This document shows positions 1 through 64,000 of a stretch of 64,000 nucleotides of DNA, piece after piece (the first letter of the stretch is position 1; each line of letters starts with the position of its first letter). The notes under the pieces were generated by a model that did not search any database, was not told the origin of the DNA, and saw only the letters and a program-made list of their open reading frames with translations. The DNA comes from Sphingopyxis chilensis. Lineage in GTDB: Bacteria; Pseudomonadota; Alphaproteobacteria; Sphingomonadales; Sphingomonadaceae. Position numbers and translations under genes: made by a program. The stretch lies in NCBI RefSeq assembly GCF_035930445.1, contig NZ_CP142394.1, positions 715,501 through 779,500 of the forward strand, in the 5' to 3' direction.

Positions 1-58
1 GGCCGTCGGAAATGATGGCCGCCCGCGTCGTGCTGGTATCGATGATCGCGATCCTCAT
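1..58 (-). CDS. Partial N-terminus of putative ANTAR-type response regulator
   Basis: Only the first 19 codons lie in the window, running off the left edge. The reverse strand reads MRIAIIDTS, then TTRAAIISDG. This looks like the beginning of the receiver-like domain of NasT-type ANTAR antiterminator proteins, whose first strand has a short hydrophobic run followed by an acidic residue. The identification rests on this short stretch and the ATG at position 58, so it is tentative. The gene diverges from the exporter gene that starts at 234. Confidence 0.4.
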   Translation of the reverse strand, partial: MRIAIIDTSTTRAAIISDG

Positions 59-233
59 GGCCCGCGCCTTACGCGGCGACGTTCGAATCTTCCAGCTTCA
101 TCGTGTTGCAGGCGCGAAAAGAATAGCTGGATAGCGCGATCCGGACATTTTCATTACGGAAACGGTATCGGGCCAGCGCTCATACCGATCACATCTTGCG
201 AAATGATCCGGCCTTGTCCAACGACGGGCGCCG

Positions 234-1136
234 ATGACCGTCCCCGCCGCCCCGAACCGCGCCAGCGGGAAAATCGATTTGCTCGCACTGGGCGCGCTGT
301 TTCTGTCGCTCGTTTCGGTGACCGGGGGCGCAGCGATGGCAAAGGGGCTGTTCCCGCTGGTTGGGCCGGCGGGAACCACGGCGCTGCGCTTGATCTTTGG
401 CGCGATCCTGCTGTCGGCGGTGCTTCGTCCGTGGCGGCTGAACTATCGCGAGGGGTGGCGGTCGATCCTCGCCTATGGCGTCGTGCTCGGCGCGATGAAC
501 CTCAGCTTCTATAGCGCGCTGAGCTATATTCCGCTCGGCATCGCGATTGCGATCGAATTCATCGGCCCGCTCGGCGTCGCAGTGCTGACCTCGCGCCGGC
601 GCGCGGATTTTCTCTGGATCGGGATCGCGGTGTTCGGCCTGTTTCTCTTGTTGCCGATTCGTGCGGGCACGGCGCATATCGACTGGCGGGGCGTTGCGTT
701 GGCGCTGTTCGCGGGCCTCTGCTGGGCCGCCTATATATTGCTCGGCAAACGCGCGGGGGCGCAGCACGGGCCGGCCGCCGCAGCGGGCGGCACGATCGTC
801 GCGGCCCTCGTCGTCGCGCCGGTGGGTATCATCCACGCCGGCGCCGAACTGCTCCAGCCGGAGATATTGGCGCTGGGCCTCGTCGTCGGCCTTGTGTCGA
901 GCGCGATACCCTATGGCTTCGAAATGGTCGCGCTGCGCCGCCTGCCGTCCAACAGCTTTGGAACGCTGCTCAGCGCCGAACCCGCGGTTGGGGCGCTGAT
1001 GGGCTTTTTCCTGCTCGGCGAATTGCTGTCCTTCACGCAATGGGTCGCGATCGGACTGATTGTCTTGTCATCGATCGGCACCGCGAAAGGGGCGGGCGAA
1101 TTCCCGGCCGCGGAGCCGCCCTTTGACAGCAGATAG
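234..1136 (+). CDS. EamA/DMT-family exporter, RhtA-like
   Basis: This is a 300-residue inner-membrane protein with about ten hydrophobic helices in two repeated halves, the layout of the drug/metabolite transporter superfamily. The first half has a short [10 protein letters not shown] loop and the second has [13 protein letters not shown] and [12 protein letters not shown], which match the threonine/homoserine exporter RhtA group (usual length about 295). The likely role is efflux of amino acids or related small metabolites. The ATG at 234 begins a short polar N-terminus before the first helix. The gene stands alone, converging on the xdhC-like gene with 17 bases between the stops. The substrate is inferred from family only. 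Confidence 0.8.
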
Positions 1137-1153
1137 CTCGGCGCCGGTGCGGT

Positions 1154-2146
1154 TCAGACCGGCAGCAACGGATCGTCGACGCCTTCCTCTTTGTGCCGCG
1201 CGATTTGGACGTCCCGTTCGATGCAGTGATAAGCGCCGATGATTTCGGAAACTACCGACAGCGCGAGTGTCGCCGGGTCGCGCGCCTGAGGGATAAGGCC
1301 GGCGGGCATGCTGAAACGGGTCAGTGTCGCGGCTGACAGTCCATGGCTGCGCAACATCGCAATCCGGTCCGTGCGGCTCTGCCGCCCGCCGATCGCCCCG
1401 ACGAAGAGATGGGGCTGGCGCAGCGCCCAAGGCAGCAGCATTTCCTCCCAGTCATGGTCGTGGAACAGAAAGGCAAAGGCGGTCCACCGATCGGCCTCGA
1501 TCATGGGGGTACGCGAGCGGCTGTCGAGCAGCGTCGCGGCGATCCCCTCTGCCGACAGGGCGGTCACATCGTCCTTCGAAGGCGAGAATGCGCGAGTTTC
1601 GGCCCCGAAATAATGGGCAAGTCGCGCGGTCGCGGTCAACGCGTCGCCGTGCCCCATCGCAAGGATACGGACGCGCGGAGAATAGGTGACGCCGAATTCG
1701 TCGCCGTGCCATCCCGTTTCGATGGTAGCCGGTCCTTCTACGCATATTCCATGGCGCGAAAGCCGCATCGCGGCGGGTTCGCGCTTGTCCAGCACAGCCA
1801 GAATGGCGCCCAGCGCCGCCGCATCGGGGCGCGGGGTGAACAACAGGTCGATGCCGCCTCCGCAGGGCAGGCGGATGTCGATATAGGGCGACCCCGCGCC
1901 GAAGCGGACCATCCGCGTTTCCCCGTCGTCGAGCACCGCGAGCGCTTCGGCGATGATCGCGGCCTCGATGCAGCCGCCTGAAAAGGAGCCGCGATAATCG
2001 CCGTCCGCCGCTACTGCCATCTGGGCGCCAAGCGCGCGCGGCGACGATCCTGCGATCCCGACCAAAGTGACGAGCACCACGCCTGCGCCCGCATGTTTAT
2101 GGGCGAAATGCAGAATATCGGCTGGAGAGATTGCCAGCGCGGTCAT
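1154..2146 (-). CDS. XdhC-family molybdenum cofactor insertion protein
   Basis: The 330-residue product has the N-terminal XdhC/CoxI domain (VTLVGIAGSSPRALGAQMAV, then GSFSGGCIEAAI and RLPCGGGIDLLF) and a C-terminal Rossmann-like XdhC domain with FVGAIGGRQSR. Members bind the molybdenum cofactor and deliver it to xanthine-dehydrogenase-type enzymes; PaoD does this for PaoABC. The ATG at 2146 fits the start of homology, and an ORF extension further upstream would run through the divergent mocA gene. It sits just downstream of the paoABC-like operon, separated by mocA on the other strand, so it probably matures that enzyme. Confidence 0.85.
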   Translation of the reverse strand: MTALAISPADILHFAHKHAGAGVVLVTLVGIAGSSPRALGAQMAVAADGDYRGSFSGGCIEAAIIAEALAVLDDGETRMVRFGAGSPYIDIRLPCGGGIDLLFTPRPDAAALGAILAVLDKREPAAMRLSRHGICVEGPATIETGWHGDEFGVTYSPRVRILAMGHGDALTATARLAHYFGAETRAFSPSKDDVTALSAEGIAATLLDSRSRTPMIEADRWTAFAFLFHDHDWEEMLLPWALRQPHLFVGAIGGRQSRTDRIAMLRSHGLSAATLTRFSMPAGLIPQARDPATLALSVVSEIIGAYHCIERDVQIARHKEEGVDDPLLPV

Positions 2147-2194
2147 TTTGCCGGACAGGAGGATGCGTGGCCGTGCAGGGCAGGAGAAGCTGCG

Positions 2195-2773
2195 ATGATC
2201 GACCCCGGCGCTGTCGCCGCCATTTTCCTCGCCGCGGGCCGGTCGAGCCGCTTCGGTGCCGACGACAAGTTGCTGGCGCCGCTCGGCGATATGCCGCTCG
2301 CGCTGCATGCGGCCCGGACCGTGATCGAACTCGCACCGGCGCGGCTGGTCGCGATTTGCCCGGACCGCGACGGGGCGCTCGCCGAACTGTTGGCCGAACA
2401 GGGTTTTGAAATATGGCCGAACCCACACCCCGGGCGCGGGCTTTCCGAATCGCTGCGGCTCGGCATCGGTGCGGTTCGCGCCGGCCCCGAACGAGCCGCG
2501 CTGCTTTGCCTTGCCGACATGCCGTTCGTCCGTTTGCCGCACCTGCGAGCTTTGCTGGCCGCCTTCGATCCCGAAACGGCGCCAGTCGTGGCGTCGAGCC
2601 GAGAGGGGGTGCCGATGCCGCCCGCCATGTTCGCGCGCTCGACGTTCGCGGCGCTCGAAGGGATGAGCGGCGACCAGGGCGGGCGGATGCTTCTGGCCGC
2701 GGCAAAACTCGTTCCCGCGCCATCGGAAGAGCTCGCCGACATCGACCGGCGGACCGACCTGCCGCCGGGCTGA
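2195..2773 (+). CDS. mocA: Molybdenum cofactor cytidylyltransferase-like NTP transferase (MocA type)
   Basis: This 192-residue protein starts with the nucleotidyltransferase signature AAIFLAAGRSSRFGADDKLL and carries the acidic LCLADMPFV motif that binds metal and cofactor in MobA/MocA proteins. MocA attaches CMP to molybdopterin to form the MCD cofactor used by xanthine-dehydrogenase-family aldehyde oxidoreductases. The ATG at 2195 has a CAGGAGAAG ribosome-binding site and begins directly at the conserved domain; a longer reading back to 2093 lacks support. It is divergent from xdhC with 48 bases between the starts and converges on paoC, so it most likely serves the neighbouring enzyme. The family also includes other NTP transferases, so the substrate is inferred from context. 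Confidence 0.8.
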   Translation: MIDPGAVAAIFLAAGRSSRFGADDKLLAPLGDMPLALHAARTVIELAPARLVAICPDRDGALAELLAEQGFEIWPNPHPGRGLSESLRLGIGAVRAGPERAALLCLADMPFVRLPHLRALLAAFDPETAPVVASSREGVPMPPAMFARSTFAALEGMSGDQGGRMLLAAAKLVPAPSEELADIDRRTDLPPG

Positions 2774-2783
2774 TGCGCCGGTG

Positions 2784-4988
2784 TCATGCGATATCCGGCA
2801 GGCGATCGATAAATTTGTCGAGCGTGATCGGATAGCTCCGCACGCGCGCGCCCGTCGCATTGTAAACCGCGTTTGCGACGGCTGCGGCGACACCGCAGAT
2901 GCCGAGTTCGCCGACGCCCTTTGCCTTCATCGGCGAGGTTGTCGGATCGGTTTCGTCGAGGAAGATCACTTCCTGATGGGGAATGTCGGCGTGGACCGGC
3001 ACTTCATAGCCGGCGAGGTCGTGGTTGACGAAAAAGCCGAAGCGCTTGTCGACAGCGAGTTCCTCCATCAGCGCCGCACCCGCGCCCATCGTCATCGCGC
3101 CGATGACCTGGCTGCGCGCCGCCTTGGGGTTGAGGATGCGCCCCGCCGCGCACACCGCGAGCATCCGCCGGACGCGGATTTCACCCGTCATCGCGTCGAC
3201 GCCGACCTCGGCGAAATGCGCGCCGAAGGTCGATTGTTGGAACTTCTCGGCGAGGTCGCCATATTCCATGATGTCCTCGACGACGATCCCGCCGTCCTTC
3301 GCGGCGTCGCCGAGCGCGAAGCTGCGCCGACCTGCCGTGACCTTGCTATTGGCAAAGATGGCATCGGCGGAGGCCACGCCAAGCTTTTGCGCCACCGCCT
3401 CGCGCAGCTTCGCGCAGGCGGCATAGACGCCCGCGGTCGAGCTGTTCGCGCCCCATTGCCCGCCCGAACCGGCCGAGACGGGGAAGCTGGAATCCCCGAG
3501 CTTCACCACGACGCGGTCGAGCGGGACACCCATCATTTCGGCGGCGGTCTGTGCGATGATCGTGTAGCTGCCGGTCCCGATATCGGTCATGTCGGTTTCG
3601 ATGGTGACGATGCCCGACGCATCGAGCCGCGCGCGTGCCGCCGACTTTTCGTTGAGATTGTTGCGGAACGCCGCGGCGACGCCCATGCCGACGAGCCAGC
3701 GCCCGTTGCGCATCACGCCGGGTTTCGCGCGCTTGCTCCAGCCGAATTTCTCGGCACCGGTTTTCAGGCATTCGTTGAGCCGGCGCTGGGAAAAGGGTCG
3801 GTCGGGTTTTTCGGGATCGACTTGGGTATCGTTGAGGATGCGGAATTCCACCGGGTCGATGCCCAGCTTTTCCGCCATTTCGTCCATCGCGATTTCGAGC
3901 GCCATGAGGCCCGGGGCCTCGCCGGGCGCGCGCATCGCATTGCCTTCGGGCAGGTCGAGTGCGGCGAGGCGCATGGCGGTCATGCGATTTGCCCCCGCGT
4001 AGAGCAGCCGCGTCTGAGCCACCGCGACTTCGGGGCCGCCGCCGGGCAGATCGCCGGACCAGCTTTCGTGACCGATCGCAGTTATCTTTCCGTCGGGGGT
4101 CGCGCCGAGCCGGATGCGCTGGATCGTGGCGGGGCGGTGCGTCGTGTTGTTGATCATCAGCGGGCGCGACAGGGCCACCTTTACGGGACGTTTCGTCGCC
4201 CTGGCGCCCAAGGCCGCAAGGATCGCGTCCGTACGCACGAACAATTTGCCGCCGAAACCTCCACCGATATAGGGCGAGACGAGCCGGACATTCTCCTTTG
4301 CAATGCCCAACGTCTTGGCGACATCGCCGACCGACCACGCAATCATCTGATTCGAGGTCCAGAGCGTCAACTTGTCGCCATCCCAGTTCGCGATCGAGGC
4401 GTGCGGCTCCATCATCGCATGCGTGTGATCGGGGGTGGTGTAGCGTTCGTCGAACTGCACCGGCGCCGCAGAGAAAGCGGCGGCGAAGTCGCCGATGCTG
4501 GTATCCGGTGCGGTACCGAACACGGTGGGCGGCGTCACGGCGGTGTCGAGCGCGGCGGCAAGATCATATGCACCTTTGCCTCGGACATATTCGACGCGGA
4601 CGAGCGACGCGGCGGCGCGCGCTTGTTCGAAAGTCTCGGCGACGATGAGGGCAATCGCCTGATGATAATGCTGGATGTCGGGGCCGCCGAGCAGCTTTGC
4701 TGTGTTGAAATTCCCCTTGTCGAGCTTACCCGCATTGGCAGCGGTAACGATCGCGAGAACGCCCGGCGCGGCGCGCGCCGCGTCGAGGTTCATCGACGAA
4801 ATGCGGCCCTTGGCGATCGCCGAGCCGACGACATAGCCATAGGCCTGCGTCGCGGCGAAATCCTGATGTTCATAGGCATAGGGGGCGGTGCCCGTCGTCT
4901 TGAGCGGCCCCTCGATGCGGTCGGTGGGTTTGCCGACGACTTTGAGCTGGTCGATCGGGTTGGTGGTTGCGGGGGTGTCGAATTTCAT
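2784..4988 (-). CDS. paoC: Aldehyde oxidoreductase molybdenum-binding subunit (PaoC-like)
   Basis: The 734-residue large subunit of a xanthine-dehydrogenase-family enzyme. It has the N-terminal a/b hammerhead domain (about residues 20-130) and then two molybdopterin-binding domains with SPYIGGGFGGKLF near residue 235, the long GSGGQWGANSSTAG stretch and the KGVGELGICGVA loop holding the catalytic glutamate near the C-terminus. The substrate should be an aldehyde oxidised to the acid in the periplasm, as for E. coli PaoABC. It is the last gene of a three-gene operon; only four bases separate it from the FAD subunit. The ATG at 4988 gives MKFDTPATTNPIDQ and matches the family start. Confidence 0.88.
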   Translation of the reverse strand: MKFDTPATTNPIDQLKVVGKPTDRIEGPLKTTGTAPYAYEHQDFAATQAYGYVVGSAIAKGRISSMNLDAARAAPGVLAIVTAANAGKLDKGNFNTAKLLGGPDIQHYHQAIALIVAETFEQARAAASLVRVEYVRGKGAYDLAAALDTAVTPPTVFGTAPDTSIGDFAAAFSAAPVQFDERYTTPDHTHAMMEPHASIANWDGDKLTLWTSNQMIAWSVGDVAKTLGIAKENVRLVSPYIGGGFGGKLFVRTDAILAALGARATKRPVKVALSRPLMINNTTHRPATIQRIRLGATPDGKITAIGHESWSGDLPGGGPEVAVAQTRLLYAGANRMTAMRLAALDLPEGNAMRAPGEAPGLMALEIAMDEMAEKLGIDPVEFRILNDTQVDPEKPDRPFSQRRLNECLKTGAEKFGWSKRAKPGVMRNGRWLVGMGVAAAFRNNLNEKSAARARLDASGIVTIETDMTDIGTGSYTIIAQTAAEMMGVPLDRVVVKLGDSSFPVSAGSGGQWGANSSTAGVYAACAKLREAVAQKLGVASADAIFANSKVTAGRRSFALGDAAKDGGIVVEDIMEYGDLAEKFQQSTFGAHFAEVGVDAMTGEIRVRRMLAVCAAGRILNPKAARSQVIGAMTMGAGAALMEELAVDKRFGFFVNHDLAGYEVPVHADIPHQEVIFLDETDPTTSPMKAKGVGELGICGVAAAVANAVYNATGARVRSYPITLDKFIDRLPDIA

Positions 4989-4992
4989 CGGC

Positions 4993-5943
4993 TCAGCCTT
5001 TCGCTTGCGCCAGCACGCCGGCGAGCGTGCGCTCGACCAGGGGCAGCTTATAGGCATTTTCGTGCGTGGTCTTGGCGCCCGCGAGCAACTTCGCGGTGAC
5101 TGCTTTCGAACCGCGCGGCAGCTCGGCCTCCGCCGCCTCGATCCGCCATGGCTTGTAGGCGACGCCGCCGAGCGCGACGCGCCCGGTGCCGTCCTCTTGT
5201 ACAACCAGCCCGACCGAGATCAGCGCGAAGGCATAGGAGGCGCGGTCGCGTACCTTGTGATAGAGATGCGTGCCGCCGATCGGTTTGGGCAAGGTCACCG
5301 CAGTAATCAGTTCGCCGGGTGCCAACACCGTTTCAAGATGCGGGGTTTTGCCCGGCGCGCGATAGAAATCGCCGAGAGGGATGGCGCGCGTCCTTCCTTC
5401 GGCGCTCATCGCTTCCACGCTGGCATCGAGCGCGCGCATTGCCACCGCCATGTCGCTCGGATGCGTCGCGATGCACGCTTCGCTGGCATCGATGATAGCG
5501 AGCGTCCGGTTGAAGCCGCCGATCGCGGCGCAGCCGCTGCCCGGTTGGCGTTTGTTGCACGGCTGGTTGGTGTCGTAGAAATAAGGACAGCGTGTCCGCT
5601 GAAGCAGATTGCCCGCTGTTGTTGCCTTGTTGCGGAGCTGTCCCGAGGCGCCGGCGACCAGCGCGCGTGAGACGAGACCGTAATCGCGGCGGATCCGTGC
5701 GTCGGCGGCAAGGTCGGTGTTGCGCACCATCGCGCCGATGCGCAGCCCGCCCTCGGGGGTCGGCTCGATCTTGTCGAGCGCGAGGCGGCTGATGTCGATC
5801 AGATGTCCGGGTGTTTCGATCTCGAGCTTCATCAGGTCGAGGAGATTGGTGCCGCCGGCGATGAAACGCGAACCCTTGGTCCGCGCGAAGGCGGCGGTGG
5901 CGGCAGCAGGCGTGTCGACCCGCTCATAGGTGAAGCTCTTCAT
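4993..5943 (-). CDS. paoB: Aldehyde oxidoreductase FAD-binding subunit (PaoB-like)
   Basis: This 316-residue protein is the FAD subunit of the same enzyme. The FAD-binding motif [13 protein letters not shown] is near residue 30, and [14 protein letters not shown] is followed by further cysteines ([12 protein letters not shown]). The extra cysteines match the 4Fe-4S-binding insertion known from E. coli PaoB and absent from most xanthine dehydrogenase FAD subunits. The C-terminal CO dehydrogenase flavoprotein domain follows. Its ATG at 5943 overlaps the stop of the iron-sulfur subunit by four bases (ATGA), so translation is probably coupled. Confidence 0.88.
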
Positions 5944-6581
5944 GCCTTCACTCCCGCCACGTCGGTTATCGCCGCGATGATATTCGAATAGGCGCCGCAG
6001 CGGCAGATATTGCCGCTCATCCGCTCGCGGATCTCGGTCGCGGTCAACGGGGGTGCTGCATTCAGGTCGGCGGTGACATGGCTGGGGATGCCGGCCTTGA
6101 TCTCGTCGAGCACCGCGACCGCCGAGCAGATCTGGCCCGGCGTGCAATAGCCGCATTGAAAGCCGTCGTGGACGACAAACGCCTCTTGCATCGCGTGCAT
6201 CTTGTCGGGTGTGCCGAGGCCCTCGATCGTGGTGATCTTCTCCCCGTCGTGCATGACCGCGAGTGTCAGGCAGCTGTTGATGCGCCGCCCGTCGGCGATG
6301 ACGGTGCACGCGCCGCACTGGCCGTGATCGCAGCCTTTTTTGGTGCCGGCGAGATGGAGATGCTCGCGCAGCGCGTCGAGCAACGACGTCCGCGTATCGA
6401 GTTCGAGGTCGCGCGCCGCGCCATTGACGTCGAGACGAACGCGGGCAGTCGGCGGTCGATCGGAGCTGGCGGAGGCGGGCGCAGCGGTCGACGGAGGGAT
6501 AATGCCCACCGTGGCGACCGAGGCGGCCCCGCCGATCAGAATGCCGCGCCGCGAAATAGGAAACTCGTCCGCTGTTGCCAT
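5940..6581 (-). CDS. paoA: Aldehyde oxidoreductase 2Fe-2S subunit with Tat signal (PaoA-like)
   Basis: The 213-residue protein opens with a twin-arginine signal ([18 protein letters not shown]), so the folded complex should be exported to the periplasm. Two 2Fe-2S clusters are visible: [12 protein letters not shown] in the ferredoxin domain, and [10 protein letters not shown] with NICRCGAY in the helical domain. It passes electrons from the Mo centre toward FAD. It is the first gene of the operon paoA-paoB-paoC. The ATG at 6581 gives the shortest reading that keeps the complete signal peptide; an upstream extension to 6677 adds no recognisable sequence. Confidence 0.9.
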
Positions 6582-6965
6582 GCTCTGTCCCCGATCATCG
6601 TCAATGCTCGCGGACTGCAGTCCCCGCGAAGCCTTGGTATATCGATACCTGATGGACCGGTGCGTTGCCGGACCCACAACAATTTATGGTTATCGTCAAA
6701 GCGTATCACAGGGGGGGCGTGAGGAGCAATCGCTTGCTTCAATAAGTTTAAACCCGGTTCCTCGCGATTTGCGGAAGGGGCTGATGAGGTGACTCGAAAA
6801 CCGGTTCGGCCCCGATTCGTCCTCCCAGCCGTAAACGCCGCTTGCCGTGAGAAGAATCATGCTATATAGTTAGTATACTAAGCAAAATGGCAACTGAAAT
6901 GAAGCTACGCGAGGTCGCTGCGCATCGGGTCGGTATCGGAGGCCGAAAACAATGATGGGGACACC
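6582..6965. other. 384-base intergenic region between paoA and leuC-like gene
   Basis: This gap separates two divergent units and is AT-richer than its surroundings. Its right part holds the operator and predicted promoter of the leuC-like gene (described separately at 6842-6881). The rest, about 6582-6840, should contain the paoABC promoter. I see an ATATCGATA palindrome near 6640 and no convincing gene or RNA. Confidence 0.6.
6842..6881 (+). promoter_or_regulatory. Promoter and palindromic operator site 1 (leuC-like gene)
   Basis: TTAGTATACTAA at 6870-6881 is a perfect 12-bp palindrome. A TTGCCG -35 at 6842 and a TATAGT -10 at 6865-6870 are 17 bases apart, so the palindrome lies directly on the -10 and start site, where a repressor would block transcription. 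Closely similar copies occur at four other promoters in the next 12 kb. The GTG of the leuC-like gene is 84 bases downstream, so there is a longer leader here than at the other sites. Confidence 0.7.
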
Positions 6966-8378
6966 GTGACGGGGCCGCGCACGCTTTACGACAAGATATG
7001 GGACGCGCACGCGGTGGCGGAGGATGACGGCGAGACCTTGCTGTATATCGACCTGCATCTTTTGCACGAGGTGACCTCGCCGCAGGCCTTCGCCGGGCTC
7101 GCGGCGGCGGGGCGGGCGGTTCGGCGTCCCGAGCGCGCGCTGGCCCTGTCGGACCATAATGTTCCGACGACGGGGCAGGCGGCGGGGCCTGCCGCGGTTG
7201 CCGACAGCGAGGCGCGGGCGCAACTCGAGGCATTGGTCGAGAACACGCGGCACTTCGGGATCGAGAATTTTCCGATGGGCGACCCACGCGGCGGCATCGT
7301 CCATGTCGTCGGTCCCGAGCAGGGGCGCTCGCAACCCGGAATGACGATCGTGTGCGGCGACAGCCATACCTCGACGCACGGGGCGTTCGGTGCGCTCGCG
7401 TTCGGAATCGGAACGTCGGAGGTCGAACATGTGCTGGCGACGCAGATGATCCGCCAGCGTCGCTCGCGCAATATGCGCGTGACGATCGACGGCATGCTCG
7501 CGCCGGATATCCATGCGAAGGACCTCGCGCTGCACCTGCTTCGCCGGATCGGGGTCGATGGCGCCACGGGACATGTCATCGAATATGCCGGGCAGACGGT
7601 CCGCCTGCTATCGATGGAGGCGCGGATGACGCTGTGCAACCTGAGCATCGAGATGGGCGCGCGCGCCGGGCTGGTCGCGCCCGATGCGGCGACCATCGCC
7701 TATCTGCAGGGCCGACCGGCGGCGCCGAGCGGCGAGGCATGGGAGGAGGGCCTGGCCCGCTGGGCGGCGTTGGCAAGCGATGTCGGAGCGGCATTCGACC
7801 GCGAGTTGCAAATCGATGCGCGAGAGGTGCGGCCGATGGTCACCTGGGGGACCAACCCGTCGCAGGTCGTCGCGATCGACGATCCCGTTCCCGATCCTGC
7901 TACGCTCGACGATCCCGACGCGCGCGCCGCCGCGGCACGCGCGCTCGTATATATGGATCTGGCGCCGGGGGCATCGATCGCCGGTCAGCGGCTCGACCGC
8001 ATATTCATCGGCAGTTGTACCAACAGCCGGATCGAGGATTTGCGCGTCGTGGCGGACGTCGTGCGCGGCCGCCGTGTCGCGCCGCACATCCGGGCGATGG
8101 TCGTGCCGGGATCGGGGCTGGTCAAAAAACAGGCCGAGGAAGAGGGCATCGCCGATACGCTCCGCGCCGCGGGGTTCGACTGGCGCGAGCCCGGCTGTTC
8201 GATGTGCGTCGGCATGAACGCCGACCGGCTCCGGTCCGGCGAGCGCTGCGCCGCGACGTCCAACCGTAATTTCGAGAACCGGCAGGGGCGCGGCGGGCGC
8301 ACGCACCTGATGAGTCCGGCGCTCGCGGCGGCGAGTGCGATTGCTGGCGTAATCGCGTCGCCGGCGATGCTCGACTAG
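6966..8378 (+). CDS. LeuC-like aconitase-superfamily dehydratase large subunit
   Basis: The 470-residue product has every LeuC hallmark: [32 protein letters not shown], and the 4Fe-4S ligands C351 (GSCTNSR), C411 and C414 ([10 protein letters not shown]). Family members isomerise hydroxy-dicarboxylic acids such as isopropylmalate by dehydration and rehydration. The start is a GTG at 6966 after a GGGGA ribosome-binding stretch; nearby ATGs are out of frame. Unlike biosynthetic leuCD, the small subunit is not co-transcribed: it lies convergently and the stops overlap by four bases. Placement in a MarR-type regulon with catabolic genes suggests a degradative substrate, which is inference; leucine biosynthesis cannot be excluded. 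Confidence 0.85.
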
Positions 8379-8959
8379 GTCGACGCCTCGAACCGTGCGA
8401 TGGCGTCGGCGTGGCGCAGCGTGCGGTCGATATCGTCGAGCCCCTCCATCAGAACGTGGCGGTCGACGGGGTCGATATCGAAAGCGATCGTCTCGCCGGA
8501 GGCAAGGCGGATGCGCTGCGCTTCGAGGTCGACTTCGATGGGCGCATATTGCGCATTTTCGAGCGCGCTGCGAAGACGCGCGCAGCGTTCGTCGGGCAAG
8601 CGGATCAGCAGCAGCCCGTTCTTGCGCGCATTGCCCGCGAAGATGTCACCGAAACTAGGCGCGATGACGCAGCGAATACCGAAATCGGTCAATGCCCAAA
8701 CCGCATGTTCGCGCGACGATCCGCACCCGAAATTGCGATCGGCCACCAAAATCTGCGCGTTGCGGCACGCGGGCCGGTTGAGGATGAAATCCGTGCGTTC
8801 GCGGCCGGTTTCGTCGAACCGTAGCTCGCGAAACAGATGCTGGCCGAGGCCCGAACGCGTCAGCGCCTTCATATATTGCGCCGGAATGACCATGTCGGTG
8901 TCGACATTGACCAGCGCTAGCGGTGCCGCGACCGCTTTCACCCGAATGAATTTTTGCAC
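8375..8959 (-). CDS. LeuD-like dehydratase small subunit
   Basis: At 194 residues it matches LeuD in length and carries the swivel-domain motifs [15 protein letters not shown] and the active-site loop [15 protein letters not shown], both intact. It should pair with the LeuC-like large subunit encoded convergently. The start is GTG at 8959, preceded at good distance by GGAGGCGG. Its own copy of the regulon palindrome lies 16 bases upstream. The stop shares the sequence CTAG with the leuC-like stop, so the two TAG codons overlap on opposite strands. Confidence 0.85.
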
Positions 8960-9015
8960 ACCGCCTCCATTAGCTTAGTATTCTAAGTATATTGATTGGC
9001 GAATCTTGTCCAACA
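8955..9015. promoter_or_regulatory. Divergent promoters with operator site 2 (leuD-like / marR)
   Basis: The palindrome TTAGTATTCTAA at 8975-8986 (with flanking C and G extending it to CTTAGTATTCTAAG) sits between the leuD-like gene and the MarR gene. On the reverse strand TTGGAC and TATACT are 16 bases apart; on the forward strand TTGCAC and TAGTAT are also 16 apart. Both -10 elements overlap or abut the palindrome, so a bound dimer could repress both genes, including the regulator itself. Confidence 0.65.
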
Positions 9016-9144
9016 TTATCGCGAAGTTGGAACGGCAACCGGATGCAAGGTGGCGACGAAGATGGTTGCCGCGTGAACCTTCGCGTCCTAAGATTTATCC
9101 CGGCGCGGACCGGCGTTGCGGCGCCGCGACAGGGGAGCAGGGTT

Positions 9145-9651
9145 TTGGCGAAGAAAACACAGGATTATCGGCATCCCGCCGAATATTATACCGATCCTGA
9201 AAACAGCATCGGCTATCTGGCGCGCGTCGTCTTTCGTTCCTTTTCACGGTTGCTCGAGCGCCGCACGCTGACGCATGACGTGTCGGCGGGGCAGTGGCGT
9301 TTCCTGCGCCAGCTATGGCGCGAGGACGGTATTACCCAGCGTGAACTCAGCGAACGCGTCGGCATGCGTGAGCCGACGACGGTCGTGGCGCTGAAGGGGC
9401 TCGAAAAGGCCGGACTGATCACGCGCAAGAAAACGACCGATGATCGGCGGAAAACCTTCATCTACCTGACCCCGCACGCCAAGAAGCTCGAACTGATCCT
9501 TGCGCCGATGAACGCCGAGATTCACGAGATCGCCACCAAGGGCATGAGCGACGAGGAGGTCGAGGTGCTGCAGGGGTTGATGCGCCGCGTGATCGATAAT
9601 CTCGCGGACGAAACGCGCAAGCTGTCCGTGCTGTCGGACATCAAGGCCTGA
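9145..9651 (+). CDS. MarR-family transcriptional regulator
   Basis: The 168-residue product has the winged-helix core of MarR proteins: VSAGQWRFLRQLW, the recognition region LSERVGMREPTTVVALKGLEKAGLI and the wing KKTTDDRRKTFIYLT. MarR dimers bind short palindromes and usually release them on binding a phenolic or CoA-type ligand. I chose a TTG start at 9145 because GGGGAGCAGGG precedes it and the length fits the family; in-frame GTG 9073 and TTG 8992 are possible. It is downstream of operator site 2 and is the leading candidate for the protein that reads the five palindromes. Confidence 0.82.
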   Translation: MAKKTQDYRHPAEYYTDPENSIGYLARVVFRSFSRLLERRTLTHDVSAGQWRFLRQLWREDGITQRELSERVGMREPTTVVALKGLEKAGLITRKKTTDDRRKTFIYLTPHAKKLELILAPMNAEIHEIATKGMSDEEVEVLQGLMRRVIDNLADETRKLSVLSDIKA

Positions 9652-9661
9652 TCGCTTGCCC

Positions 9662-9696
9662 TTGCTTTCCCGCGCCGCAATAGGTTAGTATTCTAA
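9662..9696 (+). promoter_or_regulatory. Promoter and operator site 3 (FMN reductase gene)
   Basis: TTAGTATTCTAA at 9685-9696 lies 21 bases before the ATG of the reductase gene. A TTGCTT at 9662-9667 and TAGTAT at 9686-9691 form a plausible promoter with an 18-base spacer, the -10 being inside the palindrome. Confidence 0.65.
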
Positions 9697-9717
9697 CTAT
9701 TGTGTCCGGGAGGGAAA

Positions 9718-10293
9718 ATGACCAGCATCGCCGTCATCGTCGGTAGCACCCGCGAAGGGTCCTTCAATCGCGCCCTGGGCGAACTCGCCGCGGCAAGCTT
9801 GGAGGCGCAGGGCGCGCGTGTTACGCGGGTTGATCTCGCGGCGTTCGACTTGCCGCTCTATTCGGCGGCCCTTGAAGCGAATGCTTTTCCGGCCGGGGCG
9901 GTGAAGCTCAAGGATGTGTTTGCCACGCAGGACGGGCTCTTGTTCGTGTCGCCAGAATATAATGGCTCGCTGTCGCCGCTGCTCAAGAATGCCATCGACT
10001 GGGCATCGCGGCCGACCGGCGACGAGGGGCTTGTCGCGCTGACCGCCTATCGCGGCAAGGCTGCGGCGATCATGTCGGCGTCGGTCAGCCTGTTCGGCGG
10101 GTTGCGCGGGCTGATGCATCTGCGCCAGATATTGTCGACGATCCAGATGATCGTGATCCCCGAGCAGGTCGTCGTCCCCAACGCGCACGCCGCCTTTGCC
10201 GAGGATGGTAGCCTCAAAGAGACGTTGCCGGCTTCGCTCGTCGACATGACGGCGGGGCGGCTGATCGCCGTCGCGAAGGCGCTTGCAGCCTAG
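9718..10293 (+). CDS. NAD(P)H-dependent FMN reductase
   Basis: A 191-residue flavodoxin-fold protein with the FMN-phosphate loop VGSTREGSFNRAL at the N-terminus and the family motif SPEYNGSLSPLLKNAIDW near residue 80. Members reduce FMN, quinones or chromate with NAD(P)H and often supply reduced flavin to a monooxygenase, though none is visible nearby. The ATG at 9718 follows GGGAGGG. It is single-gene under operator site 3, and its TAG stop overlaps the stop of the convergent second MarR gene by four bases (CTAG). Confidence 0.85.
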   Translation: MTSIAVIVGSTREGSFNRALGELAAASLEAQGARVTRVDLAAFDLPLYSAALEANAFPAGAVKLKDVFATQDGLLFVSPEYNGSLSPLLKNAIDWASRPTGDEGLVALTAYRGKAAAIMSASVSLFGGLRGLMHLRQILSTIQMIVIPEQVVVPNAHAAFAEDGSLKETLPASLVDMTAGRLIAVAKALAA

Positions 10294-10742
10294 CGATTGC
10301 GCGAAGTGGCCGGCGCGCGCGCGATATTGTCGCCCCAGTCGGCCTCGAGCGCCGTAAGCAGCGCGTCGAACTTGTCCTGGCCGAGGCGGGCGGCGATCTG
10401 CGCGGTGAGCGCATCCATCGAACGCTGCGCATCCTTGCGCATGCGCGCGCCAAGGTCGGTCAGCGACACGACCATGTGACGGCGATCGCCGGGATCGACC
10501 TCGAGCTGAACGATGCCGAGCTTCACCATCTGGTTGATCGTGCTGTGAATTGCCTGTCGCGATACGCCCAGGTTGCGCGCGATGTCCGACGGTCGGACGA
10601 TGCCGCTGACGATGTTGGTCATCACCATCGATTGGGGGCGGTTGACGTCGGGCCAGCCATGATCGTGGAGCCGCGCCTGTAGCCCCTCGTCGAGCCAGCA
10701 GAACCGTTGGAACAGCGCGATGATAAGCTGGTTGGTGCGCAT
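10290..10742 (-). CDS. Second MarR-family transcriptional regulator
   Basis: The 150-residue protein has a winged helix with IVRPSDIARNLGVSRQAIHS as the probable recognition unit, followed by MVKLGIVQLEVDPGDRRHMVVSLT as the wing. It is only distantly similar to the MarR protein at 9145, so the two may sense different ligands. It is divergent from the acyl-CoA ligase operon; operator site 4 lies between them, about 105 bases from this ATG. Whether this protein or its neighbour binds the shared palindrome cannot be told from sequence. Confidence 0.85.
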   Translation of the reverse strand: MRTNQLIIALFQRFCWLDEGLQARLHDHGWPDVNRPQSMVMTNIVSGIVRPSDIARNLGVSRQAIHSTINQMVKLGIVQLEVDPGDRRHMVVSLTDLGARMRKDAQRSMDALTAQIAARLGQDKFDALLTALEADWGDNIARAPATSRNR

Positions 10743-10829
10743 ATGACGCTATGTTTGCCCCTGTTGCCGGCGGGGTGCCGACGGCGTCACGCTAGAAGAG
10801 CGATGCGGGCGAAGCAAGGCTGAGCGGCG

Positions 10830-10858
10830 TTGCAAAGGCAAAATACTTAGTATACTAT
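10830..10858 (+). promoter_or_regulatory. Promoter and operator site 4 (acyl-CoA ligase operon)
   Basis: TTAGTATACTAT at 10847-10858 differs from site 1 only in the last base. TTGCAA at 10830-10835 and TACTAT at 10853-10858 are 17 bases apart, placing the -10 inside the palindrome. The first gene of the operon starts 31 bases downstream. Confidence 0.65.
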
Positions 10859-10888
10859 CTATTGCAACAATTGGGGAGAGAGGACCGC

Positions 10889-12523
10889 ATGGACGGATTG
10901 ATACAGAATGTGCCGCTGACGGTCGACCGGATCATCGACCATGCGGCGAACTGGCACGGCTCGCGCGAGATCGTGTCGCGCGATGCCGAAGGGCGCGTCA
11001 CCCGTTCCACCTATGCCGACATCCACGCCGACGCGAAGCGCGTGTCGAACGCGCTTGCCGCCGAAGGCATCAAGCCGGGCGACCGCGTCGCGACGATGGC
11101 GTGGAACGGCGCACGGCACCTCGCCGCCTGGTATGGCGCGGCGGGGATGGGGGCGGTGCTCCACACGCTCAACCCGCGGCTTTTCCTCGAACAGATCGCC
11201 TATATCGCGAAACACGCCGGCGACCGGCTGCTGATCGCCGATCCTGCCACCGCCGATCTGGTGGAGCAATTGCTGCCGCAGGTGCCCTCGATCGAGAAGG
11301 TGATCTTCTTCTGCGATCGGGCATCGTTGCCGCGGACGAGCTTTGCGGCGGTGGCGTTCGACGACTGGATCGCGGGGCATTCGACGGAATATGACTGGGG
11401 AAGCTTCGACGAAAATGCTGCCTGCGGGCTTTGCTATACCAGCGGCACGACGGGCAATCCCAAGGGTGTGCTCTATTCGCACCGCTCCAACTATATTCAT
11501 GCGCTGATGACGCTCCAGCGCGACGCGCTCGCCCTGTCGGCGCGCGATACGGTGCTGCTCGTCGTGCCGATGTATCACGCCAATGCGTGGGGCGTCGTTT
11601 ATTCGGCGCCCGCGGTCGGAGCAAAGCTGGTGCTTCCGGGGCAGCGGATGGACGGCGAATCGATCTACAATCTGATCGAGGCCGAGGGCGTGACCTATTC
11701 GGCCGCGGTGCCGACCGTGTGGCAGATGCTGCTCCAGTATATGCAGGAAAACGGCAAGCGTTTCACGACCCTGCAGCGCGTGACGATCGGTGGCTCGGCG
11801 TGCCCCGAATCGATCATCCGCACCTTCCGCGATGATTATGGCGTCGACGTCATCCAGGGCTGGGGCATGACCGAAACCTCGCCGCTCGGCACCGTGTCGG
11901 TGCCCAATGCGCCGGTTGCCGCGAAGTCGGACGACGAACAGATGGCGTATAAGCTCAAACAGGGCCGGCTGCTCTGCGGGCTCGAGATGAAATTGGTCGA
12001 CGATGCCGGAAACCCTGTGCCGCATGACGGGAAGACACCCGGACGGCTGATGATCAAGGGGCCGACGATTGCGCGCGGCTATTATGGCGGAGAGGGCGGC
12101 GAGGTGCTCGACGCCGAGGGCTTTTTCGACACCGGCGACGTCAGCACGATCGACGGTGAGGGCTATATGCAGATCACCGACCGCGCGAAGGATGTCGTCA
12201 AATCGGGCGGCGAATGGATCAGCTCGATCGAGATCGAGAATATCGCGATGGGGCATGATGCGGTCGCCAACGCCGCGGTCGTCGGCATCGCGCATCCCAA
12301 ATGGGACGAGCGCCCGATCCTGTTGTGCCAGTTGAAGCCCGGTTGCGACGCTTGCGCCGACGATCTTAAATCCTTTCTCGATGGCAAGATCGCGCGCTGG
12401 TGGATGCCCGACGATGTGTTGTTCGTCGAGGAAATCCCGCTCGGACCGACGGGCAAGATCGACAAGAAGGCGATCCGTGCCGGGCTTGAGGGGTATAAGC
12501 TGCCTTTCGAGGTTAGCCGCTGA
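10889..12523 (+). CDS. Acyl-CoA ligase (AMP-forming), DmdB/medium-chain type
   Basis: This 544-residue ANL-superfamily enzyme activates a carboxylic acid as acyl-AMP and then acyl-CoA. The ATP motif CYTSGTTGNPKGVLYSHRS is near residue 180, GWGMTETSPLG near 330, and the C-terminal hinge and lysine region are DRAKDVVKSGGEWISS and GPTGKIDKKAI. The N-terminal run VATMAWNGARHLAAWYG with HTLNPRLFLEQIAYI resembles medium-chain and 3-methylthiopropionate ligases (DmdB). The ATG at 10889 follows GGGGAGAGAGG. It heads a probable operon through the hydroxyacid dehydrogenase at 16870. The true acid substrate is unknown. Confidence 0.87.
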   Translation: MDGLIQNVPLTVDRIIDHAANWHGSREIVSRDAEGRVTRSTYADIHADAKRVSNALAAEGIKPGDRVATMAWNGARHLAAWYGAAGMGAVLHTLNPRLFLEQIAYIAKHAGDRLLIADPATADLVEQLLPQVPSIEKVIFFCDRASLPRTSFAAVAFDDWIAGHSTEYDWGSFDENAACGLCYTSGTTGNPKGVLYSHRSNYIHALMTLQRDALALSARDTVLLVVPMYHANAWGVVYSAPAVGAKLVLPGQRMDGESIYNLIEAEGVTYSAAVPTVWQMLLQYMQENGKRFTTLQRVTIGGSACPESIIRTFRDDYGVDVIQGWGMTETSPLGTVSVPNAPVAAKSDDEQMAYKLKQGRLLCGLEMKLVDDAGNPVPHDGKTPGRLMIKGPTIARGYYGGEGGEVLDAEGFFDTGDVSTIDGEGYMQITDRAKDVVKSGGEWISSIEIENIAMGHDAVANAAVVGIAHPKWDERPILLCQLKPGCDACADDLKSFLDGKIARWWMPDDVLFVEEIPLGPTGKIDKKAIRAGLEGYKLPFEVSR

Positions 12524-12548
12524 ACCAAAATCATAAAAAGGAGAGACA

Positions 12549-13679
12549 ATGATGGACCCGAACGGGATCGAGGGACTGGACGCGCAATTCATCGGGCGGG
12601 TGTCGCCGACCGCGCCGCGCATCCACGCGGGCGGGCATCCGTGTCAGGGCATTTACTGGACGGAGGCAGGCAGGCGGCCGAAGGTCGCGATCATCGCCAC
12701 CCATTATAATGTCGATTTCAAGGAACATTATATCGCGCCCTGGTTCGCGCGGCAGGGCTTCGGCTTTCTGGGCTGGAACACGCGCTATCGGGGCTTCGAG
12801 GACCAGTTCCTGCTCGAACATGCGGTGCTCGACATCGGCGTCGGCATGAAGTGGCTGAAAGAAGAGGCCGGCGTGGAGCAGATCGTTATCCTTGGCAATT
12901 CGGGCGGCGGCTCGCTGATGGGCGCCTATCAGGCCGAAGCGATTGCGCCGACGCTGACCGACCGGCTGCCGGCGGTTGGGCAGGATGCTCTGGCCGAACT
13001 GGTGAAGGGTGACCTCTATATCAGTTTCAACGCGCATCAGGGGCGCCCCGAGGTGCTCACCGACTGGATGGACGCCTCGGTGATCGACGAGAATGATCCG
13101 GTCGCCACTGACCCCGAACTCGACCCGTTCAACCCCGACAACGGCCCGCCTTATTCGGAGGAGTTCATTGCCAGATATCGCGCCGCCCAGCGCACCCGCA
13201 ACCAGCGCATCACCGATTGGGCGAAGGCCGAGCTGAAGCGGCTGAACGATGCGGGCATTCCCGACCGCATCTTTCCGATGTTCCGGTGCTGGGGCGATAT
13301 CCGCTGTGTCGATCCGGCGATCGACCCGTCGGATCGCAAGCCCAACTGGTGCTATCGCGGCGATCCGGCAACCGCGAACCGTACGCCGAGCATCGGCCGC
13401 GCCAACACGATCAAGACCTGGCTCAACATGTGGAGCCTCGAAACCTCGCCGTGCCAGGGCCAGCCGCATCTCGCCAAGCACGACACGCCGGCGCTCGTCG
13501 TTCAGGGCACCGCCGATACCGGCGTCTTCCCGAGCGACGCACGCAAAATTTTCGATTTCCTTGGAAGCAGCGACAAGAGGCTCGAACTGATCCCCGGCGC
13601 GCATTATTTCGAGGACTCGATCGCAGAGCGCCGGAATGCCGCCAATCTGGTCGGCGCATGGATCAGGGAGAAGCTCTGA
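12549..13679 (+). CDS. Alpha/beta-fold hydrolase
   Basis: The 376-residue protein has an alpha/beta-hydrolase core with nucleophile elbow LGNSGGGSLMG (serine near residue 119), an acid loop VVQGTADTGVFPSDA and a terminal IPGAHYFEDS histidine, so the triad looks complete. A long insertion, about residues 140-300, with several tryptophans and cysteines forms a large cap. Family members cleave esters, thioesters or C-C bonds. It follows the ligase by 25 bases with GGAGAGACA before the ATG, suggesting it hydrolyses an intermediate of the same pathway. No specific family name is recognised. Confidence 0.75.
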   Translation: MMDPNGIEGLDAQFIGRVSPTAPRIHAGGHPCQGIYWTEAGRRPKVAIIATHYNVDFKEHYIAPWFARQGFGFLGWNTRYRGFEDQFLLEHAVLDIGVGMKWLKEEAGVEQIVILGNSGGGSLMGAYQAEAIAPTLTDRLPAVGQDALAELVKGDLYISFNAHQGRPEVLTDWMDASVIDENDPVATDPELDPFNPDNGPPYSEEFIARYRAAQRTRNQRITDWAKAELKRLNDAGIPDRIFPMFRCWGDIRCVDPAIDPSDRKPNWCYRGDPATANRTPSIGRANTIKTWLNMWSLETSPCQGQPHLAKHDTPALVVQGTADTGVFPSDARKIFDFLGSSDKRLELIPGAHYFEDSIAERRNAANLVGAWIREKL

Positions 13680-13680
13680 C

Positions 13681-14658
13681 GTGACGGCGAATGCCGACAT
13701 CATCGACGCATTGCGCGCCGCCGGACTGGTGGGCGAGGGCGATGTCGTCCTGTCGCCGCTGACCGGCGGTGTGTCTTGTGACGTGTGGAAGGTCGAGACG
13801 CCGTCGGGGTCGATCGTCGTCAAGCGCCCGTTACCGCAGCTTCGCGTCGCCGCCGAATGGCACGCGCCGGTCGAGCGCGGGACGAGCGAAGTGCGCTGGC
13901 TCAAGCGCGCGCGCGGCGTCGATCCGGGGATGGCGCCCGAGGTGCTCGCCGAACTGCCGGGCCACGCCTTCGCGATGCGTTTCCTCCCCGACTGCCCGGT
14001 GTGGAAGGACGAACTGATGGCGGGCCGCGTCGATATCGGTTTTGCCGCACATGTGGGGCAGGGGATCGCTGCGGTCCACGCCGCGACCGCGCACAATGAG
14101 GGCGATCGCACCGATTTTCCCAACGACGAGATGTTCCGGGCGCTGCGCGTCGATCCCTTCCTGCTCCATGTCGCGCGACTGGATAGCGAACTGGCGTTTG
14201 CGCTGACCGCGCTCGCGGACGACGTCTCATCGCGCAAGATCGCGCTCGTCCATGGCGACGTCAGTCCCAAGAATATCCTCGTCAGCCGCGCTGGCCCGGT
14301 GTTCCTTGATGCCGAATGCGCGGTCTATGGCGATCCGGCCTTCGACCTCGCCTTTTGTACGACGCATCTGCTGCTCAAGGCGGTGTGGTCTGGCGAGGCA
14401 CGGCTGAACGATGCCGCGGCGGCGCTCGTCGCGGCCTATCGCGCGGCCATCGGCTGGGAGGACGCCGGCGGCCTGCTGCTCCGCGCGGGCAAGCTTGCGG
14501 CCGCGCTGCTCCTCGCCCGCGTCGAGGGCAAGTCGCCTGCACCTTATCTGACCGATCCCGAACATAAGCGGATCGTGCGCGATCAGGCGCGCGCGCTGAT
14601 CATGGCGCCGCAACCGATCGACGCGCTCGTCGCCAACTGGAAAAGGACTTCTCCATGA
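13681..14658 (+). CDS. APH-family (aminoglycoside phosphotransferase-like) small-molecule kinase
   Basis: The 325-residue product has the protein-kinase-like fold of the APH/choline kinase group: an N-terminal SPLTGGVSCDVWKVE loop, IVVKRPLP as the ATP lysine strand, catalytic HGDVSPKNILVS and the metal-binding strand VFLDAECAVYGDPAFDLAF. Such kinases phosphorylate hydroxyl groups of small molecules. The start is a GTG at 13681, one base after the preceding stop, and the end overlaps the enolase paralog by four bases (ATGA). That coupling suggests the phosphorylated product is passed to the enolase-like enzyme; drug resistance is an unlikely role here. Confidence 0.8.
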   Translation: MTANADIIDALRAAGLVGEGDVVLSPLTGGVSCDVWKVETPSGSIVVKRPLPQLRVAAEWHAPVERGTSEVRWLKRARGVDPGMAPEVLAELPGHAFAMRFLPDCPVWKDELMAGRVDIGFAAHVGQGIAAVHAATAHNEGDRTDFPNDEMFRALRVDPFLLHVARLDSELAFALTALADDVSSRKIALVHGDVSPKNILVSRAGPVFLDAECAVYGDPAFDLAFCTTHLLLKAVWSGEARLNDAAAALVAAYRAAIGWEDAGGLLLRAGKLAAALLLARVEGKSPAPYLTDPEHKRIVRDQARALIMAPQPIDALVANWKRTSP

Positions 14659-15953
14659 CTTCGCGTATCGCCTCCGTCACCGGCCGCCAGCTCTGGGATT
14701 CGCGCGGTCGGCCCACCGTTGAGGCTGAGGTGGTGCTGGAATCGGGCGCGGTCGGTCGCGCGATCGCACCCGCGGGCGCCTCGCGCGGCGCGCACGAGGC
14801 GATCGACTTGCGCGACGGGGGCAAAGCCTTCGGCGGTTTTGGTGTCAATCGCGCGGTCGCGGGTATCGGTTCGGAGATCGCGGGCGTGATCACCGGCATG
14901 GACGCCCGCGATCAGGCCGCGATCGACCGCGTGCTGTGCGATCTCGACGGTACGCCCAACAAGGCGCGGCTCGGTGCGAACGCCATCGTCGCCGTGTCGA
15001 TGGCGGTGCTCCACGCCGCGGCGGCGGACGCGCGGGAGCCGCTCTGGCGCTATCTCGCGGACGGGCAAAGGGTGCGCGTGCCGCTGCCCGAGATCCAGAT
15101 TTTCGGCGGCGGCGCGCACGCCGGGCGGCGCACCGACGTGCAGGATTTCATGGTGATGTGCCCGAAAGCGGGCAGTTTTCGCCGCGCGCTCGAGATCACC
15201 GACGATGTCTATCGCGCCGCTGGCCGGCTGATGGAAACCAAGGGACCGCTCTCTGGTGTCGCCGACGAAGGTGGCTGGTGGCCCAATTTCGCGTCGAACG
15301 AGGATGCGCTCGATACGCTGACCAAGGCAATCGAGGCGAGCGGGCATCGCGCGGGCGACGAGGTATTTATATCGCTCGACATCGCCGCGAACGAACTCGG
15401 CGACGCGGGCGGCTATGATCTCGCGCTCGACGACGGGCGGCTCTCGGGCGAAGAAATGGCGGCGCGCATCATTGAATGGGCCGGACGCTATCCGATCCTG
15501 TCGATCGAGGATCCCGCCGGACAGGACGATTGGAAGACGATGGCCGCGGTCACCGCGGCGATCGGCGGCACAGTGCAGATCATCGGCGACGACGCGCTCG
15601 TCACCAATGCCGAACGTGTCGCTCGCGCGGGCGAGGCGGCGGCGTGCAACGCGGCCCTGATCAAGGTCAATCAGGTCGGTACGGTGACCGAAGCGAAGGC
15701 CGCGCTCGATGCGGCGGTCGCGCGTGACTGGGGCGCGATCGTTTCGGCGCGGTCGGGCGAAAGCGAGGACATCACCATCGCGCATCTCGCGACCGGCTGG
15801 GACGCGGGGCAATTGAAGGTCGGCAGCTTCACCCGCTCTGAACGCATGGCGAAGTGGAACGAGATGCTGCGGATCGAGGAGGCGATGGGAAGCGACGCGG
15901 TGTTCGCGGGCTTTTCGGCCTTCGCCGGTGCGATCGGGGGAGTTGCGGCATGA
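14655..15953 (+). CDS. Enolase paralog with altered active site
   Basis: At 432 residues it aligns with glycolytic enolase over its whole length. Retained are the Mg ligands D242, E285 and D312, the base K337, K388, H155 and R366-S367. Changed are positions that enolase keeps nearly invariant: SHRSGE reads SARSGE (A365 in place of the histidine), IQEFM reads VQDFM (D164 for Glu), and the mobile loop GASTG reads GASRG. Enolase dehydrates 2-phosphoglycerate to PEP; these changes suggest a different phosphorylated hydroxy acid. Translation is coupled by ATGA on both sides, to the kinase and to the 2-hydroxyacid dehydrogenase. Weak residual enolase activity is possible. Confidence 0.8.
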   Translation: MTSRIASVTGRQLWDSRGRPTVEAEVVLESGAVGRAIAPAGASRGAHEAIDLRDGGKAFGGFGVNRAVAGIGSEIAGVITGMDARDQAAIDRVLCDLDGTPNKARLGANAIVAVSMAVLHAAAADAREPLWRYLADGQRVRVPLPEIQIFGGGAHAGRRTDVQDFMVMCPKAGSFRRALEITDDVYRAAGRLMETKGPLSGVADEGGWWPNFASNEDALDTLTKAIEASGHRAGDEVFISLDIAANELGDAGGYDLALDDGRLSGEEMAARIIEWAGRYPILSIEDPAGQDDWKTMAAVTAAIGGTVQIIGDDALVTNAERVARAGEAAACNAALIKVNQVGTVTEAKAALDAAVARDWGAIVSARSGESEDITIAHLATGWDAGQLKVGSFTRSERMAKWNEMLRIEEAMGSDAVFAGFSAFAGAIGGVAA

Positions 15954-16870
15954 TCGTCCTCCACGCACGCCCGAGCCCGGGTTTTCGCGAAGCGGTCGAT
16001 GCGATCTTCGGCGCGGGTGTCGTGACCCACGTTGATGAAGCCGAGCCGCTTGACGGCGTGGCGGGAGAGATTACCGCGTTGCTCCATGTGCTGACGCCGG
16101 TGACGCGTGAGTTCATCGCTTCGGCGCCCAAGCTGAAGCTGATCCAGAAGCTCGGCGTCGGGGTGAACACGATCGCGCTCGATGCCGCTCGCGACCATGG
16201 CGTCGCGGTGTGCAACATGCCCGGCACCAACAGCCAGGCGGTCGCCGAAATGGCGCTGTCGCTGATGATGGCGGTGCTCCGCCGGACCTGCTTCTTCGAC
16301 GCGCGGACGCGAGCGGGCGAGGGCTGGACCGCCGATCCGTCCGAGCTAGATCAGGTTGGCGAAATCGGCGGGCGGACGGTCGGACTCGTCGGTTTCGGTA
16401 ATTCCGCGCAGTTGCTCGCGCCGGTGCTGGCGGCGCTGGGGGCGAAGCTTGTCTACACCGCGCGCCGTCCGCGCGACGTGCCCTATGAATTCTTGCCGCT
16501 CGACCGGCTGCTTGCGGAAAGCGACATCGTCTCACTGCACATACCGCTCACCGACGAAACGCGCGCCGGCATCGATCCCTTCGCGATGAAGAAGGGTGCG
16601 GTACTGGTGAACACGGCGCGGGGCGAACTGGTCGATGAGGCGCGGCTGGTCGAGGCGCTGACCTCGGGGCATCTGCGCGGCGCCGGGCTCGACGTGTTCG
16701 CCGAAGAACCGCTACCACGCGGTAACCCGCTGCTCGGCCTGTCCAACGCGGTAATCGCCCCGCACATCGCCTGGCTGACCCCCGAAACGCTCGTGCGTAG
16801 CCTGACCGTCGCGCAGGAAAATTGCCGCCGGCTGGCGGCGGGCGAGGCGTTGCTGCATCAAGTCGTATGA
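15950..16870 (+). CDS. D-2-hydroxyacid dehydrogenase (NAD(P)-dependent)
   Basis: The 306-residue protein belongs to the D-isomer-specific 2-hydroxyacid dehydrogenases, which interconvert 2-oxo and D-2-hydroxy acids. The Rossmann motif reads VGLVGFGNSAQLLAP, where the third glycine is alanine. The catalytic residues are all present: Arg in NTARGELVDE, Glu in DVFAEEPLP and His in APHIAWLTPE. The ATG at 15950 overlaps the enolase paralog stop (ATGA). Phosphoglycerate and hydroxypyruvate reductases are relatives, which fits a role next to a kinase and an enolase. A REP-like palindrome follows and probably marks the end of the operon. Confidence 0.85.
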   Translation: MIVLHARPSPGFREAVDAIFGAGVVTHVDEAEPLDGVAGEITALLHVLTPVTREFIASAPKLKLIQKLGVGVNTIALDAARDHGVAVCNMPGTNSQAVAEMALSLMMAVLRRTCFFDARTRAGEGWTADPSELDQVGEIGGRTVGLVGFGNSAQLLAPVLAALGAKLVYTARRPRDVPYEFLPLDRLLAESDIVSLHIPLTDETRAGIDPFAMKKGAVLVNTARGELVDEARLVEALTSGHLRGAGLDVFAEEPLPRGNPLLGLSNAVIAPHIAWLTPETLVRSLTVAQENCRRLAAGEALLHQVV

Positions 16871-16877
16871 AACACCC

Positions 16878-16970
16878 CGTCATTGCGAGGCGCGTAGCGA
16901 CGAAGCAATCTCCAGCTATCGGCATGCCGTGTCGCAAGCTGGAGATTGCTTCGCTGCGCTCGCAATGACG
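16878..16970. repeat. REP-like inverted repeat, family A copy 1
   Basis: CGTCATTGCGAG at the left end is mirrored by CTCGCAATGACG at the right, with inner arms GAAGCAATCTCCAGC and GCTGGAGATTGCTTC. The same arrangement occurs at 17697-17781 and 36897-36981. No T-run follows, so it is a palindromic repeat unit and only possibly a terminator. Confidence 0.85.
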
Positions 16971-16989
16971 AAGCATAAGGATTGAACCC

Positions 16990-17682
16990 ATGCCTCTCCC
17001 CATCGTCCTCATCACCGGCCAGCTTCTGACCGAAGCCGTCTGGCAGCCCTTGCTCGATGCGTGGCCCGACCGCGAAGTCATCGTCGCCGACAATCAAAGC
17101 GACGACACGATCGAGGGGTTTGCGCAGCGCCTGCTCGACAACGCCCCGCTGAAATTCGTGCTGATCGCCCATGCGATGGGCGGCTTTGTCGCGTTCGAGG
17201 TGATGCGCCACGCACCCGAACGGGTCGCGAAGCTCGCGCTCATCTCGACGCTTGCCTCAGCCGACGGCCCGGCGCAGACCGCGCGGCGGCAGGGTTATAT
17301 CGACCTGGTGACAAACGGCCGCTTCGACCAGGTCGTCGAAGAGCGCATCCCGATCCTCTTCCCCGAAGAGAAACGCGACGACGAACGGCTGCTCGGCATT
17401 GCGCGGCGGATGGCGGCGGACACCGGCGCCGACATCTTCCTCGCGCAGCAGCGCGCGATCATGGCGCGCATCGACAGCCGCCCGCGGCTCGGCGAGATTG
17501 CGGTGCCGACCTTGCTGATCTGGGGCGAGAAGGACGGCATCACCAGCCGCGCGCACCATGACGAGATTTTAGAGGCGATTGCGGGCGCGCGGTTGGAGGC
17601 GATTCCTGGCGCCGGACATCTGCCGACAGTTGAGGCGCCCGAAGTAGTGGTCCCGTTGCTGACCGAGTTCATGGACGGATAG
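16990..17682 (+). CDS. Alpha/beta-fold protein lacking the nucleophile serine
   Basis: The 230-residue protein has the outline of an alpha/beta hydrolase: an N-terminal LPIVLITGQLLTEAVWQP strand, IWGEKDGIT with the acid, and PGAGHLPTVEAPE with the histidine. At the nucleophile elbow the expected G-x-S-x-G reads AHAMGG, with Ala62 where the serine should be; the codon is GCG. It may be inactive, or a relative that does not use a serine nucleophile. It lies between two family A repeats, so it is probably its own transcription unit, in the same direction as the upstream operon. Confidence 0.75.
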   Translation: MPLPIVLITGQLLTEAVWQPLLDAWPDREVIVADNQSDDTIEGFAQRLLDNAPLKFVLIAHAMGGFVAFEVMRHAPERVAKLALISTLASADGPAQTARRQGYIDLVTNGRFDQVVEERIPILFPEEKRDDERLLGIARRMAADTGADIFLAQQRAIMARIDSRPRLGEIAVPTLLIWGEKDGITSRAHHDEILEAIAGARLEAIPGAGHLPTVEAPEVVVPLLTEFMDG

Positions 17683-17696
17683 CCATCGTCATTGCG

Positions 17697-17781
17697 AGCG
17701 AAGCGAAGCAATCTCCAGCTATCGACCTCGCGTAAGGTTGATAGTGGAGATTGCTTCGTCGCTACGGTCCTCGCAATGACG
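17697..17781. repeat. REP-like inverted repeat, family A copy 2
   Basis: The outer arms CGTCATTGCGAG and CTCGCAATGACG and inner arms GCAATCTCCA and TGGAGATTGC repeat the family A pattern. It lies between the stops of two convergent genes. Confidence 0.85.
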
Positions 17782-17788
17782 AGTGGAG

Positions 17789-18841
17789 CTATTTCAACTC
17801 CGCCCGCACCATCGCCGTCCCATCGACCATCGCCTTCAGCTTCGCCAAGCTATGCTCGCGGCTGTGATATTTCATCCCGCAATCGGGCGCGATCCAAAGC
17901 CGCTCGGCGTCGACGTAACGCAGCGCCTCGCGGATGCGGTCCGCGACCACCTCGGGCGTTTCGACCTCGGGAATCGACAGGTCGAGCACGCCGTACATGA
18001 TCGTCTTGGTCGGCAGTTCGGTCAGAATGGCAGGGTCGAGCCCGGGCTGCGCCGCCTCGATCGAGATGACGTCGATCGCCGACGCTTCGAGTTCGGCGAG
18101 GAAATCATAGGCCTTGGGCTTCGGCCCCGTCGCGCCCGCGCCGTGGTGGACCATCGCATAGCCGAAACAGATGTGGAGCGCGGTCGTGCCACCGACGCCG
18201 TCGAGCGCGCGGTTGATCGCCTCGATCGCGTAGGCGTTCGCCTCGGCGGCGCGCGCCTGCAAATAGGGTTCGTCCAGCTGGACGACATCGACCCCGGCCG
18301 CGAACAAATCCTTGACCTCGGCGTTGACCGCATCGGCATAGTCCATCGCGAGTGCGCGCGCGTCGGGATAATAGCCATTCTCCGCCTGCTGCGTCATCGT
18401 GAAGGGACCGGGCAGGGTGAGTTTCACCGGTTTCTCCGAATGACGCCGCAGGAAGGCCGCGTCCTGTGCCTCGATCGGCGTGACGCGGCGGATCGGGCCG
18501 GAGACGAGCGGCACCGGATTGGCGTTGCCCGTGCGGTCGATCGCGGTGCCATGCTTCTCGCGGTCGATCCCCGACAGCGCGGTCGCGAGGCGGTTCGAAT
18601 AGCTTTCGCGGCGCATCTCGCCGTCGCCGACGATGTCGATGCCGACCTCTTCCTGATCGCGGATCGCCATCAAGGTCGCGGCCTCTTGAGCGTCGGCGAG
18701 CCAGGGTTCGGGGATGCGCCACAGCGTCTCGGCGCGCACGCGCGGGGGCAGGCTGGCCTTCAGTTTTTCGCGATCGATCAGCCAGTCGGGCTGGGGGTAG
18801 CTTCCGACGATCGTCGTCGGCAATATGGGGCGGTCGAACAA
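17789..18841 (-). CDS. MetE C-terminal-domain-like (cobalamin-independent methionine synthase II) protein
   Basis: The 350-residue product corresponds to the catalytic C-terminal half of MetE alone. It begins with TTIVGSYPQPDWL and has the zinc-binding His and Cys of LHICFGY near residue 223 and the Cys of APDCGMKYH near 320; VQLDEPYL is also conserved. Relatives include short methionine synthases and thiol alkyltransferases such as epoxyalkane:CoM transferase. I prefer the TTG at 18841, which has GAGAGG at good distance; a TTG two codons upstream at 18847 is possible. It is divergent from an acyl-CoA ligase and shares operator site 5 with it, so it is probably part of the catabolic regulon. 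Confidence 0.8.
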   Translation of the reverse strand: MFDRPILPTTIVGSYPQPDWLIDREKLKASLPPRVRAETLWRIPEPWLADAQEAATLMAIRDQEEVGIDIVGDGEMRRESYSNRLATALSGIDREKHGTAIDRTGNANPVPLVSGPIRRVTPIEAQDAAFLRRHSEKPVKLTLPGPFTMTQQAENGYYPDARALAMDYADAVNAEVKDLFAAGVDVVQLDEPYLQARAAEANAYAIEAINRALDGVGGTTALHICFGYAMVHHGAGATGPKPKAYDFLAELEASAIDVISIEAAQPGLDPAILTELPTKTIMYGVLDLSIPEVETPEVVADRIREALRYVDAERLWIAPDCGMKYHSREHSLAKLKAMVDGTAMVRAELK

Positions 18842-18859
18842 GGTCAATCCTCTCGATTT

Positions 18860-18892
18860 TTGGGCTGGCCAAACATTTGCTTAGTATTCTAT
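18860..18892. promoter_or_regulatory. Promoter and operator site 5 (second acyl-CoA ligase / MetE-like gene)
   Basis: TTAGTATTCTAT at 18881-18892 is the fifth copy of the palindrome. TTGGGC at 18860-18865 and TAGTAT at 18882-18887 are 16 bases apart and point toward the ligase gene, whose ATG is 36 bases downstream. It is about 40 bases from the divergent MetE-like start, so both may be controlled. Confidence 0.62.
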
Positions 18893-18927
18893 CTAATTCA
18901 AGTCGAAACGACGGTTGGGAGAGCAAA

Positions 18928-20493
18928 ATGATCGATCTGGAGGCCATCCGGACGCTGGCGGATATTCCGGCGGCGCAGGCGCGGGTCAGGGGCAGCGCGA
19001 CCGCGGTGAAGTTCGGCGAGCGCGAGACGAGTTTTGTCGAACTCGATGCGCGATCGAACCGCGTCGCGAACGCGCTGATCGCGTCGGGCGTGGCTCCCGG
19101 CGACCGTGTTTCGGCGCTGACCAAGAACCATGACAGCTGGTACCCGCTCTTCTTCGGCACCGCCCGTGCGCGCGCTTGCTTGGCGCCCATCAACTGCCGT
19201 CTCGCGCCTGCCGAAATCGGCTTCATTCTGGGCGATGCGGAACCGAAACTGTTGTTGGTCGGCGAAGATTTCTTTGATTCTGCGCTTGCTGCGGTCGCGA
19301 ACCTTCCGGCGCGGCCGCGCCTGATCGCGCTGTACGGCGAACATCCGGCGTTCGAGCCGTTCGATGCGTGGCTGGGCGAGGCATCCGATGCCGCCATCGT
19401 CGATCCGCCGCGGCTAACCGACGATGTGCTCCAGCTCTACACCAGCGGCACGACCGGCCTGCCCAAGGGCGTCGTGCTGACCAACGCCAACTATCGCACC
19501 TTCCTTGAGGCCGCGACCCAGGTTGATGGCTTTGCCTATGGCGAGGACGAGACGGTGATGATCGTCATGCCCTTGTTTCACGTCGCGGGCACCAATGTCA
19601 GCTTCTCGGGACTCGCGCAGGGCGGGCGGCTGGTGCTCGTCAAGGATTTCACGGCCGCCGACGCGGTACGCATGATGCGCGAGGAGAATGTCGCGCACGC
19701 CTTCCTCGCGCCCGCGATGATCCAGATGATGCTGCTTCAGCCCGATGCGGCCGCGAGCGCCTATCCGCAGCTCAAGTCGATCGCCTATGGCGCGTCGCCT
19801 ATCGCGGAAGATGTGCTGCGCCGCGCGCGCGCGACCTTTGGCTGCGACTTCGTGCAATTCTACGGCATGACCGAGTCCGCCGGCGGCGGTTCGTACCTGT
19901 CGCCGAGCGCGCATGACCTGCCGGGTAAGCTCACCTCATGCGGTACGCCGTGGCCGGGCGCGGCGATGGCGATTCTCGATGGTGAGGGGCGCGAACTCGG
20001 CGATGGCGAGATCGGCGAGATTGCGATCCGCGGCGGTATCGTGATGAAGGGCTATTGGAACCGTCCTGCTGCGACCGAAGAGACGCTTGCGGGCGGCTGG
20101 CTCCACACCGGCGATGTCGGTTACCGCGACGCCGACGGCTTCTACTACGTCCACGACCGGATCAAGGACATGATCGTGTCGGGCGGCGAGAATGTCTATC
20201 CGGCCGAGGTCGAGAGCGCGATCATGGGCTGCCCCGGCGTTGCCGACGTCGCGGTGATCGGCGTGCCCGACGACAAATGGGGCGAGGGGGTGAAGGCGCT
20301 GGTGGTGCCGGCGGCGGGTGTGACGCTCGATCCCGCCGATATCGTCGCGTGGGCGCGGACGCGGATCGCGGCGTACAAGGTGCCGAAAAGCATCGAGTTC
20401 ATCGACGCGCTGCCGCGCAATCCGTCGGGCAAGGTGCTGCGCCGTGAACTGCGTGCCCCTTATTGGGAAGGGCGCGATCGCGCGGTGGGGTAA
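18928..20493 (+). CDS. Acyl-CoA ligase (AMP-forming), fatty-acid type
   Basis: This 521-residue ANL enzyme has LYTSGTTGLPKGVVLTNANYR near residue 170, FYGMTESAGGG, the hinge DRIKDMIVSGGENVYPAEVE and the C-terminal NPSGKVLRREL lysine motif. It should form an acyl-CoA from a free acid and ATP. It is clearly distinct from the ligase at 10889, so the regulon has two activation steps or two substrates. The ATG at 18928 follows GGGAGAG. It is the first gene after operator site 5 and ends before a family B repeat. Confidence 0.87.
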   Translation: MIDLEAIRTLADIPAAQARVRGSATAVKFGERETSFVELDARSNRVANALIASGVAPGDRVSALTKNHDSWYPLFFGTARARACLAPINCRLAPAEIGFILGDAEPKLLLVGEDFFDSALAAVANLPARPRLIALYGEHPAFEPFDAWLGEASDAAIVDPPRLTDDVLQLYTSGTTGLPKGVVLTNANYRTFLEAATQVDGFAYGEDETVMIVMPLFHVAGTNVSFSGLAQGGRLVLVKDFTAADAVRMMREENVAHAFLAPAMIQMMLLQPDAAASAYPQLKSIAYGASPIAEDVLRRARATFGCDFVQFYGMTESAGGGSYLSPSAHDLPGKLTSCGTPWPGAAMAILDGEGRELGDGEIGEIAIRGGIVMKGYWNRPAATEETLAGGWLHTGDVGYRDADGFYYVHDRIKDMIVSGGENVYPAEVESAIMGCPGVADVAVIGVPDDKWGEGVKALVVPAAGVTLDPADIVAWARTRIAAYKVPKSIEFIDALPRNPSGKVLRRELRAPYWEGRDRAVG

Positions 20494-20530
20494 GCGTGTC
20501 TGCTTTGGGGTGGCTATCGGCCGTTCGTGC

Positions 20531-20612
20531 ACCCCGGCGAAAGCCGGGGCCCAGTGCGGAAATATTCCAGGTTAGCGCCATCTTTCTGGACCCCGGCTTT
20601 CGCCGGGGCACA
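20531..20612. repeat. REP-like inverted repeat, family B copy 1
   Basis: CCCCGGCGAAAGCCGGGG on the left and CCCCGGCTTTCGCCGGGG on the right are each palindromic and also mirror each other. A very similar unit, including its inner spacer CCCAGTGCGGAAATAT, is at 54625-54706. It separates convergent genes. Confidence 0.85.
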
Positions 20613-20654
20613 CATCTCTATCGGCCGCTTCCGGCCGCAAAGTGGACGACAGGC

Positions 20655-21326
20655 CTATCGCGTCCGCGCAAACCAGATGACGTGCCGTGCGCCCTTGCCG
20701 TTGCTGCGGGCGCGGACGGTGACTTCATCGACCGCGAAGCCCGCCGCCGTCAGTCGACGAGTGAATTGCGCGTCGGGGGCCGCCGACCAGATCGCGAGCA
20801 CGCCGCCCGGCCGCAGCGCCGCCTTGGCCGATGCGAGACCCGAGGCCGAATAGATGCCGTCGTTGGCCTGCCGGACCAGTCCGTCGGGGCCGTTGTCGAC
20901 ATCGAGCAGGATCGCGTCGTAACAGTCGCGCCCAGCCGCGATCGCCGCCGCGACATCGCCGATGACCAACTCGACGCGCGGATCGTCGAGGCAGGTGGCC
21001 GCGAGATCCGCCATTGGTTCGCGCGCCCAGTCGATGATTTCGGGGACGAGCTCGGCGACGGTGACCTTCGCGGCCGGGCCGAGCGCCGCGAGCGCCGCGC
21101 GCAGGGTGAACCCCATCCCATAGCCGCCGATCAGCAGGTGGGCGGTATCGGGGTTCCGCAGCCGCTCGCAGCTCATCACCGCCAGCGCTTCTTCGGAGCC
21201 GCTCATCCGGCTGTTCATCAATTCATTGCCGCCGATCACGATGATGAAATCGTCGCCGCGCCGGTAGAGGCGCAGTTCGTCGCCACCCGGAATCTGCGCG
21301 GTGTCGATCAGTTCGCGGACTTTCAC
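20655..21326 (-). CDS. Spermidine synthase-like methyltransferase-fold protein
   Basis: The 223-residue protein has the Rossmann core of the polyamine synthase group: LLIGGYGMGFTLRAAL for the nucleotide-binding loop, VAELVPEIIDWA, and YDAILLDVDNGPDGL with the acidic residues. It lacks the N-terminal tetramerisation domain of true SpeE, so the product is uncertain. The start is a GTG at 21326. It lies seven bases after astB and appears to be the last gene of the ast operon, where a role in arginine-derived polyamine metabolism is possible but unproven. Confidence 0.65.
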   Translation of the reverse strand: MKVRELIDTAQIPGGDELRLYRRGDDFIIVIGGNELMNSRMSGSEEALAVMSCERLRNPDTAHLLIGGYGMGFTLRAALAALGPAAKVTVAELVPEIIDWAREPMADLAATCLDDPRVELVIGDVAAAIAAGRDCYDAILLDVDNGPDGLVRQANDGIYSASGLASAKAALRPGGVLAIWSAAPDAQFTRRLTAAGFAVDEVTVRARSNGKGARHVIWFARTR

Positions 21327-21333
21327 CAGTCGA

Positions 21334-22584
21334 TCAGTTCAGCTCGCTCAGCCCAAGCTCGGCGAGCAGGGCGTTTCGCGCCTTGCGGACGTCGCTTGCC
21401 AGCGCCGCCGAGGCGAGGTCGCCCGGCACGATCGCTTCGGGCCAATGTTTCGCCACCACGCCGGCAATCCGGTCGAGCTTCGCTTCGTCGGCGATGAAGC
21501 GCGGATCGACCGTCCGGGGATCGGCGACGACGCGCAGCCGCAGGCAGGCGGGGCCGCCGCCATTCGCCATCGATTGGCGCACATCGACGGGCAGCAATCG
21601 GCGGATCGGACCATTGCCCGCGATCATGCCCTGCAGCCAGTTCCACACCGCGGGCGTGGCCTGCGCCTCGGTCGGCAGCACCAGTCCCATACCGCCGCCA
21701 TCGGGCAGGCTGACGAGCTGCGCGTTGAACAGGTAGGATTTGATCGCGTCGGGCAGGCTCACCGCGCTCGCCGGCACCTCGACGATCTCGACCTGGGGGA
21801 AGGCGGCACGGATTTCCGCATGCGCGGCGTCGCGGTCCTCGAACGCGGTTTCGTGCGTGAAGAGGACATGCTCGTTCGCGACCGCGACGACGTCGTTGTG
21901 GAAGGCTCCGCCCTGGATCGCGGTGTCCGACTGGCGGATGAAAAGCGTCCGGGCCGGGTCGAGCCGGTGCAGCCTGGCGACCGCTTTCGACGCGTCGAGA
22001 TGCTGGCGTGCCGGGAAGCGACCGCCCCCGACGCCATAGACGAAGATTTCGACGCCTTGCCCGTCATGCCCGTCGCACAGCCGCATATGGTTCGCCGCGC
22101 CCTCGTCGCCGAAGGGAGCGGGGATGGGGGCGTGCACCGCGAAAGCGGGATCGGCGAAGGCGAGCCGCAGCTGCGCCAGCGTGCCCGGCCATTCGTGGCT
22201 GCGGTGCGGCATGGTGACGAGGTTCGCGGCGGTCAGGTGGCATTTGCCGTCGGCGCTGTCGGGCGCAGGGGAAACGGTCGCCGCGTTTGCGGCCCACATC
22301 GACGACGCCGACCAGGCCTGCGCGCGCAAATGTCCCTCGGCATCCTCCGGCGTCGTGCCCAGCGTTTCAAGCCACGGCGCGTCGGGACGATCGAGCGGCA
22401 TGAAAAAGCCCTGGGGCAGACCGAGCGTGAGATTGTGGCGCATCTTCTCGATGCCCTGCAGCGCCGCGGCGCGCGGCTGCGATACATCGCCGGCATGGCT
22501 GGCCGACGCGATATTGCCGCGGCTCAGCCCCGCATAATTGTGGCTCGGGCCGATAATCCCGTCGAAATTGATTTCGGTGAGCAT
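21334..22584 (-). CDS. astB: N-succinylarginine dihydrolase
   Basis: The 416-residue product matches AstB in length (about 440) and sequence from the first residues (INFDGIIGPSHNYAGLSRGN), with QGAFHNDVVAVAN carrying the catalytic His and NGGGPACLRLR near the C-terminus. AstB releases two ammonia and CO2 from N2-succinylarginine to form succinylornithine, step two of the arginine succinyltransferase pathway in the cytoplasm. It starts three bases after astA. Confidence 0.92.
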   Translation of the reverse strand: MLTEINFDGIIGPSHNYAGLSRGNIASASHAGDVSQPRAAALQGIEKMRHNLTLGLPQGFFMPLDRPDAPWLETLGTTPEDAEGHLRAQAWSASSMWAANAATVSPAPDSADGKCHLTAANLVTMPHRSHEWPGTLAQLRLAFADPAFAVHAPIPAPFGDEGAANHMRLCDGHDGQGVEIFVYGVGGGRFPARQHLDASKAVARLHRLDPARTLFIRQSDTAIQGGAFHNDVVAVANEHVLFTHETAFEDRDAAHAEIRAAFPQVEIVEVPASAVSLPDAIKSYLFNAQLVSLPDGGGMGLVLPTEAQATPAVWNWLQGMIAGNGPIRRLLPVDVRQSMANGGGPACLRLRVVADPRTVDPRFIADEAKLDRIAGVVAKHWPEAIVPGDLASAALASDVRKARNALLAELGLSELN

Positions 22585-22587
22585 GGC

Positions 22588-23589
22588 CTAGCGTCCGATC
22601 CAGCTGATCGCGTCGCCCTTGCCGACGCCCAAAATGCGCGCCGCCTCGGCATCGATCGTCCCGTCGGCACCGATCTTTCCGAAGCAGCAGCGAAACTCCG
22701 CAAGCCGCCCCGTCGCGACCAGCGCATCCACGCCGCCTTCGGCAATGCCGGTGATTTCGATATGTCGGGCATCGCGGATACTCGCGACCTGATCGGTGCG
22801 CGCGGTCATGGTCGGGCCACCGTCGAAGATGTCGACGTAATTTTCGAAAGCGAAGCCTTCATTCTCCAGCATCCGCATCGCGGCGCGCCCGGTCGGGTGG
22901 GGGACGCCGATGACGCTGCGCGCATGTTCGCCCAGCATCGCGATATAGACGGGATGCTTGGGCATCAGGTCGGCGATGAACTGGTTGCCGTGGACCGCGT
23001 TGAACTGGTCGGCTTCCTGGAAGTTCATCCCGAAAAATTTGCCCGCGACACCGTCCCAGAAGGGCGAGCCGCCGGCCTCGTCGATCACCCCGCGCAGCTC
23101 GGCGAGGATGCGGTCGCCGAAGCGCGGCCGGTGGCGCGCGATGAACAGGTAGCGCGAGCGCGCGAGCAGCAGCCCCAGCCCGCCCGCGCGTGCCGCCGGG
23201 TGCAGGAACAGCCCGCCGACCTCGCTCGCGCCGTTGAGATCGTTGCTCAGCATCAGCACCTGCGCATGGAAGGTGCGGTTCAATTGCTCGCTATGCTTGC
23301 TGTCGGTGCCGATGCGATAGGAGTAGAAAGGCCAGCGTTGCCCGACCTGCCCGAAAATCTGGCAGGTGCCGCGCACTTCGCCGCTGTCGAGGTCTTCGAG
23401 CACCATCAGGTAAAGCTCGTCCGCCGGATATTCCTTCTCCGAAGCAAAGCCCGCTTCGGCACGCTCAAGCTTGGCGCGCAGCGCCTTCTTGTCGGGGGGC
23501 AGGTTGGTGAAGCCGCCGCCGGTCAGCTTTGCCATCTCGTAGATGCTCTGCAGGTCGCCCGGTTTGGCCGCCCGGATCACATAATTCAC
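22588..23589 (-). CDS. astA: Arginine N-succinyltransferase
   Basis: The 333-residue protein has the AstA pattern: YVIRAAKPGDLQSIYEMAK at the start, LFLHPAARAGGLGLLLARSRYLF as the acyl-CoA-binding motif, and DIFDGGPTMTARTDQVASI in the second half. It transfers succinyl from succinyl-CoA to arginine. The start is a GTG at 23589 that overlaps the stop of the upstream M20 peptidase gene (GTGA), so translation is coupled. The steps after AstB (astC, astD, astE) are not in the window. Confidence 0.92.
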   Translation of the reverse strand: MNYVIRAAKPGDLQSIYEMAKLTGGGFTNLPPDKKALRAKLERAEAGFASEKEYPADELYLMVLEDLDSGEVRGTCQIFGQVGQRWPFYSYRIGTDSKHSEQLNRTFHAQVLMLSNDLNGASEVGGLFLHPAARAGGLGLLLARSRYLFIARHRPRFGDRILAELRGVIDEAGGSPFWDGVAGKFFGMNFQEADQFNAVHGNQFIADLMPKHPVYIAMLGEHARSVIGVPHPTGRAAMRMLENEGFAFENYVDIFDGGPTMTARTDQVASIRDARHIEITGIAEGGVDALVATGRLAEFRCCFGKIGADGTIDAEAARILGVGKGDAISWIGR

Positions 23590-24797
23590 ACCGTCCCCCG
23601 TTCCGCTATTCTTGTCATGGTCAGCGCCGACAGCCGCGCGCGCTCGGCGAGGCTGTCGACGATCAGAAATTCGTCCGCGCTGTGGATCGCCCCGCCGCGC
23701 GGACCCATCGTATCCACCACAGGAATACCGCACGCCGCGATATTGTTGCCGTCGCACACGCCTCCGGTCGCGTTCCAGCCGATCGGCGGCAGGCCCAGTG
23801 CCGCGCCGCAGTCGCGCACCAGTTCGAACAATCGCGTCGCGGCGGCATCGAGCGGCTTGGGCGGGCGGTTGAAATTGCCGTGAATGTAGCAGTGCACGTC
23901 ATGGTCGCGCGAGACGGCTGCCACCGCCGCGCGCAGCGCCGCCTCCGCCTCGACCATCGCCTCGGGTGTGGACGGACGCATGTTGACGCGCAGGATCGCG
24001 CTGTCGGGGACGACATTGTTGGGCCCGCCGCCGTCGATCTTCGCGGGATTGACCTTCAGCGCCGGCGATTTGAGCGCCGCGAGCCGCAGCGCGAGGTCGG
24101 CCGCGGCGAGCAGCGCATTGCGCCCGTCGTCGGGATTGCGCCCGGCATGCGCCGACAGCCCGTGGACGATCACCGAGAAATTGCCGCTGCCCGGCCGCGC
24201 GCCGGCGAGCGTGCCGTCGGGCAGCGCGGGTTCGTAGGTCAGCGCGGCGGTCTTGCCCTTGGCCAGCTCGGCGATCAGCGCGGCCGACGCGTGACTGCCC
24301 GTCTCCTCGTCGCTGTTGATCATCACATCGTAACCGACGCGGCCTGCCAGCGGCGAGGCTTCAAGCGCGTTCAGCGCCGCGAGGATTACCGCAATCCCCG
24401 CCTTCATGTCGGCGGTGCCGGGGCCGTTGAGCACGCCGGGTTCGAGCCACTTCAGCGTCTGGAACGGATGATCGGCGGCGAACACCGTGTCCATATGGCC
24501 CGTCAGCAGCAATTGCACCGGCGCGTCGGGCCGCACGCGAAGATGCAGATGGTCGCCGCGCTGTGTGGTCTTGATCTGGCCCGCCGCATCGACGTTCTCG
24601 ACCGGATCGGGGGTGACGAGCCGTATCTCGCCGGGCAGCACGGCAAAGGCGTCGGCAAGCTGGCCCGCGACGATCTTGAGTCCCGCGAGATTGCCCGTGC
24701 CGCTATTCACCGCCGCCCATTGCTCGACCTGTGCGAGCATCGGCGCATCGGCGGCGCGGTCGAGCACGGGGGCTTCGGCGGTCGTGATGGATGTCAT
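23586..24797 (-). CDS. M20-family metallopeptidase in the ast operon
   Basis: The 403-residue protein is an M20 dizinc hydrolase of the ArgE/DapE/glutamate carboxypeptidase group. Metal ligands are visible in TGHMDTVF, NGPGTADMKAG, INSDEETGSHAS and near the C-terminus. A dimerisation domain with SGNFSVIVHGLSAHAG lies in the middle. It is the first gene of the operon and is coupled to astA. Since DapE removes succinyl groups, one reading is that it performs the final desuccinylation usually done by AstE; this is inference from position only. Confidence 0.85.
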   Translation of the reverse strand: MTSITTAEAPVLDRAADAPMLAQVEQWAAVNSGTGNLAGLKIVAGQLADAFAVLPGEIRLVTPDPVENVDAAGQIKTTQRGDHLHLRVRPDAPVQLLLTGHMDTVFAADHPFQTLKWLEPGVLNGPGTADMKAGIAVILAALNALEASPLAGRVGYDVMINSDEETGSHASAALIAELAKGKTAALTYEPALPDGTLAGARPGSGNFSVIVHGLSAHAGRNPDDGRNALLAAADLALRLAALKSPALKVNPAKIDGGGPNNVVPDSAILRVNMRPSTPEAMVEAEAALRAAVAAVSRDHDVHCYIHGNFNRPPKPLDAAATRLFELVRDCGAALGLPPIGWNATGGVCDGNNIAACGIPVVDTMGPRGGAIHSADEFLIVDSLAERARLSALTMTRIAERGTV

Positions 24798-24845
24798 GCG
24801 CCGGCTATAGACGTCCGTGCCGCCCTTTTGCCACCCCCGACGACG

Positions 24846-26060
24846 CTACGGAGTCTTCGCCGCGGGAGCTGCCGGTTTGAGCAGCGGCGTATAACCTCGA
24901 AGTTGCAGCGCCTTGCGCGGCGAAAGCGTCGCGGCGAGCGTATCGAGCGATTGGTGCGCGCGCGCGTCCTTGCGCTGTGCGAACAGCGTGCGCGCGAGTT
25001 CGACCTGCGCGCGCTGCCGCACGTCGAGGTTGCCGAAGGGGTCGAAGAAGGAATCGATCCGGGCCTGGTCCTTGACCCCGGTCCAGGCGAAGGGCCGGGT
25101 GCTCGCGGTGTCCCCGGCGATGGCGGTATAGCTCCGCGCGGCCTCGGCGAGCGATAGTTTGCCCGTCAGTACGGCGTATCGCGTCTGGAACAGCCGCGCT
25201 TCGGGCGATGCATTGGCGCCGGTGAAATCGGTAAGGACGCGCTCGACCCAGCCCCAGTTCACTACGCCCGTAGTCGCCTGCATCCCGAGCAGGTTGAAGG
25301 CAAGGATCGCGCCGCGATGCTCCGCCGTCGTCGCGGCACGCACGGCAGCGTCGTCGGGGCGACCGAGGCTCGCGGCCGGCACGAGTTCGATCGCGGGGTC
25401 ATGCTTCAGGATCGCCTCGATGTCGGGTTTGTGGAAATATCCAACGACGACGACGATGGTTTCGCCTTTCCGCTTGTGCGCGATCGCGCGGATGCGCTGC
25501 GCCTGCATGAAGGTGCGATAGAGATAGAGGCGGCGCGGCAGGTCGCGATCGGCGCGCGGCGCGGGTTCGCCCGCCCATTTCTGCAGCGGCGCAAGCGTCG
25601 CCGGATCGTCGGCGGAAAGGAAATCCCAATCGAGGATCTTGCGGTCAGGAAAGGTCAGGAAGCCCTGAAAGCCTTGTGCTTTGCGCACTTCGAGCGGCGT
25701 GTCGAGGTCGAGCCCGAAGCCGAGTAACTGGTCGTCGACCGGCGGCATCCAGTCGATCGGGCAAAGCTCGGTCGGGTTATTCGCCGCCCAAGGCAGGATG
25801 ATGCCCTGGATCTCGTATGTGAATTCGTAAAAATCTTGCCGCGACGCTTGTTCGGGCGGGCGCTCGATGCAGACTGCGGCGGGCTTCACCAGATCGAGCC
25901 ACGCCGCGAGCATCCCCGGCTGGTCCTTCTCGGCGACAAGCTGCGCGCTATGGTCGACGCCGAGAATCGCGAGCCGCGTCCTGATCTTTTCGGCTTCGGC
26001 AGGTCGCGGGAAGGCCGCCGCGAGCAAAAGCAGGAGGCAGGCCAGGGCATGATGCGGCAT
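24846..26060 (-). CDS. Secreted protein of unknown function
   Basis: A 404-residue protein with a clear signal peptide (HHALACLLLLLAAAF, then a PAEA cleavage region). The mature part has motifs ILGVDHSAQLV, VCIERPP and VVVVGYFHKPDIEAIL, faintly like TraB/ChaN-type proteins with conserved His and Glu, but I do not recognise the family. The C-terminal third is alpha-helical with repeat-like segments. The ATG at 26060 follows GAGG at nine bases. It lies after the M20 gene in the other direction of reading order (upstream of it on the same strand), 48 bases away, so it might be transcribed with it. Confidence 0.6.
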   Translation of the reverse strand: MPHHALACLLLLLAAAFPRPAEAEKIRTRLAILGVDHSAQLVAEKDQPGMLAAWLDLVKPAAVCIERPPEQASRQDFYEFTYEIQGIILPWAANNPTELCPIDWMPPVDDQLLGFGLDLDTPLEVRKAQGFQGFLTFPDRKILDWDFLSADDPATLAPLQKWAGEPAPRADRDLPRRLYLYRTFMQAQRIRAIAHKRKGETIVVVVGYFHKPDIEAILKHDPAIELVPAASLGRPDDAAVRAATTAEHRGAILAFNLLGMQATTGVVNWGWVERVLTDFTGANASPEARLFQTRYAVLTGKLSLAEAARSYTAIAGDTASTRPFAWTGVKDQARIDSFFDPFGNLDVRQRAQVELARTLFAQRKDARAHQSLDTLAATLSPRKALQLRGYTPLLKPAAPAAKTP

Positions 26061-26299
26061 GGTCGATTTCCTCGATCGAACGGGGGAAAGACCGCATAGC
26101 ATGGGTTCCGTTCGCGACAAGGCGCGGTGCTGCGGCCCATGTCCGCGCGCGGGTAATGATGTCGCCGCGATACGGTAAATCACTGCTGCCGGCCGCATAA
26201 TCGGTTATGAACGCGCCCGAATCGTCCCGGATCGCAATATATTAACCGAAACTTCGGGACAGCCTGCTTACGCTGGCCGAAACCAGATTGAGTGAGCCG

Positions 26300-27475
26300 A
26301 TGTCCATCGCCTTCGTCCTAGGCATCAACATGTCCGTCGCCGGCGTTTTTGCCGTCGCCTTCGCCGTGGTTGCGGCGACGAACCGCACCGCGCGCGGCGC
26401 CAGGTGGCTCGCGGCGGGCTATGGACTCGGTATCGTCAATGTCGGCCTCGAATTCCTGCTGACGTGGCAGGTCGATCCGACGCCCATCGGCATCGGCATA
26501 TTCCTCGTCTTCCTCCTCGCGCTCAGCTTCGCGCTGGTCGGTGTCGCCCGCCACTATTGCACCGCACCGCCATGGGTCGCCATGGCCGCAATATGGGTGC
26601 TCACGATCCTCGCCGTGCCCGCGATATTCAGCTTGGCCTATGGCTCGATGCCGCGGCTGATGCTCTATCAGCTTCCCTATTTCGCGATGCAGCTACTGAT
26701 CGCTATCGTGATCTGGCGCTCGGGCCGTCGCCAGCCGCTCGATCTGCTGCTGATCGCGCTCCAGCTTGTCGCGGCGACCATCTATATCGCCAAGCCGTTC
26801 ATCGCAATGACGATCGGAACGGCGAGTTCGCCGCAAGGTTATATGGCGACGACCTATGCTGCGATTTCGCAGAGCGGGAGCGTCGTCACCTTGATGGCGA
26901 TCGCGCTCGTCATGCTGCTCATCATGATGCGCGACACGACGGCGGAGATGGTCGTGCGTTCGGAAACCGATCCGCTTTCGAGCGTGCTCAACCGGCGGGG
27001 CTTCGAACATCATGCCGAACTGGCGTTGCTGCGCGGGGGGGAGAGTGCCGTGCTGATCGCCGCCGACCTCGATCATTTCAAAAGGATCAACGACAGCTTC
27101 GGCCACGCCGCGGGCGACGGGGTCATCGCGCATTTCGCCGCGATGCTGGTCGATACGGCGCCTCCCAATGCGATTGTCGGGCGGATCGGCGGCGAGGAAT
27201 TCGCCGTACTCCTTCCCGATGCCTTGCTGTCCGACGGCCGCATCTACGCCGAAGCGGTGCGCACCGCCTTTGCTGCGGCGCAATTGCCGGTGCTCGGCGT
27301 CGATCGCGGCTTTACAGCGTCCTTCGGCGTCGCCCAGCGCGCGTCCGACGATTCGCTGTTCGAACTGTCGCGCCGCGCCGATGCCGCCCTCTATCGCGCC
27401 AAGGCCGGCGGGAGGAACCAGGTTCGCGTGGCGCTCGGCGAACTGTCGTCGGCGCCCGTCATGGGCGCTGCCTGA
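26300..27475 (+). CDS. Membrane diguanylate cyclase (GGDEF domain)
   Basis: The 391-residue protein has about six or seven membrane helices in residues 1-215 and a C-terminal GGDEF domain (about 230-385) with LNRRGFEHHAEL, AADLDHFKRINDSFGHAAGD and the active-site RIGGEEFAVLL. It should make cyclic di-GMP from two GTP at the inner membrane. No RxxD inhibitory site is seen immediately before GGEEF. The membrane part is a non-PAS sensor of unknown signal. The ATG at 26300 is used; a TTG four codons earlier is possible. Confidence 0.88.
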   Translation: MSIAFVLGINMSVAGVFAVAFAVVAATNRTARGARWLAAGYGLGIVNVGLEFLLTWQVDPTPIGIGIFLVFLLALSFALVGVARHYCTAPPWVAMAAIWVLTILAVPAIFSLAYGSMPRLMLYQLPYFAMQLLIAIVIWRSGRRQPLDLLLIALQLVAATIYIAKPFIAMTIGTASSPQGYMATTYAAISQSGSVVTLMAIALVMLLIMMRDTTAEMVVRSETDPLSSVLNRRGFEHHAELALLRGGESAVLIAADLDHFKRINDSFGHAAGDGVIAHFAAMLVDTAPPNAIVGRIGGEEFAVLLPDALLSDGRIYAEAVRTAFAAAQLPVLGVDRGFTASFGVAQRASDDSLFELSRRADAALYRAKAGGRNQVRVALGELSSAPVMGAA

Positions 27476-27477
27476 CC

Positions 27478-27777
27478 TCAGACCGCGAGCAGCGGCGTAT
27501 CTTCCTCGCGCGGCGGCGCGGCCTCGAAACCGGGGAGGGGCTCGAATCCCTCGTCGCTGAGTTCGATCGACGCGAGGCCGCCGAGTTTGAAGTGGCCGAG
27601 CCGCGGATCCTCGTCTGACCGCCAGCTCTTGTTCAAATTCAGCGCGCTGATGAACAGGTCGCCGCGGCGTTCGAACAGCAGATGCGGCGCCAGCGTCAGC
27701 GTCTGGCCGTTATATTGCGCCGTCACCAGCTTCTTGCGAGCGATGGCTTCCATCAATTTCAGTCGTGTATCGTCCAT
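27478..27777 (-). CDS. Small hypothetical protein
   Basis: The 99-residue protein starts MDDTRLKLMEAIARKKLVTA and continues with LTLAPHLLFERRGDLFISALN. The helix followed by a small beta sheet is reminiscent of the effector-binding part of WYL-type proteins, but the similarity is weak and there is no DNA-binding domain. It converges on the diguanylate cyclase with two bases between the stops. An extended start at 27822 is possible. Function unknown. Confidence 0.65.
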   Translation of the reverse strand: MDDTRLKLMEAIARKKLVTAQYNGQTLTLAPHLLFERRGDLFISALNLNKSWRSDEDPRLGHFKLGGLASIELSDEGFEPLPGFEAAPPREEDTPLLAV

Positions 27778-27945
27778 GGATCCGGTCGTTTGGGGAGATA
27801 TATATTTCGTTGTGCGCTGCAACGTAACCTACGCGGCGCGCATTGAAAAGCGCCCATTGCCAATCGAATCCAATCGCGGCATAGCGCAGCGGCCCTTTCC
27901 TCCCCGGGTCCACTGGCGCAGCCGCGCCGACCAGAGGGTGCTTGC

Positions 27946-30039
27946 ATGACCGAATTTCTCGACCGTTCCGGCCTGTCCGTCGATTCGCGACTGGCCGTCT
28001 TCATCGAGCAGCGCGCGCTGCCGGGGACGGGGCTCGACGCTGCCAAGTTCTGGAGGGACTTCGCGGACTTGCTGGGCCGGTTCGCGCCAGAGAACGCCGC
28101 CTTGCTCGCGAAACGAGAAGATTTGCAAACGCAGATCGATGCCTGGCATCAGGCGCGCGAAGGGCAGGCACACGACCCCGCCGCCTATCAGGTGTTCCTC
28201 CGCGAGATCGGCTATTTCGTTCCCGAACCCGCACCTTTCAAAGTCGGCACACAGAATGTCGATCCCGAGATCGCGACGATGGCGGGGCCGCAGCTCGTCG
28301 TGCCCGCGCTCAACGCACGCTTCGCGCTCAACGCCGCCAACGCGCGCTGGGGCAGCCTCTACGATGCCTTCTACGGCACCGACGCGCTCGACGCGCCGCC
28401 GGCGAAACCGGGCGGCTATGATCCTGCTCGCGGCGCGGCAGTCATCGCGCGCGCCAAGGCGTTCCTCGACGATGCGGCGCCGCTCGCATCGGGCCGCTGG
28501 GCCGACTGGCAGGGCGGACAGCTGGCGCTCGCCGACCCGTCGCAATGGGTGGGCAGCAAGCCCGGCGGCATATTGCTCCGCCACAATGGCCTGCACATCG
28601 AACTGGTGATCGATCCCGACAGTGCGATCGGGAAAACCGATCCGGCGGGCATCGCCGACGTCATCCTCGAAGCCGCGCTGACGACGATCATCGACCTCGA
28701 GGACAGCGTCGCCGCGGTCGATGGTGAGGACAAGGTGCTCGGCTATACCAACTGGCTGGGCCTGATGCGCGGCGACCTTATGGAAAGCTTCGACAAGGGT
28801 GGCAAGACCGTTACCCGCGCGATGGCGGGGGATCGCGAATGGACGTCGCCATCGGGCGAGCCCTTCACCCTCCACGGGCGCAGCGTGATGTTCGTGCGCA
28901 ACGTCGGCCACCTGATGACGACGCCGATGATCAGGCTGCCGAACGGCGCCGAGGCGCCCGAAGGCCTCTGCGATGCCGTCATCACCAGCCTTTGCGCGCT
29001 CCACGACCTCAAAGGCCTCGGCACGCAAACCAACAGCCGCGCCGGCAGCATCTATATCGTCAAGCCCAAGCAGCACGGGCCCGAGGAATGCGGCTTCACG
29101 AACCGCCTGTTCGACGCGGTCGAGGATATGCTCGGCCTCGCGCGCCACACGATCAAGGTCGGCGTGATGGACGAGGAGCGGCGCACCAGCGCCAACCTCG
29201 CCGCGTGCATCCATGCGGTGAAGGACCGTATTGTCTTTATCAACACCGGCTTCCTCGACCGCACCGGCGACGAAATTCACACCTCGATGCGCGCGGGACC
29301 GATGATCCCCAAGGGCGAGATGAAGGCGAGCGACTGGATCGCTTCCTACGAAGACCGCAACGTCCGCATCGGCCTCGCCTGCGGCCTTTCAGGGAAAGCG
29401 CAGATCGGCAAGGGCATGTGGGCGATGCCCGACCTGATGCGCGGCATGCTCGAGGCGAAGATCGGTCATCCGAAATCGGGCGCGAACACCGCGTGGGTGC
29501 CCTCGCCGACCGCCGCGACGCTGCACGCGCTACACTATCACATGGTCGATGTGTTCGCGCGCCAGAGGGAAATCGCGGGCGAGGCGGTGCCCGCGCTCGA
29601 CCGGCTGCTCGCCATTCCCGTCGCGACTGGGCGCAACTGGAGCGAGGCGGAGATCACGCGCGAACTCGACAATAATTGCCAGGGCATCCTTGGCTATGTC
29701 GTGCGCTGGATCGACCAGGGCGTCGGCTGCTCGAAGGTGCCCGACATCGACGACGTCGGCCTGATGGAGGACCGCGCGACGCTGCGCATCTCCAGCCAGG
29801 CGCTCGCCAACTGGCTGCTCCACGGCGTCTGCACCGAGGCACAGGTCGATGCGGCGTTGGCGCGCATGGCGGCGAAGGTCGACGCGCAGAACGCCGGCGA
29901 CCCGCTGTATGAGAAGCTGTCGCCCGACGGCATCGCATACCGCGCCGCGCGCGCGCTGATCTTCGAAGGCGTGAGCCAGCCGTCGGGCTATACCGAACCG
30001 CTGCTGCACAAATATCGCCAGATGAAGAAGGCGGACTGA
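27946..30039 (+). CDS. glcB: Malate synthase G
   Basis: At 697 residues this is close to E. coli GlcB (723). It joins glyoxylate and acetyl-CoA to malate, in the glyoxylate shunt or glycolate use. Conserved stretches include [44 protein letters not shown] and [16 protein letters not shown], the last two around active-site residues. The ATG at 27946 follows GAGGGTGC. It stands alone; no glc or isocitrate lyase genes are near. Confidence 0.95.
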
Positions 30040-30170
30040 AAGGGGCGAGGCCGATTCCGGTTCCGATGAGCCGATCCTGGCGCTGCCATCGCTTATAGCG
30101 GCGGTGCGAGATACATGGGCGCGCCCTTGGTTTCAGGGACGGGGCGACCGTCTATGTCCTGCCTCGCCTA

Positions 30171-31757
30171 TCACTCCCACTCGATCGTGCCCGGCGGTTT
30201 CGACGTATAGTCATAGACGACGCGGTTAATGCCTTGCACCTCGTTGATGATGCGCGTCGCGCAGCGGCTGAGGAAGCTCGCATCGAAGGGGTAGATGTCG
30301 GCGGTCATGCCGTCGGTCGAGGTCACCGCGCGCAGCGCGCAGACATGGTCATAGGTGCGTCCGTCGCCCATCACGCCGACGGTCTTGACCGGAAGCAGCA
30401 CCGCGAACGCCTGCCAGATCGCATCATACAGGCCCGCGTTGCGGATCTCTTCGAGATAGACGGCGTCGGCCTTGCGCAGGATGTCGCAGCGATCCTTGCT
30501 GACCTCGCCCGGGATGCGGATCGCGAGGCCGGGGCCCGGGAACGGATGGCGGCCGACGAAAATGTCGGGGAGCCCCAGCTCCTTGCCGAGCAGGCGGACC
30601 TCGTCCTTGAACAGCTCGCGCAGCGGTTCGACCAGCTTCATGTTCATGCGCTCGGGAAGGCCGCCGACATTGTGGTGGCTCTTGATCGTCACGCTCGGTC
30701 CGCCGGTGAAGCTGACGCTCTCGATCACATCGGGGTAAAGCGTGCCCTGTGCGAGGAAGTCGGCGCCGCCGATCTTCTTCGCTTCTTCCTCGAACACGTT
30801 GATGAATTCGGCGCCGATGAACTTGCGCTTCTTCTCGGGGTCGGTGACGCCCGCGAGGCCCGCCATGAATCGCTCCTCGGCATCGACGACGACGAGCGGG
30901 ATGTTGTAATGGTCGCGGAACAGCCGTTCGACCTGCTCGCGCTCGTTCATGCGCAAGAGGCCGTGATCGACGAAGACGCAGGTGAGCTGTTCGCCGATCG
31001 CTTCGTGGATCAGCACCGCCGCAACCGCGCTGTCGACCCCGCCCGACAGGCCGCAGAGCACGCGCTGGTCGCCAACCTGCGCGCGAATCTCGGCGATCTT
31101 GGTGGCGCGGAACTCGGCCATCGTCCACTCGCCGCTGCAACCGCAGACGTGGCGGACGAAATTGGCGATCAGCTTGGCGCCGTCGGGCGTGTGGACGACC
31201 TCGGGGTGGAATTGCGTCCCATAATAGCGGCGCTCGTCGTCGGCGATCAGCGCGAAGGGCGCGCCGTCGCTGATCGCAACGATGCGAAAGCCCGGCGCGA
31301 ATTGGGTGACGCGGTCGCCGTGGCTCATCCACACCTGATGCCGCTCGCCAACCTCCCACAATCCGTCGAACAGCACGCAGGGTTCGGTGACGGTCAGGAA
31401 GGCGCGGCCGAATTCGCCGTCGCGTTCGCCATCGACGCCGCCGGGTTCGACCTGGCCGCCGAGTTGCTGGCTCATCACCTGCTGGCCGTAACAGATGCCG
31501 AGGATCGGCACGCCGCTGTCGAAAATCGACTGCGGCGCGCGCGGGCTGCCGTCGGCGGGGACCGAGGCGGGCGAGCCCGAGAGGATCACGCCCTTCGGCT
31601 GCATCCGTTCGAGCGCGGCTTCGGCCTGCGTGAAGGGGACGATCTCGCTATACACGCCGGCCTCGCGGACGCGGCGGGCGATGAGCTGGGTCACCTGGCT
31701 GCCGAAATCGACGATCAGGATGGATTCGGGCGGAGTGGAAGAGTCTGGAGTCGGCAT
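30171..31757 (-). CDS. guaA: GMP synthase (glutamine-hydrolysing)
   Basis: The 528-residue protein has a class I glutamine amidotransferase domain ([17 protein letters not shown], nucleophile in [14 protein letters not shown], and GTQFHPEV) and then the ATP pyrophosphatase domain with [13 protein letters not shown], ending in the dimerisation domain with PPGTIEWE. It converts XMP to GMP. The ATG at 31757 gives the usual length; an in-frame upstream ATG would add nine residues. It is convergent with glcB and divergent from the TonB-receptor gene. Confidence 0.95.
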
Positions 31758-31955
31758 GGCTGGCCGATAAGGGCGAAGGCTCATGCTGTCCAGCGGTCGA
31801 TATGGGGCGCCCGTCGAACGGGCATGGCCTCGACACATTGTTGCGACAATTGCGCGACATAGATGAACCGCGAACAAAGCGCGGCGTCAGCGGGCGTTAA
31901 GCGCTGCCATGCGAAGAAAAAAACGAAGACAGAAAAGAAACAAAGGCTCTCCCCC

Positions 31956-34469
31956 ATGAATAACATCCGTCTCTCCATTTCCGCACGCGCCGCCCTGCTC
32001 GCCGCCGGAGCCTCGTTCGCGCTGCCGGTGATCGCAGCGACGCCGATCGGTCCCGCCGCGGCGACGGCGGTGGCCGAGCAGCCGGCCGAGGCCGCACCCG
32101 CGGCACCCGAGGATCAGGAGGAGGATGACGAATATAGCGAGGACGAGATCATCGTCACGGCCCCGCGGCTCGCGGGCCAGCTCGCCACCGACATCAGGGC
32201 CGAAGCCGAGCTCGATGAGGCGGCGGTCGCGAGCTATGGCGCCTCGTCGATCGAGGAATTGCTCGATGCGCTCGAACCGCAGACGCGATCGGGCCGCGGG
32301 CGCGGCGGGCGGCCGGTCATCCTCGTCAACGGCCGGCGCATTTCGGGCTTCGGCGCGGTGCGCAACATCCCGCCCGAAGCGATCGCCAAGGTCGAGATTT
32401 TCCCTGAGGAAGTCGCGCTCGAATATGGCTATGCCGCGACCGAGCGCGTCGTCAATTTCGTGCTCAAGCCCGATTTCCGTCAGATTTCGGTCGAGGCGGA
32501 AGCCGGGATCCCGACGCAGGGCGGGCAATTCAAGAACGAGCTCGAGCCCGCCTTCATGGCGATCGGCGACAACGGCCGGCTCAACCTCAATGCGAGCTGG
32601 GAGCATCAGACGATGCTGCGCGAAAGCGAGCGCGATCTCGTTTACGACGATCCCGTCCTCGCAGCCGGCGCACCCGCGCGCAGCCTGGCCGCCGCGAGCG
32701 ACGAATATGTCATCGACGGCACGCTCGTGCGTAACATCGACAAGGTGACCGAGGCGTCGGTCAGCCTGCGTTTCGACCAGACCGACAGCCTGTCGCTGCT
32801 CGGCCCGCGGAACGGCAATCCCGACGATCCCCGCCGCCGCGACACCCGCTCGCAGAACTGGACCAGCTCGGCGAGCGTCAACGGCATGCTCGGCGACTGG
32901 CGCTGGTCGGTGACCGGCAATTATGCCGACGCCGACCAACGCACCTTCACCGAACAGGAAAGCGGCGCGCGCGACCGGTTCGACAGCAGCCAGCAAAGCT
33001 TCGGCACCAACGCCAATATCTCGGGCAGCGTCGTCGACGGCTGGGCGGGGCCGATCCGCGCCTCGATCACCGGCGGCTATAGCGGGCAGCGCTTCGACAG
33101 CCGCACCGAACGCGGTCTCGACATCACGACGACCGAGCTGGCGCGCGACACGCCGAGCGTCTTCGGCTCGCTCACCGTCCCGCTGCTCGACCCCGAATAT
33201 GATGTCGGCAATATCGGCCGCCTGTCGCTGACCCTCAACGCCCAAGCCGAGCGACCGAGCGACTTTTCCGCGCTGACGAGCTGGGGTGCGACGCTGAACT
33301 GGGGCATCACCGACAATCTGTCGCTGCTCACGAGCTTTTCCAGCGACGAAGCGGCCCCCAGCATGACCCAGCTCGGCGCGGCGCCGCTCGAGACCGAGGG
33401 CGTGACCTATTATGATTTCCAGACCGGCCAGACCGTGTTGATCAACACCATCACCGGCGGCAATCCCTTCCTGCTCGCCGAGCAGCGCCGCGACCTCAAG
33501 GTCGGGCTGAACTGGGAGGTGCCGATGGTCGAAGGCCTGCGTTTCTCGATCAACTACAACCGCAACCAGAGCAACGACACCGCGAACAATTTCCCACTGC
33601 TGACCCCAGAGATCGAGGCGGCATTCCCCGGCCGTGTGATCCGCGACGACGACGGGACCCTGCTCGCGATCGACCAGCGTCCGGTCAATTTCGAACGCGC
33701 GACCAATTCGCAGATCCGCTGGGGCTTCAATTTCGGCAGGAGCTTTGGCCAGGGCGACGCGGGCGAGGGTGGCGGCCGCGGGCGTTTCGGCGGCGGACGC
33801 ACCGGCGCTGGCGGTCCGCCCCCGGGCGATGCCGACGCGCCGCCGCCGCGTGAGGGCGGCGAGGCCGCACCGCCGCCCGCCGAAGGACAGCGGCCCCCGG
33901 CCGAAGCAGGGGAGCGTCGCGGCGGCGGCGGGGGCGGTTTCCGCGGCCGCGGCGGCGGGCGTGGCGGCATGTTCGGCGGACGGCAGCAGCAAGGCGGACG
34001 CTGGCAGGTGTCGCTCTACCACACCGTCAAGCTGACCGACAAAGTGCTGATCGGACCGGGCGTCCCCGAACTCGACCTGTTGAACGGATCGGCGACGGGT
34101 AGCGGCGGCGGCACCAACCGCCACCTCGTCGAACTCGACGGCGGCCTGTTCTACAAGGGCTTCGGTACCCGGGTCAGCGCGAAATACGACAGTGGCAGCA
34201 GCATCGTCGGCGGCGCCAATGGCGACCTGAAGTTCCACGATCTCGCGACGTTCAACTTGCGCTTCTTCGCCGATTTCAACCAGATGCCGAAGCTGACCGA
34301 CGACCTGCCTTTCCTGAAAGGATCGCGCCTGCGCCTGTCGGTCAACAATCTGTTCGACGCGCAGCGCAAGGTGACCGACGCCAGCGGTGTCGTGCCGCTG
34401 AACTACCAGCCCGGCTATACCGATCCGCTCGGCCGCTATGTCGAGCTGGAGTGGCGCAAGGCCTTCTAG
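31956..34469 (+). CDS. TonB-dependent receptor-like outer membrane protein with Gly/Pro/Arg-rich insert
   Basis: The 837-residue protein has a signal peptide (ISARAALLAAGASFALPVIA), an acidic linker with DEIIVTAPR where TonB boxes usually occur, a plug domain (SSIEELLDALEP, VILVNGRRISGFG) and a beta barrel ending in aromatic YVELEWRKAF. Residues about 598-681 form a low-complexity insert rich in Gly, Pro, Arg and Glu that interrupts the barrel, apparently in a loop. The start codon is the ATG at 31956, followed by a standard signal peptide. The substrate is unknown; it stands alone, divergent from guaA. Confidence 0.82.
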   Translation: MNNIRLSISARAALLAAGASFALPVIAATPIGPAAATAVAEQPAEAAPAAPEDQEEDDEYSEDEIIVTAPRLAGQLATDIRAEAELDEAAVASYGASSIEELLDALEPQTRSGRGRGGRPVILVNGRRISGFGAVRNIPPEAIAKVEIFPEEVALEYGYAATERVVNFVLKPDFRQISVEAEAGIPTQGGQFKNELEPAFMAIGDNGRLNLNASWEHQTMLRESERDLVYDDPVLAAGAPARSLAAASDEYVIDGTLVRNIDKVTEASVSLRFDQTDSLSLLGPRNGNPDDPRRRDTRSQNWTSSASVNGMLGDWRWSVTGNYADADQRTFTEQESGARDRFDSSQQSFGTNANISGSVVDGWAGPIRASITGGYSGQRFDSRTERGLDITTTELARDTPSVFGSLTVPLLDPEYDVGNIGRLSLTLNAQAERPSDFSALTSWGATLNWGITDNLSLLTSFSSDEAAPSMTQLGAAPLETEGVTYYDFQTGQTVLINTITGGNPFLLAEQRRDLKVGLNWEVPMVEGLRFSINYNRNQSNDTANNFPLLTPEIEAAFPGRVIRDDDGTLLAIDQRPVNFERATNSQIRWGFNFGRSFGQGDAGEGGGRGRFGGGRTGAGGPPPGDADAPPPREGGEAAPPPAEGQRPPAEAGERRGGGGGGFRGRGGGRGGMFGGRQQQGGRWQVSLYHTVKLTDKVLIGPGVPELDLLNGSATGSGGGTNRHLVELDGGLFYKGFGTRVSAKYDSGSSIVGGANGDLKFHDLATFNLRFFADFNQMPKLTDDLPFLKGSRLRLSVNNLFDAQRKVTDASGVVPLNYQPGYTDPLGRYVELEWRKAF

Positions 34470-34514
34470 GCCGTCGCGGGAAGGCGGCTTTGGGGTGGGA
34501 AGCGGACGCTCATG

Positions 34515-34784
34515 CTATCGGCTGAATGCGACAATCTCGCTGAGCGCAAAGGGCGGCTGCGATACCGACTCGTACCAGTCGGCGCGAAACTGCGGAAGTT
34601 TCTGCAAGTGACGCAGCAGCAAATCCCATCCCGCGGTCTCTTCGTGAAACGACCAAGTCGTATCACCCGCAATGATGTCGCAGTAGATTAGATCTGTCGT
34701 GATTTCATCGCGCTTATAGAAGGTCACTCTCTCGATATCTCGGAGAGGTAGCCGGGTGAGCAGTTGATCATTGATACGGGACAT
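34515..34784 (-). CDS. Small hypothetical protein
   Basis: An 89-residue protein with VTFYKRDEITTDLIYCDIIAG and TWSFHEETAGWDLLLRHLQK, probably a small cytoplasmic alpha/beta protein. No family is recognised. The ATG at 34784 follows AGGA at seven bases; an ATG five codons earlier (34799) is an alternative. Codon use is slightly less GC-biased than the neighbours. It lies 62 bases downstream of the glycosyltransferase gene on the same strand. Confidence 0.65.
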   Translation of the reverse strand: MSRINDQLLTRLPLRDIERVTFYKRDEITTDLIYCDIIAGDTTWSFHEETAGWDLLLRHLQKLPQFRADWYESVSQPPFALSEIVAFSR

Positions 34785-34846
34785 CGACCGATCCTGCATC
34801 GTTTCCGATATGTCCGCAATCGGTCGCTTCCTGCCGTCCCCGTAAT

Positions 34847-35896
34847 CTACGCGAGCCGTGGCATCGCGGCCGGGGCGCCCGCCCCCGGACCGGCCGGCAG
34901 GAACGTCAGCGCCTTCACGAATTGCGCCGTGCACGACGACCAGCTGTAGCGCGTGCCGAGCGCCGCGGCGTCGCCCCGATCGCATAGCAGCGCTGTGTCG
35001 ATGGCGCGGCCGAGATCCTCGTCGAGCGCCCCGGCGCCATCGCGCACGATATCGCCGGGGCCGGGCACCGGATAGGCGCCAACAGGCGTGCCGCAACTCA
35101 GCGCCTCGATGATGACCAAGCCGAAGGTGTCGGTGCGGCTGGGGAAGACGAAGACGTCGGCGCCGGCATAGGCGGCCGCGAGCGTTTCGCCGCCCAGCTT
35201 GCCGAGGAACAACGCACCCGGATGCCGCGCCTTCAATTCGGTGAGCGCGGGGCCGTCGCCGACGATGACTTTCGTGCCCGGCCGGTCGCAATCGAGGAAG
35301 GCGCCGATATTCTTTTCGACCGCGACGCGCCCGACATAAAGCTGGATGGGCCGTGCCAGCCCCTCAAATGCGGGGTGCGGGGCGCGATCAGGGCGGAACA
35401 GGTCGTGATCGACGCCGCGTTCCCACATCATCGTCTGATCGAGGCCCTGTTCGGCGAGTTCGCGCGCCAGGCTACGCGTCGCGACCATGATGTGCCGCGC
35501 CGGGCGGTGAAACCAGCGGATGAAGCGCCAGACGAAATCGGGCGACACGGGCAGTCGCGCCGCGACATATTCGGGAAAGCGCGTGTGATAAGCGGTGGTG
35601 AAGGGAAAGCCGTTGTCAAGGCACCAGCGCCGCGCGGCGAGGCCGAGCGGCCCTTCGGTCGAAATATGGATCGCCTGCGGTGCGAAAGCGCGGATACGGC
35701 GCCCGACCGCGCGCCGGCCCGCAAAGGCGAGGCGGATTTCGGCATAGGAGGGGCAGGGTATCGAGCGGAACAGGTCGGGCGAGATCACCCCGACCTCGTG
35801 CCCCGCGGCGCGCAATTCGCCGATCGTCGCCTGCAGCGTGCGGACGACGCCGTTGACCTGCGGCTCCCACGCGTCGGTGACGATCAATATCCTCAT
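34847..35896 (-). CDS. GT4-family glycosyltransferase
   Basis: The 349-residue protein begins RILIVTDAWEPQVNGVVRTL, typical of PimB/MgtA-like GT-B enzymes, and has the C-terminal donor site VFVFPSRTDTFGLVIIEALSCG with the conserved EX7E region. Family members transfer sugars, often from GDP or UDP donors, to lipids. The stop codon of this gene is close to a hypothetical protein. The start overlaps the LpxH-like gene by four bases (ATGA), so the two are coupled. This pair is frequent in alphaproteobacteria and suggests lipid or envelope glycosylation. Confidence 0.87.
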   Translation of the reverse strand: MRILIVTDAWEPQVNGVVRTLQATIGELRAAGHEVGVISPDLFRSIPCPSYAEIRLAFAGRRAVGRRIRAFAPQAIHISTEGPLGLAARRWCLDNGFPFTTAYHTRFPEYVAARLPVSPDFVWRFIRWFHRPARHIMVATRSLARELAEQGLDQTMMWERGVDHDLFRPDRAPHPAFEGLARPIQLYVGRVAVEKNIGAFLDCDRPGTKVIVGDGPALTELKARHPGALFLGKLGGETLAAAYAGADVFVFPSRTDTFGLVIIEALSCGTPVGAYPVPGPGDIVRDGAGALDEDLGRAIDTALLCDRGDAAALGTRYSWSSCTAQFVKALTFLPAGPGAGAPAAMPRLA

Positions 35897-36765
35897 GCGG
35901 CGGCGGGCAGCGCGAGCTTCGTCGGGGCGTTGCGGGCGGCGACCTCTTCGGCCCAGTAGAGGATTTCCATCGTGCCGTCATGATGTTCGACCAGCGCGGT
36001 GCAGCCTTCGACCCAGTCGCCGTCGTTATAATATTCGGTGCCCTCGATCTCGCGCATCTCGGCGCTGTGGATGTGCCCGCACACCACCCCATCGACCCCG
36101 CGCGAGCGTGCGGCGTGGGCGACGACCTCTTCATAGCGGCCGATGAACTGGACTGCGTTCTTGACCTTGTGCTTGGCGACCATCGACAGCGACCAATAGG
36201 GCAGGCCGAAAGCGCTGCGGATACGGTTCACCACCACATTGCATTTCATCAGCGCGGTGTAGGCGGCATCGCCGACGAAGGCGAGCCAGCGGTGTGCGAG
36301 CATCACCGCGTCGAACTCGTCGCCATGGACGACGAGCAATTTGCGGCCGTCGGCGGTCTCGTGCACCGCCTCGCGGCGGATTTCGACGCCGCCGAAATCG
36401 AAGCCGTCGAACGGCTTGCACATTTCGTCATGGTTGCCGGGAACATAGACGACGCGCGTGCCGCGCTTGGCGCGCTTGAGCACGCGCCAGACGACGTCAT
36501 TATGCTCGGGCGGCCAGAAATGGCGCTTCTTGAGCCGCCAGCCGTCGATGATGTCGCCGACGAGATACAGTGTCTCGCAATCGACATGGTCGAAGAAGTC
36601 GATCAGCAGCGGCGCGTTGCACCCGCGCGTGCCGAGGTGGATGTCGCTGACCCACACGGTACGATAGCTGCGGCGTTCGCCGATCACGCGCTCGGGGATA
36701 TGCGGGTCGGTCGTGAAGGGGTCGGGAAAACGCGCGGGGATGGGCAGGGTCGAAATCGTGGCCAT
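35893..36765 (-). CDS. LpxH-like UDP-2,3-diacylglucosamine pyrophosphatase-family phosphoesterase
   Basis: The 290-residue calcineurin-like phosphoesterase has the metal motifs WVSDIHLGTRG, YLVGDIIDGW, YVPGNHDE, LLVVHGDEFD and VCGHIHSAEM. It resembles LpxH but has the long middle region of the UDP-2,3-diacylglucosamine diphosphatase-like group found next to glycosyltransferases. The ATG at 36765 is preferred over 36798. It is the first gene of the two-gene unit with the glycosyltransferase. Its substrate is uncertain. Confidence 0.85.
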   Translation of the reverse strand: MATISTLPIPARFPDPFTTDPHIPERVIGERRSYRTVWVSDIHLGTRGCNAPLLIDFFDHVDCETLYLVGDIIDGWRLKKRHFWPPEHNDVVWRVLKRAKRGTRVVYVPGNHDEMCKPFDGFDFGGVEIRREAVHETADGRKLLVVHGDEFDAVMLAHRWLAFVGDAAYTALMKCNVVVNRIRSAFGLPYWSLSMVAKHKVKNAVQFIGRYEEVVAHAARSRGVDGVVCGHIHSAEMREIEGTEYYNDGDWVEGCTALVEHHDGTMEILYWAEEVAARNAPTKLALPAAA

Positions 36766-36896
36766 GTCACACTCCGTAAGCAGCCTCTGGCTGCCCACGG
36801 CCTAGACAGGAGTTTTGTGACACTGTGCGATTCAAAACCGCGTCGGTTCGGGGACGGTTTGAAGGCGGTTTGGTGACGGACGAAGGATTTTATCCT

Positions 36897-36981
36897 CGTC
36901 ATTGCGAGGAGCCGAAGGCGACGCGGCAATCCAGAGCGTGCGTAAACCGCCCTGGATTGCTTCGCTACGCTCGCAATGACG
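36897..36981. repeat. REP-like inverted repeat, family A copy 3
   Basis: The arms CGTCATTGCGAG and CTCGCAATGACG match family A; the inner arms GGCAATCCAG and CTGGATTGC vary. It lies between the stop of the aldehyde dehydrogenase gene and the upstream region of the LpxH-like gene, both on the minus strand. Confidence 0.85.
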
Positions 36982-36994
36982 AGATGGAGGGAGC

Positions 36995-38434
<1,440 letters not shown>

Positions 38435-38455
38435 TCTCCGACACTCTGAAACATT

Positions 38456-38482
38456 GTCATCCCCGCGAAAGCGGGGACCCAG
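38456..38482. repeat. Short palindromic repeat, family D
   Basis: TCCCCGCGAAAGCGGGGA forms a 7-bp stem-loop common in sphingomonad intergenic DNA. It lies between two co-directional genes; no T-run follows. Confidence 0.65.
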
Positions 38483-38559
38483 GGGCGGCATTAACCGTTC
38501 AGCCGATCATACAAATCGACCCATTGTGGATTGTCGCGTTCAATCAGCGGTGGAAGCCT

Positions 38560-40206
38560 TTACAGCTCCTTCGACAATCGCTTGATATCATTGTTCAAAA
38601 TCTGGTCATTCTCCGAATAATCGACCGGGCAGTCGATCAGGTGCACCCCCGGAGTATCGCGCGTATGCGTGAGAAGTTCCTTCAGATGCGCCGCGCTTTC
38701 GACGCGGTGGCCGCTGGCTCCATAAGCCTCGGCATATTTGACGAAGTCGGGGTTGCCATAGGTCAGCCCCCAATCCTTGAAGCCCATGTTCGCCTGTTTC
38801 CAGCGGATCATGCCATAGCTGTTGTCGTTGAGGATCAGCACGGTGATGTTGAGGCCGAGGCGCACCGCGGTCTCCATCTCCTGACTGTTCATCATGAAGC
38901 CGCCGTCGCCGCAGATCGCCATGACTTTGCGCCCCGGATAGACCATCGCCGACATCATCGCGGACGGCAGCCCCGCGCCCATCGTCGCGAGCGCATTGTC
39001 GAGCAGCACCGTGTTCGGCTTGCACGCGGTATAGCCGCGCGCGAACCAGATCTTGTAGACGCCATTGTCGAGGCAGATGATCCCGTCGTCGGGCATCGCA
39101 TCGCGAACCGACTGCACCAGGTGCGGCGGAAAGATGGGGAAACGCTCGTCCTTCGCCAGCGACGCGGTATGCTCGACCTCGGCCTTGCGATAGGCGAGCA
39201 GGTGATCGAACTTCCACCCGCCGTTGGGGACGATGTCCTCCTTCATCTGCCAGACCGCGTTGGCGATGTCGCCGATCACCTCGATGTCGGGGAAATAGAC
39301 GGGATCGACCTCGGCGGTCTTGGTCGACACATGGATCACCGTCGGGCCGCCGCGCTGCATGAAGAAGGGCGGCTTTTCGATCACATCGTGACCAAGATTG
39401 ACGATGCAGTCGGACGCCTCGACCGCGCGGTGGACGAAATCGCCCGCGCTCAATGCTGCGCAGCCGAGGAATTTCGGGTGCCGCTCATCGATCACGCCCT
39501 TGCCGAGCTGCGTCGTCAGGAAGGGTATGCCGGTCTTTTCGATGAATTGCAGCAGCATCCGGCTCGTCATCGTGCGGTTCGCGCCCGCGCCGATCACCAG
39601 CACCGGCGACTTCGCATTTTCGAGCGCCTTCACCGCCTCGCGGATCGATTTGGAATCGGCGTTGGGGCGGCGTGAATGGCTGCGCTTCAACGGGGTCGAG
39701 TCGGTATGCTCGTCGGCGATATCCTCGGGCAGCTCGATATGCACCGCGCCGGGCTTTTCCTCTTCGGCGAGGCGGAAGGCTTCGCGCACGCGGCTCGGGA
39801 TATTGTCCGACGACGCCATCTGGTGCGTATATTTGGTGATCGGCCCCATCATCGCGACGACGTCGAGAATCTGGAAGCGGCCTTGCTTCGATTTCTTGAT
39901 CGGCTTTTGCCCGGTGATCATCATCATCGGCATGCCGCCCAATTGCGCATAGGCCGCCGCGGTAACGAAGTTCGTCGCGCCCGGCCCGAGCGTCGCAAGG
40001 CATACGCCGGTCTTGCCGGTATGGCGTCCGTATGTGGCGGCCATGAAGCCCGCGCCCTGCTCGTGCCGGGTCAGGATCAGCTTGATCTTGGTCGAGCGCG
40101 AAAGGCTGTCGAGGAAATCGAGATTTTCCTCGCCCGGAACGCCGAAAATATATTCGACGCCTTCTTCTTCCAGGCACTCGATGAACAGGTCGGATGCTTT
40201 TTTCAT
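38560..40206 (-). CDS. Acetolactate synthase-like TPP-dependent enzyme
   Basis: The 548-residue enzyme has the three domains of pyruvate-dependent ThDP enzymes: the N-terminal GVPGEENLDFLDSL with the active-site Glu in LTRHEQGAGFMAATYGR, a central domain with GAGANRTM, and the ThDP-binding GDGGFMMNSQEMETAVRLGLN. It resembles single-chain acetolactate synthases; no small regulatory subunit is adjacent. It may make acetolactate or a related 2-hydroxy-3-oxo acid. It is followed by an aldehyde dehydrogenase. The precise substrate is uncertain. Confidence 0.85.
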   Translation of the reverse strand: MKKASDLFIECLEEEGVEYIFGVPGEENLDFLDSLSRSTKIKLILTRHEQGAGFMAATYGRHTGKTGVCLATLGPGATNFVTAAAYAQLGGMPMMMITGQKPIKKSKQGRFQILDVVAMMGPITKYTHQMASSDNIPSRVREAFRLAEEEKPGAVHIELPEDIADEHTDSTPLKRSHSRRPNADSKSIREAVKALENAKSPVLVIGAGANRTMTSRMLLQFIEKTGIPFLTTQLGKGVIDERHPKFLGCAALSAGDFVHRAVEASDCIVNLGHDVIEKPPFFMQRGGPTVIHVSTKTAEVDPVYFPDIEVIGDIANAVWQMKEDIVPNGGWKFDHLLAYRKAEVEHTASLAKDERFPIFPPHLVQSVRDAMPDDGIICLDNGVYKIWFARGYTACKPNTVLLDNALATMGAGLPSAMMSAMVYPGRKVMAICGDGGFMMNSQEMETAVRLGLNITVLILNDNSYGMIRWKQANMGFKDWGLTYGNPDFVKYAEAYGASGHRVESAAHLKELLTHTRDTPGVHLIDCPVDYSENDQILNNDIKRLSKEL

Positions 40207-40481
40207 GCTAAAATCGCCCCCTCAGCCGCGCACCCCATCGGTGCGGCCTCACGTCATGCCGGCGACCTTCAGCATATATTTCGGCGCATTGGCTCTCGTC
40301 TTGGGCCGCGAGTCCCTGTTGCACCGGGAAGGGTTTGTAACGAGGGGGAAAGGGGTTGTCATCCGGCGATGCACCCTCGGGTTTCGGGCGGCATCGCCGC
40401 CTTTCGTAAAATGGTTGCAAAGCATGAATTCGATCCTATCCAGTCAACGCAGGGGAAAGCCAATTTCAAAGGGGGGTTTGA

Positions 40482-41054
40482 ATGCGTAAAGTGGCATTGG
40501 TCGTGCTGGGCGCGACGATGATGATGACGTCTGCTGCAGTATCGGCAAAGGAAAAAGAACCGAAGCCGGTAGAACTGAGCGAGGTGCAGCTGGACGCGCT
40601 GCAAAAACGCGAAATCCAGGGGGGTGTCGACATCGTTTTCCGTTCATCCATATCTGCGCTGCAGGAGATGGGTTACGTCAACATCAACGCAAGCAAGGAT
40701 GCGGGAACAATAACGGCAGAGACCGATGCGAAATCAAAGCTGGTCTATAATATATTCTGGGGGTTTGGTAAGAAGAAACTGACCCAGGTCGCGTCCATAT
40801 TCGTCGAGCCAATCTCGCCCGCGCTGACCCGTATGTCGATCAAACTGCAGACGGTCGAAGCCAAGGCGCGCATGGGATCCTCCTATTCGGACGGAAAGCC
40901 CGTGGCGTTTGCCGAGCCCTATAATGCCTTCCATGCCGAGTTCGACAAGGCGCTGGCTGTGCGGATGGCCGAGACGACGCCGGTAGCTCCGATCGCGCCC
41001 GCGGCGGAACCGGTCGCCACCGCCGCCGCGATCCCGGTCGAGCCGGCAAACTGA
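40482..41054 (+). CDS. Secreted protein of unknown function
   Basis: A 190-residue protein with a signal peptide (VALVVLGATMMMTSAAVSA). The mature part has a DIVFRSSISALQEMGYVNINASKDAGTITAE-like pattern that resembles small domains in lipid- or envelope-associated proteins, and the C-terminal about 25 residues are Pro/Ala-rich. GGGGGG precedes the ATG at 40482. It stands alone. A TTGCAA with TATCCA 16 bases apart, about 40415-40440, is a possible promoter. Confidence 0.7.
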   Translation: MRKVALVVLGATMMMTSAAVSAKEKEPKPVELSEVQLDALQKREIQGGVDIVFRSSISALQEMGYVNINASKDAGTITAETDAKSKLVYNIFWGFGKKKLTQVASIFVEPISPALTRMSIKLQTVEAKARMGSSYSDGKPVAFAEPYNAFHAEFDKALAVRMAETTPVAPIAPAAEPVATAAAIPVEPAN

Positions 41055-41103
41055 GAATTCGTGATCTTGTCCGGGCGCGCCGCATCGCGTGCCCGGTCGC
41101 CCC

Positions 41104-42927
41104 TCAATCGATATCGAACAGCCCTGCCAATTGCTCGACCATCGTCCCGCCCAATTGTTCGGCGTCCATGATCGTCACCGCGCGGCTGTAATAACGCGTC
41201 ACGTCGTGCCCGATGCCGATCGCGCACAGCTCGACCGGCGAGCGGTTTTCGATCCATTCGATCACCTGGCGAAGGTGCTGATCCAGATAGGCGCCGTGGT
41301 TCACCGACAGCGTGCTGTCGTCGACCGGCGCGCCGTCGCTGATCACCATCAGGATGCGGCGTTCCTCGGGGCGATTGATGATGCGATGGTGCGCCCACAT
41401 CAGCGCCTCGCCGTCGATATTCTCTTTCAGCAGCCCCTCGCGCATCATCAACCCCAGAGACTTGCGCGCGCGGCGATAGGGCTCGTCCGCCGGCTTGTAG
41501 ATGATGTGCCTGAGGTCATTGAGGCGGCCGGGGTGCGCAGGGCGCCCCGCGGCTAGCCAGTCCTCGCGGCTCTGCCCGCCCTTCCACGTCCGCGTGGTAA
41601 AGCCGAGGATTTCGGTCTTCACGCCGCAGCGTTCGAGCGTGCGCGCGAGGATGTCGGCGCTGATCGCGGCGATGCTGATCGGCCGCCCGCGCATCGACCC
41701 CGAATTATCGATGAGTAGGGTGACGACGGTATCGCGGAAATCGGTATCGCGCTCGATCTTGTAGGAGAGCGACTGGCCCGGCGAGACGATGACGCGCGCA
41801 AGCCGTGCGGCGTCGAGCTGGCCTTCCTCCTGGTCGAAATCCCACGCGCGGTTCTGCTGCGCCATCAACCGGCGCTGGAGGCGGTTCGCGAGTTTGGTCA
41901 CCGCGCCCTGCAGATGCGTCATCTGCTGGTCGAGATAGGCGCGCAGGCGGGTGAGTTCATCGGCATCGCACAGCTCGGTCGCGGCGACGATCTCGTCATG
42001 CTTTTCGGTGAAGCGCAGATAGTTGAAATCGGGAATGTCGCTCGGCAGGCGGTTGGGACGCACCGGCAGCATCCCCTCGTCGCCTTCGCCGCCCATTTCG
42101 GGTTCGCCGTCGGCCTCCATTTCCTGTGCGTCGGGGTCGCTGTCGCCGTCGTCGGCCTGATCGCCCGCCATTTCGGCGCGCGCATCGACCTGGCTTTCGC
42201 CGGCGCCGCCGTCTTCGCTTTCCTGCTCTTCCTGGCTCTCTTCGGCCTCGCTCTCATCCTGCTCGCCGCCGTCCTCGCTGCCCTCCTCGAGCGGCTCGTC
42301 GCTCTGAATGAGGTCGAGGTGGCGCAGCGCCAGTTTCGCGGTTTCGGCAAAGGCCGCCTGATCGTCGAGCAGCATCGACAGCGCGGTGAGGTCGCCGCCC
42401 GCCTCGTTGGTGATCCATTCGCGCACAAGCGAAAGGCCGGTTTCGGTCCCCTGCGGCGCCTGCTCGCCGGTCAGCGCCTCGCGCAGCATCAGTTCGAGCG
42501 CGCTCGAAATGGGTACGTCTTCACGATTCTGGGCCCGGCTGATCGGATCGCTACGCATCCGCATCGCGAGGCTGGCCGCCAGATTGCCGCGCATCCCGTT
42601 CATATGCCGCGCGCCCAGCGCCTCGACGCGCGCGCGCTCCATCGCGTCGAAGGCCGCGGCGGCGACGGGTTCGGCGGGGCGGGCGGCATTATGGATCTTG
42701 TCGCTGTGATGCTTCATCCGCAGCGCATAAGCGTCCGCGAAACCTCGCGCCTCGGCGACCTGGTCGGCGGGCAATGTGCGCGACGGCGTCGGCACCTTGA
42801 TCGCCTTGCCGACCTGCGCCGGCGCGTCGGCGGTGAAGCCGACCTCGACCTCGGCATCGCGCGTCACCGCGCGCGCGACGCTCGACAGCGCGGCCTTGAA
42901 ATCGTCGAGGGGAGTGGAGGCAGACAT
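41104..42927 (-). CDS. cobT: Cobaltochelatase subunit CobT
   Basis: The 607-residue protein has the CobT layout: an N-terminal helical domain, a long acidic stretch rich in Glu/Asp/Ser around residues 200-290, and a C-terminal von Willebrand A domain whose metal site begins [18 protein letters not shown] near residue 405. With CobS and CobN it inserts cobalt into hydrogenobyrinate diamide in the aerobic B12 route. CobN is not in the window. A transporter and a hydrolase lie between cobT and cobS, although both are on the same strand. Confidence 0.92.
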
Positions 42928-42976
42928 TTCGAATCGGCTCTAACCGGCTTTGGGTGCCGAAGGAAATCCCTTTCAT

Positions 42977-43050
42977 CGTCACCCCGGGCTTGATTGGGGT
43001 TCCATGGCTTCACCGGCGGAAATGGGCCCCGGATCAAGTCCGCGGTGACG
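42977..43050. repeat. REP-like inverted repeat, family C copy 1
   Basis: CGTCACCCCGGGCTTGAT and ATCAAGTCCGCGGTGACG are imperfect mirror arms around a short spacer. A diverged relative is at 56477-56549. It lies between divergent genes. Confidence 0.75.
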
Positions 43051-43121
43051 AAAGTGGGTGTAGGCCGGGGCATAGCTAAGCTCGCTTGACGCCAAGCGAA
43101 GGCGGGAGCATCCGGCGCAAT

Positions 43122-44342
43122 ATGAGCTCCCTCGCACTTTTCCCCATGAAACGCCCCTGGGTCGTCATCGCCTGCGCGGCCTTCATCGTCACCTTGGCAA
43201 TGGGCGTGCGCCAGTCGTTCGGCCTGTTCCTGCCGCAAATGAGCGTCGATATCGGCATCAGCCGCTCTGACTTCGGCCTCGCGATGGCGCTCCAGAACCT
43301 GCTCTTCGGCCTTGTTCAGCCCTTCGTCGGCGCGCTTGCCGACAAGCATGGCGCGGGGCGCGTCGTGCTCGCGGGCGCGCTACTCTATGCGCTCGGGCTG
43401 ATCGGTGCGGCCTTCGCGACCGACGCGATCGGACTCCATATCAGCTTCGGCCTGCTCATCGGCATGGCGCAGTCGGCGACGACCTTCGTCGTCGTGCTCG
43501 GCGCCGTCGGACGCGTCGTCAGCCCAGAGAAGCGCAGCGGTGCGTTCGGCATCGTCACCGCGGGCGGCTCGCTCGGCCAGTTCCTCGTCGTCCCGCTGGC
43601 GTCGATGCTGCTCGGCGACATCGGTTATCATCAGACGCTGTGGATCATGGCCGGGCTCGTCGCGCTGTGCGGGCTACTCGCGATCGGTGTCGCGGGTCGC
43701 ACTGACGGCGAAGGGGGCCTGACCCTGGAAGTCGAGCAAAGCGCGCGCGAGGCGCTGCGCGAGGCGGCGGGACACCGCGGCTACTGGCTGCTCAACGCGG
43801 GCTTCTTCGTCTGCGGTTTCCATATCGCCTTTATCGCGACGCACCTGCCGGCCTATCTCGACGACAAGGGACTGGGCATCGAAATCGGCGCGCAGGTGCT
43901 CGCGCTCGTCGGGCTTTTCAACATCCTCGGTTCGTACGTGTTCGGCCGCGCGGGCGATTTGCTGCGACAGAAATATGTGCTGTCGGCGCTCTACACCGCG
44001 CGCTCGGCGGTGATCGCGCTCTTTCTCTTCCTGCCCTTGAACCATGCGAGCGCGCTCGTCTTCGCGGGCGCGATGGGCTTCCTCTGGCTGGGCACGGTGC
44101 CGCTCACCAGCGGGATCGTCGGGCGGATCTTCGGCATCCGCTACCTTTCGATGCTTTACGGCATCGTCTTTCTCAGCCACCAGCTCGGCAGCTTCTTCGG
44201 CGCGTGGATGGCGGGGCTGATCTTCGACGCTACCGGCAGCTATAATATCGCCTGGGGCTTCTCGATCGCGCTCGGGCTGTTCGCGGGGCTCGTCCACTTG
44301 CCGATCGCCGACGCGCCCGTCACACGGCTGAAGCCAGCATGA
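43122..44342 (+). CDS. MFS transporter
   Basis: The 406-residue protein has 12 predicted membrane helices. Conserved are VRQSFGLFLPQMSVDIGISRSDFGLAMALQN and the cytoplasmic loop ADKHGAGRVVLAGALL, typical of monocarboxylate-type (OFA-like) MFS exporters/importers. The ATG at 43122 is used; a later ATG at 43143 would start MKRPW. The substrate is unknown. Its stop overlaps the next gene by four bases. Confidence 0.87.
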   Translation: MSSLALFPMKRPWVVIACAAFIVTLAMGVRQSFGLFLPQMSVDIGISRSDFGLAMALQNLLFGLVQPFVGALADKHGAGRVVLAGALLYALGLIGAAFATDAIGLHISFGLLIGMAQSATTFVVVLGAVGRVVSPEKRSGAFGIVTAGGSLGQFLVVPLASMLLGDIGYHQTLWIMAGLVALCGLLAIGVAGRTDGEGGLTLEVEQSAREALREAAGHRGYWLLNAGFFVCGFHIAFIATHLPAYLDDKGLGIEIGAQVLALVGLFNILGSYVFGRAGDLLRQKYVLSALYTARSAVIALFLFLPLNHASALVFAGAMGFLWLGTVPLTSGIVGRIFGIRYLSMLYGIVFLSHQLGSFFGAWMAGLIFDATGSYNIAWGFSIALGLFAGLVHLPIADAPVTRLKPA

Positions 44343-44470
44343 AGCTGGCGCGGCAGGACTGGGTCGCGCTCGCGCTCTTCACTCTGATCGCGCTTGGCGG
44401 GCTTTGGCTCTGGACCGGTGAGGGGCCGGTCGTCTGGCTCACCAATTTCGCGATCATGTGCGGCTTTTAG
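44339..44470 (+). CDS. 43-residue membrane protein coupled to the MFS transporter
   Basis: The ATG overlaps the transporter stop (ATGA), and the frame is open for 43 codons to TAG at 44468. The product has one hydrophobic segment, VALALFTLIALGGLWLW, then a second hydrophobic stretch near the C-terminus. It could be a small membrane partner or just a tail gene. It is supported only by its coupling and composition. Confidence 0.55.
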   Translation: MKLARQDWVALALFTLIALGGLWLWTGEGPVVWLTNFAIMCGF

Positions 44471-44474
44471 GGTC

Positions 44475-45674
44475 TTACTGCGGCTCTTCGACTTCGGGCG
44501 TCCGCTGGCAGATCGCATCGTCGCCATCCTTCGGCACCGTCGGATCGGGCATCAGGCGGAAGACATGCGACCACTCCGTCGCGACGCGCTCGGGCCGCGT
44601 GCGCTTGTTCGCGACCACATCGATGAAATCGCGGCACACGACGGCGCTGCGCAGGAAATTGCTGTGTCCGGTCGATCCGCGCGAGACGTCGGTCGTGTCG
44701 ATCACGATCAGCCCCGGGCGTGCGACGGGATAGCAGCGTTCGGGGAGCCCCTTGGCTTTCAGCGCGGCGGCCTCGAACGGGTTGAAGCAATAGGGCGAGC
44801 CGAGCCGCGGATAGCCGTGGATCGCGCGCGATGCGGCGAGCGCCTTGTCGGCGCGCGAGACATAGGCGGTGATCCGGCGGCCCACCGCCACGCGTCGCGC
44901 CGACAACACTTCTTCCTCGATATCGCGCTCGAACGTCTCGCGGTCGATATCGGGCGAGGCGAGGATGATGTTCGAGATATTGCTGCTGTCGGCGCTGCTC
45001 GACGTGCGGTCGACATAGGCGACCGCCGGGATGACCAGCCGCGCGCCGAGCGAGTGCGAGACGACGACGATCTCCTTGACCCAGCTTTGTTCGGCAAGCG
45101 ACTTCAGGAAATCGCGGAAATTGCGGACGTCGTGATACATGTTCGTCTCGTCGACGACATAGCTCAGAAATTTGCCCTGCGACGGCCAGCTATATTCGAT
45201 GATCGGGCCGTCGAAGCCCGTCATCCGCGCGATCTGCGCGGCGTCCTTCGACGTCGTCGAAAAATTCTCGCGGTAACCGTGGACATAGAGCAATACGCGC
45301 CCTTGCCTGCGGTCGGTTTCGGCCTGCAGCGCGCGCCACCAGTCGGCCGAGGTCTGGAAGGCGAGCGGGGGCAGGAAGCGCTTCTTCTTGCCTACCATGA
45401 CGTCGCGCGGCGCATCGAAGCGCCCGTAACGTATCTGGTCGCCCCGATGACGAAGCAGCTCGATCTCGCTCGTGCGGCAGTCGGGCAGGCGGCTCGTGGC
45501 GAAGAAATAGGGTAGCGCGGCGTCATCGACCGCCGTGCCGGACTGCGCGGTGCAGCGCGGGTCGGCGACATAGTCGGCGTGGCGGATCTTGCCATAATCG
45601 ACCGCCGCGATGCTGCACCCCGACAGCGTCAGCGCGGCGCCGAACGCCACCGTCAGGTGGCGCAGCCGCATCAT
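44475..45674 (-). CDS. Alpha/beta hydrolase lipoprotein (DUF900-type)
   Basis: The 399-residue protein has a lipobox ([12 protein letters not shown], about residues 9-20), so it is probably attached to the outer membrane or periplasmic face. The catalytic part has [30 protein letters not shown] and the nucleophile elbow [13 protein letters not shown], the pattern of DUF900 family hydrolases. The ATG at 45674 overlaps the cobS stop (ATGA), so it is coupled to cobS, which is unexpected for a cobaltochelatase gene. Substrate unknown. Confidence 0.83.
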
Positions 45675-46660
45675 TTGCCGATCACGCTCTCGGGCAGGTC
45701 TTCGCCGAACACGCGCTGATAATATTCGGCGACGATCATCCGTTCGGCCTCGTCGCACTTGTTGAGGAACGAGAGGCGGAACGCGAAACCGATATTGTTG
45801 AAGATCGCGGTGTTCTGCGCCCAGCTGATCACGGTGCGGGGCGACATCACGGTCGATATATCGCCATTGATGAAACCCTGGCGCGTCAGGTCCGCGACCT
45901 TGACCATATTGGCGACGGTCGTGTCGTCGGTGTTCGGTACCTTGGCGAGGACGATCGCGCTTTCGGTCGCGGCGGGGAGGTAGTTCAGCGTGACGACGAT
46001 GTTCCAGCGGTCCATCTGGCCCTGGTTGATCTGCTGCGTCCCGTGATACAGCCCGCTCGTGTCGCCGAGCCCGACGGTGTTCGCGGTCGAGAAGAGGCGG
46101 AAATAGGGGTTCGGGCGGATGACCCGGTTCTGGTCGAGCAGCGTCAGCTTGCCCTCGGTCTCGAGCACGCGCTGGATCACGAACATCACATCGGGACGCC
46201 CGGCGTCATATTCGTCGAAGACGAGCGCGGTCGGGGTCTGCAGCGCCCAGGGGAGCAGGCCTTCGCGAAATTCGGTGACCTGCTGGCCGTCGCGGAGCAC
46301 GATTGCGTCGCGGCCGACCAGGTCGATACGGCTGATATGCGCGTCGAGGTTGACACGGATGCACGGCCATTTCAGCCGCGCCGCGACCTGTTCGATATGC
46401 GTCGACTTGCCGGTGCCGTGATAGCCCTGCACCATCACGCGACGGTTGTATTTGAAGCCCGCGAGGATCGCGAGCGTCGTGTCGCCGTCGAAGACATAGG
46501 CGGGGTCCAGGTCGGGGACGCGCTCGTCGGCCTCGCTGAACGCGGGCACCTTCATGTCGATATCGACCCCGAACACCTCGCGCGCGTCGATCTCGACATC
46601 GGGCGCCGAAAGGAGCGTCGAGCCGTGATGGTCGGGAAGGCTGTTCGGGATATCGGTCAT
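45671..46660 (-). CDS. cobS: Cobaltochelatase subunit CobS
   Basis: The 329-residue AAA+ protein has Walker [19 protein letters not shown], Walker [15 protein letters not shown] and [13 protein letters not shown] sensor sequence [11 protein letters not shown]. CobS forms the motor ring that works with CobT and CobN. The ATG at 46660 follows a family-typical start ([13 protein letters not shown]). It is the start of a two-gene unit with the DUF900 lipoprotein. Confidence 0.92.
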
Positions 46661-46751
46661 GGCAAAGTCCAGCAAGCAAACGGGGAGAGTCGCCGCCGGG
46701 CGGCGCTTCGGCTGTCGCGGTATCGTCATGGGTTGCGGCTTGCAACGCCTT

Positions 46752-47189
46752 TCAGAGCAGACCCAGCGCCTTCATCACCGCCGACTGGTCGTAATAGGGA
46801 CGTTCGCAGACAATCTTGTCGCTGCCGTTCGCGAACTCGAAGCTCGCCGCCATGCGGATGCGGAACGCCTTGCCCGTCGGTTCGATCGTCCGCACGCCAA
46901 GCTTCAGCGGGCCAAGATGCGTGCCGGTCAGCCAGAATTCGACGAGCACCGTGTTCGTCGCGGCGTCGGCGGCGATCGCGATGACCTCGTTCGCCTGGTC
47001 CGGAAAGGGCTCGCGCGAGGACGCGAAATAGGATCTGACCGCCGCCTCGCCGTCGAAGATCGTCCCGGGGCCCATCAGTTCGTAACGCGGATGGTCGAAG
47101 GTCGCGAGAACACCGTCCCAATCGTGCGTGATCTCAAGCGCCATGTGGCGGCGCACCACCGCGATCCGTGCTTCATCCAGGTCGGTCAT
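46752..47189 (-). CDS. SnoaL/NTF2-like protein
   Basis: The 145-residue protein has the NTF2-like cone fold pattern: an N-terminal helix [41 protein letters not shown] and alternating strands. Members include polyketide cyclases and steroid isomerase relatives, but many are unassigned. It lies between the J-domain protein gene (10 bases) and cobS on the same strand. Function unknown. Confidence 0.78.
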
Positions 47190-47199
47190 CGCGCCTCTC

Positions 47200-47820
47200 C
47201 TATGCGAACGCCTTGCTCTTCCTCAGCAGTTGATAGGCCCCCACTACCTGACCCAGACGGGTTTCGAAACTGCGATCGCCGCCATTCCGGTCGGGATGAT
47301 ATTTGCGCACCAACTCGCTGTAGCGGCGTCGCAGCGCCGCGCGGTCGGCGTCGGCGGGAAGCGCCATCAACTGCATCGCGTCCTGCTCGTCGCGCGACAG
47401 GCCGGGATTGGCCGCCTCGCGCCGCGCCGCGTCCATGCGTTGCCGGAACCGCGCACCGAGCGCGTCCATCGGATCCTTGAAATCGGCCCAGCGCGGCGGC
47501 AGGTCGGCGCTGCCCGCAGGGCGAAATGCGCGACTTTCGGTCTCCCACCCGGCGGTCGGCGATTGCGCCGCCATGATCTGGTCGGCGCTCATGCCTTCGA
47601 AGAAATTATAGCCGGCGTTGAATTCGCGCACATGGTCGAGGCACAGCCAGCGATAGGGCGGCGGGCCGTCGGCCGAGCGGTGCGACGATACGGGTGCGCG
47701 AAACTCGCCGGCTTCGCGGCAGCCGGGTGCGGCGCAGCGTTCCTCGCGGGGGACGCGACCATGGAATCGGGAGGGGCGGGCGGAAGACGGCACGAGAGGC
47801 TTTCGGAATCGGAGCGGCAA
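47200..47820 (-). CDS. J-domain (DnaJ-like) protein
   Basis: The 206-residue protein has a C-terminal J domain with LRRRYSELVRKYHPDRNGGD, including the HPD motif that stimulates DnaK, and an N-terminal part with CAAPGCREAGE and WLCLDHVREFN whose cysteines may bind zinc. The start is a TTG at 47820 with an upstream divergent BolA gene. It is a standard neighbour of cobS and bolA in alphaproteobacteria. The client is unknown. Confidence 0.85.
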   Translation of the reverse strand: MPLRFRKPLVPSSARPSRFHGRVPREERCAAPGCREAGEFRAPVSSHRSADGPPPYRWLCLDHVREFNAGYNFFEGMSADQIMAAQSPTAGWETESRAFRPAGSADLPPRWADFKDPMDALGARFRQRMDAARREAANPGLSRDEQDAMQLMALPADADRAALRRRYSELVRKYHPDRNGGDRSFETRLGQVVGAYQLLRKSKAFA

Positions 47821-47862
47821 GCTGATCTTTGGGAGGCCTTATAATTTGGCGACGGAGCGCTT

Positions 47863-48153
47863 ATGGTCAACCCCATGAGCAACAAAGGCCCCGTACAGCA
47901 AGAGATGGAAAGCCTGCTCGCCGCAGCCTTTCCCGACGCAAATTTCATCCTGAGCAACGACAGCGCCAGCCATCACGGCCATGCCGGTGACGACGGCAGC
48001 GGCGAATCGCATTTCAGCCTGAGCATCGAGTGGGCCGGCTTTGCGGGAATGAACCGCGTAATGCGCCAGCGGACGGTAAACAAGGCGCTCGGCGATCTGC
48101 CGGGCCAGCGCGTCCATGCGCTGGCGATCCGCGCGACCGCGCCGGGAGAATGA
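47863..48153 (+). CDS. bolA: BolA-family protein
   Basis: The 96-residue protein has the BolA pattern (MESLLAAAFPDANFILSNDSASHHGH and SIEWAGFAGMNRVMRQRTVNKAL with a conserved His). BolA proteins pair with monothiol glutaredoxins in iron-sulfur trafficking. The ATG at 47863 follows GGAG; MSNKGPV at 47875 is an alternative. It is the first gene of a probable operon with the cupin and pirin genes, coupled by overlap. Confidence 0.88.
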   Translation: MVNPMSNKGPVQQEMESLLAAAFPDANFILSNDSASHHGHAGDDGSGESHFSLSIEWAGFAGMNRVMRQRTVNKALGDLPGQRVHALAIRATAPGE

Positions 48154-48155
48154 CG

Positions 48156-48524
48156 ATGGCGGACAAGGTCAACCTGGCCGAAGCCTTCGCCAAAATCGCC
48201 GATGCGTGGAACCCGCGCGTCGCGGGCGACATCAATAATTTCCAGGTCAAGCTGGTGAAGCTCGACGGCAAGTTCGACTGGCATCATCATGACACCGAGG
48301 ACGAGTTGTTCCTCGTCGTCGCCGGCCGGATGAAGATGGCGTTTCAGGGTCGCGACGTGATCGTCGAGCCCGGCGAATTCATCATCGTGCCGCACGGCAC
48401 CGAACATTGCCCCGAGGCGCTGGACGGCGAATGTCACGTCGTCCTGCTCGAACCCAATTCGACGCGCAACACCGGCAATGTCGAAACCGAAAAGACCCGA
48501 AAGACGCTGGAAAGGCTCGATTGA
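48156..48524 (+). CDS. Cupin-domain protein
   Basis: The 122-residue single-domain cupin has the metal motif WHHHDTEDELFLVVAGRM and IVEPGEFIIVPHGTEH, so it should bind a metal in a small beta barrel. GGGAG ends six bases before the ATG at 48156; an ATG at 48150 overlapping the bolA stop would add two residues. Its stop overlaps the next start by one base. Function unknown. Confidence 0.82.
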   Translation: MADKVNLAEAFAKIADAWNPRVAGDINNFQVKLVKLDGKFDWHHHDTEDELFLVVAGRMKMAFQGRDVIVEPGEFIIVPHGTEHCPEALDGECHVVLLEPNSTRNTGNVETEKTRKTLERLD

Positions 48525-49408
48525 TGTTCACCGTCATCACCCCCTCGACCCACGACATCGGCGCGTTCGACGTGCGCCGCACGCTTCCCAACAAGGAACG
48601 GACGATGGTGGGCCCCTTCATCTTCGTCGACCAGTTCGGCCCCGCGCATTTCGACATCGGCCAAGGGATGGACGTGCGCCCGCACCCGCATATCAACCTG
48701 TCGACTTTGACCTACCTCTTCGAAGGCGCGATCGACCATCGCGACAGTCTGGGCACTTTCGCGACGATCCGCCCCGGCGCATGCAATTTGATGACCGCGG
48801 GGTGCGGCATTGTCCATTCGGAGCGCACGCCGCCGGCCGAGCGCGCGACCGGATCGGGCATCTCGGGCATGCAGACCTGGCTCGCGCTGCCCGACGGCAA
48901 GGAAGAGATCGACCCGGCGTTCGAGCATGTGCCCGTCGACAAATTGCCGCTGGTGGAAGATGGCAGCGTTTCGGCCCGGGTGATCATGGGCAGCCTGTGG
49001 GGCGTCACCGCACCGACGACGCAGCACAGCGCGACCATCTATGCGGACATATTGATGAACGCCGGCGCGAGCTTGCCCGTCGATGCCGAGGCCGACGAGC
49101 GCGCGGTGCTCGTCGCGCTCGGCGACGCGAGCCTCGATGGCGAGCTGCTCGACCGCTACAGCCTTTACATATTGAAACCCGGACAGGCGATGACGCTGCG
49201 CGCCGAAACCGACGCACGCGTGATGCTGCTCGGCGGCGAGGCGTTCACGACGCCGCGCCATGTGTGGTGGAATTTCGTGAGTTCCTCGCGTGATCGCATC
49301 AACGATGCCAAGCAGGAATGGAAGGACCGCAAATTCCCGCTCGTCCCCGGCGACAGCGAGGAGTTCATCCCGATCCCCGAGGTGCCGAAGACGGTGAGCT
49401 ATCCTTAG
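48524..49408 (+). CDS. Pirin-family protein
   Basis: The 294-residue bicupin has pirin motifs DVRRTLPNKERTMVGPFIFVDQFGP, RPHPHINLSTLTYLFEGAIDHRDSLG with metal-binding histidines, and GCGIVHSERTPPAE. Bacterial pirins include quercetinases and regulators. It shares an operon with bolA and the cupin by TGATG overlap. The C-terminus is long compared with YhhW (231), closer to the 290-residue group. Confidence 0.87.
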   Translation: MFTVITPSTHDIGAFDVRRTLPNKERTMVGPFIFVDQFGPAHFDIGQGMDVRPHPHINLSTLTYLFEGAIDHRDSLGTFATIRPGACNLMTAGCGIVHSERTPPAERATGSGISGMQTWLALPDGKEEIDPAFEHVPVDKLPLVEDGSVSARVIMGSLWGVTAPTTQHSATIYADILMNAGASLPVDAEADERAVLVALGDASLDGELLDRYSLYILKPGQAMTLRAETDARVMLLGGEAFTTPRHVWWNFVSSSRDRINDAKQEWKDRKFPLVPGDSEEFIPIPEVPKTVSYP

Positions 49409-49482
49409 TCGGGTTTCGACCGATTGCGGACATTGAGCGCGCCAATTAGATTTTTGCCGGATCGATTTGGAGGCACGCGGCG

Positions 49483-49842
49483 ATGCGTAATCTGATATTA
49501 GGAATAGTTGCAGTCCTCGGCGGGTGCGCGACAGAGGATAAGGGCCGCAATTCAGAAACGGGCTGGGTGGATGCCGCTCCATATGAGGCGATATCAGCGG
49601 CCGACGCGCCAACCATCGCTGAATTGCAAGCGGCAGGTTACTTTCGAGTGGATTACTACCCCACCGGCTGTGTGTTACCCGATTGCCCTGATTGCACCTG
49701 CGATGCAACGGGTGCGGAGTTTCTCGACAAGTCCGAAACTGAACGCAACTCATACGATAAGTATGATTATGTTTGTCCTGCAATCAAGGATATCAAGCTA
49801 GAGGAATGGAGGTGTCGCCGCCAATCCAGCGTTGCCGGATGA
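49483..49842 (+). CDS. Small cysteine-rich lipoprotein, unknown function
   Basis: The 119-residue product has a lipoprotein signal (LILGIVAVLGGC). The mature part has a cluster CVLPDCPDCTCDATG and further Cys near the C-terminus, suggesting disulphides or a metal site. GC content is visibly lower than in the neighbouring genes, a hint of recent acquisition. GGAGG precedes the ATG. No family is recognised. Confidence 0.7.
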   Translation: MRNLILGIVAVLGGCATEDKGRNSETGWVDAAPYEAISAADAPTIAELQAAGYFRVDYYPTGCVLPDCPDCTCDATGAEFLDKSETERNSYDKYDYVCPAIKDIKLEEWRCRRQSSVAG

Positions 49843-49945
49843 GCTTCCCGAAGCAACGCCCGCTCTCTGCCCAAAAGCCGTCAGGTTCCATCGCCCGCGC
49901 CGCGCCCCTTGTCGAACAGGCTACGATGCGAAATAGATAGGCGGC

Positions 49946-50857
49946 ATGTCCGAATCCGTCCCCACCCAGCATTTGCATGATTTCCTCGGCGCCGCGCATG
50001 ACGAGAATGCGAAGCGCACCCTGTGGGTCGTCGCGCTGACCGCGGTGATGATGGTCGCCGAGATCGCTGCGGGTTACTGGACGGGGTCGATGGCGCTCCT
50101 CGCCGACGGTTTCCACATGGCGACCCACGCCGGGGCGCTCGGTCTTGCCGCGCTCGCCTATCGCTATGCGAAAAAGCATCGCCACGATCCGCGCTACAGC
50201 TTCGGCACCGGCAAGGTCGGCGACCTGACCGGCTTCGCTTCGGCGTTGATCCTCGGCATCTTCGCGATCGGGATCGCGGTCGAATCCTTCCTGCGCCTGA
50301 TCGATCCGGTGCGCGTCGATTTCGCCAGTGCGACGCTCGTCGCCGTGCTGGGGCTTGCGGTCAATATCGTCAGCGCGCTGCTGTTGATGGGCGGGCACCA
50401 TCATCACGGCCACGATCATGGGCACGACCATGATCATGCGCATCACCACCACGGCCACGACAACAATCTCCGCTCGGCCTATTTCCATGTCCTCGCCGAC
50501 GCGTTGACCTCGCTGCTCGCGATCGGCGCGCTGCTCGCGGGGCGCTATCTCGGGCTCTACTGGATGGATCCGGTGATGGGCGTCGTCGGGGCGCTCGTCA
50601 TCGCGCACTGGTCGTGGGGGTTGATGCGCGACACCGCCGCGATCCTGCTCGACACGAACGATGCCGAAGCCGCCGCGGCGATCCGGAGCCGCGTCGAGGC
50701 GGCGGGGGCGGTGGTCACCGACCTCCACGTCTGGCGCGTCGGGCCGGAGGCGCGCGCCGCGATCGTCGAGGTAAAGGGAGATGTGCGGTGCGAGGAATTG
50801 CGCGACCGGCTGACGGATATCGTCGCGGTCGCGCATCTGACGATCGCGCTGCGCTGA
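49946..50857 (+). CDS. CDF-family metal exporter (DmeF-like, Co/Ni)
   Basis: The 303-residue inner-membrane cation diffusion facilitator has HDFLGAAHDENAKRTLWVV and MALLADGFHMATHAGALGLAALA with HxxxH-type metal ligands, and a His-rich loop (GHHHHGHDHGHDHDHAHHHHGHD) between helices 4 and 5. These features match DmeF, which exports Co and Ni. A C-terminal cytoplasmic domain follows. It stands alone. Confidence 0.87.
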   Translation: MSESVPTQHLHDFLGAAHDENAKRTLWVVALTAVMMVAEIAAGYWTGSMALLADGFHMATHAGALGLAALAYRYAKKHRHDPRYSFGTGKVGDLTGFASALILGIFAIGIAVESFLRLIDPVRVDFASATLVAVLGLAVNIVSALLLMGGHHHHGHDHGHDHDHAHHHHGHDNNLRSAYFHVLADALTSLLAIGALLAGRYLGLYWMDPVMGVVGALVIAHWSWGLMRDTAAILLDTNDAEAAAAIRSRVEAAGAVVTDLHVWRVGPEARAAIVEVKGDVRCEELRDRLTDIVAVAHLTIALR

Positions 50858-50991
50858 TCGCTCGATACTATTGCATCGCGGCGCCATAGTCGAGGCGCGC
50901 CACCATTCGATCGCCGAAGGTTGATGATGTCATCGAAGGCGCGGTATAGGCGCGGCCCCTTTGTCCCTTCATCTTTTGCGGGAGTTTTGAC

Positions 50992-51615
50992 GTGCAGATC
51001 GCGGTCCTGACCTTCGACGGCTTCAACGAGCTCGATTCGTTCGTCGCCGCCGCGATCCTGAACCGCCTGCGCGGCCAGGGCTGGGAGGCGCATATCACCG
51101 CGCCGACGCCGAAGGTGACTTCGATGAACGGCGTGACGATCGAACGGCAGCAACCGCTCGACTTCGCGGCAAAGGCCGATGCGGTGATCATCGGCAGCGG
51201 CATCAGGACGCGCGAGATCGCGGCCGATCCGCTGATGCTCGGCCGCATCCGGCTCGACCCCGCGCGTCAGCTCGTCGCCGCGCAATGCTCGGGAACGCTG
51301 CTGCTCGCCCGGCTCGGGCTGATCGGCGATCTTCCCGCCTGCACCGACCTCACCACCAAGCCGTGGGTGATCGAGGCGGGGGTGGAGGTGCTCGACGCGC
51401 CCTTCGTCGCGCACGGCAATGTCGCGACGGCGGGCGGCTGCCTCGCGTCGCAATATCTCTCGGCGTGGATCATCGCGCGCCTCGCCGGGACCGCGGCCGC
51501 CGAAGAGGCGCTTCACTATGTCGCGCCGGTCGGTGAGAAAGCCGATTATGTCGGGCGGGCAATGGCGGTCGTGCAGCCCTTCCTTGCGCCCGAAAAATTG
51601 GCGCGCACCGCATAG
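50992..51615 (+). CDS. DJ-1/PfpI-family protein
   Basis: The 207-residue protein has the flavodoxin-like fold with the nucleophile elbow VAAQCSGTLLLARLG (Cys near residue 99) and the N-terminal AVLTFDGFNELDSF that resembles ThiJ/isonitrile hydratase-like members. The GTG start at 50992 follows GGGAG. Some relatives are isocyanide hydratases or glyoxalase-like; the substrate here is unknown. Confidence 0.84.
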   Translation: MQIAVLTFDGFNELDSFVAAAILNRLRGQGWEAHITAPTPKVTSMNGVTIERQQPLDFAAKADAVIIGSGIRTREIAADPLMLGRIRLDPARQLVAAQCSGTLLLARLGLIGDLPACTDLTTKPWVIEAGVEVLDAPFVAHGNVATAGGCLASQYLSAWIIARLAGTAAAEEALHYVAPVGEKADYVGRAMAVVQPFLAPEKLARTA

Positions 51616-51695
51616 CTGGCGATCCCATACAATACAGCTTGCTCCTGGCCGCTATAACGCGGCATTTTGCGGAGCAGGACAAGGGGGGCAGGGCG

Positions 51696-53711
51696 ATGAC
51701 GGCACCGTTCAATTTCGGGCAGCGCAAATTTCTGAAGGCGTTGACCGAGGCGCTGTTCCACGAAGCCGAGATGGTGATTTCGGCCGATCAGGTCGTGACC
51801 AATGTCTGCGAGCTGTTCGAAAAGGTCGGCGGGACCAAGCTCGACGAGATCCGGCTGTCGCTGACCGCGACCGAGTTGGTGCTAGGCGGGCCCTTTTTCA
51901 CCGAAAATGATGTCGCGGACCGTGTGGAGAGGCTGACCGATCGCCTCAAGAACAGCCAGATCGACCTGTTTCAGGATATGGCGCGGCTGCGCGGTATCAT
52001 CTACGCCTGCTATTATGGCCATTGGCAGCCGGGACTGGAACCCGGCGACCAGGGCGCCAACGCCGCCAATCCGGTGCACCGGCAGATCGGTTTCACGCTC
52101 CCGAAGTTCCGGGCGCGCGGCAACTACGACGTCCCGCTGACGCCGGTCGTCGGGCGCGAGGTCGATCCCGCCTATATTCTCGGCGCCGACACGATCGAGG
52201 ACGAATATGACGTTGTCGTCATCGGATCGGGCGCGGGAGGCGGGGTCGCCGCCCGCAATGTCGCGGCACAGGGCTATAAGGTGCTGATCGTCGAGGCAGG
52301 CCCCTTTTGCCCCACCCACGAGATCACCCATCACGAACTCGACATGATCGCGCGGCTCTACAAGCATGGCGCGCTGCAAACCTCGACCAATCGCGATTTC
52401 GTCGTGTTCCAGGGGCGCTGCGTCGGCGGATCGTCGACGATCAACAACGGGATATGCCTCCGCGTCAACGAAGCGGGACGCACGCACCCCGACGCGCCGG
52501 ACGTGCTCGCCAAATGGGCGAGCATCGGCGCGCCGATCGACGCCGCCGCCTTTCATGCCAGCTATGACGCGGTGCAGGCGAGGCTCGGCATCGCGCCGAT
52601 CGAGCCGCGCAGCGGGCGCCACAACGGCCCGCACCTGATCAACGGCTGGAACAACTATGCCGCAGCATCCAGCAACCCGCGCGAACAGCGCGCCATAACC
52701 GACTGGTTCGCCAAGAATTTCGGCCCTCCGAACACCGCCAACGCCTGTGCCTATTGCGGCTATTGCAACTCGGGCTGCGCCTATGGCCGCCGCATGGGGA
52801 TCGCGCAGACCTATCTGCCCGAGGCGTGCCGCGATTTCGGGGCGCGGATATTGCCCGACACCAAGGCCGAGCGGATCGTCTGGCAGACCGCCTATGACGG
52901 CCGGCGCGAGGCGGAGGCGGTGAAGCTGGTCCTGCCCGACGGGTCGAAAAAGCTCGTCCGCGCGCGCGTCGGCGTCGTGGTCGCGGCGGGAACGATCGCC
53001 TCGTCGAAGCTGCTCGATCGCAGCGATATCGACCGCACCGGCTATCAGATATCGCTCAACGTCGCCTCGCCCGTCGTCGCGCTGATGCCCGAAGGGGTCG
53101 GGGGCGATGCGTGGGACGAGGATCAGATGTCGAGCTATGTCGATTGCGGCGACTATCTGCTCGAAAGCCATTTCCAGCCCCCGATGTCGATGGCGTCGCT
53201 GATGCCCGGCTGGTTCGGCGACCATGCGGACCGCATGAAGAATTTCGGCCGCGTCCATTCGGCGGGAATCCTGTTCCCGGCCGACCGGCGTGGGCGCGTG
53301 AAGAACGGCAAGCTCGAATTCCGGCTCGACCCCAGTGAAGATCTGCCGGTGCTGCGCGACGCGATGGCGACGCTCACCAAGGTCCATTTCGCCGCCGGCG
53401 CGCTCGAATGCTATCCGGCGCTGGCAAAGGGGCAGACGGTCACGCCCGACATGGATATCGACGCCTTCTTCCGCGATGCGATCCGCGAACAGGATGATGT
53501 CACCCTGTCGAGCAGCCACCCCCACGGCGGCAATGCCATCAACGAGGATCCGCAGCACGGGGTCGTCGACCTCGATTGCCGTGTCCACGAAACGACCAAT
53601 GTGCTCGTCACCGATGCCAGCGTCTTTCCCAGCTGCATCCGCGTCAACGCGCAGTGGACCACGATGGCGATGGCGCAATATGCGACCGGGCGGAGCGATC
53701 CCTTCGGGTAG
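51696..53711 (+). CDS. GMC-family FAD oxidoreductase
   Basis: The 671-residue protein has an extra N-terminal region of about 165 residues, then the FAD-binding [18 protein letters not shown] (about residue 172). A Cys-rich motif, [18 protein letters not shown], follows near 350-363. The C-terminal [17 protein letters not shown] and [14 protein letters not shown] are the GMC active site. Similar long-chain alcohol oxidase-like proteins oxidise alcohols. The Cys motif may hold an iron-sulfur or structural site. The ATG at 51696 follows AGGGCG; the substrate is unknown. Confidence 0.85.
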
Positions 53712-53787
53712 GGGCCCCACATCAAATCCGCTCGTGCCAAGCTTGCCGAAACACGGTCTTTCTCACGGGCGATGAAGACAAGAGCCG

Positions 53788-53806
53788 CCCTTCGACAAGC
53801 TCAGGG
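53788..53806. repeat. Short palindromic repeat, family E
   Basis: CCCTTCGACAAGCTCAGGG is a short, widespread sphingomonad intergenic repeat, here just before the trhO gene. Confidence 0.6.
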
Positions 53807-53830
53807 CAAACGGGTAAGGGGGCAGCCGCC

Positions 53831-54559
53831 ATGACCTTCACCGTCGCCGCCCTCTATCGCTTCGCCTCGTTCGCCGATCCCGCCATGCTGCGCCAGCCGC
53901 TTCTCGACATCTGCGCCGGGCACGGCATCAAGGGAACGCTGCTCCTCGCTTGCGAAGGGGTCAACGGCACGATCGCCGGCAGCGAAACCGGGATCGCCGC
54001 CGTCATCGACCATATCCGCGCGCTCCCCGACTGTGCTGCGCTCGACGTCAAATATTCGACCGCCGCCGAGATGCCGTTCCAGCGGATGAAGGTGCGGCTC
54101 AAGAAAGAGATTGTGACGATGAAGGTGCCGGGGCTCGACCCCGCGCGCGAGGCCGCGCCCTATGTCGATCCCGCCGACTGGAATGCCCTCGTCGACGATC
54201 CGGACACCGTGCTGATCGACACGCGCAATGCCTTCGAGGTCGGCTATGGCAGCTTCGCCGGCGCGATCGATCCCGGAACGAAAAGCTTCGGCGACTTCCC
54301 CGACTGGTGGCGCGCCAATGCCGGCCGTTTCGCGGGCAAGCGCGTCGCGATGTTCTGCACCGGCGGGATTCGCTGCGAAAAATCGACCGCTTTCCTCCGC
54401 CATGAAGGGGTCGAAGACGTCGTCCACCTGAAGGGCGGCATCCTCGCCTATCTCGAACAGGTGCCCGAGGCCGACAGCCGCTGGCACGGCAACTGCTTCG
54501 TCTTCGACGAGCGGGTGAGCGTGGGGCACGGATTGGTCGAGGCGGGCGAGAAGGCCTAG
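53831..54559 (+). CDS. trhO: tRNA uridine(34) hydroxylase (rhodanese-domain)
   Basis: The 242-residue protein has the N-terminal TrhO/YceA domain ([14 protein letters not shown]) and a rhodanese domain with active-site cysteine in [15 protein letters not shown]. TrhO makes 5-hydroxyuridine at position 34 of some tRNAs. The ATG at 53831 gives the family length (E. coli YceA is 350, but short forms are common). It is a single gene. Confidence 0.87.
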
Positions 54560-54624
54560 GTTCGGGAGCCTTCCCCTCGCGCGGGCGGAGCGTCGGCATT
54601 GGGGTGGGGAGCGGCCGGTCGTGT

Positions 54625-54706
54625 ACCCCGGCGAAAGCCGGGGCCCAGTGCGGAAATATGCCGGGTTGGCGTCAGCATTCTGGACCCCGGCTTTCGCCGG
54701 GGCACA
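54625..54706. repeat. REP-like inverted repeat, family B copy 2
   Basis: The arms CCCCGGCGAAAGCCGGGG and CCCCGGCTTTCGCCGGGG and inner spacer closely match the copy at 20531-20612. Nearby upstream GGGGTGGGGAGCGG is also shared with 34494 region sequence. Confidence 0.85.
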
Positions 54707-54744
54707 TATCTCTATCGTCAACTTCCTGCCACTTTCAGCCGCAC

Positions 54745-55371
54745 CTACGCCTGCACTCGCGCCACGCCATATTCGACCCAGCCGAACGGCCGCGGCGTTT
54801 TCGGCATATAGGAAGCGGCCTGCCGATCGACAGAAAACCCCGCCTTTGCATAGGCGTTGCTGATCGGGCGGGTCAGGTGGCAGTTGCCGCCGATGCGCTT
54901 CCATATCGGCTCGATCCGCCGCTGCCATTTCGCGACGCCCGCATCGGGTGCGGCGCCATGCTCCAGGAACAGCGCGGTCCCGCCCGGCTTCAGCACGCGG
55001 CGGATCTCGGCAAGCACCGCCGCCTGATCGGCGACCGAACAGAGGGTGAAGGTGGTGACCACCGTGTCGAACTGCCCGTTTTCGAACGGCATCGCCTCGC
55101 CGACGCCGCCCCGGATGTCGGCGTCGATACCCCGTGCTGCAGCCGCCGCCCTGCTCATCGCGAGCAGCTCGGGCGAGGGATCGAGCCCGGAAAAACTCTC
55201 GACCTGTCCCGGGCGATAAAATTCCATATTGATCCCGCCGCCGCAGCCCAGTTCGAGCACATGCCCGCGCGCGTGCGGCACGACCTTGCTTCGAAGCTTC
55301 ATGACCTGCCCCTGCGAACAGGCGCATTTGATCAGGCGTGGTACTCCATGACGTTCCCACCAGCTTGCCAT
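54745..55371 (-). CDS. Class I SAM-dependent methyltransferase
   Basis: The 208-residue protein has HVLELGCGGGINMEFYRPG as motif I, GLDPSPELLAMSR as motif II and RVLKPGGTALFLEHG. The N-terminal WWERHGVPRLIKCACSQGQVMKLR suggests phospholipid or sterol-type substrates in relatives, but the substrate is not clear. It is divergent from trxB. Confidence 0.83.
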   Translation of the reverse strand: MASWWERHGVPRLIKCACSQGQVMKLRSKVVPHARGHVLELGCGGGINMEFYRPGQVESFSGLDPSPELLAMSRAAAAARGIDADIRGGVGEAMPFENGQFDTVVTTFTLCSVADQAAVLAEIRRVLKPGGTALFLEHGAAPDAGVAKWQRRIEPIWKRIGGNCHLTRPISNAYAKAGFSVDRQAASYMPKTPRPFGWVEYGVARVQA

Positions 55372-55463
55372 TCGCCAGTCTCCCCTTGGCGCGGAAGGTG
55401 ACCCTTGCTAGCGCACTTGGCAACACCCATCTGTGCCTGCCGCGCAGTTCAAGAAAGATCGCC

Positions 55464-56429
55464 ATGCCCGCCGTTCACCACACCAAGATGCTCATCCTCG
55501 GTTCCGGCCCCGCCGGCCTTTCCGCGGCGATCTATGCCGCGCGCGCGGGCATGATGCCGATCGTGGTGCAGGGGCTCCAGCCCGGCGGCCAGCTGACGAT
55601 CACGACCGACGTCGAAAATTACCCGGGTTTCGCAGAGGTGATCCAGGGCCCGTGGCTGATGGAGCAGATGACCGCGCAGGCGACGCACGTCGGTACCAGC
55701 ATGATCTGGGACACGATCGTCGATGTCGACCTGTCGCGCCGCCCGTTCAAGCTGACCGGCGACGGCAGTGACGTCTATATGGCTGAAACGCTGGTGATCG
55801 CGACCGGCGCGCAGGCGAAATGGCTCGGCGTTCCGGGCGAGCAGGAACTGGGCGGCAAGGGCGTCTCGGCTTGCGCAACCTGCGACGGCTTTTTCTATCG
55901 CGGCAAGAAGGTCGTGGTGATCGGCGGCGGCAATACCGCGGTCGAGGAAGCGCTTTATCTGACCAACCATAGCGACGATGTGACCTTGATTCACCGCCGT
56001 GACAGCCTGCGCGCCGAAAAGATCCTGCAGGACCGGCTGATGGTCAATCCGAAGATCAGGACGCTATGGAACAAGCGCGTCGAGCGTTTCGTCGCGGGCG
56101 AGGGCGTGTCGGGGCTGGTCGGCGTCGACCTGATCGACACCGTCACCGGCGAGGCGAGCCACGAGCCGACCGATGGCGGCTTCGTCGCGATCGGCCACAG
56201 TCCGTCGACCGAATTGTTCAAGGGCAAGCTGCCGCTTGATGACGACGGCTATCTGCAGGTCACGCCGGGCACCTCGCTGACCTCGATCCCGGGCGTCTTC
56301 GCCGCGGGTGATGTCACCGACAAAATCTATCGCCAGGCGGTGACCGCCGCGGGCATGGGCTGCATGGCTGCGCTCGACGCCGAACGCTTCCTCGCCGAAG
56401 CCGAATATCACGCGATGGCGACGGCGTGA
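55464..56429 (+). CDS. trxB: Thioredoxin-disulfide reductase
   Basis: The 321-residue flavoprotein has the N-terminal FAD motif ILGSGPAGLSAAIYAARAG, redox cysteines SACATCDGFFYR and the NADPH motif VVIGGGNTAVEEALYL, and ends in GVFAAGDVTDKIYRQAVTAAGMGCMAA. It reduces thioredoxin with NADPH. The ATG at 55464 matches the family start. Confidence 0.94.
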   Translation: MPAVHHTKMLILGSGPAGLSAAIYAARAGMMPIVVQGLQPGGQLTITTDVENYPGFAEVIQGPWLMEQMTAQATHVGTSMIWDTIVDVDLSRRPFKLTGDGSDVYMAETLVIATGAQAKWLGVPGEQELGGKGVSACATCDGFFYRGKKVVVIGGGNTAVEEALYLTNHSDDVTLIHRRDSLRAEKILQDRLMVNPKIRTLWNKRVERFVAGEGVSGLVGVDLIDTVTGEASHEPTDGGFVAIGHSPSTELFKGKLPLDDDGYLQVTPGTSLTSIPGVFAAGDVTDKIYRQAVTAAGMGCMAALDAERFLAEAEYHAMATA

Positions 56430-56476
56430 GCGGCCTGTAGCGGTGGTTGACGACCGGAAGCTGCCCTTCCTTTCAT

Positions 56477-56549
56477 CGTCGTCCCGGACTTGATCCTGGA
56501 TCCACGACGACGGCGCAGCTACGGATCCCGGACCAAGTCCCGGACGACG
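56477..56549. repeat. REP-like inverted repeat, family C copy 2
   Basis: CGTCGTCCCGGACTTGATCC and GGACCAAGTCCCGGACGACG are imperfect mirror arms, related to the unit at 42977-43050. It lies between convergent genes. Confidence 0.75.
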
Positions 56550-56617
56550 AAGCGGAGGTAGTTTGCCGCCAGCTCCCAACCTCTAAGCCGAGATCGGCAT
56601 CGAGGACGGCGGCGCGA

Positions 56618-57415
56618 TTACTTCAATATTTCAAGGATTCGTGCCGCCAACCACTCCCCATCGTCGCCAGCAAAGCTGTGCGACGGGCTGGCGAGGCGCC
56701 TGACCGGAACGCGATCAAGCGCCGCCGGGCAGCTTTCCATAAAAGCCTGCGCGGTCCGGTCGCCCGTCGCGAGCAGGATTGTCGCGGGGCCTTCCAGCCG
56801 GGCGATCGCGTCGTCGATCCGTGCCGCGAGGCTGTCGGGCGCAGCGGGGCCAGTCGGTGCCTTGAGCGCCGACAGCCCGCGAAACAGCTTCCGGAAATCG
56901 ACCTCGCCCCTGACCAGCCTGATCACGCTTTTCGGGTCCTTGAGCCGCGACAGATAGCGCGCCCGGATCGCCGCCGCCGGAGGCAGCGCGGGTTCCTCGT
57001 CCGTGCCGTCGGCGTCGCTCTCATACGTCCACGGATTGGCGACGATCAGTCCATCGATCGCCAGCGGCTGGTGAAGCAACAACGCGCTTGCCGCATCGCA
57101 ATTGCCGAACGCAACGATGCTCGAGACCTGCGGCGATTCCTCGCGAAACGCCGCAATCGCTGCGGCGATATCGGGCCCGCTGCTTTCGAAGCCGCCATTG
57201 TCGCCTTCGCTGTCGCCGACCCCGCGCCGGTCGAACCGAAACACCGGATGCCCGGCCGCGGCGACGCGCTGCGCCAGTGTCGCCATGCCGCGATGCGCGC
57301 CGCTGCGGATCTCGTTGCCGCCCGACACGATCAGCAGGCCGGTGCTGCCCTCCGCGTCGTCGAGCGTGGCGGCCAGCGCCGCGCCTTCGCAGGAAAAGTT
57401 CAGCTGATGCCGCAT
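56618..57415 (-). CDS. Hydrolase 1, exosortase A system-associated
   Basis: The 265-residue alpha/beta hydrolase matches the family seen beside XrtA loci: SGGNEIRSGAHRGMATLAQR and FRFDRRGVGDSEGDN. Its elbow is FGNCDAASALLL, with cysteine where serine is usual. The ATG at 57415 follows GGAG; 57427 is possible. It overlaps the preceding hydrolase 2 gene by 16 bases. Context suggests a role in exopolysaccharide or PEP-CTERM processing. Confidence 0.85.
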   Translation of the reverse strand: MRHQLNFSCEGAALAATLDDAEGSTGLLIVSGGNEIRSGAHRGMATLAQRVAAAGHPVFRFDRRGVGDSEGDNGGFESSGPDIAAAIAAFREESPQVSSIVAFGNCDAASALLLHQPLAIDGLIVANPWTYESDADGTDEEPALPPAAAIRARYLSRLKDPKSVIRLVRGEVDFRKLFRGLSALKAPTGPAAPDSLAARIDDAIARLEGPATILLATGDRTAQAFMESCPAALDRVPVRRLASPSHSFAGDDGEWLAARILEILK

Positions 57416-58068
57416 GACTTGCTCCATGCGGCGATGTCAGCGGCAATGGCGCGCGCCATCGCCGCATCCTCGCCCGGCTCGGCGCGCAGCCAGAGCGGTG
57501 TGCCGGCGATGCCGTCGGCGCCAATACCGATGCTGCGCAGCGGGGCGACCGGTTGCGCCTCGGCGGCGCCCAGCCCTGCGATCATCGCCGGCGACAGCGC
57601 GTTGCCGGCGAGCAGAAGGGCTTCGGATCGCGCGGCCGCCTGCAGATCTTCCAGCGATGACCTCACGCCAGCTTCACGGTCGGCGCTCACCCGCGCGCGC
57701 ATCAAGGTGCGGAGTAGCGATGCGCCGCCGACGGGCGCGAGCCGCCACCATGCAGTGGCCTTCGCCTTATGATCGATCAGCGTCCCGCCGCGCACCGATG
57801 CGATGATGGCGGGCCCATCGTTGCCCGCGATGACCTCGGCCAGCGCATCCTGCCAGCGATCCAGATCGACCTCGACGAGCGGAACGAGGCTCTCATTCTG
57901 TCCCGGCAGGTCGGGAAGCAGCGCTGCGAAACCGTTCGCTACAAGCGCGCGCATCGCGAGCACCAGGGTACGGCGCGTGCGGTTCGCTTCCTCGAACAGC
58001 GGCGGGACGATGACGATGGTGGCGCGGGGTGTACCCGCGGGGTCGATGCGCAATCGGTGTTCGGCCAT
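57400..58068 (-). CDS. Hydrolase 2, exosortase A system-associated
   Basis: The 222-residue alpha/beta-fold protein has IVIVPPLFEEANRTRRTLVL and GFAALLPDLPGQNESL, features of the second XrtA-associated hydrolase family. The elbow reads IASVRGGTLI, so an orthodox G-x-S-x-G is absent. It lies between the acyl carrier protein and hydrolase 1 genes on the same strand, with overlap into hydrolase 1. Confidence 0.8.
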   Translation of the reverse strand: MAEHRLRIDPAGTPRATIVIVPPLFEEANRTRRTLVLAMRALVANGFAALLPDLPGQNESLVPLVEVDLDRWQDALAEVIAGNDGPAIIASVRGGTLIDHKAKATAWWRLAPVGGASLLRTLMRARVSADREAGVRSSLEDLQAAARSEALLLAGNALSPAMIAGLGAAEAQPVAPLRSIGIGADGIAGTPLWLRAEPGEDAAMARAIAADIAAWSKSCGIS

Positions 58069-58084
58069 GCGCTCCGCGTCCGAT

Positions 58085-58351
58085 TCAGCTGGTCACTTTG
58101 CGCAGCGAAAAGGCCAGCAAATTGCCGTAGGTTTCAAATATCTCGCCATCGACTTCATCGTCGTCGATGATGATACCGAGCCGGTCTTCCATCTCGGTCA
58201 GCACCGTCGCGACCGCCATCGAATCGAATTCGGGCAGTTCGCCGAACAGCCCGCTGTCGTCGGTCAGCGCGGCGGCGCGGTCTTCGCCAAGGCCGAGCAC
58301 ATCGGCGAGCAGGGCGCGAAGGGTGGCGTCGATGGAGCTGCTATCGGTCAA
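58085..58351 (-). CDS. Acyl carrier protein (exosortase A locus)
   Basis: The 88-residue protein has the ACP fold pattern and the phosphopantetheine serine in LPEFDSMAVATVL near residue 38. It is probably acylated by the nearby acyl-CoA ligase-like enzyme. The TTG start at 58351 is supported by a four-base TTGA overlap with the stop of the GNAT gene. Confidence 0.82.
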   Translation of the reverse strand: MTDSSSIDATLRALLADVLGLGEDRAAALTDDSGLFGELPEFDSMAVATVLTEMEDRLGIIIDDDEVDGEIFETYGNLLAFSLRKVTS

Positions 58352-59337
58352 TTTTCTTTCCTTAGCATGGAACGGGCAAAGGCCTTCAATGCCGGCCCCC
58401 ATGCCGCGAGGCGCGACGGATTGAAAGCCTCGATACGCCACAGCGGGTCGTGCCGGTTCATCCAGTCACGCTTGTAACCGTCGTTGCCGGTGCCGAAATC
58501 GACGCGCTTCACGCGGTCGACCTCGATGACGTGGCGGAACAGCGCGGCCGAAAGCAAGGTGCCGGGCGAGGCTTTCAGACTGTCCTCGACATGCGCGAGC
58601 TTGTGGATGAAGGCCGTGCCATCCTCGACCGTCCAATATTGCGCCGCGACCGGGACGCCCTCGATCCGCGCGATTCCCATGCGGAACGTGCCGCGGACGC
58701 TTTCGAGTTCGGCAAAGGCGCGCAGCAAGGCGGGATCGCCTTCCTCGGGCTTCCAACTCGCGGCGTAGATTTGCTCATAGGCGGCCCAACTGCCGGGATC
58801 GAAAGCGGTGATCAACTGGATGTCGACCACGCCCTTTTTCGCTTTGCGCTGGACGGTGCTGCGCAGCGCGCCGGGGCGGCTCGCCCACCAGACCTCATGA
58901 TCCATCTCGCCGAGGTCGAGCCAGTGACGGTCACCCGCCGGTGTGGTTTTTACCCACCAGCCTGCGCCACGAAGCGCGGAAACGATCTCTTCCCGATCTT
59001 CGTCGCGAACCGGATAGAGCGACAGCCGTGCCCCCCCGGTACGCAGGTCGCGAAACAGCGCCGACAGCGCGTTGCGGCGATCGCGACCGCCCGAAAACAG
59101 GGGCCGGATGGCAAAGCTGTACCAGTTCGTCAGCCCAGCCAGATGCCCCGGGGCCTCGATACGCAGCGGCAGCCAGGCCGCCGTGCCGTTCGCCCTGCCG
59201 CTCGCGTCTATCCGGCCTTCGCCCGCGAAACCGTGCGCCGCGAGCAGGTCGAACCATTCCGTCCGATCGAAAGGCGAAGCGAAACCTGCGGCCCGCGCCG
59301 CATCATCATTAGCCTGATGTTCACCGTTCCCTTGCAT
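58348..59337 (-). CDS. GNAT/FemAB-like acyltransferase (exosortase A locus)
   Basis: The 329-residue protein resembles the FemAB/CelD-type double-GNAT proteins found in XrtA loci: PFDRTEWFDLLAAHG near the N-terminus and FIHKLAHVEDSLKASPGTLLSAALF plus VDFGTGNDGYKRDWMN in the second half. It may transfer an acyl group from ACP or CoA. The ATG at 59337 is used; a GTG at 59355 with a strong ribosome-binding site is equally possible. It is the first gene of the minus-strand unit. Confidence 0.8.
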   Translation of the reverse strand: MQGNGEHQANDDAARAAGFASPFDRTEWFDLLAAHGFAGEGRIDASGRANGTAAWLPLRIEAPGHLAGLTNWYSFAIRPLFSGGRDRRNALSALFRDLRTGGARLSLYPVRDEDREEIVSALRGAGWWVKTTPAGDRHWLDLGEMDHEVWWASRPGALRSTVQRKAKKGVVDIQLITAFDPGSWAAYEQIYAASWKPEEGDPALLRAFAELESVRGTFRMGIARIEGVPVAAQYWTVEDGTAFIHKLAHVEDSLKASPGTLLSAALFRHVIEVDRVKRVDFGTGNDGYKRDWMNRHDPLWRIEAFNPSRLAAWGPALKAFARSMLRKEN

Positions 59338-59372
59338 GATGCGGCCCTCTATCACTCCTCTCCTAACAGCCG

Positions 59373-60905
59373 ATGACCAAAGTCGAAAACCCGCCCTCGT
59401 TTCCGATCGACCATCTCGCCCTTCGCGGCGCGGCGGATGCGGCTGCGCTGCTGATCGGCGACCGGATCACGACTTTTGCCGACCTCGACGCCGCAGTCGG
59501 CCGGCTGGCTTCGTGGCTGCTCGAACAGGCGGGCGGTCCGGGCGAGCGGGTTGCGAGCTGGAGCGCGAAGACGCGGCTGGCCTGCCTGATGCCGCTCGCC
59601 GCGGCGCGCGCGGGGTTGATCCATGTGCCGGTCAATCCGCTGCTGAAGGGGCGACAGGTCGCGCATATCCTTGCCGACAGCGGCGCGAAACTGCTCGTCA
59701 CCAATCATTCGCGCGCGGAGATGCTGGGCGACGCACGGCCCGAAGATTGCGCGGTTCAGGATTTGAAGGTTGCGGAGGCGGTCATCGATTCGGGCGGGCA
59801 GGGGCTGCCGCCGTCGATCGCCGAAGCGGGCGACCTTGCCGCCATCCTCTACACCAGCGGCTCGACCGGGCGGCCCAAGGGCGTGATGCTGAGCCACGCG
59901 AACCTGTGGCTAGGTGCCGAAAGCGTCGCCTCCTATCTTGGTATCGTGCCCGGCGACCGCGCGCTCGGCGTGCTGCCGCTGAGCTTCGACTATGGCCAGA
60001 ACCAGCTGTTTTCGAGCTGGTACGCGGGCGCAGCGGTCGCGCCGCTCGACTATCTGACCGCGCGCGACGTCGTGAAGGCGGTGACGCGGCACCGGATAAC
60101 GACGATTGCTGGGGTGCCGCCGCTCTGGGTGCAACTCGTCGAGGCTGAATGGCCTGCCGAACCCGCAAGCCTGTTGAAGCGCCTCACCAACAGCGGCGGC
60201 GCACTGACGCCTTCACTGATCGACGCGATGCGCCGGACCTTCCCCAAGGCGGACATCTATCCGATGTACGGGCTGACCGAGGCGTTCCGTTCGACCTTTC
60301 TCGACCCGGCGCTCGTCGCCGACCATCCGACCTCGATGGGCCGTGCGATCCCGCACGCCGAGATCCTCGTCTGCCGCCCCGACGGAAGCGTCGCAGACGA
60401 CGACGAGCCTGGCGAGCTTGTCCACACCGGACCTTTGGTGGCGCAGGGCTACTGGCGCGATGACGAGCGCACCGCGCAGCGTTTCAAGCCCGCGCCAATC
60501 ACGTCGCGCTACGGCGGCATCGCGGTGTGGTCGGGCGATACCGTGCGCCGCGACGCTGCCGGCCTCCTCTATTTCGTCGGTCGCGACGATGCGATGATCA
60601 AGACCGCGGGCAACCGCGTCAGTCCCACCGAGGTCGAGGATGTCGCGGTCGCGTCGGGGTTGATCTACGAAGCCGTCGCCTTCGGCGTGCCCGACGCGCG
60701 GCTCGGCGCCGCGATCATCCTGATCGTGCGCGGCAAGGACGGCGCCGCGGACGAAGAGGGACTGGCAGCCTATCTCCGCCAGAATCTTCCCAATTTCATG
60801 CAGCCGCATATCATCGAATGGCGGAGCGAACTGCCGCGGAACCCCAATGGCAAGCTCGATCGGGTGGCGATCTCGGCCGATTGGGGCAGGGAGGTAGCGG
60901 CATGA
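59373..60905 (+). CDS. Acyl-CoA ligase (AMP-forming), exosortase A system-associated
   Basis: The 510-residue ANL enzyme has LYTSGSTGRPKGVMLSHANL, YGLTEAFRSTFL and the C-terminal NPNGKLDR lysine motif. This ligase family occurs next to XrtA. It may load the nearby acyl carrier protein. Its stop overlaps the PLP decarboxylase start (ATGA), so the two are coupled. It is divergent from the GNAT gene. Confidence 0.87.
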   Translation: MTKVENPPSFPIDHLALRGAADAAALLIGDRITTFADLDAAVGRLASWLLEQAGGPGERVASWSAKTRLACLMPLAAARAGLIHVPVNPLLKGRQVAHILADSGAKLLVTNHSRAEMLGDARPEDCAVQDLKVAEAVIDSGGQGLPPSIAEAGDLAAILYTSGSTGRPKGVMLSHANLWLGAESVASYLGIVPGDRALGVLPLSFDYGQNQLFSSWYAGAAVAPLDYLTARDVVKAVTRHRITTIAGVPPLWVQLVEAEWPAEPASLLKRLTNSGGALTPSLIDAMRRTFPKADIYPMYGLTEAFRSTFLDPALVADHPTSMGRAIPHAEILVCRPDGSVADDDEPGELVHTGPLVAQGYWRDDERTAQRFKPAPITSRYGGIAVWSGDTVRRDAAGLLYFVGRDDAMIKTAGNRVSPTEVEDVAVASGLIYEAVAFGVPDARLGAAIILIVRGKDGAADEEGLAAYLRQNLPNFMQPHIIEWRSELPRNPNGKLDRVAISADWGREVAA

Positions 60906-62131
60906 AACCCCACGGCCCGATTCCGCCCGGCTTCAAGGCCGATGCGGGCGGTATGCTGCTGATCGGCGGCGACCGCGCCGAAGCGCTCGCGGATGTCGCG
61001 GGTGATACCCCGCTGTTCGTCTATGACAGCGCGATGCTGACCGCGCGCGTCGCCGAATGGCGCGCGGCGATGCCCGCCAGGGTGCAGCTTCATTACGCCA
61101 TGAAAGCGAATCCCTATGCGCCCCTGCTCGCCTTCATGGCGCGGCTCGTCGACGGGTTCGACGTCGCGTCGGGCGGCGAGTTCAAGGCCGCGCTGGCAAG
61201 TGGCATGCCCGCGGGCGACATCAGCTTCGCCGGGCCCGGCAAGCGCGATCGTGAACTCGAAGCGACGATCACCGCCGGCGCGACGCTTAATCTGGAATCG
61301 GCGGGTGAGGCGGCGCGCGCGCTATCGATCGCCGAGCATCTCGGTCTGACGCCCAGCCTTGCAGTGCGCGTCAATCCCGATTTCGACCTCAAGGGGTCGG
61401 GCATGAAGATGGGCGGCGGCGCCAAGCCCTTTGGCGTCGATGCCGCCGAGGTTCCGGCGCTCGTCCGCCGCCTGATCGATGCTGGCGCCGATTGGCAGGG
61501 CTTCCATATTTTCGCGGGATCGCAGGCGCTTGACGCCGCCGCGATCGCCGAAACACAGGCGCAGACGGTGGCGCTCGCGGCGCGGCTCGCGAATGAAATC
61601 GGCGTGACCCCGCCGCTCGTCAATCTGGGCGGCGGCATGGGCGTGCCCTATTTTCCCGGCGACAAGCCGGTCGATGCCGTCGCGGTCGGAGCCGCGCTCG
61701 GCGAAACTCTGGCAACGCGCGATACGATCCTCGCGGACAGCCGTTTCGCGATGGAACTCGGTCGCTGGCTCGTCGCCGAAGCCGGCGTCTATCTGACCCG
61801 CATCGTCGACCGCAAGGTCAGTCATGGCGAGACGTTCCTCGTCACCGACGGCGGTCTCCACCATCAGCTCGCGGCGAGTGGCAATTTCGGAACGGTGATC
61901 CGTCGTAACTATCCCATAGCATTGGCCGGCGCCTTCGGTGCCGAGCCGACCGAAACCGTCTCGGTCGTCGGCTGCCTCTGCACGCCGCTCGACCGGCTCG
62001 GCGATCAGGTCGCGCTGCCGCGCGCCGACGTCGGCGACCTGGTTGCGATCTTTCAGGCGGGCGCCTACGGTGCAAGCGCGAGCCCTGCGGCGTTCCTGGG
62101 ACAGGGGCCAGCGCGCGAAATGCTCGTCTGA
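60902..62131 (+). CDS. PLP-dependent decarboxylase, exosortase A system-associated
   Basis: The 409-residue fold-type III PLP enzyme resembles diaminopimelate/ornithine decarboxylases: LHYAMKANPYAPLL holds the PLP lysine, ISFAGPGKRDRELE follows, and VVGCLCTPLDRLGDQ holds the catalytic cysteine. It probably supplies an amine for the exopolysaccharide system. It is coupled to the acyl-CoA ligase. Confidence 0.88.
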   Translation: MKPHGPIPPGFKADAGGMLLIGGDRAEALADVAGDTPLFVYDSAMLTARVAEWRAAMPARVQLHYAMKANPYAPLLAFMARLVDGFDVASGGEFKAALASGMPAGDISFAGPGKRDRELEATITAGATLNLESAGEAARALSIAEHLGLTPSLAVRVNPDFDLKGSGMKMGGGAKPFGVDAAEVPALVRRLIDAGADWQGFHIFAGSQALDAAAIAETQAQTVALAARLANEIGVTPPLVNLGGGMGVPYFPGDKPVDAVAVGAALGETLATRDTILADSRFAMELGRWLVAEAGVYLTRIVDRKVSHGETFLVTDGGLHHQLAASGNFGTVIRRNYPIALAGAFGAEPTETVSVVGCLCTPLDRLGDQVALPRADVGDLVAIFQAGAYGASASPAAFLGQGPAREMLV

Positions 62132-62303
62132 TCGGGCTCGACCTGTTCCCTATCGGGACAGTTCCGCGATGTTGCGGTCCAGACTTATGTCAATACTAAC
62201 ATTATGTTCACCCTTTTCGAGCAATGGCGGACACTGACGATATGGCTGTCGCCGCGTAAGTTCTGGACCGCGGTTCCCCCGGCGGCTCGAAAGGTTGATG
62301 ATT

Positions 62304-62957
62304 ATGGCTTCGTTCCCCTCGCTTCGCATCGCGCGCGCCGCGCTCGTATCGGGCATCGCCGCGACGGCGCTCACCGGCTGCATGGGCGCGGGCAACGCGC
62401 CGCAACTCCCCAGCGCGAACTTCGTCGCGAACCAGGAGGGGCCGGGCGAGGAATATATCATCGGCCCGCTCGACGAACTCCAGATCTTCGTGTGGCGCAA
62501 CCCCGAACTCGGCGGCAAGGTGCAGGTGCGTCCTGACGGTCGCATCACGACGCCGCTGATCACCGACATGCCCGCGGTGGGGAAAACCCCCACGATGCTC
62601 CAACAGGACATCAAGCTCCAGCTCAGCCAATATATCACCGATCCGATCGTCAGCGTGATCGTCACCACCTTCAACAGCACCTTCTCGCAGCAGGTGCGCG
62701 TGGTCGGCGCGACCGAGAAACCGGCGTCGATCCCCTTTCGTGCCAACATGACCGTGCTCGACGCAATGATTGCAGTCGGCGGGCTGGGCGAATATGCCGC
62801 TGGGAACAAGGCGCGACTCGTCCGTTTCGACAAGGGCAGTGGGAAGCAGCAGGAATTTGCCCTGCGGCTTAATGACCTGATCAAGCGCGGCGATATCAAG
62901 GCGAACGTGCGGCTGCAGCCCGGCGATGTGATCATCATCCCCGAAAGCATGTTCTGA
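62304..62957 (+). CDS. Wza-like polysaccharide export lipoprotein (XrtA system)
   Basis: The 217-residue protein has a lipoprotein signal (ATALTGC), a polysaccharide export domain (YIIGPLDELQIFVWRNPELGG, VRPDGRITTPLI) and a SLBB-type domain with VVGATEKPASIPF. It should form part of an outer-membrane export channel. The ATG at 62304 follows GAAAGG at nine bases; an ATG two codons earlier is possible. It precedes the chain-length gene by 48 bases. Confidence 0.87.
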   Translation: MASFPSLRIARAALVSGIAATALTGCMGAGNAPQLPSANFVANQEGPGEEYIIGPLDELQIFVWRNPELGGKVQVRPDGRITTPLITDMPAVGKTPTMLQQDIKLQLSQYITDPIVSVIVTTFNSTFSQQVRVVGATEKPASIPFRANMTVLDAMIAVGGLGEYAAGNKARLVRFDKGSGKQQEFALRLNDLIKRGDIKANVRLQPGDVIIIPESMF

Positions 62958-63005
62958 TATCGACCGGCGGCCACCCACTCATGTCCCAAGGATAGATTTC
63001 GAGCG

Positions 63006-64000
63006 ATGAACAGCCTCTATGATGAATTCCGGGTAGCAGTGCACAGCGTCTGGACGCGCCGCTGGCTGGTGCTGGCGGTCGCGTGGGGCATTTGCATCCT
63101 CGGTTGGCTCGCGATCGCGTCGATTCCGAACCGTTACGACAGCCGCGCGCGCCTGCTCGTCGACATCAACCAGATCCTGCCCGACGAAACGGGCGGCAGG
63201 GGACCGCAGATCGACCAGATTCGCGAGACGCTGACCAGCGCGCGCAACATGGAAAAGGTCGCGGCGACGACGGGGCTGCTCCCCGCGGGGGCCAATGACC
63301 GCGAAAAGGCCGGCACGGTTGCGATGCTGCAAAAGAATATCAAGGTCGTTCCGCAGCAGGACAATATCTTCGAAATCACCTCGAGCATCGCGGTCGGCAG
63401 CCTGTCCGATGCCGACAACGCAAAGCTGGCGTCGGGCGTGCTCGACAGCCTGATTACCGTGTTCCGCGATGATCAGTTGCGCGGCGGCCGGATGAACGCG
63501 CGCGAAGGACTCAAATTCCTCGACGCGCAGATCGCCGACCGCGAAAAGGCGCTGCGCGAAGTCGAAGCGCGGCGCGCGGCGTTCGAGGCGCAGAATATCG
63601 GGCTGATCCCCGGCGGCGCGGGATCGCCGGCGCAGCGCGTCGATGCGGCACGCGCCGAACTGAGCCAGATCGACTCGCAACTGGTGTCGGCGCAGGCGCA
63701 ACTCGCGGCCGCGAACGGCCAGCTGGCATCGACTCCGCAGTCGATTCCCGGCGCCGGCGGCGGTGTCGGCGGCGGCGTGGCGCGCCAGCAGCTTGCCGGC
63801 GCGCAGAACGAACTGTCGGCGATGCGCGCGCGCGGCCTGACCGACGCGCACCCCGATATGATCGCGATCAAGAGCCAGATCGCATCGCTCAAGGCCATCG
63901 CCGATCGCGAGGGTGCGGGTGGCGGTGGCGGCGGGATACAAAACCCCGCCTATGCCTCGCTTGCCGCGATGCGCGCCGAGCGCCAGGCGACCGTCAGCGC
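63006..64000 (+). CDS. Wzz-like polysaccharide chain-length determinant, partial (XrtA system)
   Basis: The frame is open from the ATG at 63006 to the window end (331 codons seen), so the C-terminus is missing. It starts NSLYDEFRVAVHSVWTRRW, has a membrane helix (VLAVAWGICILGWLAIASI), and the periplasmic domain has a long coiled-coil stretch with QIADREKALREVEARRAAFEAQ and a Gly-rich linker. This is typical of XrtA-system Wzz-type proteins that set chain length. Confidence 0.85.
   Translation, partial: MNSLYDEFRVAVHSVWTRRWLVLAVAWGICILGWLAIASIPNRYDSRARLLVDINQILPDETGGRGPQIDQIRETLTSARNMEKVAATTGLLPAGANDREKAGTVAMLQKNIKVVPQQDNIFEITSSIAVGSLSDADNAKLASGVLDSLITVFRDDQLRGGRMNAREGLKFLDAQIADREKALREVEARRAAFEAQNIGLIPGGAGSPAQRVDAARAELSQIDSQLVSAQAQLAAANGQLASTPQSIPGAGGGVGGGVARQQLAGAQNELSAMRARGLTDAHPDMIAIKSQIASLKAIADREGAGGGGGGIQNPAYASLAAMRAERQATVS

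Follow-up and report, generated by a model that had tools for sequence, protein, structure and literature searches.

A gene cluster in Sphingopyxis chilensis and a set of receptor genes far from it share a 12-bp palindrome, TTAGTATWCTAW, and together they probably form a catabolic regulon, used for an aromatic acid or a conjugate of one, under one MarR-type repressor, MarR1. In the window, by which we mean the whole 64-kb stretch of DNA analysed, exact copies occur at 6870 (TTAGTATACTAA), 8975 and 9685 (both TTAGTATTCTAA), 10847 (TTAGTATACTAT) and 18881 (TTAGTATTCTAT). All five places named in the original prediction were thus recovered by the scan and, as it had also stated, the 64 kb hold no sixth exact copy; 100 dinucleotide shuffles gave a mean of 0.00. 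Allowing up to two mismatches returned the same five places alone, with 0.60 matches expected. The operators and genes are as follows.

6870..6881, no strand: operator 1, perfect palindrome upstream of the leuC-like gene, with TTGCCG/TATAGT adjoining
6966..8378, + strand: LeuC-like isomerase large subunit, a paralogue (TIGR00170, 679 bits, cut-off 560)
8375..8959, - strand: LeuD-like small subunit (TIGR00171, 215 bits, cut-off 116)
8975..8986, no strand: operator 2, between leuD and marR1 (palindrome scan)
9145..9651, + strand: MarR1, TTG start, the likely regulator (PF01047, 57 bits; PF12802, 46 bits; conserved recognition region)
9685..9696, no strand: operator 3, upstream of the FMN reductase gene (palindrome scan)
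9718..10293, + strand: NADPH-dependent FMN reductase-like protein (PF03358, 137 bits)
10290..10742, - strand: MarR2, divergent from the putative ligase operon (PF12802, 42 bits)
10847..10858, no strand: operator 4, between marR2 and acs1 (palindrome scan)
10889..12523, + strand: acyl-CoA ligase 1, acs1 (PF00501, 276 bits; nearest PDB chains 6ihk and 6ijb)
12549..13679, + strand: alpha/beta hydrolase 1 (weak PF12146; model near monoglyceride lipases and cinnamoyl esterases)
13681..14658, + strand: APH-type small-molecule kinase (PF01636, 70 bits)
14655..15953, + strand: enolase paralogue with E168D and H373A (TIGR01060, 461 bits)
15950..16870, + strand: D-2-hydroxyacid dehydrogenase (PF02826/PF00389)
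16990..17682, + strand: alpha/beta hydrolase 2, PcaD-like, below cut-off (profile search)
17789..18847, - strand: MetE-like protein, C-terminal catalytic half only (profile search; 3rpd, 1xdj)
18881..18892, no strand: operator 5, between the metE-like gene and acs2 (palindrome scan)
18928..20493, + strand: acyl-CoA ligase 2, acs2 (profile search, scanned from 18925)

The gene content, including the two MarR genes, is as first described, except that acs1 and the five genes in a row behind it make the putative ligase operon six genes long (10889-17682) rather than five, and that leuD is convergent with leuC, the two overlapping by 4 bp. Both cluster proteins exceed the curated isopropylmalate isomerase cut-offs. 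A second, canonical leuC, 57% identical to the cluster LeuC, is found at C1:15325 with a leuD-like gene next to it, so that the cluster leuCD copy is probably dispensable for leucine synthesis. The structure model of hydrolase 1 (mean pLDDT 81.9) matches monoglyceride-lipase and cinnamoyl-esterase folds at 10-16% identity among the matches listed, and the nearest folds name no substrate.

Genome-wide, the palindrome does not show the random density that would have refuted the original prediction. The 3,952,559 bases contain six exact places, five of them within one 12-kb cluster, each upstream of a gene in one of two clusters, and the reversed-motif control gave no exact copy in the whole genome. 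At up to two mismatches the palindrome is rarer than that control (41 matches versus 133), indicating that degenerate matches elsewhere are mostly background; weak sites were therefore retained only if conserved in relatives. The single other place with one mismatch, C1:417556, lies 37 bases upstream of an acyl-CoA-dehydrogenase-like gene and was not counted as a regulon site: a 92% homologue of that gene adjoins marR1 in genome G034, without the site.

The sixth exact palindrome lies 1.75 Mb from the window cluster, upstream of a TonB-dependent receptor cluster at C1:2484564 with receptor, GST and DUF3237 genes and HMG-CoA-lyase-like and CoA-transferase genes. Between the latter two, at the CaiB/HMGL promoter, is a weaker site of the conserved kind that we retained. 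An exact palindrome stands upstream of 16/16 receptor orthologues that share 58% identity or more, from 16 Sphingopyxis genomes, and two of two paralogues of 42% identity have no perfect copy. In nine relatives the receptor site is only 10-12 kb from the acs2 site. The sixth site and its conservation at the receptor orthologues argue that the single shared-site regulon first proposed is real, and wider than the five promoters then described.

The same promoters bear the palindrome in relatives. Across 56 loci around MarR1, 168 sites fall in 107 kb of intergenic DNA versus 2 in 914 kb of coding DNA, and 40 genomes of the genus gave 193 motif matches versus 12 for the control, counted on forward and reverse strands so that each palindrome counts twice. 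As with the copy at 8975 here, a palindrome lies no more than 350 bp upstream of marR1 in 37/53 loci (16 are without one); six of the 56 loci (L053, L068, L070, L071, L073 and L077) have no site. Genes in these loci were called by a purpose-made codon-based script, which overlooked the marR2 that tblastn detects in L058 and L063.

How the palindrome sits relative to the promoters bears on its role. By eye, it overlaps or adjoins putative -10-like hexamers (TAGTAT, TATAGT), and the -10 and -35 elements that the original prediction placed beside each copy are plausible at all five. A strict consensus scan passed one of these sites only, TTGCCG-17-TATAGT at 6842-6870, adjoining operator 1, and its three hits versus 1.8 expected are not above chance. 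The contact with -10-like hexamers would also fit a promoter element, or the site of an unrelated factor, instead of a MarR operator. We find this scarcely credible: an element of promoters in general should occur widely, whereas the genome has just six exact copies, confined to one gene set and associated with MarR1 across the genus.

If a MarR protein reads the palindrome, MarR1 is likely the better candidate, although the within-genus site data do not separate it from MarR2. MarR1 orthologues occur in 35/40 genomes of the genus and MarR2 orthologues in 33/40. The site is present in 34 of the 35 MarR1-positive versus one of the five MarR1-negative genomes (G029, with one exact copy), and in all 33 MarR2-positive versus two of the seven MarR2-negative ones. 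Within the genus, then, site presence agrees at least equally well with MarR2 (10290-10742) acting as the repressor instead, or sharing the palindrome with MarR1. Also against MarR1, G034 and G026, which are MarR1-positive and MarR2-negative and lack cluster genes beside MarR1, have 0 and 1 exact sites, respectively. Operator 4 in the marR2-acs1 interval is, moreover, one of the conserved blocks there in 37 loci. In G014, G028 and G004 the palindrome recurs about 4.7 kb from MarR1-like paralogues (54-56%), in favour of MarR1, but a MarR2-like protein (38%) is closer to it. However, MarR2 presence tracks that of the whole cluster, which confounds its association with the site. Outside the genus, Novosphingobium sp. 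MD-1 has MarR2 (79%). In three Phenylobacterium loci (L074-L076), with the palindrome directly upstream of marR1, and two Novosphingobium loci (L064, L066), reading the stretch around the site turned up no marR2; in that of L067 the sole MarR2 relative has 42% identity and lies 8 kb away. It is the site's persistence without marR2 in these five stretches that leads us to prefer MarR1, and we regard a role for MarR2 as rather unlikely. A further alternative, compatible with MarR1 control, is that the genes redundantly duplicate leucine, methionine and glycolytic enzymes and are co-regulated in the service of central metabolism. It draws on family models, with LeuC and LeuD above their equivalog cut-offs and the enolase above its own, and on database names: the named proteins among the 120 enolase orthologues listed are called phosphopyruvate hydratase or enolase. 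Nevertheless we judge it improbable, since a canonical enolase and leuCD are encoded elsewhere in the genome, the MetE-like protein has half the usual length and scores under the cut-offs, the ligases, hydrolases, receptor and GSTs have no place in such a scheme, and all 65 relatives read show altered catalytic residues in the enolase.

In the enolase paralogue, E168D and H373A are found in 65/65 relatives read (47/47 and 18/18) versus 0/21 canonical enolases, and S36A in all 64 relatives that have a residue there. Eighteen of 20 fetched class loci entered this count (L212 and L219, with no gene called, were dropped), and 20 of 30 fetched loci gave usable canonical sequences. PMC4922564 gives E168, E211, K345 and K396 as the enolase catalytic residues; the paralogue departs from this set at E168 (D) and has the other three. 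It resembles phosphopyruvate hydratase (TIGR01060) in full-length homology above the cut-off and differs at residues 168, 373 and 36. The Mg ligands, K345, K396, R374, S375, E211 and H159 are retained. In relatives, an APH-type kinase usually adjoins it. The MetE-like protein resembles cobalamin-independent methionine synthase in its C-terminal barrel (3rpd, 1xdj) but has 352 aa without the N-terminal half, scores 120 of 930 bits for TIGR01371 and falls under all NCBIfam cut-offs listed.

Under MarR1 control, a MarR1 dimer would bind TTAGTATWCTAW at or beside the likely -10 region and block transcription of its own gene, leuC, leuD, the FMN reductase gene, the six-gene ligase/kinase/enolase operon, metE/acs2 and the distant receptor cluster. 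The substrate would enter through the outer-membrane TonB receptor and be converted by acs1 or acs2 to a CoA thioester; MarR1 is probably released by this thioester or by a related aromatic metabolite. The operon may then hydrolyse, phosphorylate (APH kinase) and dehydrate or eliminate (altered enolase) a hydroxy-acid intermediate. More tentatively, the kinase could phosphorylate a C3-substituted 2,3-dihydroxy acid at its 2-hydroxyl, and the D168/A373 enolase, with its residues for binding phosphate, metal and carboxylate kept and its leaving-group side altered, could eliminate the C3 group to yield a substituted phosphoenolpyruvate; this possible two-step chemistry would be new, and central to an undescribed alphaproteobacterial pathway used in several contexts and here MarR-controlled.

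Judging from neighbouring genes in relatives, an aromatic acid is the most likely substrate, either as such or as a sulphate or ester conjugate. Near the paralogous palindromes of G014, G028 and G004 lie sulphatase-like genes, receptor genes and one for an HsaA/HpaB-type monooxygenase. Near MarR1, L077 encodes HpaH above cut-off, with ring-oxygenase-like and gentisate-dioxygenase-like proteins below cut-offs, and L073 a gentisate-dioxygenase-like protein; that both of these loci with ring-cleavage genes lack the palindrome counts against the aromatic link. Four loci have an apparent phthalate-like Rieske/Gfo/NMT1-like trio near MarR1 that NCBIfam did not confirm. A lignin beta-aryl ether or a steroid was also considered. 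The PDB chains nearest to acs1, 6ihk and 6ijb, are of DmdB. A DMSP/methylthiopropionate pathway was dropped because acs1 scores 747 bits, below the 822 cut-off of the 3-methylthiopropionyl-CoA ligase model, and no further gene of DMSP metabolism was noted.

Two known systems invite comparison. An acyl-CoA ligase is also encoded in the cou cluster. Its regulator in Rhodococcus jostii, CouR, is a p-coumaroyl-CoA-responsive MarR repressor of p-hydroxycinnamate catabolism (PMC4737184). Both the pairing of a MarR-type protein with a catabolic cluster and release by a CoA thioester recall our model, whereas here there are six promoters at two places and a kinase/enolase pair. Among NCBIfam models, HpaR, the homoprotocatechuate operon regulator (TIGR02337), ranks second for MarR1, with 54 bits to the 67 of TIGR04472, and the HpaH gene of L077 is a further likeness; however, 54 bits is far under the HpaR cut-off of 121, and no hpa operon was seen in the region. 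A literature search by title found no match for the palindrome as a MarR operator, one by title and start of abstract found no report on this system, and the gene set as one pathway was not found in the literature searched, most subscription journals being outside its scope.

The regulon, defined from sequence alone, joins genes that family models place among the enzymes of leucine, methionine and glycolysis, and it predicts which genes act in one pathway, a receptor cluster that in this genome lies far away among them. It also brings to light an enolase subfamily in which catalytic residues have changed and whose members carry the label phosphopyruvate hydratase or enolase in source databases.

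The palindrome TTAGTATWCTAW had been predicted to stand at five places in the window and at no other, and an exact scan bears out both points: it occurs at 6870, 8975, 9685, 10847 and 18881 only (mean of 0.00 in 100 shuffles), and allowing two mismatches returns the same five places. Genome-wide (one contig, C1, of 3,952,559 bases) the exact palindrome has six places and a control, the motif read backwards, has none. The control outnumbers the motif once two mismatches are tolerated (133 versus 41 hits), and loose matches by themselves therefore carry no weight. Apart from these places the genome has a single one-mismatch site (C1:417556, L007), 37 bases before an acyl-CoA-dehydrogenase-like gene whose 92% identical homologue (L149:11862-13894) adjoins marR1 in the Sphingopyxis genome G034, without a site. 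Operator 1, at 6870, adjoins a minus-strand operon (2784-6677) of the paoABC type, encoding a molybdenum aldehyde oxidoreductase (PaoC 1379 bits, PaoA 366 bits), which has no exact palindrome of its own.

With MarR1 as bait, 63 loci were found in named genomes, and 56 of them (L022-L077) were counted, the 7 most distant being excluded. Allowing one mismatch at most, these 56 loci contain 168 sites in 107,398 intergenic bases and 2 in 914,271 coding bases; sharing descent and all found through the MarR1 bait, the loci are not independent. The window's MarR1 has a 100% identical counterpart in Sphingopyxis sp. JAI108. A search of 40 genus genomes without the bait gave 193 hits for the motif versus 12 for the control, forward and reverse hits being added, so that palindromes are counted twice, and the control likewise.

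Sites upstream of each gene, as loci with a site over assessable loci; one site is common to both divergent neighbours.
6966-8378, leuC-like gene: 9/30
8375-8959, leuD-like gene: 33/39
9145-9651, marR1: 37/53
9718-10293, fmnR (FMN reductase): 34/42
10290-10742, marR2: 37/39
10889-17682, operon: acs1 40/45; within it, hyd1 2/47, aph (APH-type kinase) 0/45, eno (altered enolase) 0/46, hadh (hydroxyacid dehydrogenase) 0/46, hyd2 0/45
17789-18847, metE-like gene: 37/39
18928-20493, acs2: 30/33

The low leuC count arises partly because leuC stands third in a row in some relatives, such as L024, where the site precedes an APH-like gene, followed by an acyl-CoA-dehydrogenase-like gene and leuC. The original prediction that these promoters form one regulon held in every sequence test run, and the predicted regulon is also conserved and larger than first described.

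The sixth exact palindrome marks a remote receptor cluster:

C1:2484482, sixth site, 82 bases upstream of a match to a TonB-dependent receptor gene

This gene is followed by a SnoaL-like gene and a GST gene, and a DUF3237 gene and a second GST gene diverge from it. The receptor, sought in 41 genomes, gave 18 matches in 17 of them; a perfect palindrome lies upstream in 16/16 orthologues (at least 58% identity) and in neither of the two 42% paralogues. The receptor/DUF3237 pair was called in 7 of the 10 loci examined, with a perfect site in all 7; among these 10 loci, no site was seen at the Phenylobacterium receptor in L075. A weaker site (two mismatches) stands in the HMG-CoA-lyase-like/CoA-transferase promoter in 6/6 loci where that divergent pair was called. 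Among the matches listed, the receptor site and an acs2-type site share a contig and stand 10.3-12.3 kb apart in at least nine relatives (G004, G005, G006, G010, G014, G019, G020, G023 and G024); the distance is 65 kb in G025 and 1.75 Mb in S. chilensis. The operator has thus been retained despite the separation of the clusters in S. chilensis.

The palindrome also accompanies paralogous clusters in three Sphingopyxis genomes (G014, G028 and G004):

L145:6209-12764, paralogous cluster, exact palindrome
L146:4527-11082, paralogous cluster, exact palindrome
L147:7987-15619, paralogous cluster, palindrome with one mismatch

These loci encode a MarR1-like protein (54-56%), a MarR2-like protein (38%) and an FMN-reductase paralogue, together with TonB receptors, a sulphatase-like gene (by eye) and an HsaA/HpaB-type monooxygenase (244 bits, below cut-off, as scanned in L145).

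Either MarR protein could read the site. Sites occur in 34/35 MarR1-positive versus 1/5 MarR1-negative genus genomes (Fisher p 2.7e-4) and in 33/33 MarR2-positive versus 2/7 MarR2-negative ones (p 3.2e-5), kinship being ignored in both tests; since both proteins associate with sites, the genus data cannot separate them. Evidence from outside the genus leans towards MarR1. A site precedes marR1 in Phenylobacterium L074-L076 and Novosphingobium L064, and acs1 in Novosphingobium L066 and L067, and no MarR2 orthologue was found in the stretches read of these loci; L067 has a MarR2-like protein (42%) 8 kb off, and Novosphingobium sp. MD-1 (L055) possesses MarR2. Sphingopyxis G034 and G026 have MarR1 but neither MarR2 nor cluster genes next to MarR1, with 0 and 1 exact sites, respectively; G034 keeps a one-mismatch site at the expected fmnR promoter place, as would be expected after loss of the cluster. 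We consider MarR1 the probable reader of the palindrome.

LeuC and LeuD of the window score above curated cut-offs, and a canonical leuC with an adjoining leuD-like gene sits elsewhere in the genome; the window genes are convergent with a 4-base overlap (8375-8378), and the canonical pair shares one strand. The MetE-like protein is the catalytic half only, and both Acs1 and Acs2 belong to the acyl-CoA ligases. Conservation is high for hydrolase 1, relatives making up 4243 of the 7998 scored candidates, and its predicted structure is similar to those of monoglyceride lipases and cinnamoyl esterases. Most Sphingomonadales loci retain the order acs1-hydrolase-APH kinase-enolase-hydroxyacid dehydrogenase-hydrolase; Phenylobacterium keeps the kinase-enolase-dehydrogenase-hydrolase block intact, with acs1 and hydrolase 1 apart from it.

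The genome encodes a canonical enolase (673 bits) and the operon paralogue (460 bits), identical at 182/423 aligned residues. Positions were placed by motif and are given in yeast numbering. In 47/47 paralogues (the window protein and 46 orthologues) S36 is replaced by A, T40 by R, E168 by D and H373 by A, and S39, H159, E211, D246, E295, D320, K345, R374, S375 and K396 are unchanged in all 47. E168 and H373 are retained in all 21 canonical enolases read, from the 20 of 30 fetched loci that gave a usable sequence and from the genome's own copy. PMC4922564 lists E168, E211, K345 and K396 as catalytic; PMC4450660 assigns the role of base to lysine 345 and that of acid to glutamate 211, with serine 39 holding a second magnesium. 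We infer that the changed pocket would suit a C3-substituted 2-phospho acid.

In a class survey of 385 genomes without the MarR1 bait, 20 genomes besides S. chilensis held a relative of the paralogue (56-64%, E 1e-145 or better), with the enolase gene called in 18/20 loci. E168D and H373A recur in 18/18 and S36A in 17/17 with a residue at that position; T40 is variable (R 6, T 7, M 3, I 1). An APH kinase (41-49%) adjoins the altered enolase in 14/18 loci and a hydroxyacid dehydrogenase (56-59%) in 3/18. The 20 stretches (L202-L221) contain no exact palindrome and a single one-mismatch place, in L215, and the kinase/enolase pair therefore ranges beyond the regulon. The pair is scattered in Alphaproteobacteria in varied contexts, with transporter, FAH-like and Gfo/Idh-like neighbours (by eye).

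As to the substrate, the neighbours of distant MarR1 genes and the sulphatase-like genes, taken together rather than through any one enzyme, favour an aromatic acid or a sulphate or ester conjugate of one; that it is aromatic we put at about an even chance. Near MarR1, HpaH in L077 scores above its cut-off (385 versus 351.5 bits), and an anthranilate-dioxygenase-like large subunit (L077; 398 versus 750 bits) and gentisate-dioxygenase-like cupins (L073, L077; 54-57 versus 442 bits) score below theirs; L073 and L077 have no palindrome site. Near MarR1 in L074 lies a Rieske protein whose C-terminal domain is of the LigXa type (PF19301, 462 bits), and a sulphatase-like gene, below the choline-sulphatase cut-off, lies near leuC or marR1 in some relatives (L138, L066). 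Sugar-acid or other hydroxy-acid intermediates would also fit the kinase and enolase, in keeping with the pair's varied neighbours elsewhere, as judged by eye. A LigXa-like Rieske oxygenase, a Gfo/Idh-like dehydrogenase and an NMT1-like protein are grouped near MarR1 in a layout that recalls phthalate catabolism:

L074:14474-17992, Rieske/Gfo/NMT1-like trio
L064:5887-9393, Rieske/Gfo/NMT1-like trio
L066:4036-7548, Rieske/Gfo/NMT1-like trio
L067:6356-9873, Rieske/Gfo/NMT1-like trio

Judged from sequence, the predicted regulon is real, conserved and larger than five promoters. MarR catabolic regulons are already known; the gene set and the kinase/altered-enolase pair set this one apart.
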